Shown here in pieces: positions 1-64,000 of a DNA stretch of 64,000 bases. The DNA comes from Hysterium pulicare CBS 123377. Lineage: Eukaryota; Ascomycota; Dothideomycetes; Hysteriales; Hysteriaceae. Each line of letters begins with the position of its first letter. Position 1 is the first letter of the stretch. The stretch spans positions 1 through 64,000 of the forward strand of contig AJFK01001066.1 of assembly GCA_000467715.1 (NCBI GenBank), in the 5' to 3' direction. The notes under the pieces are model-generated. The model saw only the letters and a program-made list of their open reading frames with translations. It did not search any database and was not told the origin of the DNA. A program made the position numbers and the translations under genes.

Positions 1-228
1 CTAACCATTGTTCGACAAACAAACCATCTATCGTCTAAGTGAGGCTCAATCTTCACGTCTCTTCGTTCAGGAAATATGTATGCATGGTAGTTCACGTTTA
101 AAGAACCTTTCCTTCTTTCCTCCTCTGATCTCTATGGATCTGAACGCCTTCATGTTCTCGATCAAACTATCCCACATTCTTTGATCCAGTCATCTCTAGC
201 CTACAACCGTCATTGAACATATGAATCG

Positions 229-816
229 ATGGCACTCGGCCAAACCACTCAACGTCTTCTGCCTGTCAATCCTCGTACCTTTCTCGTTTACTACAAGCCG
301 GTCCACCGTCTCCTACACCCGAACTACATCCTCGGCGACCCACAACATCCGCTTCACCTCCTCGCAACACGCAAATATAAGGAACGTGATAGATCAGGAC
401 TGTGGCTATACTTCTCAGTTGGCACTTCTGCATCCAGAAGGAAGGTTGTGAGAGTGTGGGCGAAACGGAGATTACGAAATGCCTTTGTCGAAGCGCTGAG
501 GGCTCGGGGATATGACGCGGAGGGGAAAGTAATACAGCAAAAAAGTATAGAGCCTGCTCAGATGGCTGGGGGAAACCCACAGGGACAGGCAATGGAGACA
601 GGTCGTCCCAGTGAAAACTTGAAAGGCTGTTTGCGCTTGATGCCTACGGCAGCTATCATAACTGCTAAGTATGACGAGGTGAGAGATGAAGCAGGGAGGG
701 TGGCCGATGCTCTGCTTGAATATTCTTCAAAGGCGGAAGAAAAAGAGCAGAGAGGAAGTGAGATAGGTCTGCGGCGGCGCGGCAACAGTGATCGAAGAAC
801 CATCGGGCGGAACTAA
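229..816 (+). CDS. Small protein resembling bacterial-type RNase P protein subunit (RnpA-like), possibly mitochondrial
   Basis: A single-exon 195-aa reading frame. The N-terminal 45 residues are basic and aromatic and could act as an organelle-targeting segment. Residues about 56-90 (RSGLWLYFSVG, then RKVVRVWAKRRLRNAF) followed by a later hydrophobic stretch (AAIITAKYDEVRDEAGRVADALLE) recall the RnpA order: a 'GLSVSKK' strand, an 'RNRIKRRLRE' basic helix, a 'VVIARP' strand and a final helix. An insertion of about 45 residues rich in Gln and Gly separates the two halves. The family call is an inference by eye from motif order, not a database result. The next ATG upstream (221) is in another frame and gives only a short product, so 229 is preferred. 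An unrelated basic mitochondrial protein is the main alternative. Confidence 0.5.
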   Translation: MALGQTTQRLLPVNPRTFLVYYKPVHRLLHPNYILGDPQHPLHLLATRKYKERDRSGLWLYFSVGTSASRRKVVRVWAKRRLRNAFVEALRARGYDAEGKVIQQKSIEPAQMAGGNPQGQAMETGRPSENLKGCLRLMPTAAIITAKYDEVRDEAGRVADALLEYSSKAEEKEQRGSEIGLRRRGNSDRRTIGRN

Positions 817-1311
817 CGAGACTGAGCGCAGCTTGATACTGGCCATCATGGAATACAAAGTTTCTTGAGCATATATTCCACGACATCACTTTCATGGTAC
901 GATCTTTTGACAATAAACGAATCGTGACACCAGCAATGACTGCTAAACCATCTGTCTAGATATTGCCATTCTCAAAAGTTCAAATCCTGAATGTACGCCA
1001 CGTTGGCGCTCGTCTGCTTTCCTCATTTGTTGACATCGCGATGCAAGCTGGGCTTGGCGGCGAGGCAGACCTTGAACTCAGCCTCAGCCTCTCGCTCAGG
1101 CAGAAGTAATAAGGACAACGACCTCAACTCATCACCACTTCATAACCTCACAGCCTCACTCAAGGTTTAAGGCGCAGTTATACCTCTGATACGACCTGCT
1201 CATGGGTCTGACTCCGTAATTTTGCCTTGACGAGCTGAAACGCAGCATGACCGTATAACTCTACTATTTACGCTGCGGTGTCTCGCATCAGTTCAATCAC
1301 GTCCCGGACAC
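817..1311. other. Intergenic spacer, 3' of RnpA-like gene and promoter side of NACHT gene
   Basis: No reading frame of note on either strand. The stretch ends directly at the ATG of the NACHT receptor and should hold its promoter and leader. No specific operator or repeat was recognised. Confidence 0.5.
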
Positions 1312-4209
1312 ATGGATCCCGCATCTATCCTCGGAGTCGCGGCTGCGGTCGTGCAATTTGTGGATTTTACAAGCAGGCTGATTTCAAGGGCTATCGAAGT
1401 ACACAACACAAAACGTCAGATTTCGGTTGGCCCCATAGATTTGGAATCTGTGACAGCAAAACTATTCGCGCTGAACGCTCAATTGACCAAGAATTTGAGC
1501 TCGACGGCCGGTGTATTAAGAGACAACCCTCTTTCGCAGAACGACAAGGACATCCATGACCTTTGTAATGAGTGCAATGTCATAGCGAAAATGCTACTTA
1601 AAGCATTGAGATCCATAAAGGACAAGAAAGATGGGAAATGGAGCAGTTTGATCCAAGCGCTCCAAGCCATCTGGAGTAATGACGAAATCGCATCACTGTC
1701 GAAACGATTGAGTCTCTTTCGGGAGCAGCTGGTTCTTAATATTGTGGTGTCATTAAGGTACTCGCTTTCAACCTACTTTTCATCTTATACCATGTTGATG
1801 CGTAGTTTTAGGCAAAGAGATGATGACGTCTTTCGTCAGCAAAGCTCAATTTTGGAGAAGTTGGACCAAATTGATCAGAACACTCGTCTGTTTGGCACCG
1901 AATTCGTTCGCGACTTAGAAGAGAAGACTAAATGGCAGTCTGACCTCATTCATGCATTAAATGGCGATCACAAGAAAGTCCGAGAGTCTCGAGCTCAGTC
2001 GTTCGACCTTGATTCTTGGGCTTCATTCAGTTTCACTGACAAATTTCGGGCCACAAGCCTTACTTTCTTGGGCTATCTCGACTTTCGAGAAATGACGGAT
2101 CGTCAGGGGACGATACCTGAAGCCTTCAGGAAAACACTTCAGTGGATTTACGATGATCCTGCCGAGGATACCCCTTCGTGGGCAAGATGGGCCAGTTTCA
2201 CCGACTGGTTGCAAGCAAACTCAGGGCCTAGTTTGTATTGGATTACTGGTAAGGCCGGCGCTGGCAAATCTACTTTGATGAAAAACATAATCCAGAATGC
2301 CCGGACTGCACAAGTCCTTCGACGATGGAGCGGCAATGATAAACTTCTGGTTACTTCCTTTTACTTTTGGAATTCCGGAACAGGAATGCAGAGGTCCCAG
2401 GAAGGCCTCTTTAGGACTCTACTTCACCATTGTTTCAGCAAACGGCCCGACTTAATTCCAGTTGTCTGCCCAAAGCGATGGGACGTTTGCAGATTGTTTG
2501 GTTTTAACACGTATGACTGGACACGGACGGAGCTCTTAGGCGCCTTTAAGGCTTTCGTGAAAGAAGTCGGCAAAGATTCTAAAGTTTGTATCTTCATTGA
2601 TGGTCTAGACGAGTTTGAAGGGCAATACCGCGAGCAATTGGACTTAATTCGTCTACTCCGCGAGGTTTCCGAGCTCAAAAATGTCAAACTTTGTGTCTCA
2701 AGTCGACCCTGGCCCATTTTTAAGGATTCCTTCGGTCGAGACCCCAGCCTCATGTTACAGCATCTTACCTATGGAGACATGCAAATCTATGTGCGGGCCA
2801 TGCTGAACCAACACCCTGGATTTGAGGAGTTAGGATTGAGAGATCCGCAGTTTACCGCCAACCTTGAGAAGAGTCTGGTCCGAAAATCATCTGGCGTGTG
2901 GCTGTGGCTCTACTTGGTGGTGAATTCACTTTTGCAAGGACTCACGCATGGCGCTAGGATAGGGGATATCCAGAAGATTGTTGATGGCCTCCCTTCTGGC
3001 CTGGAAGATTTATTCCAAAAAATGTTGGACAGTTTGGATCGAGAACATCTTGAACAAGCCTCACAGATATTCCAGATCCTCCGAGCATCATTCCATCCGC
3101 CCTCGCTGCTGCTACTATCATTTGCTGATGAAGAAAGACCAGATTATGGACTTCAATTGCGATGCGCGCCTCTATCTCGATCCTCAAAATTAGGCCAGTT
3201 GGTGACCATGAATCGCCGCTTGAACAGCCTGACCAAAGGACTTGTGGAAGCAACTGCCGATACTACTGGCAACAATAATGGCCAGAAGACTGAATGGACC
3301 CCTTTCTTACAGTCATACCTATTTCCTCGGCGGACAGATAATACCGAGCTGTCACCCGAGTATGAGCAGGGCCTCATGTCAGCTAAAGTGCGGTACCTGC
3401 ACCGGTCAGTGAAGGACTGGATTGAGAGGCCTGATACGTGGAACAGATTGTGCGCACTAACAAGTGAGGCTTTTGATCCGGATCTTGCCCTTTGCGGCGC
3501 TTTCCTTTGTGATCTGAAAGTATTGGATCAATTGTCAACGCAAGAGTTCTGGTACATTGTTACCAGTTGTCTAGCACATGCTGCAAACGTCGAAGCCAAA
3601 AACGACTCATTATCGGATGTTCTTCCTCCTTTGCTAGATGCACTCGATATAACAGCGTTAAATCTTGTGCATAAACCGAGGCCGATTGAGCCTGCATTGG
3701 ATGCCGATCAGCACTGGACCCATTATGTTCCCAAAGGACATAAACGCGGAATGAACTTCCTTGGTTTGGCGACACGCTTCCGTCTGTCAAATTACGTCTT
3801 ACTTAAGCTTTATGAAGGCAGCAAGATAGAACCTCCTCGCGATTGCTATTCTCTTTTGCATTGTGTAGCCCGAGATCACCGTCGGGAGGGCGCAGTCATT
3901 GGAATCAAGCCGCCGAAAGCCAATCTAGCGCGTGATGTGGATTTCCTCGAAAGCCTCTTGAAGAGGGGTGCAAATCCAAATCGAGAGTGCCCTTGGTTTC
4001 ACGAAACTCCGTGGGAGTCTATTTTACAACAAAATATGAAAAAATCCTCTGATCGGGAGTACTGGAAGAAGGTCGCATTTCTGTTCCTCCAATATGGAGC
4101 AAATCCAAAGCTCAAGGTGAGGGATTTCCCTGGCGGAGAAGAGATCACAGAAATGATGAAAAAGGAACGACGGCGTAGAAGGAATCCTTTCGTTCGATGG
4201 CGCAGGTAA
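1312..4209 (+). CDS. NACHT-type STAND receptor (fungal NLR-like) with degenerate C-terminal ankyrin-like repeats
   Basis: The frame encodes 965 aa, or 947 after removal of a probable in-frame intron at 1758-1811 (see its entry). The N-terminus (MDPASILGVAAAVVQFVDF) is the hydrophobic start typical of fungal STAND N-terminal domains. Walker A is GKAGAGKST at residues 313-321 and Walker B is IFIDGLDEFEG near 427-437 (unspliced numbering), defining a NACHT/NPHP3-type NTPase. The 'YLHRSVKDWIE' motif further on matches the DUF7791 module found behind fungal NACHT domains. Two short 'LL-RGANPN' and 'LQYGANPKL' segments near the C-terminus look like worn ankyrin repeats. By family, such proteins are cytosolic sensors used in non-self recognition or programmed cell death. 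A paralogue lies at 50993-54436. No stop interrupts the frame, so it looks intact. Confidence 0.9.
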   Translation: MDPASILGVAAAVVQFVDFTSRLISRAIEVHNTKRQISVGPIDLESVTAKLFALNAQLTKNLSSTAGVLRDNPLSQNDKDIHDLCNECNVIAKMLLKALRSIKDKKDGKWSSLIQALQAIWSNDEIASLSKRLSLFREQLVLNIVVSLRYSLSTYFSSYTMLMRSFRQRDDDVFRQQSSILEKLDQIDQNTRLFGTEFVRDLEEKTKWQSDLIHALNGDHKKVRESRAQSFDLDSWASFSFTDKFRATSLTFLGYLDFREMTDRQGTIPEAFRKTLQWIYDDPAEDTPSWARWASFTDWLQANSGPSLYWITGKAGAGKSTLMKNIIQNARTAQVLRRWSGNDKLLVTSFYFWNSGTGMQRSQEGLFRTLLHHCFSKRPDLIPVVCPKRWDVCRLFGFNTYDWTRTELLGAFKAFVKEVGKDSKVCIFIDGLDEFEGQYREQLDLIRLLREVSELKNVKLCVSSRPWPIFKDSFGRDPSLMLQHLTYGDMQIYVRAMLNQHPGFEELGLRDPQFTANLEKSLVRKSSGVWLWLYLVVNSLLQGLTHGARIGDIQKIVDGLPSGLEDLFQKMLDSLDREHLEQASQIFQILRASFHPPSLLLLSFADEERPDYGLQLRCAPLSRSSKLGQLVTMNRRLNSLTKGLVEATADTTGNNNGQKTEWTPFLQSYLFPRRTDNTELSPEYEQGLMSAKVRYLHRSVKDWIERPDTWNRLCALTSEAFDPDLALCGAFLCDLKVLDQLSTQEFWYIVTSCLAHAANVEAKNDSLSDVLPPLLDALDITALNLVHKPRPIEPALDADQHWTHYVPKGHKRGMNFLGLATRFRLSNYVLLKLYEGSKIEPPRDCYSLLHCVARDHRREGAVIGIKPPKANLARDVDFLESLLKRGANPNRECPWFHETPWESILQQNMKKSSDREYWKKVAFLFLQYGANPKLKVRDFPGGEEITEMMKKERRRRRNPFVRWRR
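1758..1811 (+). other. Probable 54-nt in-frame intron inside the NACHT gene
   Basis: Donor GTACTC at 1758 and acceptor TTTTAG ending at 1811 bound a 54-nt stretch that encodes a Tyr/Ser/Phe-rich segment (YSLSTYFSSYTMLM) unlike the charged helices on both sides. The length is a multiple of three and contains no stop, so reading through would only insert 18 residues. The second NACHT gene carries an equivalent phase-2 intron at the corresponding place, which is the best support. Confidence 0.65.
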
Positions 4210-5104
4210 CTGAAAGAACATCTCTATTGGCTTTTTGCATGTTCTAACGCCTGACGCAGAACTATCAGATGGCCTAAGAAATCAATATCCCAATGATGAC
4301 GATGATCGGGGGACAAACATTACGAACGAGCTTACGTTGCATTTTTCAAATGTCTGTCACCCATCAAATAGCTTTTGCTCAATACTTGGCTACAACTGGC
4401 GGAGGGAAATCCTATCCAGTCCTTCGATACCCCCTGGCCCTCATCCCTCGTTATAAGAAAACCGACGATTCTCAAGTTTACACTTATGAGGATCCTGTAA
4501 ACCCTCCTTTGGGGTATTCATGGCTCACATTGGACAACATCCTGCGCATAGGATACAGCGATCACGTCGGAACCCCCTCACCACACCACCTTAGGACGAC
4601 GGCTACAATTTCTCGGTTTATCTCTCACTCCGAAATTCCGCACACTCTGCGTTCTGTAAGTGCAGTTAATCTCAACATGCATCGAAACCAAGCACAAGCC
4701 TAACATGAAGTACTAAGGACGAAAGCCTTCCGCGTGAAACTGATCACCGGGTTTCGACGAATCCAAATCGTCTTGAAGAGCTTATATCGAAGCATACTCG
4801 TCGGAATATATTTTTCCACGTAGCATGTATTCGAACTCGTACTGCTTCTATGTTCTCTCTCTTTCCTCCCTTGTTACGTCCTACGTCAGGGTGAAAGTCC
4901 TCCCTTGATCCAGAATGGCTTGGAACTTCTTCATACATTTATTTGTTAAGTCAATCATTTAGCTTTCTTTTTCTTCTAATTTGTCCTTGATACAGTCTAA
5001 CGCCAAGTACTTTATATCACCAAAGTCGGTTCAGGTTTGAGTTCAAGAACCTGCAACGCCAACGTAGATAGTGCAACCCACAGACCCAGACGATTTTAAC
5101 AAAA
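4210..5104. other. Intergenic spacer with no recognisable gene
   Basis: This lies between the 3' end of the plus-strand NACHT gene and the 3' end of the minus-strand secreted gene. Short frames occur (for example 4293-4703 on the plus strand) but their translations resemble no family and no intron signals join them. It probably holds the two facing 3' untranslated regions and terminators. Confidence 0.45.
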
Positions 5105-6385
5105 TCATAGCTCTTTTCGACTGTCATCATCTCCAGCTTTCCCAATACCATTTTCAAACTCAGCATCGACCTTATGCCGCAAATCTTTACACTCAGATTC
5201 CTCGATACAAAGTGTTGGCTGCACCACCATAACTCTTTTGGCCATTTCCGCCGCTCCTCTCGCCGGAGCATATACAGGATCTACTTTTCCAACATCTGTA
5301 AGGTAAGAGAATGTGTAAGAGATTGTAGACAACGCTTCTTTCACAGCTCGATGAAATAACTTATCTCCGGCATTCTCCCCGAACAGAACAAGCTGATTGA
5401 ACTGCGGATCATGACCTCGTACAAAGGCGGCTATTCTCTCGACCACTTCCTCCCAATAAGGACTATCATACTCAGCCATACGATTCCCACTTCCAAGCCT
5501 AGCATCAAAAAAATAGCTGAAGCTCGCGGCATCGCTAATCCATCCGATAGAGAACACATCGGGATCTTGCAGTGATCCCGTCAGAGCGATGCTATTATAC
5601 TCCAAGACCAATACTTTTTGACGAGGGAAGGCTTCTTTTTCGAACCAGCATCTTCGCGAATCGGCGTAGTGCTCACATAGACCGATGCCGTGCGCGAAAG
5701 TGGCCATGCGGGCGTTGACGCTGAGACTTGTGAAATAGAGGTCTGATTTCCCGAGGGCGAAGACGATGGAAATGATTTGGGAAACTGTTAGGTAGACGGG
5801 GACGGAAAGGCCGATGTGTTTTGGGTTTGGATAGGTGCCAGTGCGAGTGATAGCGTTTAGAAGTTGTTGGAAGGCTTTGCGGAATACTTCGGCATTCGCA
5901 TGGATGATGGCGTAATCCGGAGGGCTGGGTTCAGGTGGTTTTGAATCGATGAACGGAGAGAGAAATGAAAACGATCGACTTAGAACGCATAGCAGATAAA
6001 GAAGCATCCATCTTTGGGGGGCGGCACAACGAGGCGGTGGGCTTTCACGATACCTTTCGAGAGCCGTGTTAATAGAGACCGAAGAAGTATTTCCAGGTTT
6101 GGCTTACTTATCATATATGTCCCAGGGATTATCTAGTCTACTTCCATTGGACTCAATACGGAATCTCGTCAATAGCTCTTCATAATCGCCATCCGGCTTG
6201 AACCTAATAATGTCCTCGATCGTGCCATTCGTATACCTCACGGAACATGTCAGCGCATTCAGCGAGATATCGATACCGAAAGCGGGCTCTCTCAGAAGGC
6301 GCTCAGGAATGCAAGAACCGCAGATTGTTGTTGACTGGACGATGTTCAAATGACATAGTATGATAAGAATGGTGAAGATTGACAT
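5105..6385 (-). CDS. Probable secreted protein with actin/Hsp70-like ATPase fold
   Basis: Two exons, 6385-6108 and 6053-5105, joined across a 54-nt intron (6107-6054; donor GTAAGC, acceptor GAAAG, TTAAC branch-like site). They give 408 aa in one frame. The start at 6385 begins MSIFTILIILCHLNIVQS, a good signal peptide; an upstream in-frame ATG (6460) would bury it. After the signal peptide, FGIDISLNALTCSVRY resembles the phosphate-1 motif of actin-like ATPases (GID-G-T-SV). Later, KVLVLEYNS and LVLFGENAGDKLFHRAV occupy the places of the phosphate-2 and adenosine motifs. The canonical glycines are only partly kept, so ATPase activity is doubtful. A second hydrophobic run (MLLYLLCVLSRSF) sits at the start of exon 2. 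An alternative acceptor near 6013 also stays in frame. The fold call is inference. Confidence 0.6.
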
Positions 6386-6964
6386 CCTGGGTAGTGATAT
6401 GTTGAGATGCGAAGAGGCCCAGACAGGTGCGAAGACACTGTGGCTAATGCGGCACAGCATGGGACGTCACTCTTGGCAGATACGTATATGCTTGAAATCA
6501 CGTGTCGAAGGGTACCGAATTGGATTCACGACTATCTACCTCGAGCATCGAACTGAGATACTGTGGCAAATTATGATGTTGAGCGTCTTTCATATTTAAG
6601 GAGGTCAAATAGATGTCGATGGAGAATCCTCAAGAACTTGTGTTTCGAGATAAAGGCGGTATTGAATAAGGCAGAACGAGGCAGTGATTAAGGAGCAGCT
6701 TCGCCGCATGTAAAAGGGTGAGTAAATGATTCGACAGTGTGCCTTAGAGTGTTCACGCGTTCTTATTGCCGTGATGATGCGAGATCGAGACGAACCATGG
6801 AAGCAGCGAATGTAGTTGTGATATGTCTTCTAACAATTGGGCGGCTGAATGCGTAAAATGCCGTTCAGGATTGCCATAGCATAGGTGAATTGATCAGATG
6901 ATGTTATTGTTTCACATATCATGGACTTTCCATCTTTACCCTCTCACGAATCTGTCCTTCGTAG
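6386..6964. other. Intergenic spacer upstream of the secreted gene
   Basis: This lies between the start of the secreted gene and the 3' end of the HET gene, both on the minus strand. It should contain the promoter and leader of the secreted gene. No repeat or further gene was recognised. Confidence 0.4.
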
Positions 6965-9109
6965 TCACACTAGAGTAATGGTCGACAGGTCTTCTTTAAT
7001 TACCGCATCGTCAACGCCCAATTCATCGGGATCCAGATGGATGAATCCCAACCTTTCCATCTGTCCTGCCCCGTTGATTCTTTTGACGATCAGACACCCA
7101 TACGAAAATTCTTCTCCTTCATCTTCAAAGATCTTTAATAATACGAGAGCGAAGATCTCCGCCCCCTCCAAACTCTTGACCAGTTTCTGCGCTTCTTGAG
7201 CGGCGTCTGCATCCGTGAAGGCAAAATCAAAACGCGAGTACACACCTTCGGGATTTCCATTAGCGGTGCGCACCTTCGGATTGTTTAACTCGTAAGGAAG
7301 GCCTGGTTTCGTAGGATCAAACAAATCCAGCATAAGAATAAGTCGTTCCAATGGGGCGCGGAGCTTGATGTAACCACCTGTTACTTCACCGTATGGATTG
7401 GCGCCTTTCAGGTCGACTTCGACGTCTAGTATCTCGGCTAGTGATTCGTAATTGTTGGGAAGGCCAGTAGCGGGAATGCCATCCATAGATGCCCATGACC
7501 ATGAAGGAGCGCGGTATTGGGACGTTCGTCGAGCACCCAAGCCTTGCCATAAGAGGTCTTCCACAAGATTGCTTCTCCATAGACCGGCGATGTATTCGTC
7601 CTGCATTCGTTCGGCGAAAATGCTTGCAAGGCCGCTAAGAGCTGGAAGCTTATCTGATGGGATCGTCAACTTCCTTGTTCCATATGACCATATCAAGCTA
7701 CTCCATTCCTCTAACAGGAACTCCCTCACTCTTGACTGTTTTTGAGATGAGAGGTCTCGTGAGGATGATGGTGCAATCTTTTCATCCGCCGTGTCATCAT
7801 TAGAGTTGTCTTCCAAAGTCTTATGAACGCTATGGTACCGGTCTTTGAGGGCTAGGCCATCTTCGCCCTGGAAACCAAGCTTACATTCGAAGAACATTTG
7901 TGAAGTCCCATAATGTAGCATTCGGTGGGAAAGCACGCGTTCTTGTAAACCCCAAGCTCGGTCTGAAAGAGGTTCATGTGGCATGGAAACGTAGTCGCTT
8001 GGGACCGCTTCTTCGCCGAGGGGGAGACTAAATGCTAGAACATGTCCTCGAACTCCATCAGCTCTAGCTGATTCGTACTCCAATTCGACATACTCCGGCA
8101 AAGATCGCGAGTTCAGGAATCCCTCTGAGCTATCTTTTGCATGGGAAGCGCCAATGGTCAGATAGGCGTTCGCGTAGATTGACATCATTTTTGCGGACTC
8201 TCGTTCCCAGTTATCCTTGTCATTTTGGCAGATACAGAGACTGTCAATCCACAAATATCTGATTCTTAGCTCTCGGGTCATCTTAATTGCGTCTTGATAA
8301 GTTTTCGGCATCTCAGCAATGATGATTCGTTGTTTTCGTTCCTCAAGTGTGTCGGTAGTCGTGGTAAACTCTCGCGATTTGCCCCAGCAGTAGCTCAAGG
8401 ATATGTATTTTCCCTTTCCATGTCCATCGGTTTCGAGGAGTTTCACGCACGGATTATTCAAATCATTTCCCACGTCGAGTACACGGGATGGTAACGCCAT
8501 CTCGCCGGGATTGCAATTTGGATGCTTGTTACATTCCTTTAGCCAGTCTCGAGCTCTGTCTATCGTCGTCTCGCTGCCGGCGGATTCATCAATAGGCCGT
8601 CCTTGGAAAATCGATGCAAGCGGGTCACCTGAGCCAGTCACAAACAAATTCATTCATATAATCCACCATACTGAAAAGTTTATCGCACCTTCTTTCACAC
8701 AGAGCCCAATTGCAGCAATGAGATAGGGCGTTCTTTCATTGGTCTCCGACATGACCCAAAATCCTCGTCCCCCCTGTCTTCTCTCTACGATCCAAAGCTC
8801 CCAGGTTGGCCATGGATACTTTCTCTCCGTTCCAGCTTCCCATTGCGGCTTTAGAATCTCCAGATTCTCCTTCACGTTTTTCGCTGACTTGAAGATGAGG
8901 CCACATAGTTTACAGTCAGAATGCTCAGCGGAGAATTGCAAGGCTTCCAGACTCGAATGATGTAAGTATCCATGTGATTTACGATGAGTCTCCGGCCAGT
9001 CAAAGTATTGATGAATGTATTTGTGTCCGCTCAGGCCAACGTCGCACTCTTGTGGTATTGAGGGTAGATTATGCCATGGTATGCGAAGGCACAGGTCGCA
9101 AAGAGGCAT
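6965..9109 (-). CDS. HET-domain (heterokaryon incompatibility type) protein
   Basis: Two exons, 9109-8689 and 8628-6965, with a 60-nt intron (8688-8629; donor GTGCGA, acceptor CTCAG) give 694 aa. Exon 1 carries two CxxC pairs (CDLC near the start and CKLC around residue 65) typical of the N-terminus of one large HET subfamily. Exon 2 holds the HET core: YISLSYCWG, RYLWIDSLCICQNDKDNW and the downstream LSDRAWGLQERVLSHRML motif. By family knowledge HET domains act in allorecognition and can trigger cell death, and they are TIR-like in fold. Downstream residues (WSYGTRKLTIPSDKLPALSG) are also typical of complete HET proteins. The gene looks intact. Its neighbour on the left is the secreted gene on the same strand. 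Confidence 0.9.
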
Positions 9110-9699
9110 TTAGACCTGTCAGATAAGAACAAATGGTTGAGGTAGAAACTACGAAGCAAGTCGAGCGAGGTGAATAAGTTATTGTGTAGAAATCAATGCC
9201 TTAAAGGATTCATTTGGGATGATATTGGTCGTTGTGCATGAGTTGGCAGGTCCAGAACGCTGGAAGGAAGAAGCAAATATCGAAAAAGGCCGAGGTAACT
9301 TCTTACATAAGCAATCAGCATTTTCATATGTATGTTTACGCATTCTAGTGATCGATTAATTACAACATTGATGTTTGTAATATAGAAACATATCTAATCC
9401 ATCGTTTGTGGGTGTGGAAAATGTGGTCGTGCAAAAACACGTGAATCTTTCGAAAGTAGCTTAGCGCAAGATGCGCGGTTCTCAAAGTAAATTAATTTAG
9501 TAAAGCAACTAAATATCTAATAGATTATTAGAAATCCTAGAGATAAAGAGCCGAAAGATGAAATCACAATTAATGAATGGTTTAAATAGTTCTTTAGAGA
9601 AGATTTTGAAATTTCGGAAGAAGATTACATAGACGTCATTAAGCATCTAAGATATATTCTGAGTCTAAGAAACGTCCCCTTCCCGATTAGGTCATCATC
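9110..9699. other. AT-rich intergenic stretch
   Basis: It holds the HET gene promoter near 9110-9300 and then a markedly AT-rich run (about 9300-9660) with no gene. No terminal repeats were seen. Confidence 0.4.
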
Positions 9700-10891
9700 T
9701 CACCTTTCCAGCTCGTACTTTGCCGCTGCTTCCGCTTTATGGGTATGGCCCTGATAGGTCGTGATTTTTGCTGCTGATTCTTCTAGAATATACAGGACCT
9801 TTTCCTTCCACATCGCAAAGTTCTCCTCAGTTTGGAGCGGGATTGGGAGGTTGGGAATACTGTCCATCCCAGCTTCAACCTTCTTCAGAGGTTTACCTTT
9901 TAACTCAAGGCCAAGAAACTCTGCACAGATGACAAATTGTTCGTATGTTGCCCACTCTCTTTCGACGAATTCTGGTTCGCTAGTTTCAATAAAATGCTTG
10001 ACCATTTCTTTTAAAGCTGATGAAAATTATTGGAAATGATTTCATGCATCGCCAACAGACTCGTAGTCTTAAATTAGAGCAATTATCGGCAGTTGTCCAT
10101 TGTGCTGGTGTCCTTCATGAACAAGTAGGGCCTCGCCCGATAGTAGGCACATAATAACTTCCTGCTTGGAGCCAATTCTCGGTCCCTATAGCAGACATAC
10201 TGCAACTGTTCGTTATATGGAATGGTGATATTCGGAGGCTTGGTACTTGGCATTGCTGCCGTAAATGCACGCCCTGATGGCATCAACGCTGGCTGATAAT
10301 TTTTCATTCTAGGATTGGATGCGTTCTAATGATGAGCTTTTGGGAGGTCCATCAGTACTCTCGACTGAAACCTATTCTATAGGCATACTCACTTGTATCC
10401 TGCAAGCAATAGCAAGGTAAGAACACCAGTTTGGTGACTCAACTCGGGAGATATTAGAGCAAGATATGTTGGTTTCAGGATGCTGGGCCTACCTGGGGGC
10501 GAAAATCATTGATATTACGAACTTCACCAGCATATTGGATTTGGTTCCATTTGCGTCGCCAAAATTTGCTTGTTAGGTACCGTATCCCGTGAAGGCTGAA
10601 GCAGATGATACTTTGTAGCCAAATTCTTGAAGTCGCTTAGAATTTCTTCCGTTCTTTGCAGCACGTCCTCGCCTAGTTGAACTCTATCGGGCGCAACTTG
10701 CGCGATAGCCGAGTTCGGTTGAGCACATCTTCCAGGAGAGCTTTGATGACGTTCGATAAGTTTGAGAGGTCCTGCTGAAGTGATTGTATTTCTGCTGGAG
10801 CACTTCTGGAAACACCGTAAACATCGCGGTACAGCCTCCAGCAAAGATCTCCCACAGCAGCAAAGTCACCGACGCTAAATCCGAAGGACAT
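9700..10891 (-). pseudogene. Decayed fungal-specific gene with 'MSFGFSVGDF' N-terminal domain
   Basis: The minus strand from 10891 opens with MSFGFSVGDFAAVGDLCW, followed by a helix containing EIQSLQQDLSNLSNVIKALL. This N-terminal domain is common in fungal proteins of the STAND/ankyrin/kinase kind. The natural continuation (QLGEDVLQRTEEILSDFKNL) lies in the next frame near 10690-10620, with no fitting intron between, so one frameshift is the simplest reading. Further downstream, frames at 10307-10083 (74 aa) and 10005-9700 (101 aa, charged and helical) lie on the same strand and may be later exons or remains. Function cannot be assigned. A multi-exon live gene with unusual splicing is the alternative. 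Confidence 0.45.
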
Positions 10892-11635
10892 TGTAAAGGT
10901 TTGCTGTAGATGAGATACGTAAATAAAAGCCGGGGAGAACCAGCGTTTCGTTTCTTCCTAACCTACCCCCACCTTATGGCTGCCTACAAGGCTGACTTGT
11001 AGGTACACCCTCAGCCGCATGCGCTCGGTGAGTCCTGCCACTATAACGATACGATCCTTTCCTATTTCCTTGCTATAGATAATGGTCGATAGTATTTGTC
11101 CATAAAAATAAGAAAAAGAACTTCAAGGTCAGTAAAGCTACGTACTAATAATGGACAGCGCTTTCCAATGATGGACGTATGTAGAAGCCGTAGGTGTTGC
11201 GCAGCCTGGAACTACCCCAGGCTATTAACTCAAATGTCATAAGGAGGCATTTGAGCATGTGAAGAGATTAAAGATGAGTGCGCAAGATTGTGAGAATACA
11301 AGAAATGATGCAGGTGTCAAGATCGCAGGAAAAAGCAAAATTCAGCTGAGGCCAATTCTAACTGACATAAGCAACCAACGATTTTGAGAAACCGTGTTGA
11401 CAATTGTGGATCAAGATGATCTTATATTGAAGTTTGATAAATGGAAATCTTCTGCCATTTCCATTATTTATAGATGTTTGAGATTTTGAACACCTAAGTA
11501 TGGCTATTGCGACAGCACGAGGGTCACCCAAAACGGCTTAGCGCCAGATGCTCCGTGCTTGACATCTCATTCTCAGCCTTGTTACATCATCGCATTCGTC
11601 GACTTCTTTTGACAGCGAAAGCCTACATAGGTAAT
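10892..11635. other. Divergent intergenic region
   Basis: This separates the minus-strand relic from the plus-strand HET gene and likely holds the HET promoter. The reading frame of that HET gene is open back to 11507, but the segment before 11636 lacks HET features. Confidence 0.4.
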
Positions 11636-13198
11636 ATGCGACTCCTAAATACCGAAACGTTACAACTAGAAGACGTACTCGAGGATGAGTCTCCGCGGTA
11701 CGCTATACTCTCCCATACCTGGGGCAAACAAGAGATTCTTTTCGAGGACATCTTGAACGAGACCGCGCCATGGAAAGATGGGTACAACAAAGTTCGAGGC
11801 TTTTGCCTAATGGCGCGGGGGCATTCTTTGCCGTATGTGTGGATCGACACCTGCTGTATCGATAAACGCAGCAGCGCAGAACTTTCCGAGGCTATCAATT
11901 CCATGTTTCGATGGTACGAAAAAGCTGAAATATGCTATGCATATCTAGAAGATGTGCACTTTATTCCGGGAGCGAGCGAGGAAGAGTATGCTTCCAGGAT
12001 TGTGGCAAGCAGATGGTTCACCAGAGGATGGACTCTCCAAGAACTTATCGCCCCTCGTAGACTAATGTTCTGCTCTGGAAATTGGATGTCGATCGGAAGT
12101 AGAGTTTTGCTCTCCAAAGAATTGTCTAAATTATCAGGAATAGATGAAGACGTTCTCAGAAGAGGGGGAAGGCTATATGGCAAGAGCGTGGCGAAAAGAA
12201 TGTCATGGGCCACTAACCGTGAGACAACACGGCCAGAGGATACTGCTTATTGTCTTCTTGGAATCTTCGATGTTCAGTTGCCTCTCCTATACGGCGAAGG
12301 GAGGGTTAAAGCATTTTGGCGTCTGCAAACAGAGATTATCAATAATTTCGCGGATCATTCAATATTAGCTTGGGATCCGCATCCAGAGTCTTTCTTTGAG
12401 TGTCGAGGTGCCCTTGCTCTCCACCCCAAGGAGTTTTCCCGCGGTGCTCGCATCCATCGAACACGAGTTGCTCCGGATATTGAAGAATCGATGACAGGAA
12501 GAGGACTTCGTTGCAAACTTGTGCTCCGTCACGAAGATGCTGATGGTATCTGCTGGGCACTTCTTAGATGTCAAGAGAATGACGCTACAACACTATTAGC
12601 TATACCTCTGGTACGGTTGGATGGCTCAGTGTTTGCTAGGCATCCTCAATTACCCGTCCGTGACTCTAAAAACCTGACCGGCCTAGTGAGACTTCAGGCC
12701 AAGGGTTCATTACAAAGTATATTCATTCCCAAGATCCCCGAAGTGTCAATTCAGGACTATACGAGAATTCGAATACGACGTTTGGATTTGATGAAAAGAA
12801 AGTCGAAGCTCATTGCAGTATTTTCAGAGGCCAAGTGGAACCCGGGCTCGAGCGTATTGGACTTTCACGACATTGATTCTAGTAATAGATCTGGTACCGC
12901 AGTCTTTGAGTTTCATCATAAGAGCAGCCATCTTGCCGTTTTCTTTGGTGTGACATCTGACAAGGCTCGTGGTTATGCGCGCCTGTGCAAACTTCCTTCT
13001 GATATTCGAGCCGTTGACGACGTTGGGAATTGGGTACAGTCTAATAGATCCGGCCAGTCATCAGGCACAGGACAAGAGTCCATATCGATATTCAGTGTTG
13101 ATGGAAGCAAACATCTCGAAGTCGGCGTCTCTGTGTCAACTCAAATTTTGTCAGACGGCAAGTCCGAGATTTGCGTCGAACTTTTCGCAGCCGGATGA
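11636..13198 (+). CDS. HET-domain protein (HET-E/vegetative incompatibility type)
   Basis: A single exon of 520 aa when started at MRLLNTETLQLEDVL, the usual beginning of this subfamily; the frame stays open to an ATG at 11507, but those 43 residues look like leader. HET motifs in order are YAILSHTWG at about 22-30, YVWIDTCCIDKRSSAELSEA, FRWYEKAEICYAYLEDV and SRWFTRGWTLQELIAPRR. Then follow RMSWATNRETTRPEDTAYCL and LLGIFDVQLPLLYGEG. The second half is a less conserved C-terminal domain without NACHT or WD repeats, so this is a stand-alone HET protein. The role by family is self/non-self recognition. No disruption was seen. It is followed at about 390 nt by a small secreted protein gene on the same strand. 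Confidence 0.92.
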   Translation: MRLLNTETLQLEDVLEDESPRYAILSHTWGKQEILFEDILNETAPWKDGYNKVRGFCLMARGHSLPYVWIDTCCIDKRSSAELSEAINSMFRWYEKAEICYAYLEDVHFIPGASEEEYASRIVASRWFTRGWTLQELIAPRRLMFCSGNWMSIGSRVLLSKELSKLSGIDEDVLRRGGRLYGKSVAKRMSWATNRETTRPEDTAYCLLGIFDVQLPLLYGEGRVKAFWRLQTEIINNFADHSILAWDPHPESFFECRGALALHPKEFSRGARIHRTRVAPDIEESMTGRGLRCKLVLRHEDADGICWALLRCQENDATTLLAIPLVRLDGSVFARHPQLPVRDSKNLTGLVRLQAKGSLQSIFIPKIPEVSIQDYTRIRIRRLDLMKRKSKLIAVFSEAKWNPGSSVLDFHDIDSSNRSGTAVFEFHHKSSHLAVFFGVTSDKARGYARLCKLPSDIRAVDDVGNWVQSNRSGQSSGTGQESISIFSVDGSKHLEVGVSVSTQILSDGKSEICVELFAAG

Positions 13199-13584
13199 GA
13201 AAGTATCGAGGAACGATGGCACTGTCTCTTACAATACGTCGCGCTTAAATGCCTTGACTAAACTGGATCTTCCAATGCTCAAGACGGTGACCTGCATTGC
13301 GTCTGTCTTCTCGTTTCCCTACCATCTTCCACCGGGGAGCCGAGACTTGCCCATCATCGGTTAAAATAGACTCTTGACGAGGAAGGGCAGCGGACTTCCT
13401 TCGAATTTTTCGAAGTATTACTAGCCAGTTTAGCGATTCCGGATTCCATGGGGATCCGATGCAGCAGTTGTATCACCGTGTGGCGTTCTTCACCGAGTTC
13501 TCACTTTTTAAGACTTATGCTCCACTTTTCGACAATCATCTCGCGAGACTCCAACAACAATCCATTAGAAACTTATTGATTACC
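13199..13584. other. Intergenic spacer between HET and cupin-like genes
   Basis: It contains the HET terminator and the promoter of the small secreted gene. Nothing else was recognised. Confidence 0.4.
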
Positions 13585-14187
13585 ATGAACATGCTTCTCG
13601 TCAGTGTTCAGGCATTGGTAGTACTTTTCGTATCAATGTTTTTGGGGGTTAATTCCACGGGACAACATCACTTCAATATCACCGCCATCTCGGCCGCACA
13701 CAATGCCTCAAGGTTAGAGTGCTGGAGCTTAAACTCCATCCCCAAGTTCGCAGCAGGAGCGAGTAGCTTTGGCATTGGCAATTTCGAGAATGCATTCATC
13801 GGCATAATACCACCTCGAACATACAAAAATGCAACCATCACCCACGCTCCTACCGTTCAGTGGGTGCCTAGTTTTTTTTTCTTTTACCGTTAGAGAGCCG
13901 CATCTAACATCTTTAGGTTTACCATCGCAATCAATGGCCTCATCCATATCCGAATTCCCAATTCAACTCTCGTTCCTGCAGAATCGGAGGCTTGGGTCCA
14001 TGGTGGAAAATATGGTTTTGTCATTGCAGCAGACACGGCCGATAGATCAATTGTTGGTCATGTCACGGAGTTCCCTAGTGATGAGAGTACGTGGCTTGTG
14101 GAACTGCCAGTGCCAGGAAACAAAGTGCCTGAACATCGGTTACTGTATACCGGACCGTGCAAGATGGAAGATCTCATCGAAAACTGA
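13585..14187 (+). CDS. Small secreted cupin-like protein
   Basis: Two exons, 13585-13859 and 13917-14187, encode 181 aa. The intron (13860-13916, 57 nt) has donor GTGGGT, a perfect CTAAC branch and a TTTAG acceptor. A donor at 13864 would break the frame, which decides the choice. The start at 13585 puts a signal peptide first (MNMLLVSVQALVVLFVSM). The mature part contains NITAISAAHNAS, an 'IIPPRTYKNATITHAP' stretch, then LIHIRIPNST, AWVHGGKYGFVIAADTAD and a C-terminal VPEHRLLYTGPC. This order matches a widespread fungal family of small extracellular proteins with one cupin-type beta barrel. The biochemical role is unknown. No obvious link to the neighbouring HET gene beyond adjacency. Confidence 0.8.
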
Positions 14188-14490
14188 GGGCAGTATTGAG
14201 GTCAGGCCACTGCTGGCCTGATATTTTGAAGCGAAATAGACACCTAGCAAAGGGGACGACGTCCTCGTCCCAATGAGGAATGACGCGGGAGCTTATGATC
14301 ACGTGATGCATGAGCTTAATTCGTCCTTCTAAGACAAGCAATCTTCCGCCTTCACTCATTCTTCTAAACATCAGCCGCAAACGTCGCGTTTGATCGCTCG
14401 CATACTTGTGTATTCATTCATTCCACTACTGCGTATTGTACTTCTTCATAACTTCCAATTCTCATCAGTTACTACCAACTCACTTGAAAT

Positions 14491-15567
14491 ATGGCAAAAC
14501 TACCGAAACCCATATGTATTCTCACTTACCACGACTGGTCTGGAGCTGGCGATACCCCGGTAGAGCCAGTCACAACAGCCAAGCCACTTCTTGTGTCTCG
14601 TAACTTCACCGTCGTCGAAAAAGCCGCTGAAGCTTTCATCAAATCCTACCTCCAACCCTACGAAGAGCGAGGAATCCGCGGCATCACCTATGGTGATATG
14701 AAGAACGGCAATGATATCAAGGTTGCTGTCGCTGAAGGCGAAGGACTCATCAAGTTTTCGCTCAGCGTCTCTAAAGTGCCTTTTCGACCAGATATGGAGG
14801 TCATGGGTGCGTTGGCAGCACGTGAGAGTCAGGAAATGGAGACGGGAAACCACGAAGACCAGTAAGTTACAATTGAACGCAGCACATATTGAAATAAACG
14901 GATACGGCCTCCGTCGCAATTCGAATGATAGCACTCGTAACTCGTCCTAATATAGTTTATTAGATCCACTCACTCCACTACTGTCGCGAACGAATTGATC
15001 CATAAGCCTGACGAACCAACCTCGAGCGACTCGATCAACATCTCCAACCAAGAGGATCAGACTCTTAAGCAGGAGCATGTGGTTAGCATCAAGGAGCACC
15101 AAGCTCACTCCAAGGGTAAAGCTCACTCCAAGAATGAGGCTCACTCCAAGGATGGGGTTCATTCCGCAGAGAATGAAGCCGACTCCAAAGGGCATGAGGC
15201 CAACTCCAAAGAGCATGAGACCTCTAAGGAGGAAGAGACTCCCTCCAAGGACGACAAGGTGGATCATAAAGAGCATGAGGTCCCCGCCCAGCAAGAAGAT
15301 CAGGCCCCGCATGGGATTCAAGATGAGAGTATCACTTCGATTCCCGACGACGTCCGTACCTCCACGCCTGTCATGACACCCGGCACGCCCGAAGAGGAAG
15401 AGCATAATGGTCAAGAGGCGGAAGAGCAACATCACGCACGTGGGCATAACAAGAGTCTATCGGATTCAGAGCTGGTTGGGGGTCCGAAGGCTACCGGCGA
15501 TGAAGAGGAGCCAAATTCTGCGGGTGCTAGGGTGTTCTCAAACCAGACTGCTAAGTCGGAGGAATAG
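14491..15567 (+). CDS. Hypothetical protein with charged 'AHSK' repeat tail
   Basis: Two exons, 14491-14861 and 14964-15567, joined over a 102-nt intron (donor GTAAGT at 14862, acceptor TTTATTAG at 14963), give 324 aa. The first 110 residues form a compact mixed alpha/beta-looking domain (MAKLPKPICILTYHDWSGAG at the start) that I do not recognise. The rest is low complexity, rich in Glu, Lys, His and Ser. Between about 15095 and 15235 it has degenerate 5-7 residue repeats (QAHSKGK, EAHSKNE, EAHSKDG, EADSKGH, EANSKEH). Such a tail should be disordered and highly soluble. No signal peptide or membrane segment. Function unknown. Confidence 0.7.
15100..15235 (+). repeat. Degenerate coding minisatellite for the 'AHSK' repeats
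   Basis: Units around GCTCACTCCAAG recur with 18-21 nt spacing and drift in sequence along the run. The repeat is wholly inside exon 2 of the preceding gene and keeps its frame. Confidence 0.7.
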
Positions 15568-15826
15568 TGACCGCCCAGGCCACTGAAACAGAACTTCGAG
15601 CCTGTTGTAAGGTTGCCAGCTCAGTGTGTTTAGCTTTGTCTTAAAGATGCCTGGAGAGGCAAATGAAGATGATATGGTGTTGACACGAGTGTGTAGCTGG
15701 GCAACGGCTTTCACTCTTCTGGTGGAGGAAGCTCTTTTCCGTCGGGAAGTGTAAAATAGCTTCATTGTTGCTTCCGTCGCAGAAACATGCGCGGAAATGG
15801 ACGATCATATAAAAAATGCGCTTATT

Positions 15827-16240
15827 CTAAAACCAGTCACCGACGCATTCGCCATCGCCGTCCATTGAATCGTGATTTATGACCATGTTCACCACATCCT
15901 CCTCTCCGCTCGAATGTTCCTCTCCTACCTCAGATTTCCGCCTATGGCGCGCTCCTGGGTATTTTTCAACCTTGACAAGACCCCTATCGCAAGCTTCTTG
16001 CGAACCATCCCATGATTCCCATCTGAATTCCAACCCCCAACGCTCACAGCCCTTACTGTTTCTACCTATTAGATACACGAACCATCCTGGTTTCTGCGAT
16101 GCGATTTCTTCAGCAACATTCCGACAATGCTCGTTGGCTTCATCCAGTGAGGTGAAGAGGCGCTCGGGATCATTTGGAATTTCCGGTCCGGCGAAGCAAC
16201 GGATCATGCAGATATATCTCTGTGGAGGCTTTGATGCCAT
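15827..16240 (-). CDS. Small hypothetical fungal protein (137 aa)
   Basis: A single exon on the minus strand starting MASKPPQRYICMIRCFAGP. Residues 9-110 look like a folded domain: a 'YICMIRCF' strand, an 'LFTSLDEANEHCRNVAEEI' helix, then strands around FVYLIGRNSKGCERWGLEF and GLVKVEKYP. The tail is acidic. The layout (strand, 'F...DAN..C' helix, strands ending in a hydrophobic edge) is similar to the genes at 62409 and 63595. No known function. It converges with the preceding gene (its 3' end faces that of the AHSK gene). Confidence 0.6.
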   Translation of the reverse strand: MASKPPQRYICMIRCFAGPEIPNDPERLFTSLDEANEHCRNVAEEIASQKPGWFVYLIGRNSKGCERWGLEFRWESWDGSQEACDRGLVKVEKYPGARHRRKSEVGEEHSSGEEDVVNMVINHDSMDGDGECVGDWF

Positions 16241-17354
16241 CGTAAACTTGGGGGATGGGAGTCGGTTCGGTATAGAGAGGGGGTGGCAGTATTTGGTGAT
16301 AGGTTTTTATACGTGAGGCATCAGTGGTTGCAACGAATCTTGAAGCGACCAGCTCAGTATGGCATCGAATCGTCAACGTGGGAGCCCGCCCGTAGCATGT
16401 CTAGAACAATCGCATAACGACTAGATGGCGCGCTCTTACATCCCACAAACACATCCGCCTGCATACTGACGAGCTTCAACTCACTCTCAGCATTTCATCA
16501 GATATCTTTCCAACACCTTATTATCCGGATACACTTTTTCGGTGAACTCCTAGTCTTAGGTTCAGGTTGGTACAAAGCATCAATATGCAGCCTTGGTATG
16601 ACCGCATTGATGGGAACATGAGCACCAGGAATAGAAGGTTGCTTATTCGGCGGCTTTTGGATAGGTTTTTAAGATAGCTTTCTTTGGATAGTCTTTTTAT
16701 TCCAAGCTTTGCTATTCCAAGCTTCGGCTATCCAAATGGCACCATTCTAATCAAACCAAGGAGAACTCAACGCAAAATCAAAGCAACGCTGGTACCTCAT
16801 TCCATGAAATCAACCATGAATGAGAGCTTTATATATAATCACCGCTAACGCGTGGTTGAGCATAATCAAACTCTTCTTCAATGGCACCAATTTGAATCAG
16901 CCTCAGTTCCCTGTTGAGCTCTACTACACCTTCTCACGCCTCAGCTCAATCTTCCCTATTCCATAGTCCTTCTCGTTTCCATACTACTCGTCTGTTGCGG
17001 CACGCAGGCGTCGATTGGGAACAAAATCCCTGGAGGCGATGGATTGTTACAAATGTTCTGCACGACGAGGCTCAGGGATAATTTGAACCAAGCGGTTCAG
17101 GATGGTCGTCTCGAATACGAAAAGAACGCTCCACTGGGTCTTAAAGCCCTACCGGTCAAGTTCGGCAGATGGGTCGGGAATGCGTATTATGAATCGTTAT
17201 GGGCTTTGGTACAAGATGATACGCATTGGGAGAAGCCTACGGGTAACAGCAGGATCGAGAGTGGATTGGAGGTGGGAGATCTTCGGAAACCTTGAACTAC
17301 TAGATAGCCTCTCATTTTGGCTGAACGTTGACGATGGCTTGCACAACATGCTTT
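16241..17354. other. Gene-poor spacer with short element and unsupported frames
   Basis: It holds the promoter of the small minus-strand gene, one copy of a 127-bp dispersed element (16753-16879) and a plus-strand frame at 17044-17295. That frame resembles no family and overlaps the tail of the protease relic, so it is not annotated as a gene. Confidence 0.4.
16735..16889 (+). mobile_element. Short dispersed element, copy A (SINE- or MITE-like)
   Basis: The 127 bases at 16753-16879 align without gaps to the reverse complement of 50563-50689, with about 14 mismatches counted by eye (roughly 89% identity). Copy A sits between direct repeats AATGGCACCA at 16735-16744 and 16880-16889, a likely 10-bp target-site duplication, with eight extra bases (16745-16752) before the shared body. 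No coding capacity. No clear terminal inverted repeat. The different duplication length at the second copy favours a retroposed SINE-like element over a MITE, but two copies are too few to be sure. Confidence 0.7.
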
Positions 17355-18596
17355 CATTGGGTTGAATCACTTCTTCCCTCCTCCCTTTGCACCCCGGGTG
17401 CTTCCAACTCATGCACCGTAAGCGAACCCTCGAGCTCCTGCCTTGGTGGTTCCAATCCAGAAGCCTCATGAAAGTGATTCTTCGTAGCAAGCTCGGCCCT
17501 TTCCACTTCCATGGCCTCCACCCTCGGTTTGGCTTCACCAGTGAGGTTTTCAGCTGATGAAACGGTCCCCATTTCCGTCGCCAAGCGAAGAATAGCAGTA
17601 TGCCGAGTAAGCCTAGAATAGCAGCGCCGACTCTAATGCCTCCGTAAGCTCTTGCTGATAAGTGACTTGGGTTCGACTTCGCGTCCGCCGTTGTTGAGTT
17701 TGGAGGGGGCGAGATGGGAAATATCCAGGACGACCCACCGTCTTTGGGGAGTGCTTGGGAGATGTTGAAGAGACCTCGATCGTCGTCTGCGGTAATATAC
17801 GTCTCCTGGAGAAAGACGCGGCCTAGTGCGTACTGGTCCGGACTAGACGCACGTTTGAGAGGGAAATAACGGGTTGTATTTGCGAAATATGGATATGTGA
17901 CGTTTAAATCGAATGCTGAGTACGGCAGTGTGAAGCCTTTTGCTTTCTTGCTGTCTGACTGTATCTTGAACGTCACGCCACTATTTAACCGTAGCAGGTT
18001 GGCATGAGAAATTTCATTGACAAGATACAGTCGCAGAGTGTCATTCCACGTAAGCGCGAATACGTCTTCAAAGACCTTGCAAACATCGAGTGGGAGCCAC
18101 ATTTGGGGTATAGATGAATCTATCTTTGCAGCAATGGGGTTTGTCGTTTGTGTGCTCTGCCATAAGATATATGGGCTCGCCGAGAAGCTGATAGCATTTA
18201 TCTGAAGGAGGAAGGGATACGTTGCAGGCTGTGGCTGCATCATGATTTGGACAGAGGTCGTTGGGTCAAACCTAACCACCTAGGATCAGACTTGCCAATG
18301 ATTTTCCTAAACTGAGATCAGCAGAGGTTCGGTATCATATGCGGGTGTCGGCGAAGCTAACCGTTCACGGAGCCAGCCGTATAGCTCCAAGAAGTGCTAG
18401 GAATTGACTTTTCGCTGAGCACTGACATCAGTGTACTCTTAGCTCCTGACCCAAAATCTATCGGCAGGTTAGACAAGCCGAAGAGGCCCATGAAGAAATC
18501 CTGCGTTGTTATCGCAGCAATGACCCCATTGGCGACTTGAATATCTTGGGCAGATCGACCGAAAGTTATTGTATTCTTACGTTCCGCCATTTCCAA
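17355..18596 (-). pseudogene. Truncated aspartic-protease-like membrane protein gene
   Basis: The minus-strand fragment 18596-18357 (TTQDFFMGLFGLSNLPIDFG, then PSTSWSYTAGS) matches the middle of fungal membrane-anchored pepsin-like proteins. The fragment from 18279 carries the second catalytic-type region (IAAKIDSSIPQMWLP) and the C-terminal lobe (YALGRVFLQETYITADDDRG). After it come a transmembrane helix (VGAAILGLLGILLFF) and a basic stop-transfer RRK. The N-terminal lobe with the first catalytic Asp is absent upstream; unrelated sequence abuts it near 18570-18600. The 'LGGYD' loop region is damaged around 18290, and the acidic cytoplasmic tail (ELATKNHFHEASGLEPPRQE) lies in another frame from about 17580. 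A gene with these losses should not make an active protease. Confidence 0.7.
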
Positions 18597-19356
18597 TTCT
18601 TCGGCCGCCGAAGCTTCTTGCCGACCAAGTCTATCTTCTGCACTCGCTCAGTCTCATCATATTCGCTCCACTTCGGATCTTTTCGGATGGCGTTGCTCAT
18701 CATGAAGCACATGGCTAGTTGGTCGTCTACCGGAGCTGCCCCCGGTATCATAATGTGCGTATCACCTGGTATATTGTCCTCCTCATCCGCCTCGCCGTTG
18801 GAGTCTTCCGAGGATGTGGCATACATATATGAGATGCCGAGCTCTGCATTATCCTTCTCTTTCATGAATCGAGGTCGATGTCGGCTCAGTCGCTGATATC
18901 TCTTACAGCCATTATATCGTTCCATTCGTTGAGCCATTTTCCTACACCCCTCCACCATTTCGCGGTGACCTAGAATGCTTCCTGAAGGACATGTTAATAT
19001 ATTTGAGGGTCCCTTACTCCAAATTGGTACTTGGGCTTGCTACTTACCGTCGTGAGACTTCAAGTATGGTATCTCCGTCACGCCGCCTTCTCGTACGTTC
19101 GCAGCATTCTCGAAGACCCTGGTCATGGATTCGAGAGATTTTGCTAATGTTCCTGTCTTATTCTTTTCTTGATTGATAGAACTCTTGCCGTATAAAGGTC
19201 CGCTGGTTCGTGTTCGTAGTCCTCATCCAGCGTTTTCGGATCATCAGGCACATCATCCAAATCCGGATATCCGTTTTTCGTTAGGACGGCTAGATATCCG
19301 GTTTTCAACTCTAGTTCCAGATCGTCCATTCCGGAAACTACTTGATGAAGCACCAT
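18566..19356 (-). pseudogene. Truncated gene of unknown family next to the protease relic
   Basis: A well-formed 66-nt intron (19047-18982; donor GTAAGT, TTAAC branch, acceptor TTCAG) joins ESMTRVFENAANVREGGVTE upstream to GSILGHREMVEGCRKMAQRM downstream, so this was a real spliced gene. The frame then runs through KRYQRLSRHRPRF and ends at 18566, just where the protease fragment begins. Upstream, the frame at 19356-19144 (DDPKTLDEDYEHEPADLYTA) seems displaced by a shift near 19150-19200. I do not recognise the family. The abrupt end at the boundary suggests a rearrangement or deletion that fused two gene remnants. Confidence 0.5.
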
Positions 19357-19592
19357 CGACCCCAGTATTCTTCCACATCCATCACTTCACCCAAAATATC
19401 ACTATGGCAGCGGACATGACCTGAGAAATTCATTTGCAAGAGATCCCTATTATGATCCATTTGCCCCTCATTCATCGAGACGCCATCATCAACCTTTAGG
19501 AAGCAATGGCCATACTACCAAAGTGGAAGATATTCCTCCGCTCAGCGATGACTAATTAATGCTATGCGTCTCCCATCTTTACGGTTTCACCC

Positions 19593-20265
19593 TTGGGACC
19601 AAGAAGTGGTGTATGTATTTCCTCCATCCGAAAAGCACTGCCTCTTAACCTGCTATCAGATAAGATCAATGTCCGAGACGTCACAGAAATCATCTGGGAG
19701 AATCATTGTGACAACCTGGTTCTACCAAATCAAGTAACAGACCTCCTGCTAGCATTCGCGAAAACGAAAACAAATGGTGATGCAGTATTTGACGATTTTG
19801 TTAGTGGAAAAGGTATGCGTCCTTGGTCAGAAACTGTCAATATCTAATCTCTGTGGCCTAACCTGACTAGGGAAGGGCATTATCATGTTACTCAGTGGTC
19901 CTCCGGGAGTGGGCAAAACCCTGACTGCTGAAGCTAGTATGTCTAACTTCTAGCTATAGATTGAGTCCTCACTAAAATGAAAAGATTAGAGTACCACTCT
20001 ACGTCCTCAGCGCCGGCGAACTTGACATCGTTCCCCTCAGAAGTGGAAAGCAAGCTCCTCAGCGCAATGAGAAAGTGCGCACGCTGAAATGCAGCCCTCC
20101 CCCTCGACAAATGCGACGTCTTCCTCGGAAAAAAGAGAGCTGAACAGCTTGAAGAGGAATGAACTTGTCTCGAGTAAGCCATATTCCAAAAGAAACCGCG
20201 TGAAGAGAGGGTTCTACCTATGGAACCCTCGAAACGGTAGGTCACGTGAGAATTTAGTATCCAGT
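19593..20265 (+). pseudogene. Decayed AAA-family ATPase fragment
   Basis: The plus strand encodes NLVLPNQVTDLLLAF, then across a clean 58-nt intron (19813-19870, CCTAAC branch) the Walker A block IIMLLSGPPGVGKTLTAEA, then VPLYVLSAGELD. This order is typical of fungal cytosolic AAA ATPases near the P-loop. The next expected segments (SEVESKLLSAMRKCA, then LDKCDVFLGKK in place of the usual LLDE.DVFL Walker B) are present but in a different frame and with a stop. RNELVS appears later at about 20160. Sequence beyond 20270 and the N-terminal half are missing. It is a relic; about three or more breaks are visible. Confidence 0.7.
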
Positions 20266-20882
20266 ATGTAGCTTCTTCAAATCAACGGAAGAATTTTCCT
20301 CTCACGACCTTACGAAACGAAGGCGACTTGAAGAAAACATATCTATTATTTAGTACCGTACTACATAAGTTCAAATACCGAAGAAGGCACGCCTTCACTA
20401 AGGGTAATTTAAGAAATTGTGGTAGTGTCCGCATCAAGTCTGCAAAATCATGAGAAGAGATTCCTATCATACTCTCCTCTAATAGACCTTGACTCTGACA
20501 GCGGGCTGGCTTGTTGTGGTGTACGTACCTACCTAGGTAGCAGACTTCGCTTTTCCTAATCAATTAGTAAGTAAAGCACGAATAGTGATACGGAGTGATC
20601 CAACTCTTGATAAGGAGCAATCGAAAACCTCGGAGACCATCATAATTTGCATCCATCAACAACCGGTCGTAGTTTCACAGATGACAATATAGATCTTCCT
20701 GCACCATAAGTCTCCTAGCCCATTTGCTTAATCGCTTCAATTCGATGCCGTCTATCAATATTGAGTCCCGATTCTCTTTATCGGACCCCAGTAGCTCTAC
20801 TTGGAGATTCCTAGCGCAGATATCTTAGAGACTTCTACTGCTCTACTATAGTTTTCTATCAAAACGAGGCCATCTAAGGAAA
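20266..20882. other. Intergenic region upstream of the transporter gene
   Basis: No gene was recognised. It should hold the transporter promoter, and the last 60 bases before the ATG are CT- and A-rich as is common for fungal leaders. Confidence 0.4.
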
Positions 20883-22217
20883 ATGAACTCGCCATCCTCC
20901 CCAATCGAGACCTCATATCCTACCTACGCCGCCACCTCTATGCCCTCCTCGCCTAACAAACACGATTTCGAAGCGCAACCCGGTCGCTTAAGATCCTCAA
21001 CTTTCGGCTCCAACTTTCCCACTTCCCGAACTCCTTCCTCGCTCAGTGCCCGTCTCTCCCATTTCACGTGGGCATGGTTCACCCTCCCAATGGCCACGGG
21101 CGGCCTCGCCCTTCTCCTGCACCCAGACACTCAACCGCACACCTTCCATGGCCTTCTCACCATCGGCAAAACCGTCTTCATTTGGGATCTATTTTTATTC
21201 TCCCTCACCACCTGCTGCATCACCTACCGCTTCATCAGCAATCCCGGCACCTTACACGCATCGCTCACGCACCCAACGGAATCCCTTTTCGCCAGCACGT
21301 CGCTGATCGCAGTCGCATCCATCCTCGCATGCATAGCGCGCTATGGCATCCCCGAATGCGGGCCCTGGCTCATCACCACTTTCCGCGTTTTATTCTGGGT
21401 GTACTGTGGCCTCACGTGGCTCGTCGCCATAGACGCCTACATCACCCTCTTCACCAACCCCACTCTCCGCATCCAGGACATGACGCCCGCGTGGGACCTG
21501 CCCATCTTCCCTGTCATGCTGCTTGGCACCCTGGCTGCTGTTGGCGCACCCACTCAAAGCCCTCAGCACGCCGTGCCTATGATCGTCGCGGGGTTATTGG
21601 CGCAGGGACTGGGGTTTCTGGTGAGTATGGCTATGTACGCGAGCTATGTGCGGAGGATGGTACAATTCGGATTTCCTGGCGCGCAAGGTCGGCCGGGCAT
21701 GTTTATTGCGGTGGGGCCACCGAGCTTCACAGCGCTTGCGATTATCGGGATGGCGGACGGCTGGCCAAGTGAACATTACAATTATTTTGGAGGCGACCCG
21801 GAGATGACGCGGATGGTGATGAGAGTGTTGGCGCTGGTGACGGCCGTCTTTATCTGGAGTTTGTCGTTTTGGTTCTTCTGCATTGCGCTTGTGAGCGTTT
21901 TGATGGCGGCACGTGAGATGAGCTTTCATCTGAATTGGTATGCTTTTGTGTTTCCGAATGTGGGGTTCACGGTTGCCATCATTAGCATGGGGAATGAGTT
22001 GCAGAGTGAGGGGGTGATGTGGGTGGGGAGCGTTCTAAGTATATTGTTGGTGGTGGTGTATCTGTTTGTGCTGGGGATGTGTGCGAGAGCAGTGGTGAAA
22101 GGGGATGTGATGTTAGAAGGGAAGGACGAGGATGTGTATTATAGGGTGAGGAGGATGAAGAGTGAGAAAAGAGAGAGGAATGGTGAGAGTAATAGAGAGA
22201 TAGAGAAGGAAGATTGA
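20883..22217 (+). CDS. TDT-family transporter (malic acid / sulfite efflux, SLAC1-like)
   Basis: A single exon of 444 aa. After a Ser/Pro-rich cytosolic N-terminus of about 58 residues comes RLSHFTWAWFTLPMATGGLA, the signature start of TDT (Mae1/Ssu1/SLAC1-type) channels. About ten hydrophobic segments follow, with FVIWDLFLFSL-like and GPPSFTALAIIGMADGWP motifs, and a basic C-terminal tail (RVRRMKSEKRERNGES). By family it moves C4-dicarboxylates such as malate, or sulfite, across the plasma membrane; substrate cannot be told from sequence by eye. The length is in the usual range (about 400-450 aa). No introns and no damage. Confidence 0.88.
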   Translation: MNSPSSPIETSYPTYAATSMPSSPNKHDFEAQPGRLRSSTFGSNFPTSRTPSSLSARLSHFTWAWFTLPMATGGLALLLHPDTQPHTFHGLLTIGKTVFIWDLFLFSLTTCCITYRFISNPGTLHASLTHPTESLFASTSLIAVASILACIARYGIPECGPWLITTFRVLFWVYCGLTWLVAIDAYITLFTNPTLRIQDMTPAWDLPIFPVMLLGTLAAVGAPTQSPQHAVPMIVAGLLAQGLGFLVSMAMYASYVRRMVQFGFPGAQGRPGMFIAVGPPSFTALAIIGMADGWPSEHYNYFGGDPEMTRMVMRVLALVTAVFIWSLSFWFFCIALVSVLMAAREMSFHLNWYAFVFPNVGFTVAIISMGNELQSEGVMWVGSVLSILLVVVYLFVLGMCARAVVKGDVMLEGKDEDVYYRVRRMKSEKRERNGESNREIEKED

Positions 22218-23604
22218 ACGTGGAGAGGAGCGGGGAAAGAGGATTAAAGATTCACTACTAGGAAATGCAGCTATTCGTGTGGGCGGCAGAAGACTGGATG
22301 TTTTTAAAAACTTGCTAAATACTTATTTTCCGAACTTCCTAAGTAAAATCTATACTTAGATGCGCTTAGCTAACCTAGAACCACTGTCCTAGTACCCTCG
22401 CGCTGAGTGGAGAACTAGAATGCTTGGAATTATGTAGCATGATTTGCGTAGGCCTAATCACGACTTGTTGTCCCGGCTAAATTGTTCCTTATGTAAGATG
22501 CAAGTCATCCTCCCATCCTTTATAGGACGCGTACGAGAAGGAAAAGCGAAGGAGACAGCGATGACGAAAAAGGTGATGGAGAAATGTTGTATCTAGAAAA
22601 CAGTCCAAAACCAGCAGGTAAATGGAGTAAACACCAAGCCTTTTTGCTCCATTTCTCAGCTAGACACGTCGTGAGCATCTCCATCATAGCGGTCCTTTCA
22701 CATCCCACCGGGTCCAACTCTTAACTGATACCCGCTAGCATCTCTCATCCTACATCACAAGACTCAGACATCACTCATGTATTTGAACCAAATGAGATCT
22801 TCTACTCAAAATCCCATTCTTCCATTTATTTCGCACTCAATGCTACACCATGCCACCCAGCGCCATCCACTGTATGAGAAAGGAAAAAGGAAGAAAGAGA
22901 ATGCAGAATCCAACAAAGAACCATGCACGCAAAGCCACCGCAAATGCAGAATGCCACGTCCTCCACCTCCTGGTATTACGCCACTCCAACCATTAACCTC
23001 CTCGCGCTTTCGCTTCGTTGCTTATGATTTGGTGAAGGAGAAAACAAACAGGCAGGCAGGATGCAAGAAACAATGGGAATGTGAGTCAGTTCTTAAAACA
23101 AAAGCAAAAAGTCGAGTGGGAACTCGGGATGAGACAGAAATCCAGAATGCCAGTTTTATTCAGAAAGGGGAAAGCCAGAATGCAGTACAAAGGAAAGGGA
23201 AAGGCACGTCGAGTGCTGAAGTATGTTTTTCGCTCCTGCCTCAGCTTTTCGCATGCGGGAATGCTGCTTCGCTTTTGGAGTGTATGCCACGTCGATAAAA
23301 GATGCTGATGCGAGGCGCGTCGTTTCCATTTGGATAGGTGGTGGATTTGTGCGAAGTCGTGGTGCCTTATAGTCATGTTACCGATCATATCGTTCCTCCT
23401 CCCAATCGTCATTTCCGTGTCTACCGTACAGCCCTGATTAAGTATTACCCGTATCCTCCGCTCGTCCCATCATCAAGGTTCCGCTCATCCTGCACACAAC
23501 ATCATGAAATTGAAAGGAAAAGGATTGGAAAGGAAAATGTGGTGTTTCGATAAACATTTGTACACCTTTGGTTTATGACAAACCTGTACAGTCTAGGGAA
23601 CTGT
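22218..23604. other. Convergent 3' intergenic region
   Basis: This lies between the 3' ends of the transporter (plus) and the kinase (minus). A plus-strand frame at 22777-23298 is not supported by any motif. It likely contains two terminators and 3' untranslated regions. Confidence 0.4.
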
Positions 23605-26600
23605 TCAAGCCAGGACTTCGCACATCGCTGCCTTCTTCTCTTCGTCTTCGATAAGGATACCTCTAGCTTGGAAGATCTCCTCAACGACCGTAACGACCTT
23701 GCGGAAGCTGGATGCGGCGCCGCGGGTTTGCGTGAAGCGAGCAAGGCAGAGGTTAGCGCGACGACCGTGGTCGAGGACGACGAAGAGCTCAATGACGAGG
23801 GAGACCGGCTTGATTTTGAGGTCTGAAAGAGAGGAGGTCAGTATCATGAAGACTAGACAATAGTTGCAGCTTGGGGTGAAACTTACGATTCGCCTTATCA
23901 ACTCTGGCATTGATAACATTCGTCTTCCGATCGTATGCTATATCACGTACGCCATAGTGCTGCCAATCCCGCAGAAGACGCACGATCTCGGCACGCGCCT
24001 TTCCGCGTGCAATTTGGAAGCACAAGACTCTATTTGCGGGTTTGATGTGCAAGAAACGGGAAAGCCAGTTCATCTGCATTTCGGCAGGACGGGCTCCATC
24101 TTCGGAGGCGGGTGCGAGGTCGAAGCCGGAAAGGAGAGAGGTGTTGCTTGGGTCTGGTAGACCTGTATCAATGTATCAGTAAAATAGCATTCGGGAAGAT
24201 GAGGAACGGATATCATGGAAACGTACATCCGAGACCTGCATTTCCTTTAGTCTTATCATCTTTCGTCTTCTTCCCGAACAACCCCAAGAATCCTTTTCGT
24301 CCGACGGTATCATCCACACCAATTCGCTTCCTTCCACGCATTGGGAACTCGCTGCTAGCGTCAGAGTCCTTCTTTGTATGCTTGGCTGCAGCTGCTTTCT
24401 CCGCCATGGTCGGCAATGGCCCTGTTTTAATGCGATCGTCGAGGCCCTGCCACGCTTCAGGAATTTTGAGCCTCGGCTCATTGTTTTCTTTATCTTGCTC
24501 CAGATCTTTATCGTTACCGTTTCGGCGGAACCAAGATGATTTCTTCTTCCTAAGATTGGCATTCTTATCCTTGTCCGTGGAGGCACCCAGAAACGGAGGA
24601 GCAAGCGCGCCGTCATGTGAGCGTGCAGCAAGAAGGTCATCATGAACACCTTTATATGACTTGAGAGTTACATTCGGGCCAGGCCAAGGCACTGTAACCC
24701 CGGCGTTAGCATTACCAGAGTGAGAAGAATTCGTGCTTGCACCACTCCGCTTACGAATATTGAGCGGCGCAATTGGAGTGGGCGATTGGTCGATGATCCG
24801 AATCGTCGTGGCTTGCTCGGTTGCCGATCTGCGACCCTGCAGTTGTGGTCTGAAACCATCAGTAACAGCTCTATAACCATCAACGTTATAGTCACCATAC
24901 CGATCATCTCCATCCAAGGGACGTCCTTCCTCTGAGATGACAGGCAGGCCACTTGGGTAGTCTGGAGACTTGGCAGGGGGGGCTGATGATGTGCGTTTGG
25001 CACCGGTATTGACAGGTTGCAAAAGGCGGTCAAGATGTTCAAGCACTTCATTGAAGTGACCGGTGTTGTCTGAATCTTCTGTCACCAAGCGACGAGCAAT
25101 TTCTTCACGCGTCTCCAAAAGCTTGCGCTGGACAAAGGTGTTTGGAGTCTCGTTCGGAATCGGTGGAAGTGGTCGATTCCGGATAGCGGCCTTGTCCGTA
25201 GGTGTCAAGAGCATACCACCAGACCCTCGGTTTGAGAATGAAGTAGGCGGGGTATCATACTCGAAAGGATCTCTGTTTCTGTCCGTGATAGATGTTCGAA
25301 TACTCGAGCTGATCGATGATCGATTGAACGCTTCTTCCATGACCTTCTCCAGCTCGGTGCTTACCTTGCGCGCCTCAGTCTGAATGTACTTAGTCGGACT
25401 CTCTGGCTGACGTATCCTCAATTTAGGAATCTTTGGACTCGTCGGAGGCTTGATTGAGCGTATTGGATGAACAGGGTGCGCTGTAGCACGCGAGGAAGAT
25501 GCTGACAGAGGAGTCGACAAATCTTGGGGGCGACGATTTAGAAACTTCCGCTGTTCTGGAGTATACTGAGGACCAGCCGTATCGTTCGTGTAGGCGCTCG
25601 CCGTGGAACTCCTACGGAGGTGTGTAAAACTTACACCTCGTTTGGCCATACTACTAGGTCGTACAATAACTGGAGGGCTGCTTGGCCATTGGGAGCTCAC
25701 AAGCGAGGAACGAGAAATCGAGCTCCGCTTGGCAGCCGAAGATCTGTGAGCCGGAGAGCTATTCTTTGATAGATGGCCTGAGATGTTAGAGCTGCGGTGT
25801 TTCGAATTTCTAAGCGTTTGGATTCTCAACGAACTTCCTTGACGGTGACCAAGAGCGGTGACTGGTCTCAATTTGCGACTTCCGCTCTCAGAACCTCGGT
25901 AGACCGTAACGTTCATATGTGTTCCTGGGCCAGGCATGATGGGGTCCCTCGAAGCGCGGAAAGGATCATAGCTAATATCGGAGGAAGGGGGTGGTTCATA
26001 GAAGCTATGTTTCGAGTACAAGTGTTCGTCGTTGAGAATAGAGAAACCTGACTGTGATCGCGTGTCTCGACTGGCACGTCGACGCGACAATTTGCTTGCG
26101 CTAGAGCTGGCAATATTCGCATGGTGATAATCACTGGCGGAATATCCAACTGCGGCTGGACTCGGGACATAGTTTTCCAGATGTTCTTCGCGATGCTTCA
26201 AAAGTGCGGCGTAGAAGTATTTCTCTTGGTTAGATCTAGGCGATGCGTTAGTGACACGTAAGGTCGCGAAGCGAACCAGGTTACTTACTCTCTATTCATT
26301 AATCTCTGTATAATAACCTCTTCTTTCTCACTATGCCAAAGAGCACGCATGTTCCTGAGGATTTGTCGATCCACAGTCTGTTTTGTCAAGTGTTCCCAAC
26401 TCTCTATCTTAGGTCGTGGGCCTATCCAAGCTTCTAATGATGAGTTTGGCCCCTGGAACTTTAGCTGGGCGTTGTACTTATGCAAGAAAGGGTGATTCCA
26501 GATGGCCTCGATACCTATACGTTGCTTGGGGTCAGGTACCAAGATGCGTCCGATAAGGTCCTTGGCCTCCATTCCAAGTTCATCAGGCATAATGTAATCG

Positions 26601-27722
26601 GCATGAGCAATGGCACGGAACAACTCTTTGAGATCCCGATCATCACCGGAATAGTTGAATGGAGGGGTTCCGGTGAGCATTACGAAGAGGATGACGCCGC
26701 AGCTCCAGACATCAGCCATTCCGCCGTCGTAAGACTTGAAGCAAATGACTTCAGGTGCGGCATAGTGAGGGCTGCCACACGGCGTGCTCAATTCTCTGCC
26801 TTTAGGCTGCAGAGCTGCCATACCAAAATCCACAAGCTTGATCTCGTAGGTCGATCTATCCAAAAGGATGTTCTCTGGTTTCAAGTCGCGGTGGTGTATG
26901 TTAAGCCTGTGGCAGTAGAATAATGCAGCAATGATCTGGCGAAAGAGATGGACAACCTCGATTTCATCTAGGCCTCCCTTCTCTGCTATGTAATGGAAGA
27001 GCTCGCCGCCTTGGACATACTCCATAATCAAGTAGCTAGTTCATTTGTTAGTCAAGGCTTGACACCAAAGTGTGGAGAGCTTACAGCTCGTTTCGATTCT
27101 CCCAAACATCATAGAGACGGACGATGTTGGGGTGTTCTAAGAGCTTCATAATCACGATTTCTCGCTCAAGGCCAAACGGGATGACCTTTCCATCAGGAAA
27201 CATAGACTGCTCCTTTTCGGCGGACTTGATGAGATTTGCCATGCTCAAAGCTCTGACCTTCTCTGCTGTTGCCTTTGAGATGATCTTTGCTGCACCATAT
27301 TGGCCAGTGGTGGAATGCCTTACGACTCGAACACGTGAGCAACCTCCACGGCCTATTGTTTTGCCCAGTTGCCAAGGGCCAATGTAAGTTTTGCGTCGAC
27401 GACCGGTACTGGAAGCATTGGTGCTTGCATTGGATATTTCGGAGTCGCGGTTTGGGTTATGGGAGTCATCGTTAGCGACAGCAGAGATGCGCTTGTTCTC
27501 TGGAGATGGAGACACTGGCTGCTGATGGCGAACGGCAAGGGTGCCATTCGGTACGAGAGACTCATTGTGGGGTAAATTGGCAGGCGAAGAAGCATCGATA
27601 TGCATGTTCGGCTTCGCTCCAGCTTGTTTTCGGGGTGCTGTGCCCTCATTGGCTCGAAATGTGGCATCAGTGAGAGGTCTTCGACGCGTCGGAGGACGCT
27701 CATGATTGGAGTATCGATCCAT
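23605..27722 (-). CDS. Gin4/Hsl1/Cdr2-type serine/threonine kinase with fungal KA1 domain
   Basis: Five exons (27722-27085, 27035-26289, 26235-24227, 24162-23887, 23822-23605) keep one frame over introns of 49, 53, 64 and 64 nt with good branch sites, giving 1295 aa. The glycine loop GRGGCSRV is at 124-131, the ATP lysine K146 (AAKII), the catalytic HHRDLKPEN has D263, DFG begins at D282, and the activation segment is CGSPHYAAPEV. A Ser/Pro-rich disordered middle follows (about 480-1140). The last two exons form a lipid-binding fungal KA1 domain (KPANRVLCFQIARGKARAE, then SFRKVVTVVEEIFQARG). In yeasts these kinases sit at the bud neck or cell cortex, recruit septins and relieve Wee1 inhibition of Cdk1. 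It looks intact. The leader is notable (see findings). Confidence 0.93.
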
Positions 27723-28354
27723 GGTAGGTCAACACAAACGGAATAAACGAGATGAAGTCAAGCTAATTGGTACACTGCTCCAACTGAGAAGTATCAATGC
27801 CAGAAGATGAGAGAGGCAAGCGAAAGTAGTTTCCAAGTGAAGGTAAGAGATGCGGTTGACGGTTGAGCACCGACGCGTGTAGCTCAATTGCTTCGAATAT
27901 CACCGCAATGATGCAAGCTTCATGATTACGCTCGAGGGTTTGACGCGCGAGGTATTTGGAGAGGGACGCGACGGGACGGAGATGGGTCCCGGAGAACGAG
28001 GGTACCTGGCGGTGAAGCCACTAGAGACCGTTAACAAAACACACACAGCCAAAATTGCCAAAACAAGAACAGAGATGAGTGTAGGAGAGTATGAGAGTAA
28101 CGTGGGAGATGTGGCAGCCGAGAGAGCGGAGATCAAAAGAGGGGAAGGTGCTCGACGGCAAGTGAGAGAAGTGACGATGTCACGAGAACAAGAAGGCGAA
28201 TGTCAAGGAGAGCACTCCGATGGAGGTGAACAGTAAACTTGACGAGAGCAAGAAAAGAATGGGCCAATGTCGCTGTTTGTTCCTCCAAGAATGGAATGTG
28301 TTGTCCCGAGAACACGTCTGGAATGAGAAGCTCAATCACTGAGTATTGTTGACA
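27723..28354 (-). promoter_or_regulatory. ATG-poor leader of the Gin4-type kinase with one short uORF
   Basis: On the gene strand only one ATG occurs in the 632 nt upstream of the kinase start, at 27923. It opens a seven-codon frame (MKLASLR) ending at 27900. This shape suggests a long 5' untranslated region with one short upstream frame that could tune translation. Transcription start is not known. Confidence 0.5.
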
Positions 28355-29400
28355 CGCATCTTGTACCTTTACCAACACATCTCGTTGTCAAGGCTAGGTC
28401 ACATTTTCATCAGGCAGAGTGTGGCCTTTCACGACATGCTTGAATGGAAACTGAGTCCATCGTCTTTCTGCAGTCTTACCAAGGGCACGATGCAAGAGTC
28501 GTGTGTCTCACTGCGGTGGAATCTGCTTGCCACGAGGGGCGCAGGCAAGGGATGAGACGAGGGAGGACAGCGCCAGAAGCACTCTGGAAGCATCACGAAG
28601 TGTCACCACTTTTCGCATTTGAAGCCCTCGCTGCGAGTCGCGCGGAGCGTAGAGTGGCGTGGGAACGAGGTTGTGGTGGTGGCTCGTGAAGTGGTGAGGG
28701 AGAGACGAGCTTTGTCGGGGAAATTTCTCTTGTGACAAGGGCCGGCTTCCCAGGTATTTCGGTACCTACTTTGGTACAGGTCACGGGAAGATCCCGCATC
28801 CAACCCCCAACAACTTCCACCTCTTCACGTTCCTAGTGTGCCACTCCAAATCTCCGGCATTTACGTTTTCTATTGTCTTCTCGTTCACAAACCAACATCT
28901 CAGTGCACAATGTGTGGCAGGGAAGACAGGACATATATTCATATCGCGGTATTCGTAACCCTTTTTACCCCGTCCCGCCACGTCTCGAGCAGTACAATTT
29001 ACGCCGAGCAGGAGGCTGCCAGATGAACCCATTACACCTGTTTCTCCAAATAGAAACCTGAAGGAATCCCCATGATCATACCTGATCCCGATAGCGCTGG
29101 ACATGCGATATGCATGAGCAAAGAAAACAGACCGTACAAGTAGGAAACGAAAATGTCACCGAGAAACTAAGAGGTATCCGCTTCGAACAACAACAGCAAA
29201 TCAACAACAACTCACGCCTTTACCAGGGAGACTCCGACCCCATGATCCAGTAATCCACATTACCATAAATCCAATCGTGGAAGCAAAAAATAAGAACAGA
29301 GAAAATATCGCAGCCCTAGAAGAGTATAGAAAAGAAAAAGTAGTTAATACAGATCAAAGAGAATTGAAGACGCAATTTTGGGAATGCTCTACGCGTTGCT
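28355..29400. other. Intergenic region upstream of the kinase leader
   Basis: Bounded by the kinase leader and the 3' end of the flbC-like gene on the same strand. It probably contains the kinase promoter and the flbC-like terminator. No supported gene. Confidence 0.4.
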
Positions 29401-30829
29401 CTATGCGTGGCCGGATATTATCGGTTTACGGTCAACCGGCTCGTCGACGGATGTGCTTTTGTTCGTTGGGGATAGGCTGCCTTCGTGCTTTTCGCCATCG
29501 CCGCCAGCGTTTGCTTTTCCGCAGCCTTTGACAAGGATATGTCTCTGCAAGTTAAGTTAGCTTCGTTCATCTGGATATGGGTTGTTTCCCAAAACGGACC
29601 TTGAGCGCGTCTTTTCGCGAAAAGCTCTTGTCGCAATGTCCACATGGGAATGGTTTTACAGCCAGGTGAATCCTCTTGTGTCTCTTCAAGTCATGGTTAC
29701 GGTTGAAGCTTTGCGGGCACTGATCGCACTTGAATGGCCGATCGTTCGAAGCTTGCTGCTGCTGTGGGTGGTGTCCAGCAAACATGTGTGGCATTTGAGC
29801 TGCATGTCCACTATTGAAACCGTGCATCATGCCATGTGGCATTGCGCCGACAAGATGAAGTTGACCGTTCGGATTGCTGACATTCGACAAGACTGGCCCA
29901 GGCCCAGGAGGCATGTATCCACCAAAAGGCCGTTGATACGGATGTGGGGAGTGCGATGGGGCAGAGGGTAGTGATGGGATAGGACCTTGGGTCACATGTG
30001 GCGACATCCTTGACATCTGTCCACCTGCGCTAATGGGACTCTGCTGGGTGGGCGAAGGGCCCGTAGAATAGGGGAACGAAGACTGCTGGGGCGTGGTAGA
30101 AGGCTGCGAATTGTAGTAAGTCGGCGTTGGAGGCTGTCGTTGCCCGTGATATTGCTCATGCGCATGGACAGGAGATGGTGCGGTTGCTGAGCTGGAAACA
30201 GGAGTTTGCGCATTCATCATGGCATGATGCTGCTGCTGTTGCTGTTGCTGCTGCTGCTGCTGTTGTTGTTGTTGATGCTGATGTTGTTGTTGCTGCTGCT
30301 GGGCAGACATTGTCGGAAGAGTAGATGGCGCTCCCATCGACCCAGAGTACGAAGGTAGGTGCGAATTCAGCTCATACGGTGGCGGAGGAAGCCCTGTTCA
30401 TATGTGAGTAAGGAATTTCTGTCAATCGTATCATCGCTTGGTTGCAAACACACCTCTTGGTTGGCCATACGAGCTCTGTTGCTGAGATTGAGTTGGATAA
30501 CCATACTGCCCGGATCCCTGACTTGATGGAGAATAGATGTACTGTTGGCCATTTGAAGCGTATTGATGCATCGCCTGCGTCGAATTTGCGCTGCTCGTGG
30601 TCACCGGGCTCATCACATCACCATTAAGATTGGTTGGAGGAGTGAGCAAGTTCCCGACGCTCGCAATAGTCGTAGGGGCTTGCGATGATTGCGTTGCGTT
30701 CACCGTGTTGAAAGACGAGTATTTGTGCATAGGGGGCGGAGGGAGTTCAAAATTTCCCAGATTGGCAGCGTTTGGCCTCCTGGCTGCAAAGCTGGGAGGA
30801 GCACCCATTGGGTCGGGCCCAGGATGCAT
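29401..30829 (-). CDS. flbC: FlbC-like C2H2 zinc-finger transcription factor
   Basis: Exons 30829-30454, 30393-29600 and 29544-29401, with introns of 60 and 55 nt, give 437 aa from the first available ATG. Two zinc fingers near the C-terminus (RPFKCDQCPQSFNRNHDLKR, then PFPCGHCDKSFSRKDALK) are followed by RHILVKGCGKA, whose codons start exactly at exon 3. The second finger is C2HC-like and split by the intron. This finger pair is what I recall for FlbC, a regulator of conidiation and early development in Aspergillus. The remainder is Pro/Ser/Gln-rich and contains a polyglutamine run. The frame is open for a further 67 codons upstream (to 31030) without an ATG and includes plausible coding (FVASPLHSLPTPPSSD), so the true N-terminus is unresolved. 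Confidence 0.8.
30229..30303 (-). repeat. CAG/CAA microsatellite encoding polyglutamine
   Basis: On the gene strand a run of CAG and CAA codons encodes about 27 Gln with two His interruptions within the flbC-like protein. The mixed codons suggest some age. Length variation between strains would be expected. Confidence 0.85.
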
Positions 30830-32190
30830 CTGAGTGGGATGAGCCACGGCAGCAGCCACGTTGGCGGTTGTGTTCTGTGAAGGGCCTGATGGCCTACCAG
30901 CGTCAGATGAAGGAGGAGTTGGAAGTGAATGCAGCGGCGACGCTACAAATGGCGGACTAGAAAAGTTCACGCCAGGCCAATATTGCCCACGCGAAGACTG
31001 GGAGTGATCCAGGAAGGGCGAGAAAATGGCTCAAAGCCAAAGCGCGAAGGTCAAAGTGGTTATGGTCGTGAAGGACAAGACGCTGATGAAATACAGGCAA
31101 CGGCAAGCAGTACTCTTGCAAAATCCTTCTCCTGTCACAGAATCTCAACGATCTTAATGTTCGAGGATGGTGTTCCCGACTTGGTCTGTCGTCGTTCCCG
31201 AAGGCGGCAGCTACTCCGAGGCTGGAAATGGATTCAGTAATCGAATGGTCTTGACGATGGTACCTGCGCAAAGGTTGGCAGACAGTGATACCGACAAATG
31301 CACGCCTCTCCAGAAAGTTTCTAGAAAGTCTCAGATTCTATGCAAGATCAGTGGTTGCTCGTACTCAAAGGGTCGAGCGAGGAGGGCGCACAGGAGATCA
31401 AAAACAGATGCAAGTGACACGATGTCCCCTTCGGACAAAAAAAGAGGAGTTTGGTAAGGCCCGGATTCCTGGTTGCGCAGACGCGGTGCTACTGGTGTGG
31501 TAGCACAGGCTGTGAGGATTTTGGTTTTTGGTAAAGAGGTTGGACTTTTTGATATGGCCGTGCTTGAGGAAGGGCTCCGGCGATCACCACACTTGCTGGG
31601 AACAGCGTCCGGGAATAGCTTTGGCTGGTGGTCCAAGGGCTGGAAAAGGTTTCCCACTTCTCTCCTGCTAAGAACGGAGGTGTTCCTGGGTTCTGATGTC
31701 CACAACAGAGGCGCTGGATAACTTGAAGTCGCACGTAGGTGGTGGTGGTGGCCCACGAGAGAAGTGCTGCTTGACGCCGACGAGGTGAATGGTATCTGGA
31801 AGAGATGGTGCAGATAGTGGGCGTGCGGGCAGTGGCGATCCCTTTGTTAAGCTCAAGTTCCTGGGCGCCCTAGGAGCAATGGCGGAGAGGGAGGCTGGAC
31901 TGTCGCTGGCCAAAGGCTTTTGTCGCCAGGTGTGGGTGGAGAAGTGGTGGCCGTCACGTATATGTACGGCAGGCTAAGAAGGTCAAGGTTTGGGGGTTCG
32001 CGTGGCTGTCTGGCCTGCTAGGGGGGGATCACGGCCAGCAACCAGGCGATAGGGTTCGTCCGAGCTCCTGGGGATCTGGATCGGGGGAAGGGTGTGTGAT
32101 GGGGAGGCGTGAGATGAAGATTTGAGCGCTATTCACACACGCACTTTGACGCAAGAGGGCAAAGCAGACGAGCACGGCAGAAGCAACGCT
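30830..32190 (-). promoter_or_regulatory. Candidate 1.36-kb ATG-free 5' leader of the flbC-like gene
   Basis: Reading the plus strand line by line, the triplet CAT (ATG on the gene strand) is absent from 30830 to 32190, whereas ATG on the plus strand is common there. CAT reappears at 32191 and becomes ordinary from about 32370. Loss of ATG on one strand only is the mark of selection against upstream starts in a transcribed leader. Long leaders are known for fungal developmental regulators. No transcript evidence is available here. Confidence 0.6.
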
Positions 32191-35100
32191 CATAGATAAT
32201 AACCAAACTCGGGCAGGGCAAGGGTGAGGGCAGACAATGCACGAATTCCGGGATGAAAGCACCCAGACCCTGTCGGCTGGCCTTCGGAGTCGCTGGCGTG
32301 CGGGACGGCTTGGACCAGTGCTTTGGCTAGAGTCGCTTGTGCCGGGCCGACCTGGTCAAAGGAAGATCCCATAGAGAATAGGACCTTCATTATTGTTCAC
32401 CTTCGCGTTCACTGACATCGGCTCCAGCTACAAGGATGGGCTCCGGGTGGGCGCGTGGAGAGCATCAAAGACAGGCATATCAAGCTCGCCGACTACAGCG
32501 GGTACTGGGCGAGACTTGCGGCTCCTGACCCAGGTTTGCGGCGCTCGACAGGCGACAGGCAGCAGAGAGACAAAGGGCTTTTGTTTTTCCAAGTACCAAG
32601 GGTGAGGGAAGAGGCGCCAAAGCCACCCCACTGCACGGTCGCGGTCTGGCCTCTAACCTTGCCCGCGCCTGAGACAAAGCGCAAAGCACAAAGACTCGAT
32701 CTCCCGCGCCCGCCGTCGTCGAAACGCAGATCGCTGAGATTGACACCTGACGGACTCATGTCATCGCAAATTGGAGGAAGACGACGGCGAGATGAGCAGT
32801 GCGGAATAGAGTTTCCCATCGCGCTGTTAGCTGGGCAGTGCGCGGTGAGATGCAGGCTGGAGCGTCCGTCTGCAAGTGTGAACATGCTCCATAAGCTCTC
32901 TGAAGTCAGTCATCGCTTCTACGCACAAGCAGAGCGACAACAGCAGAGAGCGCATTCGCGAAAGCAGCTGGACAGGGCCTTGTCGGCCCTGCGGTCAGTG
33001 CTTGCAGACCAATACTTGACCGTGCTTTGACATCTCTGGCCTGGCGGGACTGACATAGCTCGCACTCGCAGCTTTTTCAGGTTGGCGGCGCGCTAACCGA
33101 GTACGAGGCTATTTACTGCACATGATTTGACATTATTCGACTGGAACCTCTGTATTGACTCTGAACAAAGAAAGGCGCTTTTCCGCAAGCTCCAACTGAA
33201 GCGCTGCGGTTGGGCGTAGGTTCCAGAGTTCGGCTCGTAGTTCGGGATCAAACCGTATTCTGTCATCGGCGCTCTCGCGAATCGCCAAGCAATCAATCTG
33301 AGCAGCACTCATGTTGTTCAGCCCTCTGTGCCGTCAATTGCGGGCAGATTTCTGGCCCCCCCAATCTTGAATGTCTGGCTTGTCTTCTATTTTTATACAG
33401 GATTATATTGCTGCTGCACGTGTCTTTCCCAAGGCGGCTGGTGTGAGCAGGCATCACTCTTTGTCGGCGATCAGCCAAAGTCCTTGTCGCAGACCGTCTT
33501 CCTGTCCACCGTTCGGCCCCAGCATAGTAAGCAGATCTTCCACGTGGACGGGCGGTGGATTCGACGTCTTCGCTCCAGTCGTCGCAAACTCTGCTGGACG
33601 CGCAGGATTAACTTTCGGCTCCGTCTGCATTCTGGGCCTGTAATTCGCCTGGCAGGTGCCGTCGGCCTTTTGCAAGGGAGCACGAGGCGCCCGTTGGTCC
33701 TCGATGACAGTTGGCGTGCCCGAGAAGGCCGCTGTTGGAGAGTGGTTGGTGCTTCGTGTGCGTCCAATGCATCGCAAAGCAATTACCGACTGCCTGGTTG
33801 CGGGCTGAAGCTCGCGCAAGACGGTCTGGGAACTGGGGTCATTCTCCACGGTCGATCCAGACGCCTCTCGAAGCGCCCCTGCAAGAGGCTGCAAGGAGCC
33901 TGCATGTCACATCCCGCGAGCCTGGAGTTGTGCTGGGTGTCCGTCGTGCCGCTTTTCTCATTGCGGACTGCTGCATCCCTGGGCTCATTGATACATGACA
34001 TAACGAGAGATCTTAGCCGCAACCGACGACGCACTGCACACCGAGTCTGCTGGGACTTGCTCCCTCTGTGCCGGCGCCGGGCCCGGTATGGCGTTCCAAT
34101 GTGGGACCAACCCCTTGAGGACCGCCGCCGTGGTTTTCGCCGGCATGGGGAGTGCAGCAGTGTTGAAAAGCTGGTGCTTCGCCGCGACAGTCGACAGAGA
34201 CACGGGTTTGTCCTCCAATCTCGCAAAAACAGCGTTAGAACTTTAGCACCGGGGCCAGATGAACGAGACACACCACCCTTCGCAGCTCTCGTGTAATCTG
34301 CGTGTGCTTCGGTGCTAGGGGCAGCATCCTGGGCCCAAGTCGCCAATAGGGCGTGCGGATTAGCGAGCCGTCAGAAATCATCCGAATCGCCAGCACCAGT
34401 CAGCCTTTTCCGGCATGGCTTCCCGCCGTCCCCTTTGCGACTCGCTCGACAGCTGCCCACCCTCCCCCTGCATCGACTTCATCTCGCAAAGGGCCTGGCG
34501 GTTTGGGCACTGCGTTCTGCCTTCTCCCCCATCACACCACCCCAACCAGGCCGTCGCGAGTCGCTATCGTGCAGCGGACTGTGTACCCCGCCATCGAGAG
34601 ACGTTATCCGTATCTCAACACCTATAATTATCGTCGTACGATGATTCCGGATAGGGCCCGTTGGCATTGGCAATTGCTAGTGAAGGCACTGCCTCTTCCG
34701 TATGTTCACGGGCACTCATCACATCTCTATCTCGTCTTCCAGATCGCCCTGATCATCCCGGGCGCTCGAGATCACGGCAAAGCAAGCATTGCTGAAGTCG
34801 GAGCTCCCGATAGCTATAACGTGATTTGCCCATCGAGCCCTTGTCCGACGGCTGGCTGCGCAGCTTAATCTTGACACGGATCGCCTGGGTGTTTTGGAGA
34901 GAGTGGAGGGAGCCCAAGACATCACAAGCCTTTCCTCATCCGCCCCTGGGCACTCTCTTTCGCTTTGGATCCGCAGCGGGATGCTCTTGGTGATGCTCGA
35001 ACCGACCAAGCCCGATCCATCACCTCGGGACTCAAAATGCAGGTGGACGGTAGGCCTCTCAGGCTCTCCCCTATCTTTGCGAACAGCCCCATGGCTCCGC

Positions 35101-38100
35101 GGGCTGGCGGCGGCCACGTTGTGAGCCTCCACCATCGACAGGGCCACTGGACGAGCCATCATAACTCAGAGCCAACATCTCATCGTCTCATCATCCAGAT
35201 CTCTCCCATCCACGCCCACCATCAAGGCCGAACCGAACTCCAATGAGAGTTGCTTTTGCTGATCCTGAACCTGTCTTGGCCCTTGTCGCGACTGAAGCTT
35301 GTCTGACATCCTTGCGGGCCCTCTCATACCTGGTTGAGGGATGGATGAACGCGCACCTTCGAACAAGATGCGACTAAGTGCACCCCACGTCCTTGAAATG
35401 TGACTTTTATCTCTCGCAAACCACTCTTGTGTGTGATGCGGGCTGCAACAGGCATCGTTTACGGCCGCCCACCAAATCAATAGTGTCCATGACTTCTGCG
35501 TTAGCAAGGGGCTCCCTCGCCAAACCCTGCTGTGTGCTGAAAGAGACATCTTGCGTCAAAGCACGTTTGGGCTTTTTGGCTTTTTGGCTCCCGCTGAGGC
35601 TGCCCATCCGCGTGAACCTTGTTCTCCCCAATACCTAGGTAGTCCCTCATCGCGGCTCGTCCTACCTTCCGCTCTACCTTTTTTATCGCGAGAGGCGTCG
35701 TCGGCTTTTTTTGATTGGACCATGTCTGTATGTATCTGACTTCGAACAACAGATAGGGCTTCTTCCAGCTCAGCCGCGGACAATGCCATGTGAATGCTCA
35801 TCTCCCGTTTTCGGAAAATTCCTTATACAATAGATAGGAAGAGAATCTAGAACCATGTCGTTTTGTTGATATCTCTCAAATAAGTCCTGCATAAGCTAAT
35901 GTACTGAAATATGGCTTGTGCAGGTGTAGGAATGCCCTTCCGGCACATCCACGTCGCTGGATGACTTAGTTCTTCTCACCATTTCGTACCTGCATCCGCG
36001 TCGTGATTTTGGACAAATCCAGGAGTCGATGGCATGCGCCAACATCTCAAACATTGGTGACGATCCCGCTGATCAGTGTCCATCGCTCCCTGGCGTCACG
36101 TTGAGTGCCTGGTGTGGGCCTCCTGCCCATCCTTTTCGCGCCCGCTGGGCTGAACGCCAGACGATAAGCCCCTGTTTGGCGTCGGCCTGGATTGTGCAGA
36201 TCATGAGTGCGGCGAATGGACTCCCTCGTCAATAGAGACATCAATTGGGTCGGTAAGACGTTCGTGATAAAGGAAATGGAATTAGGTGTCTCGGTCGTCT
36301 TCGTATGCTGAGCCGCAGACTAAACACTTTCACGAGGAACTCGAAATCTTCAATAAACAGTATCCCGATTCGTCAGCTCGCAAACTCCGTAGCGCGCGCT
36401 AGGTATTGCTGAAAAGATCAAGCTGCAGAAATACAAGACGTTTATTCATCGTCTATTTGCCGTTCACGAGATCCCATCATCACCGTGCTCAAGTTGGATG
36501 TGCTGGCCATCGATACTATTCGTCCTCACGGGCGCGAGGTGTGTTGGATGACCCTTTCCGTGTGAGCACAGCCTCGACCAATCTCTTCAATGTTTGACGG
36601 TTTTTCGTGCGTACAATGTTCATTGTCTGCCTTCCCTTCAAAACTCCACCAATAACGGATCCCGAACTCGAGGGATTCCCGACGATGAGAACCGTTCCTT
36701 TCTCTACTCCCCGCAACACGGCGTCCCTGGTGATTGCCTAATGGCAGATTCCTACAAGTCATCTTCCTGAATCTCTCTTTCCTGCACGTCATGTTTGCTG
36801 GTCACCGGGAGAGGCGTATATGGTCAGACATCAACCAACGATGCTCGAAGGGTTATCTCGCTCACTAACGACGGCTCACTCAACCCGCTGCACCGCAAGC
36901 ACGCTCGGAGTTAGAAACTTCTGTGCATGCTGACCGCAGTAACTCACGAGAAAAGACAAACCTGGGCTGCGTAACCGCTGTCACTACATTGCTGCCTTCC
37001 GAAATGAGTCTGAACACTTTTCTCTATGCGCTTCGTCTGTGCCTCACATGAATGTCTATCACATTTCGATATCTAATCCTTCCTGTACACCTCTCACTCC
37101 TCCAACAAACAAGCGCTCGTCGTACGAGACAAGTGCCACACTCTATTGGCGGAATGCTAATAATAACCCACATCAACTCACCTCAATCCCCCCAACATAT
37201 GCGCCTCAAGCTCCCGGCCCCCCGTCGAAACGCCTCACAAACCCGAGAACCCGGGTTTCCACAAGCGGCAGCTTATTGCTTACGGCGCTGACAGCGTGAA
37301 CCACGTGCAAAGCATGAGCATCGCGAAAACAGCCGGCATATTCCAGGAATTTGCTATACTGCGTTCTAGGGACGGTTAGTTCTGATTCGCACCTACGGTA
37401 GACAGGCCGCTGTATGTAGGGGTCATATCCAAGTCCGTCTGACATAAGGCGCGGATCCTGCGGGTGGACATGCTATATGTGCGACTTGGCCTTGTCTAGT
37501 GATCAATGCCCAAGTCTAGTATGTAACGCGGCCTTGTTCTCACCTCAGAATTCGGGCGATAGAGTGAGGAGGAGGGTTGCCGAGGCGGAGTGGTTGTGGA
37601 ATCATAGTCTTCTTCGCGTTCGGGTTGAGTCACAGGGGTATCGCCTGGACGCTTTGTCGCCTATTTCTCTATCTTGACCTAGGTATTGCCATTTACTTAT
37701 TCGGGTGTTTTGGATAGCCGCAATAGTGTACGGCCGTTAGTATTCAGTCCTTCGCATTACTCATTGCTCGACACAGCTGATGCTAGGAAAGCGGCCCCCG
37801 CAACAACACCGAGAAACAACATACTCTCAGAAAAGCATAGGTTCTGCGATCAGAAAGCATGCAAGTGGTTTACGATAGGTGAAGAGATTCATTGCGCTAA
37901 TATGACCTTGACGAATAGAATCGCTATACCTCCACGCACTCAATCACCAATACCTCGAAGTCATCCAGCTTCAATTCCTGTCGCCCTAGTTCCCTTGACT
38001 ATATCTCTCCGCCAAGGCGATCGCTTCGGTTTAAACCACTTCATGTTTTATCTTCTCTCTAAGACCCAAGACATGGCCAACGCGCGCTGGCACCATTCAA

Positions 38101-38500
38101 CTACGGCACCCAACCGACGCGACTCAACGACGACGATCGTTCAACCTGTGAAGATGATATGTATCCGGTTCTGAACGTTAAGCTTAGAGGACATATCTTC
38201 GATATTCTCGTAGATTTGACATGAATTAACCGATAACATTAACTCGATCAGGAACTCCGAGGCCTCCTTCAGTCAGCTTTCGGCCTCCGACGCTCTTCAA
38301 AGCCCTAAGACGCTTTCGCAAACCTAGCCACACAGTCTGGTCCTTCAGTATCCCAATACACTATCGTCTCTAGCGGTATTTTAAATCCATACAACTACTC
38401 GCCATTACCGTATGCAGTTCACAAGTTAAACACAATATATATCCTGAGAAAACTCCTTTGCAATCTATGCTCTACGAGTAGTCATTCCTTCCGCAAGTTC
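32191..38500. other. Gene-poor region
   Basis: Many overlapping frames occur on both strands (the longest 322 aa at 33328-34296), but none shows codon texture, motifs or intron logic, and they overlap opposite-strand frames of similar size. The part from 32.2 to 35.7 kb is GC-rich. Its first few hundred bases may hold the flbC-like promoter. No repeats with clear ends were recognised. Confidence 0.5.
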
Positions 38501-40273
38501 ATCTCCTATGCGCCGCTCCTTCCCGTGACTCGCGCGATGTGGCGGTCAACGGACGCCATTTGCCCGTGACTCCACGATTCCATGATATAAGAACCTGCTG
38601 CAGGTCCAATTTCTTTTCCTTTTCCACAAACAAGATTTAGAAGGGCTTCCATGAGCAGATCAACTCTGGTTCCATGGCTGCCATATGCGTCGAGGAGAGC
38701 CCCGAAACAACCTACCAACCCCCTATTATGAGACTCAGTGCGGACCATAACGCATTACTTCAGCTTACCTATGGTTGGTGGTTGGGACTAAGGGTAACAT
38801 GAATCTTTAAGCTTTGATCTTAGTTGGCGTCATTTCTGGTCATGAAGTATCCTGTTCTTCATCTATGCGTCAAGCCACGATCATATTTATGATCCGATGA
38901 CGATCATCATCGACTCCCGCGTTCCAGCATAGAATCTTCATCTCCCAGCGTCTTTTCTCTCCCCATCCCCACTTCCACTCTCTATCATAAAGAGTGTGCC
39001 ATGAGTAGTTGACCGCATACAACGTTGCCATGCATGTCCTTTTGATTGCCTTGCGGCACGCACCACTTCCGGACCATGGTCGTGGCGTCGTCGGAGTGCT
39101 TGAACAAGAAGAGGAAGGAGAGCCCAAGTATTACTCTCTTTGAACGATCCACAGATGGAATTCCCTCTCCAAAATACCCCCATTGTTTGGTTTTGGCGTC
39201 CATTTGAGTACCGCCGCAGAAAGCGGACTTGGTTTGTAAGTGAGGAGGAAGACGTAAGGAGAAGGGAAAAGAGAGCTTTTATAACTTGAGGGTTGTGGAT
39301 GTACACCGCGTTTCACTGCTTACAATGACTAACCATCTTACTTCGGCAAATGAGGCACCGGTATCAGAGTTTGGTGGACAGCAACGGTGGGGTGAAGAAA
39401 GAAGTTCGAAAGTTGGCGCAGGAGGGCTTTTATATCTGGACTGACCGCCCATTCAAAGTATAGTATGGCTGACCATCTGCACTCTACGTCAAGATACCGA
39501 GCGCACGTGATTGAACCCGAGGACAACTTCTATAAAGATCTCGAACATCACATTCTTTCTTGCGTTACGATATTCTCTGGATTTGCAACCCGGCGCCGCG
39601 ATTTTCGAAAATTCGAAAGCGGCCCGGGGGGTGATCCTTGGTTCTGGGCCTTGGAGAAGCGGAGCTACAATTCGAGATCGCCTAGAGCTATGGGGTGTTT
39701 GCAGCTGTGTTCAGCCGCGCTACGGAAAGAACTTTATGGGCCGCCTCCGCAGTCGTTTTCAAAGACAGCGAAGTAGACATTCATGGGATTGAAAATCTGA
39801 GATGTGGCCTCCCTTGCTCTACAGCTTTCATCAGGCTTGTTTTCGGTGCGGCAGTCTCCAAACAATCGGAAACTCTGTCACGCTATGGTCCTTGGCTCGG
39901 GGTTTTCGAGGAGCCAAAAACAGAGCAGCTGGGCAGTCATGTGTCTTTCTGGGGACGTGTTCAACCAATATATGCGATGGAAGATGATGGGACTTCCTGC
40001 GGTCGCGTTCGAAGAGGGCGGAGGAACTGGACATGGGGTGAGCATCGGAAATACGCTATTCGTTCACAGTTCCCGGATAGAACTGATTCTAGGAACTGGA
40101 GACCTTTGTCAACTTCTCTCCACGATCTACACCTCCGCAGATGAGGAATGATCATCGCCATCATTGGCCCTTCTTCCTTCCTTCCTCCTTCTATAACCAT
40201 TCCTCTCCTGCAATTCCCATAAAGTGTTGATCAATAAGTGGCAGTTTCACACCCGGATCCAGACACCTTGCCG

Positions 40274-40700
40274 AAAGCTCTGCCGCCTGCGGACCCAAAG
40301 ACACACCACCACATATGAGTTTGAGAGTATAAGAATTTAAGAGTTTGGTTCAGCGAACATAATGTGTATCTGATGTCCCGTAATAGAATCCAAAAACTCG
40401 ATTCCGACAGACCTGACCTGAATAACCAGGATGCAAATCATGTCTCCTCAGCATGCCAACGGCTTGAAGATCCGAGGAAGATATGATCTCCACCATGAGC
40501 CATTTGGCCAGGAGTTTTGTCATAGTGAATCGTCAAAGCTCTGCCGCTTGCGAAACTAAAACTCATCCACTCCATGAGACTCTACGTTCTTAGACTTTGG
40601 TCCAGCGAACATAGCTCCTTCTTACACTCCCATGATAGAACCATACGGACTAGTTTTCTGTCCTTCCTCGACTCGACCACTGGGACGCAACCCATCGTTC
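40274..40700. repeat. Diverged direct duplication, two units about 261 bp apart
   Basis: AAAGCTCTGCCGC is exact at 40274-40286 and 40535-40547. Similarity continues about 150 nt downstream of each with gaps, including TTTGGTTCAGCGAACATA against TTTGGTCCAGCGAACATA and later CGTAATAGAATCC against CATGATAGAACC. It looks like an old segmental duplication. Confidence 0.6.
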
Positions 40701-41304
40701 CTTAAATTTTCGCCAATTTGATGGGCTAATGGATAGCTGAGTTCCCTCTGACCCACCAGCCCACGGACCCAGAAATTTGCCGGAGGCGTTCAGCTGATTT
40801 AGTCCTGTCTAGGATGTAGGAGTATGTGGACTGTGAAAAAATGAAAGTTTGGTCGGGGAAAGATGGGTTTATATAGGCAGGTGGGCATCTCGACACCGTG
40901 TTTAGATTAGCTAATACCGCTCTTTTTAGGACTGGATGTTTGAAGGTTGCCTCTTCTTCGATTGGATTCGTGGCACATGTTATTCGGAGACGAGATCTCG
41001 GCAATCAGCAGCATCTTCTTGAAAGCTGCGATATGTGATGGAGATGAGTATTGATAGATTTTTCCATTAATTCACCCACTACAATCTTCGGCGCTTCTAG
41101 TCCTCCTTAATGATGATCGACATCATTATCGCGCCACGACCTAGCCCTCCACCTTCAACTGCACCCTTCGCAGCAGCCTTAGCAGCGATCGCCACTCCAG
41201 ACCACATAGCCCTTTCTCCTCCTAGTTATTCTTGAACTCTATCGAAAAACCAACCCGACCCTCTCTCCAACCATATGCGGAGACTGGTATGCTGTTATGA
41301 TCTT

Positions 41305-41720
41305 CCAGCTCAAAACCACATCATGCCAACCGTCCTCGCGAATCTGGCAAAGACTCCGAGAACAAGATAGGGAACTTCTCCATCAACATTTGAAAACATC
41401 CATCGAGCCAATCCAATCACTCCACCCGACATGAGGATGGCGGTAGAGAGTTTATGACTTTCCAGCTCGCAGGCAACCACACCGCACATTTCTCTTACAG
41501 ATTGGCGAAGTCTCCAAGTGACACCATAGATGTCCACAATGCAGGAGGATGGACTACCCATTCCCACCATGACTCGAATGAAATTACTCGCTTCTCCGCA
41601 CCTGCCAGAGTATGTAGGACTGATTTTGGTCATGGTTACTGGTGGTTTCGACTTTCGAAGCACATCACGCCGGTCATGGTGGTAGATTTGGCAAAGACTC
41701 CAACAAACACCATGGACTTT
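41305..41720. repeat. Three diverged direct repeats of about 160-185 bp
   Basis: Related blocks centred on CTGGCAAAGACTCCGAGA (about 41345), TTGGCGAAGTCTCCAAGTG (about 41504) and TTGGCAAAGACTCCAACAA (about 41688) recur in the same order with similar flanks (TTCCAGCTC at two of them). On the minus strand they translate to repeated segments such as LVLGVFARFARTVGMMWF and MVFVGVFAKSTTMTGVMCF. They may be remains of a tandemly repeated coding unit. Confidence 0.45.
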
Positions 41721-42477
41721 GTAAGGCACCAAGGTGAACGAATAATTCCCGTATTGAATGAGAGGTTTTGTTGGCAGCTCCGAGCATGTGGGTAGAGTGA
41801 GAGATACCTGTCATAAGAAATAGCAAATGCCACTTCTGGTCCACATGCAGCGGTGGAATTTTCGCAGTTGAGGCAGCTCGCATGCGAGGAGAACGATGAC
41901 TTTTGTGATGGCTCAAAGTTCATCGACTGATGGTGGAAGGGGGAAAAAGAGGTTAGGGGCGGGAGCAGAGGGTTTTTATATGTTTGGGAGGGTGCCGTAA
42001 GTCGGCGGAGAAAGCGGTGAGTGAGCTTCCTAGCGAGTCCCGTGCCTTTAACGTTCAGGAGAATCGTGTTCTTGCTCTCATTTCAAGATACATGGCGGCA
42101 AGCTTCTATACTTCGAGTGTGGATTACTAAACTGATTCATGGGTAACTTCCCCCAGAACTGCAATGTACGCTTTTCGGTATCTAGAATACGCCCGGTTCC
42201 ATTTCTCAAAATCCATTTGAGTCACAGTAGATGGCATTTCATATCGTTCAGATAAGGAGGTAGATATTCAGATATGAGAGAGTGATTAAGACGCTTTGGA
42301 GTTGGAAAGATTTCCTGGTGATGTTCAATGATGGTGGCAAGAAGAAAGGCGCTTCAAATGAATGAATCGCGTATTCGGGGAATGGGGGTATTTCAAGCCA
42401 CACGGTGGCATAGGAGCTACTGGCCGCACCTCCAGCTCAGAACGAGAGATCTCTCGCCCATGCCAGTATTCCTAACA

Positions 42478-43536
42478 TCACATATCTATTTCCCCAGCAG
42501 AGTATTCAATCTTAATACCAGCCTCCATCCATTTACTCCTCTCGAACTCCGCACTCATTAATCCCGGCCACTCCCACGGCACCCTAACCACAAAACTACT
42601 TTTGGGTTTGATCCTCTTGAAACTTTCTAAAAAGTCCTCTTTATCTGTAGCTGGCTCAATGATTCTGCGCGTGAGAGTAATTTCCAGATCGCTCAAGTTC
42701 TGCATATTAGTCAAAATAGCACATGTTTCTTTCCAACATGAAGATGTGAGCGGGAGATCGGGTAGATGACAGTATAGATGTAGCGATCGTATTGCGTGGA
42801 AGCGCTCCGGAAGAAGTGAAACGGAGAGGAATGCGAGGACGTCTAGATGCTGTATTATGAAAGTATTGGTTGAATATAAAAGTGGAACTGCCTCCGAGTA
42901 TATGAGTCGGCAAGTCCTGAGCAGCGAGACGAGTCGCGTGGAATGGTAGTCCAGCAGTCCCGCATCCGCAGAGACTTGGGTGTAAGTAATGCATTTGTGG
43001 AAGGCGCCAGTTGAGGGGGTTCTTCCAGTGATAGGGCGACCCGTACACAGCGTATTGCTAGTAAGGTCGTTTTCAATGGAAATGGAATCCGTACACAGCG
43101 TATTGCACAAGCGGTGTTTTTGCTGAATAAGATGGATCCCGTTTCGCCCGATCGCATACCCCCATATCATGTCTCGAACCTCGCGTGGTAGGCGTCTCAG
43201 AGGCGACTGAAACTGATCACATGTCCGCTGCCTAGAATCAACAGGTAGCTGTAAAGAGAGGCGACGAGGACGTGGTGAGCGAAGTTGGAAAAAGGGAAGC
43301 GCTTCTTCCCTGGAGCGATTCCTTTCTGCCTCTTCTTCTGCTTCTCTCATTTCTCTCCATGTTGGATGATTCGGGTGGGATGGATAATGGTTTGGCGGCG
43401 GTGCTTTCTTCCCTTCGAAAAGCTCTTGACATAGAACGATAGGATAGATGAAAATAAAGACTGGGGGATAGATGAAGATATAGACGAGAGTCTTCTTGCA
43501 ACCTTTTCTTATCCTTGGATTCATGTAGAATGTCAT
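42478..43536 (-). CDS. DUF7730-type fungal protein with N-terminal membrane segment
   Basis: A single exon of 352 aa. The start is basic, then a hydrophobic helix (VYIFIYPPVFIFIYPIVL, about 18-35), an acidic and basic linker, and the domain beginning SPLRRLPREVRDMIWGYAIG and including LLRTCRLIYSEAVPLLYSTN. Those motifs are typical of DUF7730, a large fungal family with an F-box-like beginning and unknown function. The hydrophobic helix followed by 'CQELFEGKKAPPPN' is common in this family. A second Met at residue 5 could also start it. An internal repeated NTLCT segment is noted separately. The gene looks intact. Confidence 0.75.
   Translation of the reverse strand: MTFYMNPRIRKGCKKTLVYIFIYPPVFIFIYPIVLCQELFEGKKAPPPNHYPSHPNHPTWREMREAEEEAERNRSREEALPFFQLRSPRPRRLSLQLPVDSRQRTCDQFQSPLRRLPREVRDMIWGYAIGRNGIHLIQQKHRLCNTLCTDSISIENDLTSNTLCTGRPITGRTPSTGAFHKCITYTQVSADAGLLDYHSTRLVSLLRTCRLIYSEAVPLLYSTNTFIIQHLDVLAFLSVSLLPERFHAIRSLHLYCHLPDLPLTSSCWKETCAILTNMQNLSDLEITLTRRIIEPATDKEDFLESFKRIKPKSSFVVRVPWEWPGLMSAEFERSKWMEAGIKIEYSAGEIDM
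43042..43107 (-). repeat. 18-bp direct repeat within the DUF7730 gene
   Basis: CCGTACACAGCGTATTGC occurs twice about 16 codons apart in the same frame, giving NTLCT twice in the protein (LCNTLCTD and SNTLCTG). It is probably a small in-frame duplication. Confidence 0.7.
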
Positions 43537-44030
43537 TGATGTGCGTTCAGATTGAGAGCGTTTTCAACGAAGATAGGTTGTTGTTATGAATCGCACCGCG
43601 ATGAAATCCGCCCCGCATGCAGGGACTGGTGTGGCTGACCATGCAACCCCTGTCAGGGAGGCGCAGTTCTATGGAATTACAAAGGACAAATATTTCTCCT
43701 TGCGAAGGAGAGTTGGCAAGACAGCAACACAAATATTGACAGCTATAATTTTAATTAGAGTATGACTTAATACGCCATTAGCAGTTCGCAAATCGCAATT
43801 TGGAGAAATGGGCTTCAAAGTCATGATTTTCAATTCTGGAATACCAGGATAAGCATATGCTGGTAGTCATTCCTCTGGATAGATATCCTGCTAAGAAAAT
43901 GCCATCCCGGACCATTTTTTCTGCCAGCTGTACTGGCGCAAACTAAAGAAGCTTTGTGATGGGCATGAGATTCGCCGCCGAGAATGATTCATCCGAATCT
44001 TCAGCAGTACAAATACCTCACCAATTCCTC
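43537..44030. other. Intergenic spacer
   Basis: It separates the DUF7730 start from the 3' end of the next minus-strand gene. It should hold the DUF7730 promoter; nothing else was seen. Confidence 0.4.
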
Positions 44031-46320
44031 CTATTGCGTATTAGAGCCAGAGCCGTGCGAGCCCTTTGAGGCTTTAGATATGCGAATGAAAAGGTCATTC
44101 AGAGAGAGAATGTTTTGGACGGTTCCCTCATCACATACAGCGACCTCAACGGGTTGGAACGACTCTTCCTCCTCCTCATGCTTCGGACTCTTGATTCGCT
44201 TTATGGCCTCATCCCAGGCGGTAGTGTCGGCCTCTTTTGTTTTACAATGCTCCAAGAATGCCTTGATATCGAGGATCTTTGGTGAGCCGCCCTCATTCAC
44301 AGTAACGAAGGCATAACGGAATCGTTCCGTGCCTCCCATCTTGGCGTCGGCCCCCGTCCCTTTGATGTACGCTTCTTGAAACAAGAAGATGGTCCATTCT
44401 CCAGGTACTAGCGGACACATCGTAATCGGAACGCTCTCAGCACTGGAATGATATGCTCCCCTGGCTAGCCGATACATCGCAGGTGGAATAGGGCGCACGC
44501 CATAGATGCTCTGTTGGCACGTAGCATCAGTAATCACAGATATAAACGAGGAAAAGCTCAGGAGAAGACTTACATCAAGGTCACTGAAAGCAAAGCATTT
44601 CGCGATACTTAGAGCAACTGACGAACCAGTGCCCGAAAAGGAGGAAAGTAAGTCCCCCGGGCTCAGCATGCTCAAGTGTTGCATCAGTCGCATTACGGCG
44701 ATAGTGACTTGGTCCGGTTGCAGAGGTATGTCATGAAGTGGCAACACACCATGTGAAAATTGGTGTTTGAACATGCGCGAGATATCGTACATGTTCTTGA
44801 CCTTGGCTTCCAAATCGGCTCTCCATGCAGCATCGAATAGGCAGGAATCGCGGTTGGTTGGGGCATCATTTTCATCTTTTTCGGGAGAGCGAATGTACAC
44901 AAATTGCTTGATAGCGCTGGCTATTGGAGCTGATCCGGCGGCTTCATCATCGTCTTCGTCGGCACGTCTCCAATAGTTGCGAGGCCATCTTAAACCTCGA
45001 GCGAATAACTCGGGTTGGAAAAGAGTCCCAATAGTGCCATCAAAGCAGAGAGGAAGCATTTCATCTAAGTCAAGCTGTGGATTGTTCCATACGTAAAGCT
45101 TATCGATGGCAGTCTTAACCAAAAGCTGAGTGATATCCTGCAGGATAATGTTGTTGTTTCCGGATAAGTCAAGCAATGACAGTTTAGTAATCCCTAAGTG
45201 TTCCACTAGGCTAGTGACTTGATGCCCGAGCAAATTGGGAAATGGACGAAGATCGATATCATCTTGCCCTTTGAGAGCTTTCCGAAGCAGTTCATATCCG
45301 AAAGGCGTGCTGGAGACAGCGCTCGGATGCTCGATCAAATATGACTTTAAATTGAGTTGAAAGATGGAGAGTTGCTCGACCTCCTCTAGTAATTGATCGT
45401 AATCGGGATCATCCAAGGCATGTTCAATAGCAGTCCTCATTGACAGCTCTGTAAGAAAGCGTATAGGCTGGGCATCATAGGTCGACTTCGTTTCCTTGGG
45501 CTGGTTGTTTGCTGATTCGGTTAAGCCGCGTTCCAATCGCGAACCCCATTCACCACGAGGCCATGCTTCATCTAAGCTGGCTACGTCAATGAGCGGGAAC
45601 TTCACTAACGAAGCCGCGATATCCTTCTTTTTCTTATCCCATGTGCTCTTGTGGTAATACAACGATAGATATTCATCTCCTTGCAGAGGAGTCAATGCCT
45701 TAAGCAATCCGTTTGTAGATTGGTTCTCGGACTCTCCATCGTTTCCAGGATGTCCCTCGCCAGCGTTCTGAAATCCGGCCAACTCTGTATCCCAAAGGAA
45801 CACAAAACAGTGCCGAACGTTGTTAGGCTCTGTAATGTCCAAGATAGTCACTCCATCATTGTTGTCACCAGCATCAAAGTCCATGTTCCAAGGTTCGGCG
45901 ATAGCGTTGCTGCTATATCCGGTCTCCAGATCGATCGATGTACCAAGGACTAAGCAGGTCATGATGAAAGGGAACTGTGGGTCTTGATCATTCCCTTGAA
46001 GCATCCACTTCTCCTCGGGTACTTGTTCCGCATTCTTGAGCTCGTTCTGAACGAGGCGTCGATTCTGAGAGTCTTGAAAGATCCGAATGAGTCTGCAGCA
46101 AGCTGGAAGAAGGCAGTCAGCTCGAGATCCATATTTATTTGGTGCAACGACATGATGAATCGACCCTGGAGAGACCATCGAAAAGTTGTTAATACTTTGA
46201 GAAGGTCAACTTACTGCGAAGTGCCGTGAATCCGTAAAGCCATTGGTGGTGAACGGCAGCTAAGCTACGGTAGCGACCATTGACTTTCGCAATGACAAAG
46301 AGCTGGTGTCGCTGGCCCAT
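44031..46320 (-). CDS. Conserved fungal protein of unknown function ('MGQRHQLFVIAK' family)
   Basis: Two exons, 46320-46215 and 46165-44031, with a 49-nt intron (46214-46166; donor GTAAGT, TTAAC branch-like site, acceptor CTCCAG) give 746 aa. Exon 1 encodes MGQRHQLFVIAKVNGRYR and then AAVHHQWLYGFTALRR, a beginning I recognise from a widespread fungal family without known function. That match is why the start is placed in exon 1 rather than at 46178. The middle contains one leucine-rich-like stretch (ITKLSLLDLSGNNNI) near residue 350. The C-terminal part (about 550-740) looks like a folded domain with PGEWTIFLFQEAYIKG. No membrane segment. The gene looks intact. Confidence 0.8.
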
Positions 46321-47582
46321 CTTTATGATTGTGTGGTCATTGTCAACGATGGAGAGAAGAAAAGGTGAGGTGGGGTAGTTGAAAACTTATGTGCTCCGTC
46401 GTGTAGATGATACGGCCACGCGCTATCACGTGCTCAGTTTAGGCACCTGCAACAATTGGGTCCATGTTGCACAACTGACTTCACTCTGCATACTCCGAAC
46501 CCGCCATTGAAAGGCTTTACGAAGGCTGCCCTTTCCCCAATGACTACAGCATTTCCGCTACAGATGGGATGAATGGTAGCCTACGCCTCCAATGCGATTA
46601 CTATTACTTTGGTTTCCAGAAGTCCAGTTCGATGAAACGGCATCATCTCCCACGATATATCATTCCTACGTGAAAGTTCTTCTTGCGTGCCCACTAGACT
46701 CGCCATGTTCAAAGATCATGTCATCTGAAAGGTCTGCGTGATGCTGAGGAAGTTCCGATGCTCCCCTAGGCCCCTACTTCTATTGTCGTAACCTATCATC
46801 CAGTCATTGCCAAGTTCGGGTTTTCGATTTACGTTCTCCACTGTCTCGTAAGAGCTGAGATGTAGCACCAACGAGATCTGTGTCAAAATCAGAAGAAACT
46901 CACGCGAAAGAACTTATAAACGATGTCGTAAAGAGCGAAATCCGGCAGCTCACGTCCAGTCAATCTTCCGAAGGACGCTAAATCTCGAAACCGCCGTTAA
47001 CGATTCTCGTTTCTAGTGGAATCCATCGTAGACGCAGAACGTTGATTCCCCAAAGCATTGAAAACGGTTTCGACCTTTAGAGGAATTAATCCTAGACGAG
47101 GATCGCTAATCGTACAAATCACTGATTTTGGTTTTCGTTTTGGTTGAATACTTTCTGCTCTTGGAAGCTAAATGTTCAACCTGTTGACTACTAAGATCAA
47201 GAACGAGCGTCTTGCCGAGTGGCCATGAAATGAGAGTTTAGGAGGGGTCATGAAGGGTATACAAGTGGTCCTGGTATAGGGAGAAAATGGTGGGCGAGGA
47301 TGATAGGGCTCACGCTGGACTGTCGATCCAACTGCCGGAGAACTTGGAGTTAAGGATTCGCCGGAACAGAGCATGCTAAATGAGCACCGTGAAGGATCCA
47401 GCTTGCTCGGAGTAAGGGACAAGTGGGTTGCTTATTATAATGTAGCTCGGGACTCGGAGCCTTGGGTCCTTGAGCGGCTTATCTGTTCATCTGGAGAGTT
47501 GAATGGAGGTTCACAAAGCTAACTTCTACACCCAAGTACTGTTGTTGGTAGGCTTAGATGCACAGAGGTTGGATTCTATCCT
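46321..47582. other. Intergenic region without a recognised gene
   Basis: It holds the promoter of the preceding minus-strand gene. The remaining frames are short and show no motifs. Confidence 0.4.
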
Positions 47583-48720
47583 TTATACGTGTCTCCTAAG
47601 TAAGTCGCATCGGAATGCCTCCGGTTCTACCTTTTCTGAGAGACTGAAGGCAGCCATGTATGACTCTAAGTCGTGGCTATTATGAAAGCCATCAATGGGA
47701 GCGCTCGTGGTCTCTACTAGAACTCGCAGCTCTGGTCCTTCATCACGTGAATCCGTGAGCCGTCTATCGGACCCCGCTTGTGAACTTTGTGGTGGCTGTA
47801 AATAATCCAGTTCCATCCGGCTCTCAGATTGGATGACCTCTTGTTCATCGGACTGGCCTAACTCCTGTAGTTCTTCGAGCTTCTTCATAAAAACGTCTCC
47901 GTCGTGAATTCCCGTAGAGGACATCTTTAAGGTCACAGTGAGCTGCTTCAAACATAATATACGCATCAGCACTTGGAGATGGCCCGATTTCGATGGTAGC
48001 CAAGGATACGAGGATCGAATTGGGGGACTTGAATTTCATCCGCCGTCTTAGTCTCTCGAGGTTGGTCTGCTCGTCTTTGTAACACTTTCGTCGTCTGGCG
48101 ATAAATACTTGACCGCCAAGGTTCTGTACTGTGACACCTTAGATTGCTCCTCTCGTGACAGTATCATTCGTCTGGTAACGTGTTGCGTACCAGGAATCTC
48201 CTCACTCTGGCGACATGCTGAACGAGACCCTCTGGAAGCCTTTTGCGGTCATCCCTGAGAGATTTGGGATCAACAGGGAGGATATAAACTGCTCCCTGTA
48301 AAAAGATCGCCGAAACCTCAAAGGCAGGAAAGACAGATTTTCTTCGTCAATTGGCAAATCATCATCTGTCCGTCCGGATACATCCAGAAAATGGCTTTTG
48401 AATCCCTCGGCAATTCTGTCAGAGAACCCAATCCATACAAGAATCGATAGTACCCTTAAGCTACATAGTTCGACTCGCCGCCTTTCACGCATGAGTAAAA
48501 GTCGGCCCAGGAAGTAGCCCAGAGCCGATCTGCCCTTATATTGCTGCATCCATGTGACTCGAATCCGATGAAATGGCAGCCAATGTAGTTCCCCCATATT
48601 GGCCGGACCTTGCAAAGACTCTCCTAAGCCATTTTGTATTTCGTCGCGGAGGTCTCTTATCTCTCCATAAGTATCTCTCGGCTCTGCGATCCCTATTGCC
48701 GGATTGTAGATAGCCTGCAT
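47583..48720 (-). pseudogene. Remains of a fungal protein-kinase-like gene
   Basis: The minus-strand frame 48720-48202 has an N-terminal region resembling the accessory domain before certain fungal kinases (LCSLRVLSILVWIGFSD, then DDLPIDEENLSFLPLRFRR). Further on, SPNSILVSLATIEIGPSPSA and AYIMFEAAHCDLKDVL (about 48020-47900) resemble the strand-hinge region of the N-lobe ('H.N.V.L...Y.L.FE.A..DL'). The pieces lie in different frames, no catalytic loop was found, and the last frame (47972-47583) ends in unrelated acidic sequence. A decayed kinase is the best reading; a live gene with introns I missed is possible. Confidence 0.4.
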
Positions 48721-49482
48721 TGCTCCCAGTCACCAGTGTTGTTCATTTGTGCCACAAAACGCTCTTCTCCTGGCAGCCCCTGGGTTAGCCTTGCGATATG
48801 GGAATTGGTTCGTTTTGGAAGTGGAGAGGCGTCATATAGCGTAGCTGCATCGGCAGACATAGACACTAGCTGAAGAACGACAGTCGTAGCGGGAGGGCGG
48901 AGAGCGAGGGAGGATCATGGCAGGCTGGGTAGGTTGGAGCAGGTTGCGACGCGGAAGTAAGGCTGGCAGGGCTGCAGGGCTGTTCGGTTCCGGTTACTAG
49001 AGAGGATCAACATTCGTTTATGCACAAATAATGCAAGGATCTCCGGCGAGTGAGATCTTGTCTTCTTATTTTCACTAAATTATCAAATATTATCTGAGCT
49101 TCTACGGCAAATGCTACCATTTTTAACTGCTATAGAGTTGGCTCTTCTATGATTGTCGCATTGCAGAGATCTCGGCTGCGGAATACTATGCTTAATTCGT
49201 GATATTCTCCACTATAGTATTAAGCCATCCCATTCGCAAGAAAGTCGAGGAAAAACATCCGAAGAGTGGCAAAATAGGGGAGAAAGTAGTCATTGTATTA
49301 CTATCTAGCTTGGAAGCACCTTATGAATGGCCAACCTCGTAAACACCTCAGCGTTAGAGCTTCTGCTTCCATAAATAGTCTACATTTTCTCCAATTCATC
49401 TAACATATGAAGCGAAGTGGTCACAGTATAAGAATAGTTTCACATCACAATCCAACATCCAACCCACTTTCTGTATACCCCA
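48721..49482. other. Intergenic region
   Basis: No gene recognised. The part from about 49020 to 49300 is AT-rich. Confidence 0.4.
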
Positions 49483-50011
49483 TCACCAGAACCCCTGCCT
49501 AACAGCCTCCTCCCCAATCAACTTCCTCCCCGCAGACTCTCCCACACACCACTCCACCGGCTTGAAAAGCTCAAACATGCCCACCATCTTCAGCAACGAC
49601 AGCGCAAGTTTCATTTCCTCTCCAACAAGTCTCTGCTCCTTCTCCTTCTCTTTCTCCTCTGCCACAGCTTCGGTATCCCCTTCTCCCTCCCGCTCCTTCC
49701 CCGCGATAATAGCAGCCTCTGGACCATCGTATTTGCGCAGATTGAATAGGAATGTGGCGATGGTGCCTGTGGGGATCTTCTCGCCGGAGGAGAGTTGCAC
49801 GACGGGGAAGGACGAGCCGCTGGGAAGGAGCTTTTGCGAGTTGAGCTTTTGGAGGGCATTGTTGTTTTCGTGGTTGTCGGAAATTATGCCGGGCTTTTGA
49901 GGGTTCTGGGGTTCACTGTTAGTACATGGTCTTGGATAGGTAAGACGGTGAGGAAGAGCATACAGAATCGGTGGAGGTGACTTCGTTCGGATTGATGGGT
50001 CGAGAGGACAT
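49483..50011 (-). CDS. Small conserved fungal protein (156 aa)
   Basis: Two exons, 50011-49964 and 49905-49483, flank a 58-nt intron (donor GTATGC, TACTAAC branch, acceptor CCCAG) with phase 0. The product starts MSSRPINPNEVTS and continues with KPGIISDNHENNNALQKLNS, SSFPVVQLSSGEKIPTGTIA and TFLFNLRKYDG. This is a pattern I recall from a common ascomycete family of unknown function. An acidic Glu/Lys-rich insert (EREGEGDTEAVAEEKEKEKE) precedes the conserved end (MFELFKPVEWCVGESAGRKL). No signal peptide. It diverges from the NACHT gene at 50993 over about 980 bp. Confidence 0.75.
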
Positions 50012-50992
50012 TTTGACGTGGGTCTTTGGATAGTCGGATGGGACTGTCTTCAGGAGTCGACAATAGTAATGAGTCGTGGTAGACTATGAATCGAGATAAG
50101 GTTAGTTGAAGCTAGAGTCACTTTGATTGTTACGAAGCTGTTGATGCCGTTTGATAGAGTAATTAGTGAGGGAGCAACAGGGTCTTTATATATCTTTGAG
50201 AGTGCCATTCTGGTCTACGTGTTCGTATCGAAGATTCGTAGCATTGTAGCATTTTCGGTGGCTCGTGTCTATGTCGAGTGTTGCGCGAGCAAGCTCGCGA
50301 TGTTTCTTGATGGGTTGAGGCCGGTCTTGCATGCGTTCGCGAAGGCCGAGAGGAGGGTCTGTGCGTCGGCACGTATCTTGTCTACAGGCTTGTGTGCTTC
50401 ACAAGAGGATCATTCTATTATTCACTCGAATGCCAGCTCAATGCTAGATTGGACTTGCTTGTAATCATGATCCTATGTCAGCACCCTCTTTCTGTCTCTT
50501 TATAACTGCAATTCCCAATTTTCAGGGCGCTCTCGTTAAAGGGTTCTACAGTCCACAAGCTTGAAAAAGAGTTTGATTAAGCTCAACCACGCGTAAGCGG
50601 TGATTATGTTTAAAGCTCTCATTTATGGTTGATTTCATTGAATAATGTAACGGTGTTGCTTTAATTTTGCGTTGAGTTCTCGTTGGTTTAGTCCACAAGC
50701 TTAAAATCTGCTCGTAATGCTCCATTTACATACGAGGAGTTCGTTGCAATTCGAGTGTATTGGCCATTATACCACATATATCACATGTCTCCGGTTTGAC
50801 GAAGCACGGCGGCTGATGGGGATGCTTGGTTGGTCCTTAGGCAGCCATGCATCCTGCATGGGCTAACTTACGCAGCCGCAGCGTCACGAAACTAATCTCA
50901 GCCTTGCACCTCATGTCGAGGATGCCCTCTGATCCTTGTGAACGCATTCATACAACAACAAACCTCCGCTGGCCGACAGCGTACGGCTCGAG
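50012..50992. promoter_or_regulatory. Divergent promoter region between small protein and NACHT gene
   Basis: The 981-bp spacer separates two divergent starts and should carry both promoters. Copy B of the dispersed element (50550-50702) sits in its second half, about 290 bp before the NACHT ATG, and could influence expression. Confidence 0.45.
50550..50702 (-). mobile_element. Short dispersed element, copy B (SINE- or MITE-like)
   Basis: The 127-bp body (50563-50689) matches copy A at 16753-16879 in inverted orientation. It is flanked immediately on both sides by the perfect 13-bp direct repeat AGTCCACAAGCTT (50550-50562 and 50690-50702), a convincing target-site duplication. Differences from copy A are mostly A/T in this copy. 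No coding capacity. Confidence 0.75.
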
Positions 50993-53900
50993 ATGGAAGC
51001 ACTCGCTGCATTTGGTGTGGCTTGCAACGTAATACAAATTATCGAATTCAGCAAGAATACGGCTGTTCTCTGTCGACAAGTCCATAAGCAGGGTGCGTCG
51101 TTTGACCATTTGGATCTAGATGAAAGGTCCAAACATATCTCAAGGGCTGCCGAGGGCGTCCAAGAATGGCTTGACCGGTTGGCGAAAACACACAAACGTT
51201 TGACTACCACGGAGTGCCAGCTTAAAGACCTTGCCGGTAAATGCATCAGCACAGCAGACGATCTTCAGACTCAACTCAAAAGGATTGAAAGAGGAGACCG
51301 CAAAGGTTGGCTTGGCACTTTGAGAACGACAGGAAGAATAATGAGGAGGAGGACGGCGATTGAGGATATTGAAACGAAGTTGTCTAAATATCAGAGCAGC
51401 CTTCAAACTATGATAACGGTTCATATGAGGTACGAAATCGACATTTCGAATGTTCCATTGCTTTGCTATTACTGTTTCGCTCATTTTTATAGTCGAGAAC
51501 AGGCAATAGTGATCACGAAGCAACAAGATCAATTTCGGGATATGGATGACTCGCTGAGGATTTTCATTCAGAGAATTTCCGAGGGCCAAACGGAGATATC
51601 TCAGCTCGTGAAAGCGGACGCTCTTGAAATGCGCCAAATAGTTGCAAGGGAAGGCCGCGATACCCGGGAGCATATCGCTCAAGGGTTTGAGGGGTTGAAA
51701 GCAGACCGAGCAACAGAAGCACACCGAGAGCGCTTACTGACTAGTCTAAAATACCCCGAAATGAATGAGCGAAGGAACAACATTACAGAAATCCACACTG
51801 GCACTTTCCAGTGGATATACGACGATGTCAAGCACACCTTTGCAACTTTTCTCAGAACTGAACAACCCATGTACTGGATTCAAGGGAAGCCAGGTTCAGG
51901 GAAATCAAGCCTGATGAAGTTCCTCCACGAGAACATCAGGACGATGGAGGCGCTAAAGAAATGGAAGATGGGAGAGGATCCCGTTTTGCTCTCGTTCTTC
52001 TTCTGGCTCTCCGGCAGTCCTTTGCAGAGGAATTTCAAGGGGCTCTGGTGCTCGCTGCTCTTCCAACTGCTTACGGAAAACTCGCGAGTGATAGTTCTAC
52101 TGCAAGCTCAACGCCAAAGCCTTCTCGGAAAGGAATATCTTGCAGATTGGTCTCCAAAGGAGTTATTCGAAACATTCGTTCTGGCAGTAAACCTTTTGTC
52201 CCGGCCACTATGTATCTTGCTCGACGGGCTTGACGAATACGATAAGGATGAGGATGTTTCAGATCTTCTTCAATGTATTCGGACCCTTTCATCGATACCA
52301 CACATAAAGCTCATTGTCTCAAGTCGACCAGAGCTTGAACTAGAAAGGTCATTTGGCAAAGCCCAACAGATGAAAGTGCAAGATTTGACCGTGCAGGATA
52401 TCAGGAAATATGCGGACGATCTTCTCCGAAGGGCTGTCGTAGAGGCCGACCTTGAAACTATAGGGGACCACGAGATCTCGGTGCTCGTGAATATGATAGT
52501 ACGGAAAGCCGATGGGGTATTTCTTTGGGTTTCGTACGCCCTAAAAAGCCTGATGAGTGGTCTTATCGAGTGGGAAGGCTGGAATGAGTTACGCGACCGC
52601 CTAGACGAATGTCCTAGCAAAATCCAGGATTTCTATCAGCAAATGTGGAATCGATTAAACAATAATACGAAGCGCGACCGCGAAGAAGCAGCCAATTACT
52701 TTCATTTCGTGATGCTAGGGAGTGCAGGTTATCTGCATGAACACTACTACAGACCCAGCGACTTAATAGTTCATCAGGGCGATCCCTGTGCCCTTTTAAT
52801 GTTGATGCTCCGGTCGAACGTTTCTCTTAGAGATAGAATACTTGATCAACAAGATGACATTAGTTGGAATGAACTGCTCCGGAGTTGTCGACAAACGGAG
52901 ATACGATTGAAAGCTCGATGTGCGGGTCTAGTGGAATTCTCTGAACCTCTTAGTCCACCGCAGGTAGAGACTACCAAGAGCAACGACTCGCATGACGTCC
53001 AGTCCTATTTAGGAAAGTCAGCAACTTTTATACATCGTAGTGTGCGCGATTTCCTCGTTGACACAGAGACCGGGCAAGAAATATTAAGTTATTGTAAGCT
53101 ATCAGCTGACGAAAGACTGATGGTATATACCATAGTGCTTACAGCATCCTTACTTCTACGGGACCGGCCTATCGTTCGTGTTGATTTCAGTAGAGTTCGA
53201 GATCTTTTGTGGCCACTTCGTTTACTCCACATGCAAAACTGCCCCACCGATGCACTCGTTCAGACCATGAACGTATGCATCACTGCATTCCAACGTGCGC
53301 TCACCAAGGAAGGGAAACAATGCCCTCTGGACGGATGGAACTTCCCATTGACAGATTTTGAAAAACCTCGTGGTCAGTTTGCCTTGTACAGTAGAGATTT
53401 TGTTGCTATGGCGGCTACCTATGAACTTGAAGCGTTCATCTCGGCCTACATCGAGCAGGTTGGGCGTGGGCGAAGACTTACGTCGTGGTACAGGGCTCAT
53501 TTGCTTATATGCAGCTCAACATTGACTTTGTTCAATCAAGACGCGGTTTCTCAGACTAGCCAGTTTGAGCGTATACAGTCGTATTTGGATGCAGGAGCGG
53601 ACCCGAACTTCGGCCAGTTCTACCAGGCACAGCTGCTGCCATGGTGGCGCGGAAACGACCAAGTTGACTTTACCTATGTTGAGCTTTGGGCGACCCCATT
53701 TTTGACATTTGTCAGAGAGAGATTGGTAGAGGAACTGGGGTTTAGGAACCAACCCCTCTGGATCAGTACGTTGGACAAATTTTTAACCTGTGGCGCAAGT
53801 CTACAACAACGTCTACCCGTGGCGATATCCCTGACGAAGAAACTTTCTGTCTTTGGGGGAGTAGTAGATGGCTACTTCCAGAGAGAAGAAGCGGTGGTCA

Positions 53901-54436
53901 CATGGCTTGTGCTGGAAGTCAACATTGTAGAATTGTTTCGCCGAATGTGCCGGTATGACATAGCCACCGAACTTCACGAACGATGGCATGAGCAATGTCG
54001 AGCATCTCGAAAGCTTTTCTACATCGTTCGCGAGGATCGAAGTTCCCCCCGCCTGCGCTGTTGGAAGGTCGAGGACGGCGACGAGGACTCGCGGCTATTG
54101 CTTTCCGCACTAGACTTGTACGAAACTGAGACAGAACGCTGGTGGTGTGAAGTTTCCAAGACGGCGAGAAAACAGAATCAGGAAAGGCAATGGTATTCGA
54201 TCGGCCCTGATGTCCATGGCTGGAAAGAAGATGAAGCGAGGTGGAACTCGATTGTCGAGAAATGCGTCGATGATATTATCGAACGGGGTAAGTGTCCAGA
54301 ATTGAGCGACCAGCAACTTCTTGGGGATATGAGAGAAAAAGGCTGGTTTGCGCCAAAGGGCTACGTTATGGAACCGTTTGAGCAATTTGAACCGTTTAAA
54401 GATGCGGCACAGGCTTGGAGCAGCCACGGAGGGTAA
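50993..54436 (+). CDS. NACHT-type STAND receptor (fungal NLR-like), second paralogue
   Basis: The frame encodes 1147 aa, or 1126 after a probable in-frame intron at 51430-51492. It begins MEALAAFGVACNVIQIIEFS, the fungal STAND N-terminal domain. FQWIYDDV precedes Walker A GKPGSGKSS at 298-306, and Walker B CILLDGLDEYD has its Asp at 411 and 414 (unspliced numbering). FIHRSVRDFLVD marks the DUF7791-type module. A lone ankyrin-like YLDAGADPNF appears near 870. The C-terminal 250 residues are a less conserved, charged region (DDIIERGKCPELSDQQLLGD). It shares order, intron place and 'FQWIYDD' with the receptor at 1312. By family it is a cytosolic sensor in non-self recognition. No breaks were seen. 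Confidence 0.9.
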   Translation: MEALAAFGVACNVIQIIEFSKNTAVLCRQVHKQGASFDHLDLDERSKHISRAAEGVQEWLDRLAKTHKRLTTTECQLKDLAGKCISTADDLQTQLKRIERGDRKGWLGTLRTTGRIMRRRTAIEDIETKLSKYQSSLQTMITVHMRYEIDISNVPLLCYYCFAHFYSREQAIVITKQQDQFRDMDDSLRIFIQRISEGQTEISQLVKADALEMRQIVAREGRDTREHIAQGFEGLKADRATEAHRERLLTSLKYPEMNERRNNITEIHTGTFQWIYDDVKHTFATFLRTEQPMYWIQGKPGSGKSSLMKFLHENIRTMEALKKWKMGEDPVLLSFFFWLSGSPLQRNFKGLWCSLLFQLLTENSRVIVLLQAQRQSLLGKEYLADWSPKELFETFVLAVNLLSRPLCILLDGLDEYDKDEDVSDLLQCIRTLSSIPHIKLIVSSRPELELERSFGKAQQMKVQDLTVQDIRKYADDLLRRAVVEADLETIGDHEISVLVNMIVRKADGVFLWVSYALKSLMSGLIEWEGWNELRDRLDECPSKIQDFYQQMWNRLNNNTKRDREEAANYFHFVMLGSAGYLHEHYYRPSDLIVHQGDPCALLMLMLRSNVSLRDRILDQQDDISWNELLRSCRQTEIRLKARCAGLVEFSEPLSPPQVETTKSNDSHDVQSYLGKSATFIHRSVRDFLVDTETGQEILSYCKLSADERLMVYTIVLTASLLLRDRPIVRVDFSRVRDLLWPLRLLHMQNCPTDALVQTMNVCITAFQRALTKEGKQCPLDGWNFPLTDFEKPRGQFALYSRDFVAMAATYELEAFISAYIEQVGRGRRLTSWYRAHLLICSSTLTLFNQDAVSQTSQFERIQSYLDAGADPNFGQFYQAQLLPWWRGNDQVDFTYVELWATPFLTFVRERLVEELGFRNQPLWISTLDKFLTCGASLQQRLPVAISLTKKLSVFGGVVDGYFQREEAVVTWLVLEVNIVELFRRMCRYDIATELHERWHEQCRASRKLFYIVREDRSSPRLRCWKVEDGDEDSRLLLSALDLYETETERWWCEVSKTARKQNQERQWYSIGPDVHGWKEDEARWNSIVEKCVDDIIERGKCPELSDQQLLGDMREKGWFAPKGYVMEPFEQFEPFKDAAQAWSSHGG
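51430..51492 (+). other. Probable 63-nt in-frame intron inside the second NACHT gene
   Basis: Donor GTACGA, acceptor TTTTATAG and a CTATTAC branch-like site. Phase 2 (AG|...|T), length divisible by three and no stop. It encodes a Cys/Tyr/Phe-rich insert (VPLLCYYCFAHFYS) that breaks charged helical sequence. It is in the equivalent place and phase as the intron of the gene at 1312. Confidence 0.7.
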
Positions 54437-55400
54437 CTCAGTACCCAGACCTAGATATCAACTCGTTTCTTTGCTGTCCTTTCTATATCATCTACTTCCC
54501 TTAGTGGCTCTCTTTATCTTCCATTTTTACTATTACAGCTAAACCCCTATTTTTTGCTGTCGACATCCAAGTTCATCTTTGCTATTTATCCCCAAGGGAA
54601 CTGAACGCATGGTTAGTTGGATCACGAATTCAATATTGACATGATTTTCGAGATATGTGTGTAGTGATTGGCGGCAACTGTTGGTAATTTGAACACTTTT
54701 GTAGATTAACATATTAATATCGTGGTAAAAAGAATGATGGCAATACGCCCTACGTAACATGTCACGGCAATATCTCTATAGCCAGATTAGCCGGTATAGC
54801 TTGTAGATGTGGATGTGGTGTACCGGGGTGCTGTGGTGTCGCGGTGTTGTCTGTTTGTGGTGTCGTGCTGTCATTTGTGGTGCCGTGCCGCGGAAATCGA
54901 CACATTTTCTGATTTCCTTCCTAATTAGGCAGTGATCTAATCTATATGCGGTATAGTGAGGTGCTGCCGAGCCGCTGTCGAGCCGCTGTCGAGCACTGTT
55001 GAGCACTGTTGAGCAACTGTTGAGCGACTGTTGACACTGTTGACACAGTTGAAATAGCCTGAGATCAACACTTTACTAACTTCTTTCCTAATTAGGCAAT
55101 GTTCTAGCAGTATTGAAATGTTGATATCGAACACTGGAGATTAATTCTTCTGCCAATTCTTTGCTACCATATACTGAGAAAGTTACTCCCTTGCAAAGAT
55201 ATTTTGTGGACCAGTGGCGAAGATATGATCAGCTGCCATTGTCCTAAAAGCTGACTTCTCAGTTTATTCCTATTCGAAGTTTAAGTGCATCACACCTCTT
55301 TTATCTACACCAAGGGCATAACGTCTCGCCGCCTCGGCCTCCTAATAACTGGCTGTGTCCCTTCTCTAAACCTTCTCTTTATGACCCTATTATAGATACA
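54437..55400. other. AT-rich intergenic region with composite tandem repeats
   Basis: It contains the NACHT terminator, then the repeat block at 54800-55135 (listed separately), then about 270 bp before the CorA-like fragment. No gene. Confidence 0.5.
54800..55135. repeat. Two-unit composite tandem repeat with internal microsatellites
   Basis: A flank block containing TTCCTAATTAGGCAGTG (from about 54893) recurs 168 bp later with TTTCCTAATTAGGCAATG (from about 55061). The first unit is preceded by GTGGTG-rich units (about 54808-54890). Between the two flanks lie eight degenerate 9-11 bp units drifting from GCCGCTGTCGA through GCACTGTTGA to CACAGTTGA (about 54965-55050). The drift along the array is unusually orderly. 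Confidence 0.7.
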
Positions 55401-55736
55401 TCATATCGTGAACGTCGCTCCCGTCACGATTAAACTAATAGCGAAGAAGATCCAGATAGCAGAGTTGACAGCAAACTCCAAAGTCCCATCATCAGCTCGT
55501 TGCGAAGTGAAGAACTGGGTCTCAAAGACAGTAGCGATGGTGGAGATGGGTAGGCAAAAGAGAGTAATGATAGCGATAGTCTTCATGATGGAGCTATCGC
55601 GTTGGACGACACGGGAATCTTGTTGCGTTACTAGGTTGAAAGATAAGTTGATGACGTTAGACACCCGCTTCTCCAGGCTCCGCAGGCGTAACTGGGTGCT
55701 TTGGAAAAGCCCTTTGCGATAGCTTAGACCTTTCAT
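55401..55736 (-). pseudogene. C-terminal fragment of a CorA-like membrane protein
   Basis: The 111-aa frame has a helical segment (RVSNVINLSFNLVTQQDSR), then SIMKTIAIITLFCLPISTIA (first membrane helix), TVFETQFFTSQ and a last hydrophobic helix (IWIFFAISLIVTGATF). This matches the end of fungal CorA-like Mg2+ transporter proteins, which often have HET-like or unknown N-terminal domains. In-frame sequence continues upstream to about 55835 (DRVIQSLESDYRHDSHN), but the large N-terminal part is missing. It is likely a truncated gene or the last exon of a lost gene. Confidence 0.6.
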
Positions 55737-55839
55737 TGTTTGCTCGAAAGGGTATGGCGAGTTATTATGTGAGTCGTGTCGGTAATCCGATTCGAGGCTT
55801 TGAATGACCCTATCGTCCGACTAGGGCTGACACCTTTTT

Positions 55840-56391
55840 AAAACCGTCACCTTACATGCGATCCATTGACATTTGAGGCTTAATTAGTCGGTTGTCAGAT
55901 CAATGATTTCAAGCACCGGGGCTAGCCCGAGCCTTTACTAAATCGATCAAATGTAGCAAGAGTTGCCCCCTTAATCCTAGATCAATTGCTGTGCCTCCTT
56001 CACGAGGGTGTCTGCTGCGTGCTTCATTCTATATCTTTGTCAGACCCTATGAAATAAACGCAAGACTAGCGTAGAGCTTGCTTTCACAATACATAATGAA
56101 GATAATGATATGGTTCCATGCTCACGAGGAGAGAACCCAGTGTAGTGGCAAGGAGAAAAAAGTCTATAGTAATCATGCATTCATTCTATCTTATTGGATT
56201 GGATATCTCCAACGCCTAATCGAAATCAATTTCACCAACGTTAATCGTAAATGTAACTCTGCACAGCTCAAGTGTCGTATGCGTGATACGACAATCATAA
56301 AGTCATCCAAAACGTCCGAATCGTCCTTCATGCAGACATGAGTCATTCATGAGGCGTTGGACGTGGTAATCGTAACCGTACATCGATGGGT
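55840..56391. other. Intergenic region between CorA-like fragment and kinase
   Basis: No gene recognised. Frames such as 56078-56341 (plus) carry no motifs. Confidence 0.4.
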
Positions 56392-57459
56392 TCACACGCC
56401 TCCCATGGCGACATCTCCGTCCCTATCGGTTTCGGAGCGAATCAATTGGTTTATGATAGCCTCCCCTTTCGGCACCATATCCCGCACCAACTCTATCGCG
56501 GTTTTCCTCTCATCCTTCGAAAAGGTCAAAGCTTTTTTCATCCATTCGTCTAGCGTAGAGCTATACCGGTGTTGGGTTTGCGGCATGGTTAGCCCGTACT
56601 CAACACATTGTTGTCTGCGAGAGAGATTGATTGATCGAACTTCGCGTGGGACGTTCTTACGCCAGTAATGTGTCTCTGCCTTGGATCGCCCTAGATGATA
56701 CATCCAGCTGGCCGAGTATGGATCGCTTTGTAGTTGCTGCTGCCACGCTTCGACGTCCATGACGGGGTGTCGGTCGATAGCAAACCAGTGAATGACGCCG
56801 CCTAATGCCCATATATCCGCTGCGAGGGTTGCCCATGGTCTCTCAGGAGGAAGGTAGTCCCATGTTCCCCATGCGTCGAGCTTCTCGGGTTTAGTGTAAT
56901 ACTTCGCGCGGGAGAAATCTGCCAGTTTGAAGTCAGGTGTTAGATCCGGCGCTGAGGGGCTGTGGTGGCCAGGGCGTGGGCATACTAGGATATTGTTAGG
57001 TTTTATGTCGCAGTGCATGATCGCACTCCAACCACACCATAGACCTTCAGGCCCGTTATGAAGAAAATTCAACGCTTGGGTAATTTGTACGTAGCATTGC
57101 CAGATTGTCGACTCAGGCACGGAGGTGATGTAACCTCTTAAGAGCTCCTTGTAACCATGCATGTCACCATAGTCGCAGTACTCCAGAAAGACCGTGTAGT
57201 CGCGGGGGTTGGGATAATTGGGGTCGCACCCAAACACCTTAACAACCTGAGAACAGCCTTGGAGTACTTTTAGCTTGTGGACCTCGTTTTTGATTTGATT
57301 CGCGCCGTGGCGGGATCTGGATGTCTTGGCAACGACGCCCATATCTGTGTTGCGATGTTTGTAGAGGCGGGCGATACCGTCTCCTCCTTCACCGAGAGTG
57401 CCTACGATTTTGAACTCTCGTCGTATCACAATGCCGGTAATGCCTTCTGGGAAGTTCAT
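56392..57459 (-). CDS. Serine/threonine protein kinase, fungal lineage type
   Basis: A single exon of 355 aa that is almost entirely kinase domain. Glycine loop GEGGDG at 23-28, ATP lysine in VVAKT (K45), catalytic loop HCDIKPNN at 149-156 and metal-binding segment ADFSRAK with D181. The PPE at 205-207 takes the place of APE, and AADIWALGGVIHWFA is subdomain IX. The DFG glycine is replaced by Ser, but the catalytic Asp, Lys and Asn are kept, so activity is plausible. A short tail ends DRDGDVAMGGV. No regulatory domain. The substrate is unknown. It stands alone on the minus strand. Confidence 0.85.
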   Translation of the reverse strand: MNFPEGITGIVIRREFKIVGTLGEGGDGIARLYKHRNTDMGVVAKTSRSRHGANQIKNEVHKLKVLQGCSQVVKVFGCDPNYPNPRDYTVFLEYCDYGDMHGYKELLRGYITSVPESTIWQCYVQITQALNFLHNGPEGLWCGWSAIMHCDIKPNNILVCPRPGHHSPSAPDLTPDFKLADFSRAKYYTKPEKLDAWGTWDYLPPERPWATLAADIWALGGVIHWFAIDRHPVMDVEAWQQQLQSDPYSASWMYHLGRSKAETHYWRKNVPREVRSINLSRRQQCVEYGLTMPQTQHRYSSTLDEWMKKALTFSKDERKTAIELVRDMVPKGEAIINQLIRSETDRDGDVAMGGV

Positions 57460-57994
57460 TGTGGATATGTCAAACGAGTGGGAGCGAGGGTGTTCGCTTT
57501 AAGAGATAAAAGGGGATTTTGACGAAGAGTGGAATGGTGTAATCGAAATTGGTTGTAACCAAATGAGTGCGCACGGAAGATGATGAATACCAAATTTTGC
57601 CAGACAATTCAGTTTATATCGTGGTTGAGACATTGTGTGATTCTTCGAAGACGGACAATGGCGTAGTGCACGAATAACGTAGAATGAACGAAGCGAGTCG
57701 GCTAAAGTGAATTAGATTGTGAGTACACTTAAGCCGAGTGTGCAAGGCGACTTGGCAAACAACCTACAAGGCGTCCTTGTTGGATTGATCCTACTCGAAT
57801 CCGCTCGAGAGCGTTCATGACGCCACACGAAGTGATCGGCATCCATTCAGACAGTCGGTTCTGGTTCTGCGCAGATTTTGGCCCGGTCCGAAAATCAGCA
57901 TAGTTGTTTCAGGACGAAGCTCTCCCTTTGTTTCAGCGCATCGTGACCGGTATGGGTTCCGCCATGAGTTGTAATGGCCATAGTGACCTATGGC
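57460..57994. other. Intergenic region upstream of the kinase
   Basis: It carries the kinase promoter and the terminator of the thioesterase gene. Nothing further recognised. Confidence 0.4.
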
Positions 57995-59050
57995 TCAGGG
58001 TATTGTCTGAGCAACGCTCATCGGGAATGATGCTCTTGCTCGTACACACACTATCCCTTCAAGGTTCTCGAGTGTTCCAGTCACTTCTACAGTGGGTTTA
58101 TGGTCTGGGAGGCTAGACTTCTTCGTCAAATCTTTCCATGATGGCAACCAGGGTTTTGGTTGCTCCGGCGGTGGCGGTTCGCGTTTTTCAGGAGCTGTTT
58201 GTAGGAAGGTAGCGCGAAGGACGTAGAAATTATTCGCTTGTGTTGGGCGAGCGTACGTCAAGCTCAGGGATTTCGGTGAGGCTATCGCATCTGGGAGAGA
58301 TGTAAGCTCTTTGAAGGTTTTGAGAGTAGATACAAGTATACCGAGAGAAGCGTCTGGTCCGGCCACGACCCTTGACATCGACTCATCGAAGACGGTAGCA
58401 ATGGCGCCTCCATGAGCTAGCCCAGGCCATCCACTCAAATTACCTCCAAACCAGACTACAGCAATCACCTCACGGGTAGCTGGATTCCAGAAAGCACGCT
58501 GAATTCCTAGACCGCCTGCACCAGCCATGGTCCACTGCGTCAATGTCCTAGTCACCTTCTGATTAGAGCCCTCCGCTTTCCCGGGGGCAATCCCGTCATC
58601 CGGGACCACATTGTTGATGTTCAACTCTTTCCATATGCTCTTTTCTTTCAATTCTCGCTCCAAAGTTGTGTCCGAATGTAGACTGTAACCCCCGGCGCGT
58701 AGTTCCTTCACAATGTCCAGACCATCAATTGTAGAAGCTTGTGCTTGCAGGATTGAGCGATCAGCTGCGCTGCCGGGTTCCGGAAAGGGCGAAGCAATTA
58801 CAAATGATCGGACCGTATAGCCTGCACCCAAGCCGATGGCTAGGCAGAAGGTATACCACATATAGGAGGCTATTGCGCGAGTCGATTTGGGCGGTGCTGA
58901 AGCAGAATTGGAGCGTGAGATGCGGAAGTCATGATGCCTTCGGGGTATTATTGACTTGAGACGGGGCCTAAGAAGCTGTGATCGTAAGATGGGGGGCATA
59001 TGAGGCATTGTTCTCGTGAAATAGAGGCCAGGAGAGGTGTGCTGGTGCAA
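57995..59050 (-). CDS. Mitochondrial hotdog-fold thioesterase-superfamily protein
   Basis: A single exon of 351 aa. The N-terminus is Arg-rich and free of acidic residues (RSQLLRPRLKSIIPRRHH), a good mitochondrial presequence; translation could also start at Met15. A membrane helix follows (YTFCLAIGLGAGYTVRSF, about 65-83). The C-terminal half contains GWPGLAHGGAIATVFDESMS, the signature of 4HBT hotdog thioesterases with the conserved HGG, then strands LSLTYARPTQANNFYVLRA and VEVTGTLENLEGIVCVRARA. Family members anchored in mitochondria (yeast Fmp10 is an example by memory) have unknown acyl-CoA substrates. No damage seen. Confidence 0.85.
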   Translation of the reverse strand: MHQHTSPGLYFTRTMPHMPPILRSQLLRPRLKSIIPRRHHDFRISRSNSASAPPKSTRAIASYMWYTFCLAIGLGAGYTVRSFVIASPFPEPGSAADRSILQAQASTIDGLDIVKELRAGGYSLHSDTTLERELKEKSIWKELNINNVVPDDGIAPGKAEGSNQKVTRTLTQWTMAGAGGLGIQRAFWNPATREVIAVVWFGGNLSGWPGLAHGGAIATVFDESMSRVVAGPDASLGILVSTLKTFKELTSLPDAIASPKSLSLTYARPTQANNFYVLRATFLQTAPEKREPPPPEQPKPWLPSWKDLTKKSSLPDHKPTVEVTGTLENLEGIVCVRARASFPMSVAQTIP

Positions 59051-59265
59051 ACATTGAGCAGACGTCGGAGGCTGAGGAAAGAAAAGCCGACATTCTATGG
59101 GCCAATCAAATTAATCGTAAGTATTATGTAAGATTTTGCATGCCCTGACTTCCATGCCATCCCACCATAATGCAGCACAACTCTTGCTCTCAAGATCTAT
59201 GTTTCAAAAGCTTTGAGATATCTCAGGGAACACACTATCCTATTTGTGCAAGATTATCGATCTCA

Positions 59266-59785
59266 TCACAAGAGATGACCTACACTCCATTCGGAGGACT
59301 CTATGAATGGTATCTTATTCCACCCATCGAAATAGTTGATCTTGACTTCATCCAACTTCACGCCTTTGAGCATGCGAATCTATGAAGAACTTCATTAGCA
59401 TTGTCATCTTACCGCCAGTTCAAAACGTACATTGACACCCATTAAATCCGGCTCCTCTCCATGCTCCGCCATCTGTGGGTCAAAGAACATGCTGCTTCCA
59501 CAGGTCCCGCAAAACTTATGCAGATTTCTCCCTCCTGCCGAACGAATACGACTTTAAGGCGCCCCGGCCCTTAATTATGATGAGATCTTGTCGCCGCGGA
59601 TACACCAACAGGTATCCATTTCGATTGCAGATGGAGCAATTGCATGAGACAGCCTTGTGCTGTGGGAAAGGTGGATAGAGCGTCATTTTAGACTGTACAT
59701 CTCCGCAATGGCAACTTGCATCGTAAGTTGACGAGGCCGAGGTTTCGAAATCTGGTAAGGCGAGATGGTTGTTTTCGTCGCTCAT
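59266..59785 (-). CDS. GFA/CENP-V family protein with an apparent frameshift
   Basis: The frame from 59785 (MSDENNHLALPDFETSASS) carries the first zinc motif SCHCGDVQ and then SCNCSICNRNGYLLVYPRRQ. The expected next motif NLHKFCGTCGSSMFFDP is present but one base out of register, with the switch between about 59526 and 59540 and no intron able to repair it. After GVN a 51-nt intron (59430-59380; donor GTACGT, CTAAT branch, acceptor TTCATAG) leads to IRMLKGVKLDEVKINYFDGW and a stop at 59266. All family parts are otherwise well kept. GFA-family enzymes bind zinc and were named for glutathione-dependent formaldehyde activation. Either a recent frameshift or a sequence error. Confidence 0.75.
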
Positions 59786-62408
59786 GTTGACAGGTTTGGA
59801 CGGAGAAATGAGAGAAAATTGGAAGCATGCGACTCCATTAAGAAATTTACGTCTTCTTATATGCATCTATCACGTCGAGCCTAAAGGCAACGAGGCCTTA
59901 CGTTGTCCCTAACTATTCGTCTGGGACAAATGAGAGCGTAAGCACAGTTGAGACTGCTGCCTTGGCGGCCTTTCAAATGTCTCCGAGTTTCCTGAAGTTG
60001 CTCACTATAGAACTGTAAGTCTCCGAACTTGACACTAGAATATTCCGACAATATGACGCAGGCGGAAAGCGGAATACACAGCGGTTACAGAGTCGCTCCA
60101 ATATTCGGACCTATCCTTATTCCCGGCTGCTTCCTCCCCAGCACTACAATATGCAACCACCACTGAATTCGTTTATACACCGAATACGAGGTCTTGTGTC
60201 ATTTTCCGAGAAGGTAAAGACTTTTTAAATTTGTCAAGGGCTCTCATGTTCGTACCACAGGTCACATGCTGTCCCCTTTTCTATATTGTATCACTTCCGT
60301 AGCACACCTCCACCATTACGATTATTCATCCTCTCATTGCTCAAGTTCCACGAGCTTTGCCCGTTACGGTGCCACATGCACAGATCGTTGTGCATCGGCT
60401 GTACAAGATCAAGGATGCGCAGGATGGTAACACCTGGAAATTCGATTCCAAGGGAGTGGAATGTGGAACGCTTGTGTGAAACTTGCTTGCCGGACTTTCC
60501 GATTGGTGTTTCAGCGCAATTTAGTGCTTCAAGACTGCATCTGGGAGAACTCTCCAGTGGTCTGGTTGTGGGTTGCACTTTCTTTAGCGCTTCGGGAGCC
60601 TCAACTGGCATTCCATGTCTTGGGTTTACCACTTTCAGTGTCAAATGCAGCTAGCCAGGATGGGTTGGGACATGATCGATAGGTTGCAGAGTGGCAACTC
60701 CAGTAGTCCAATCCATGCATGTTGCTGTCAGCAACAGGATCCAAGTACCTTTCTTCGCAATCATTCGTCTACGGTAGCAGCGCGGATGTTGATCCATCAT
60801 CCGTTTTCAGTTTCCCATGCGCCTCGTGCCATTATGCAACTGCATCTCAATGGCTCTCTGATTGTTCAAATGACCTTATCAGCGGTAGAATTGCAACTGT
60901 AGCCTGATCCTCATCTTTTCAATCGGGATTTTTAAATCCAATGAAGTACTTCTTCCCTTCTCAGCTTCGTCGTTCTCCGCCGTCTTACTCAAACTTGATA
61001 CTGACGCACGCAGTAATAATAGGGCCTAGTTCCCCATATATCATGGCGGCCTCACTTCTCTCAGTATGGTTCATGATCAAGACTGAACCCACACACTCGT
61101 TACGTTCATTTCCAATTCCAGGGATTGGGCGATAGGTATAAAAGAGCAAAGTAGTACAACCTTTCAGTAATAACACTTGATGACACGGTAATCAGTAAAG
61201 CTGATATCCTGTAGAAATGCTTTCAAAGAACCTCCTGCAAGGACTACAGATAAAACAACCCCGCCCGTTCACTGCATTCACTCAATGAAATGGTGAATGC
61301 TCTTAGCCGAAACACGCTAAGGCTGGCCAACCTCGCACCTCGAAAAATCGCATTTTGCTTCCGAAATCATCACTTTTCTGCATTACCGGATTAGGAAGGT
61401 TTTCATACCTGGTTGGCCTGAGGCCGCAACAGAGTAACATGTGTCGGAATGACCACTATTAATCCCACCTGGGTTAGCCAAGTATAATGAGGGTGCTGGA
61501 CTGTATTCTGGCACAATAACAGTAGCAATCTGTTTGTCAGACATCCTTCGTTCGTGATTGCGATTCTCTTACAATCTCCGTTTTCTACTATTGCGAAGTC
61601 ATTCCACCCCACATACCAGCCCATAGACAACAACCCATTTCTAGCCCCAATCCGTCCAAAGCGCCATCAAAATGCCTCCATCTGTATTCTTGCCCCTACA
61701 GCAGTACAGATATATCCATCAAAGCTACCATACTAATAGCAGAAATTTGACTCGTCACCACCGCGGACTACTTCCGCATTGCCAGTACACTCCTCGAAAC
61801 GACGTTGGACTTGGTCACCTCATAGCGCAGATGCGATATGGTTAGCGCTCTAACTGGAGTAGAAGTTAACCAAGCTCATATTGGATTAGATCACATGCAA
61901 GGCGGCGAGGGCGGTGTGGAAATACATGAAGAAGGCTCTGGTGATACGGAAGAGAGTGCGAAGCAGGATTTGGAGTCGTCCTTCAACATTTTGTGGCCAA
62001 CACGTGCGCATCCAGCTCGCTATCTCCCTGGTATGCCACCAGGTTTCGACATCTGCATGCGATTGTGCTTGGAAAACGACTGAATCGAAGTACCACTCCA
62101 ATGGTATTCGAGTTCCGGAGGATATGATCAAGTGCTAAAGGCCTCAGTCACCAGCTGAGAAGATATTATTTCACTTTGACGACATGATTCTACCCTTGCA
62201 ATGTGCATATGTAAGTTGAGATTTTCAGTCAGGTGGAGGGATCTCACGGTAGCTCTGGCTAATCATATGAGGGCCATTTGCCAGTTAGCAAACAAAGGTC
62301 ACGCAGAGTCAACCGCTTTCAACTCCATATATACTTCCAAATACAAGCCTATGTCCCACCATATCAGCCAGCCTACTCTCTCCTCTTCTTCACGAAGAGC
62401 CAGACCAA
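59786..62408. other. 2.6-kb gene-poor region
   Basis: Frames up to 122 aa occur (for example 60286-60654 plus, overlapping 60291-60644 minus) without motifs or clear exon structure. Promoters of the flanking genes must lie at its ends. No repeat with clear ends was seen. Confidence 0.4.
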
Positions 62409-62801
62409 ATGGCCAAAGGCGGCAATCCCCTTAGACCCATACCCAAGGAATCTCCTCCCTTTCGACCTCCCCCAAGCCAGCGACCTCCATCCGAGCCCAA
62501 AGGAAACAGCATCTACGTGATAGTGATTGACAGGAAAAGTTCCGCTTCGACAAATATGCATGCGTTTTCCATTGCGACTGCGTACTTCAATGTGGGTGAA
62601 GCAAATAACGATTGCTCGAAGATCGTATATGACCAGTTGGTCCCTTATTTGGAAACGCATGGAGTTCTGGTGCGCTCAACCAATGCCGATGGATGCTTTA
62701 AATATGATATCCATAGAACTGGCAATAAGCGCGATGTCTTGGTGCATGTCTATGTGGAAATGATTTCTATCCATGAGACCGTGCCTACGGGTTGGAGATG
62801 A
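62409..62801 (+). CDS. Small hypothetical protein (130 aa)
   Basis: A Pro/Lys-rich N-terminus (MAKGGNPLRPIPKESPPF) precedes a probable folded domain: SIYVIVIDRKSS strand, YFNVGEANNDCSKIVYDQL helix, then DGCFKYDIH and DVLVHVYVEMI strands. The same layout appears in the genes at 15827 and 63595, so the three may form a small family. No signal peptide, no known motif. The start is the first ATG of the frame. Confidence 0.5.
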   Translation: MAKGGNPLRPIPKESPPFRPPPSQRPPSEPKGNSIYVIVIDRKSSASTNMHAFSIATAYFNVGEANNDCSKIVYDQLVPYLETHGVLVRSTNADGCFKYDIHRTGNKRDVLVHVYVEMISIHETVPTGWR

Positions 62802-63594
62802 TGCGCTTGTGAAGGTGGAATTTGTCAATGAGAAGAGGTTTAGCAACTTTAGCAATCAGCGGTGTATCTCCTTGCTCAATAGGACTCCTCAAACTCGCAC
62901 TTCTTTGGGCAAGTCTAGTTTGCCAAAGTTCGTGATTCGTCATATGATAGTCGATATCCCGCATCAAAACTCCGTCAAATGACTTTGACATGGCCTTGCG
63001 CCAGGAAAAAGATGCACTAAGGATGTAACTAGATCATTTGATGAAGGTATACTTCTCCATTTAGCATATGCGAATGGTTTACCCCAAGTTTGACCCAACC
63101 GCGCCAGCGCCCACCATATCTTCTTCTTCGAACTCTCCATTTTAAGGCTTCAGTGTCGGGATTTGCAATCCAGTGTACATGTACGTGGTAATGTCAGACT
63201 GGTGGGATGGGGGAAAATATGCGAAGCTAAGTTCGTCGTTTACCAGTGGAAAAAGCCAAGGAGTGCTACGCGCAGCTGGCTACGTTTTTAAAGCCCCTCA
63301 GTGATCACCATCAGATGGAGTTGCTTAAAAAATATTCAACCTGAGGCACCAAGAGGTATTGCAATGTCCTTTCCAGATGACGCAAGCACGTGTTTGTATT
63401 TAAGTGGTGAGTGCGAACGCCGATTGAAATTGTTGTTTGTTCCCTTGTTTTATTGCCAGCGGAAGTCATCATGTGCTGGTTAGCAAGCCGAGCTTGTATA
63501 GGTGTCATCTGTAGACTGCTATATAGGTTCGCTCCATTTTCATAAGTAGGCCGATTCCAATTGTCAGAACATTCTTCCTCCAAACTCGGTCATA
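62802..63594. other. Intergenic region
   Basis: No supported gene. It contains the promoter of the last gene. Confidence 0.4.
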
Positions 63595-64000
63595 ATGGAT
63601 TCGTCTCAAGATCCGTTCATGAACTTCCCAAGTGGAGAGCCAGAGGGCGATAAAATGTATGCTGTGGGCGTAGACTACAACTACTTTGGCACACAGCACA
63701 AGGAATGCAAATTCGTCTTTCACGACCAGAATGCCGGTCTGAAACGATGCGCCGATATGGCTGACTTTGCCGCGCAGGCAATGGAATCTCAATCAACGCA
63801 GACGCAGCGAGCTTCCAGATCAAGACGATCCAAAATTATAGAGGACGGTCATACGTACCATATCTCGGATGGAATCCTTGGAAATAAGGTTAAAGTATGG
63901 TTGTCCCCTATACCTGTGGGTGATGTGAAGCACATCAAACAGGAGGAGATGGAGGAAGTGAAGCATGAGGTTGGTTTGAAGAAAGAGGCAGACTTGAAGC
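63595..64000 (+). CDS. Small hypothetical protein, cut by the window end
   Basis: The frame from MDSSQDPFMNFPSGEPEGD is open to the last base (135 codons seen). A KMYAVGVDYNYFGTQHKEC strand region is followed by a helix (AGLKRCADMADFAAQAM), a Ser/Thr/Gln linker, a second pair of strands (HTYHISDGILGNKVKVWLSP), then a Lys/Glu-rich tail (KQEEMEEVKHEVGLKKEA) that runs off the window. It resembles the proteins at 62409 and 15827 in layout. The C-terminus is unknown. Confidence 0.55.
   Translation, partial: MDSSQDPFMNFPSGEPEGDKMYAVGVDYNYFGTQHKECKFVFHDQNAGLKRCADMADFAAQAMESQSTQTQRASRSRRSKIIEDGHTYHISDGILGNKVKVWLSPIPVGDVKHIKQEEMEEVKHEVGLKKEADLK

Follow-up and report, generated by a model that had tools for sequence, protein, structure and literature searches.

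Why does more than a kilobase of DNA ahead of a fungal regulatory gene contain no ATG on the strand of that gene, and where would translation of such a gene begin? The question is raised by a 64-kb window of the Hysterium pulicare CBS 123377 genome (the whole stretch of DNA analyzed here, positions 1 to 64,000 of contig AJFK01001066.1, to which all coordinates refer unless a locus is named).

The Regulator Gene and Its Surroundings

The gene lies on the minus strand, and its product is a regulator with a poly-Q tract and two C2H2 zinc fingers, encoded by exons separated by two predicted short introns:

30827-30829, minus strand: first ATG downstream of the ATG-free interval, in frame with the zinc-finger protein
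30454-30829, minus strand: coding exon 1, counted from the first ATG (gene model, predicted splice sites)
30394-30453, minus strand: predicted intron 1, 60 nt (GTGTGT...ACAG)
29600-30393, minus strand: coding exon 2, with the poly-Q tract and the C2H2 fingers (Pfam PF00096 in two stretches and PF13465, above cut-off)
29545-29599, minus strand: predicted intron 2, 55 nt (GTCCGT...TTGCAG)
29401-29544, minus strand: coding exon 3, in which the second finger is completed and the stop codon lies (gene model)

The poly-Q tract consists of CAG/CAA repeats at 30220-30310, in exon 2. The form read from the AUG at 30829 has 437 aa, and an N-terminally extended form would have up to about 500 aa. An earlier, sequence-only reading of this DNA had named the gene flbC-like; FlbC, a developmental regulator, also has two C2H2 fingers according to the portions of its descriptions consulted here (PMC9031332, PMC10950988). 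A second two-finger family of similar length is that of the cutinase G-box binding protein/SEB-1, for which the sources, available in part, give 575 aa (SEB-1) and 535 aa (FsCGBP).

Relatives were searched for in prokaryotic, viral, and plasmid collections, and no fungal orthologue was among them. A 199-aa query of the regulator found no relative in viral contigs, and a query with the zinc-finger region found seven loci there, at 21 of 57 residues, which are not orthologues. The GTDB contigs contained no relative of the regulator, NCBIfam gave no match for it, and the best 60 of 167 matches among PDB sequences were zinc-finger proteins of other kinds. A text search of the literature for the finger motif returned no paper.

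The regulator is followed downstream, also on the minus strand, by a protein kinase gene (26285-27722), in which PF00069 positions 75-263 are matched in 26285-27031 and the ORF at 27081-27722 probably carries the start of the kinase domain. Upstream of the regulator, a stretch of about 8 kb (34300-42478) is without any ORF of at least 200 aa and is possibly a large regulatory stretch. Elsewhere in the window are two NACHT/NPHP3_N STAND proteins, both with DUF7791 (1312-4209 and 50993-54436, plus), and a HET-domain protein (6965-8653, minus); these STAND and HET genes are of the fungal NLR/heterokaryon-incompatibility type.

A Sense-Strand ATG Desert

Two consecutive CATs of the plus strand lie at 30827 and 32191, with none across 30830-32190, which leaves the minus strand of this interval, the gene strand, without any ATG:

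30830-32190, minus strand: ATG desert, 1361 nt, flanked by ATGs at 32193 and 30829; 0 of 20,000 shuffles are ATG-free
32191-32193, minus strand: first ATG upstream of the desert, opening a 54-codon upstream ORF if transcribed

The sequence-only reading had pointed to this interval, and its limits proved exact, with gene-strand ATGs only at the two flanks. Its remark that ATG is frequent on the opposite strand also held: the plus strand of 30830-32190 carries 25 ATGs, that is, 25 gene-strand CATs (the reverse complement of ATG) where 22.3 are expected, so the depletion affects the sense strand only. The number of ATGs that it expected on the gene strand, about 21, had to be lowered because this strand is C-rich (462 C, 326 T, 287 A, and 286 G within the desert); base composition predicts 14.4 and dinucleotides predict 13.4, against 0 observed. 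No ATG-free outcome appeared in 20,000 dinucleotide shuffles of the interval (mean 13.4, minimum 4).

The corresponding gap of 1364 nt is three times the second-longest CAT gap of the window (452 nt), in which 1256 CATs were counted in total. No gap exceeded 716 when the whole window was shuffled 500 times, or 877 when 500 shuffles were made in 1-kb blocks. A count of all 64 triplets, which the sequence-only reading had proposed as a check, gave the desert as the most extreme gap of any triplet in the window (26.8 mean spacings vs. 15.8 for the runner-up). It is also the longest ATG-free run on either strand in a genome sample that combines the window with twenty 10-kb stretches of this genome (264 kb, of which 260 kb are distinct, one 10-kb stretch repeating the last 4 kb of the window); the second longest, 1025 nt (L006, 401-1426), lies in AT-rich DNA at 19% GC.

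The near-cognate triplets CTG, GTG, TTG, ACG, ATA, ATT, AAG, and AGG are undepleted over the whole desert (z from -0.3 to 2.4). ATC is raised (31 vs. 18.8 expected), but with the AT count held fixed and ATG absent the other ATN triplets must go up, and we set this excess aside as an arithmetic consequence of the missing ATG rather than a separate signal. Because the loss is limited to AUG, it implicates scanning ribosomes rather than general composition.

The desert gives way precisely where the gene has its first in-frame ATG, a coincidence that the sequence-only reading had overlooked. The second and third ATGs, at 30808 and 30730, are likewise in frame and the earliest out-of-frame ATG is at 30624; hence there is no out-of-frame ATG from 32192 to 30625.

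An Open Frame without ATG at the End of the Desert

The interval splits in two, with about 1.1 kb containing stops in the three frames followed by about 200 nt in which the coding frame is open. The latter part had escaped the sequence-only reading as well:

30830-31030, minus strand: 67-codon ATG-less in-frame extension, stop-free, with an amino-acid composition like that of the rest of the protein
31031-31033, minus strand: in-frame TGA bounding the extension, read from the sequence

With the remainder of the protein as the reference composition (minus the fingers and the bulk of the poly-Q run), the extension obtained +0.06 per residue, whereas the other two frames obtained -0.62 and -0.60 and the 235 overlapping stop-free 67-codon windows of the leader reached a maximum of -0.11. 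When the 201 nt were shuffled 20,000 times with dinucleotides preserved, 7,399 of the shuffles contained no stop, and the score of the extension was matched by 26 of those. None of 520 stop-free 33-codon windows elsewhere in the desert attained the mean of the 34 in-frame ones, and of the 7,824 stop-free windows of a wider sample, in which true coding windows were included, 5.4% had a score as high. By this amino-acid composition test, which was picked after the sequence had been seen, the protein-like character of the extension has moderate statistical support. A codon-usage score trained on 44 ORFs gave no separation of coding from non-coding sequence, the certain exons of the gene also being near zero. 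These compositional data suggest that the last 200 bases of the desert are probably already coding, with a start other than ATG.

A simpler explanation is that the entire 1.3 kb is an AUG-purged leader and that translation starts at AUG 30829 alone, the upstream frame being untranslated. No AUG precedes this one on leaving the desert, and by the standard of the genome its context is unremarkable (34th percentile of 44 ORF starts), so nothing compels the use of a near-cognate start. Sixty-seven stop-free codons are not rare by themselves in such a C-rich strand, as the 7,399 stop-free shuffles indicate, and the leader has another frame open over 171 codons with no codon-usage coding signal. What this explanation leaves aside is that the extension resembles the protein in amino-acid composition, a likeness not seen in the leader or in the other two frames, and we regard it as a tentative alternative, rather less than evenly probable.

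If, as we prefer, the extension is translated, several near-cognate codons within it are candidate starts:

31025-31027, minus strand: AUU, with G at -3; context at the 9th percentile of 44 ORF starts (poor)
31010-31012, minus strand: CUG, with G at +4; context at the 55th percentile
30968-30970, minus strand: GUG, with G at -3; context at the 20th percentile
30857-30859, minus strand: GUG, with A at -3 and G at +4; context at the 98th percentile, the best of 11 codons scored

The last of these sits just 10 codons upstream of AUG 30829. A marked downstream hairpin was absent at four of the five starts examined (z from -0.9 to 0.8, mononucleotide shuffles), and a modest one was found downstream of GUG 30970 (z -2.2, mononucleotide shuffles).

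Composition of the Predicted Leader and Predicted Transcription Start

Upstream of the extension, the excess of C over G on the gene strand (C-G) delimits a putative leader:

31034-32126, minus strand: predicted 5' leader; upstream end placed at the change point in C-G and plausibly anywhere within about 32034-32190

The change point at 32126 (bootstrap quartiles 32034-32172, 5-95% range 31633-32444) was equaled in strength by 1 of 5000 block shuffles, and C-G is +0.137 downstream of it (32126-31034) versus +0.011 upstream, which gives some statistical support to a leader-like composition and to its upstream edge. In the same genome, the last 100 nt before 43 of the 44 long ORFs have a C-G of +0.111 and 11.4 ATG/kb, and the sequence 700-1400 nt upstream of long ORFs (29 and 24 ORFs) has a C-G of about 0 and 16.6-18.5 ATG/kb; the ORF starts used for these figures are first in-frame ATGs, not mapped starts, and they are the same without the 4-kb duplicate. 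At the regulator gene, the C-over-G excess extends over about 1.1 kb. Because the coding exons of the regulator are C-rich too (C-G of +0.090 and +0.120), the edge marks the onset of gene-like sequence and is not by itself proof of a leader.

The edge of the desert at 32190 and the composition edge at 32126, with its bootstrap quartiles of 32034-32172, are in agreement. If the leader has been purged, the ATG-free run would overhang the transcription start by chance by about 51 nt on average (1256 CAT per 64 kb), which would put the start at about 32.04-32.19 kb. This position fits better than the 32.2-32.5 kb of the sequence-only reading, which is too far upstream because the ATGs at 32193, 32372, 32390, and more would then fall inside the leader.

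Possible introns were also sought inside the predicted leader. Three GTVNGT donors and six donor-branch-acceptor combinations of 65, 69, and 402-466 nt are present; the combinations are weak, and introns are not needed to account for the desert. The most folded 150-nt piece of the predicted leader, one of ten, is at 31441-31590 (minus strand; z -2.9 vs. 60 mononucleotide shuffles).

An AUG for the extension could also be supplied by splicing from upstream, with ATG 32193 as the start, a donor GTGCGT at 32144, and an acceptor AG at 31031-31030, most of the desert then being a 1115-nt intron. The donor motif exists and the junction would be in phase with the extension. However, an intron gives no reason for ATG to be absent from one strand, the two modeled introns of the gene are 60 and 55 nt, the acceptor is GAG rather than the usual CAG or TAG, and the 16 residues that would be added are, by eye, hydrophobic and unlike the remaining protein. 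We consider this arrangement improbable.

A cause at the DNA level or on the antisense strand, either a promoter or regulatory sequence or a plus-strand product that happens to avoid CAT, would be in keeping with the pyrimidine-rich stretches that fungal promoters usually have. Against it, the only plus-strand ORF of at least 100 aa within the desert has 103 aa (30929-31240), no Rfam match was obtained in 29400-33500 at E values up to 1, and the loss of ATG halts exactly at the coding start; such a cause seems to us slightly less credible still. Lastly, an accidental scarcity of ATG in a C-rich, G-poor strand (462 C vs. 286 G, which brings the expectation down from 21 to about 13-14) can hardly be entertained, since none of the 20,000 interval shuffles and none of the 1,000 window shuffles (500 whole, 500 in blocks) matched the desert and no other triplet of the window has a comparable gap.

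A purged, transcribed leader, as the sequence-only reading had proposed, is therefore still the best reading of most of the interval, given the ATG-specific loss, its end at an in-frame ATG, the scarcity of ATG just ahead of long ORFs in this genome, and the leader-like C-G. The proposal does not extend to 30830-31030, where the coding frame continues open and the sequence is probably not leader.

A Model for Initiation at the Regulator Gene

The explanation that we favor, and to which we give marginally better than even standing, combines a purged AUG-free leader of about 1.1 kb, an AUG-less extension with a near-cognate start, and AUG 30829 as a further start. The two-finger C2H2 regulator gene would be transcribed leftward from about 32.04-32.19 kb, and its messenger would have an unusually long leader, about 1.1 kb, purged of all AUGs by selection, which would let scanning 40S subunits get to the coding frame. 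This frame opens at 31030 and continues for 67 codons without AUG. Initiation at one or more near-cognate codons (AUU 31027, CUG 31012, GUG 30970, or GUG 30859) would give the extended form of up to about 500 aa, and ribosomes scanning past them would initiate at AUG 30829 and give the 437-aa form.

A stronger version would make the near-cognate start the source of the main product, the leader of more than 1 kb being kept AUG-free for that purpose and AUG 30829 providing a shorter second form. We regard this version as possible but rather unlikely; were it true, the ratio of the two forms would respond to start-codon stringency (eIF1, eIF5, and eIF2 phosphorylation).

Other ATG-Free Runs in the Genome

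Selection against upstream AUGs is general, and 5' leaders of eukaryotes, fungi among them, are depleted of such AUGs, with an observed/expected ratio below 1 in all fungi examined, according to the portion of PMC7889888 consulted. The leaders described there and in the consulted part of PMC7049704 resemble the one predicted here in the loss of AUG upstream of the coding start. A difference is one of extent: ahead of 44 long ORFs in this genome, AUG-free runs reach 600 nt at most (median 74 nt), and the 1.36-kb desert is far outside this range.

Across 43 sources (327 kb distinct; L001 and L037 were excluded as repeats of the window, and five loci because of overlap), runs of at least 300 nt lead into an ATG opening at least 150 codons in 11 of 57 cases, compared with 539 of 12,002 shorter runs (Fisher p = 4e-5; 539 of 12,181 before removal of the 4-kb duplicate). 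The 1364-nt desert is itself outside the 11, since the ATG after it opens only 132 codons, corresponding to the first exon and read-through into the intron. Five of the 11 runs have no stop in this frame over their whole length and another has none over 84% of it, whereas in the remaining five the frame closes within 30% of the run length. With 5 of 11 runs inside coding-like open frames, we do not argue from this count that purged leaders form a class.

The five leader-like runs measure 600, 464, 451, 318, and 307 nt. Six of the 11 ORFs were scanned against Pfam, with a match in three (F-box/LRR, C2H2, and bromodomain/SnAC) and none in the other three. In the F-box/LRR gene (L003, 140-2857, minus), a 600-nt ATG-free run abuts a 705-codon ORF whose frame closes 17 codons upstream, and this run looks leader-like. 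In the C2H2 gene (L022, 1285-2479, minus), a 559-nt ATG-free run abuts an ATG opening 211 codons that include the fingers; since no stop interrupts the frame over the 203 codons preceding this ATG, the whole run falls within an open frame devoid of ATG, which may represent either another AUG-less extension or an exon, the gene then being spliced.

Comparison with Known Systems

Neurospora and Cryptococcus leaders are described, in the part of PMC7049704 consulted, as long and AUG-rich, and it is against this description that the predicted leader of the regulator stands out. The closest parallel for the extension is CPC1, whose frame, in the sections of PMC5487733 consulted, reaches a long way upstream of the AUG, without a further in-frame AUG, in every Pezizomycotina homologue analyzed, and in which near-cognate codons initiate translation in vitro; IDI-4, with a proposed CUG start, is cited in the same paper. 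CPC1 and the protein studied here are alike in being regulators whose frame runs upstream of the first AUG without in-frame AUG and with near-cognate codons. They differ, as judged from the same sections: cpc-1 leaders carry two AUG uORFs, the extended frame running through the uORF2 region, whereas the regulator gene has no AUG from 32192 to 30830; and the extension comprises 67 codons here against at least 160 in CPC1 (PMC5487733).

LUTI-type yeast messengers, as presented in the consulted parts of PMC5655150 and PMC7049704, are similar in combining an unusually long leader with a developmental gene. They repress through upstream AUGs (PMC7049704, same part), of which the leader predicted here has none. 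A literature search made mostly without subscription papers found no paper combining flbC with non-AUG initiation and no statement on an AUG-free leader for this gene.

Significance

If the preferred explanation is correct, an AUG-free leader of 1.1-1.3 kb would offer a strong natural test of the scanning reach of 40S subunits and of selection against upstream AUGs. The extension, for its part, makes a concrete claim about this fungal regulator, namely that a gene model starting from the first ATG (30829) would omit part of its N-terminus.
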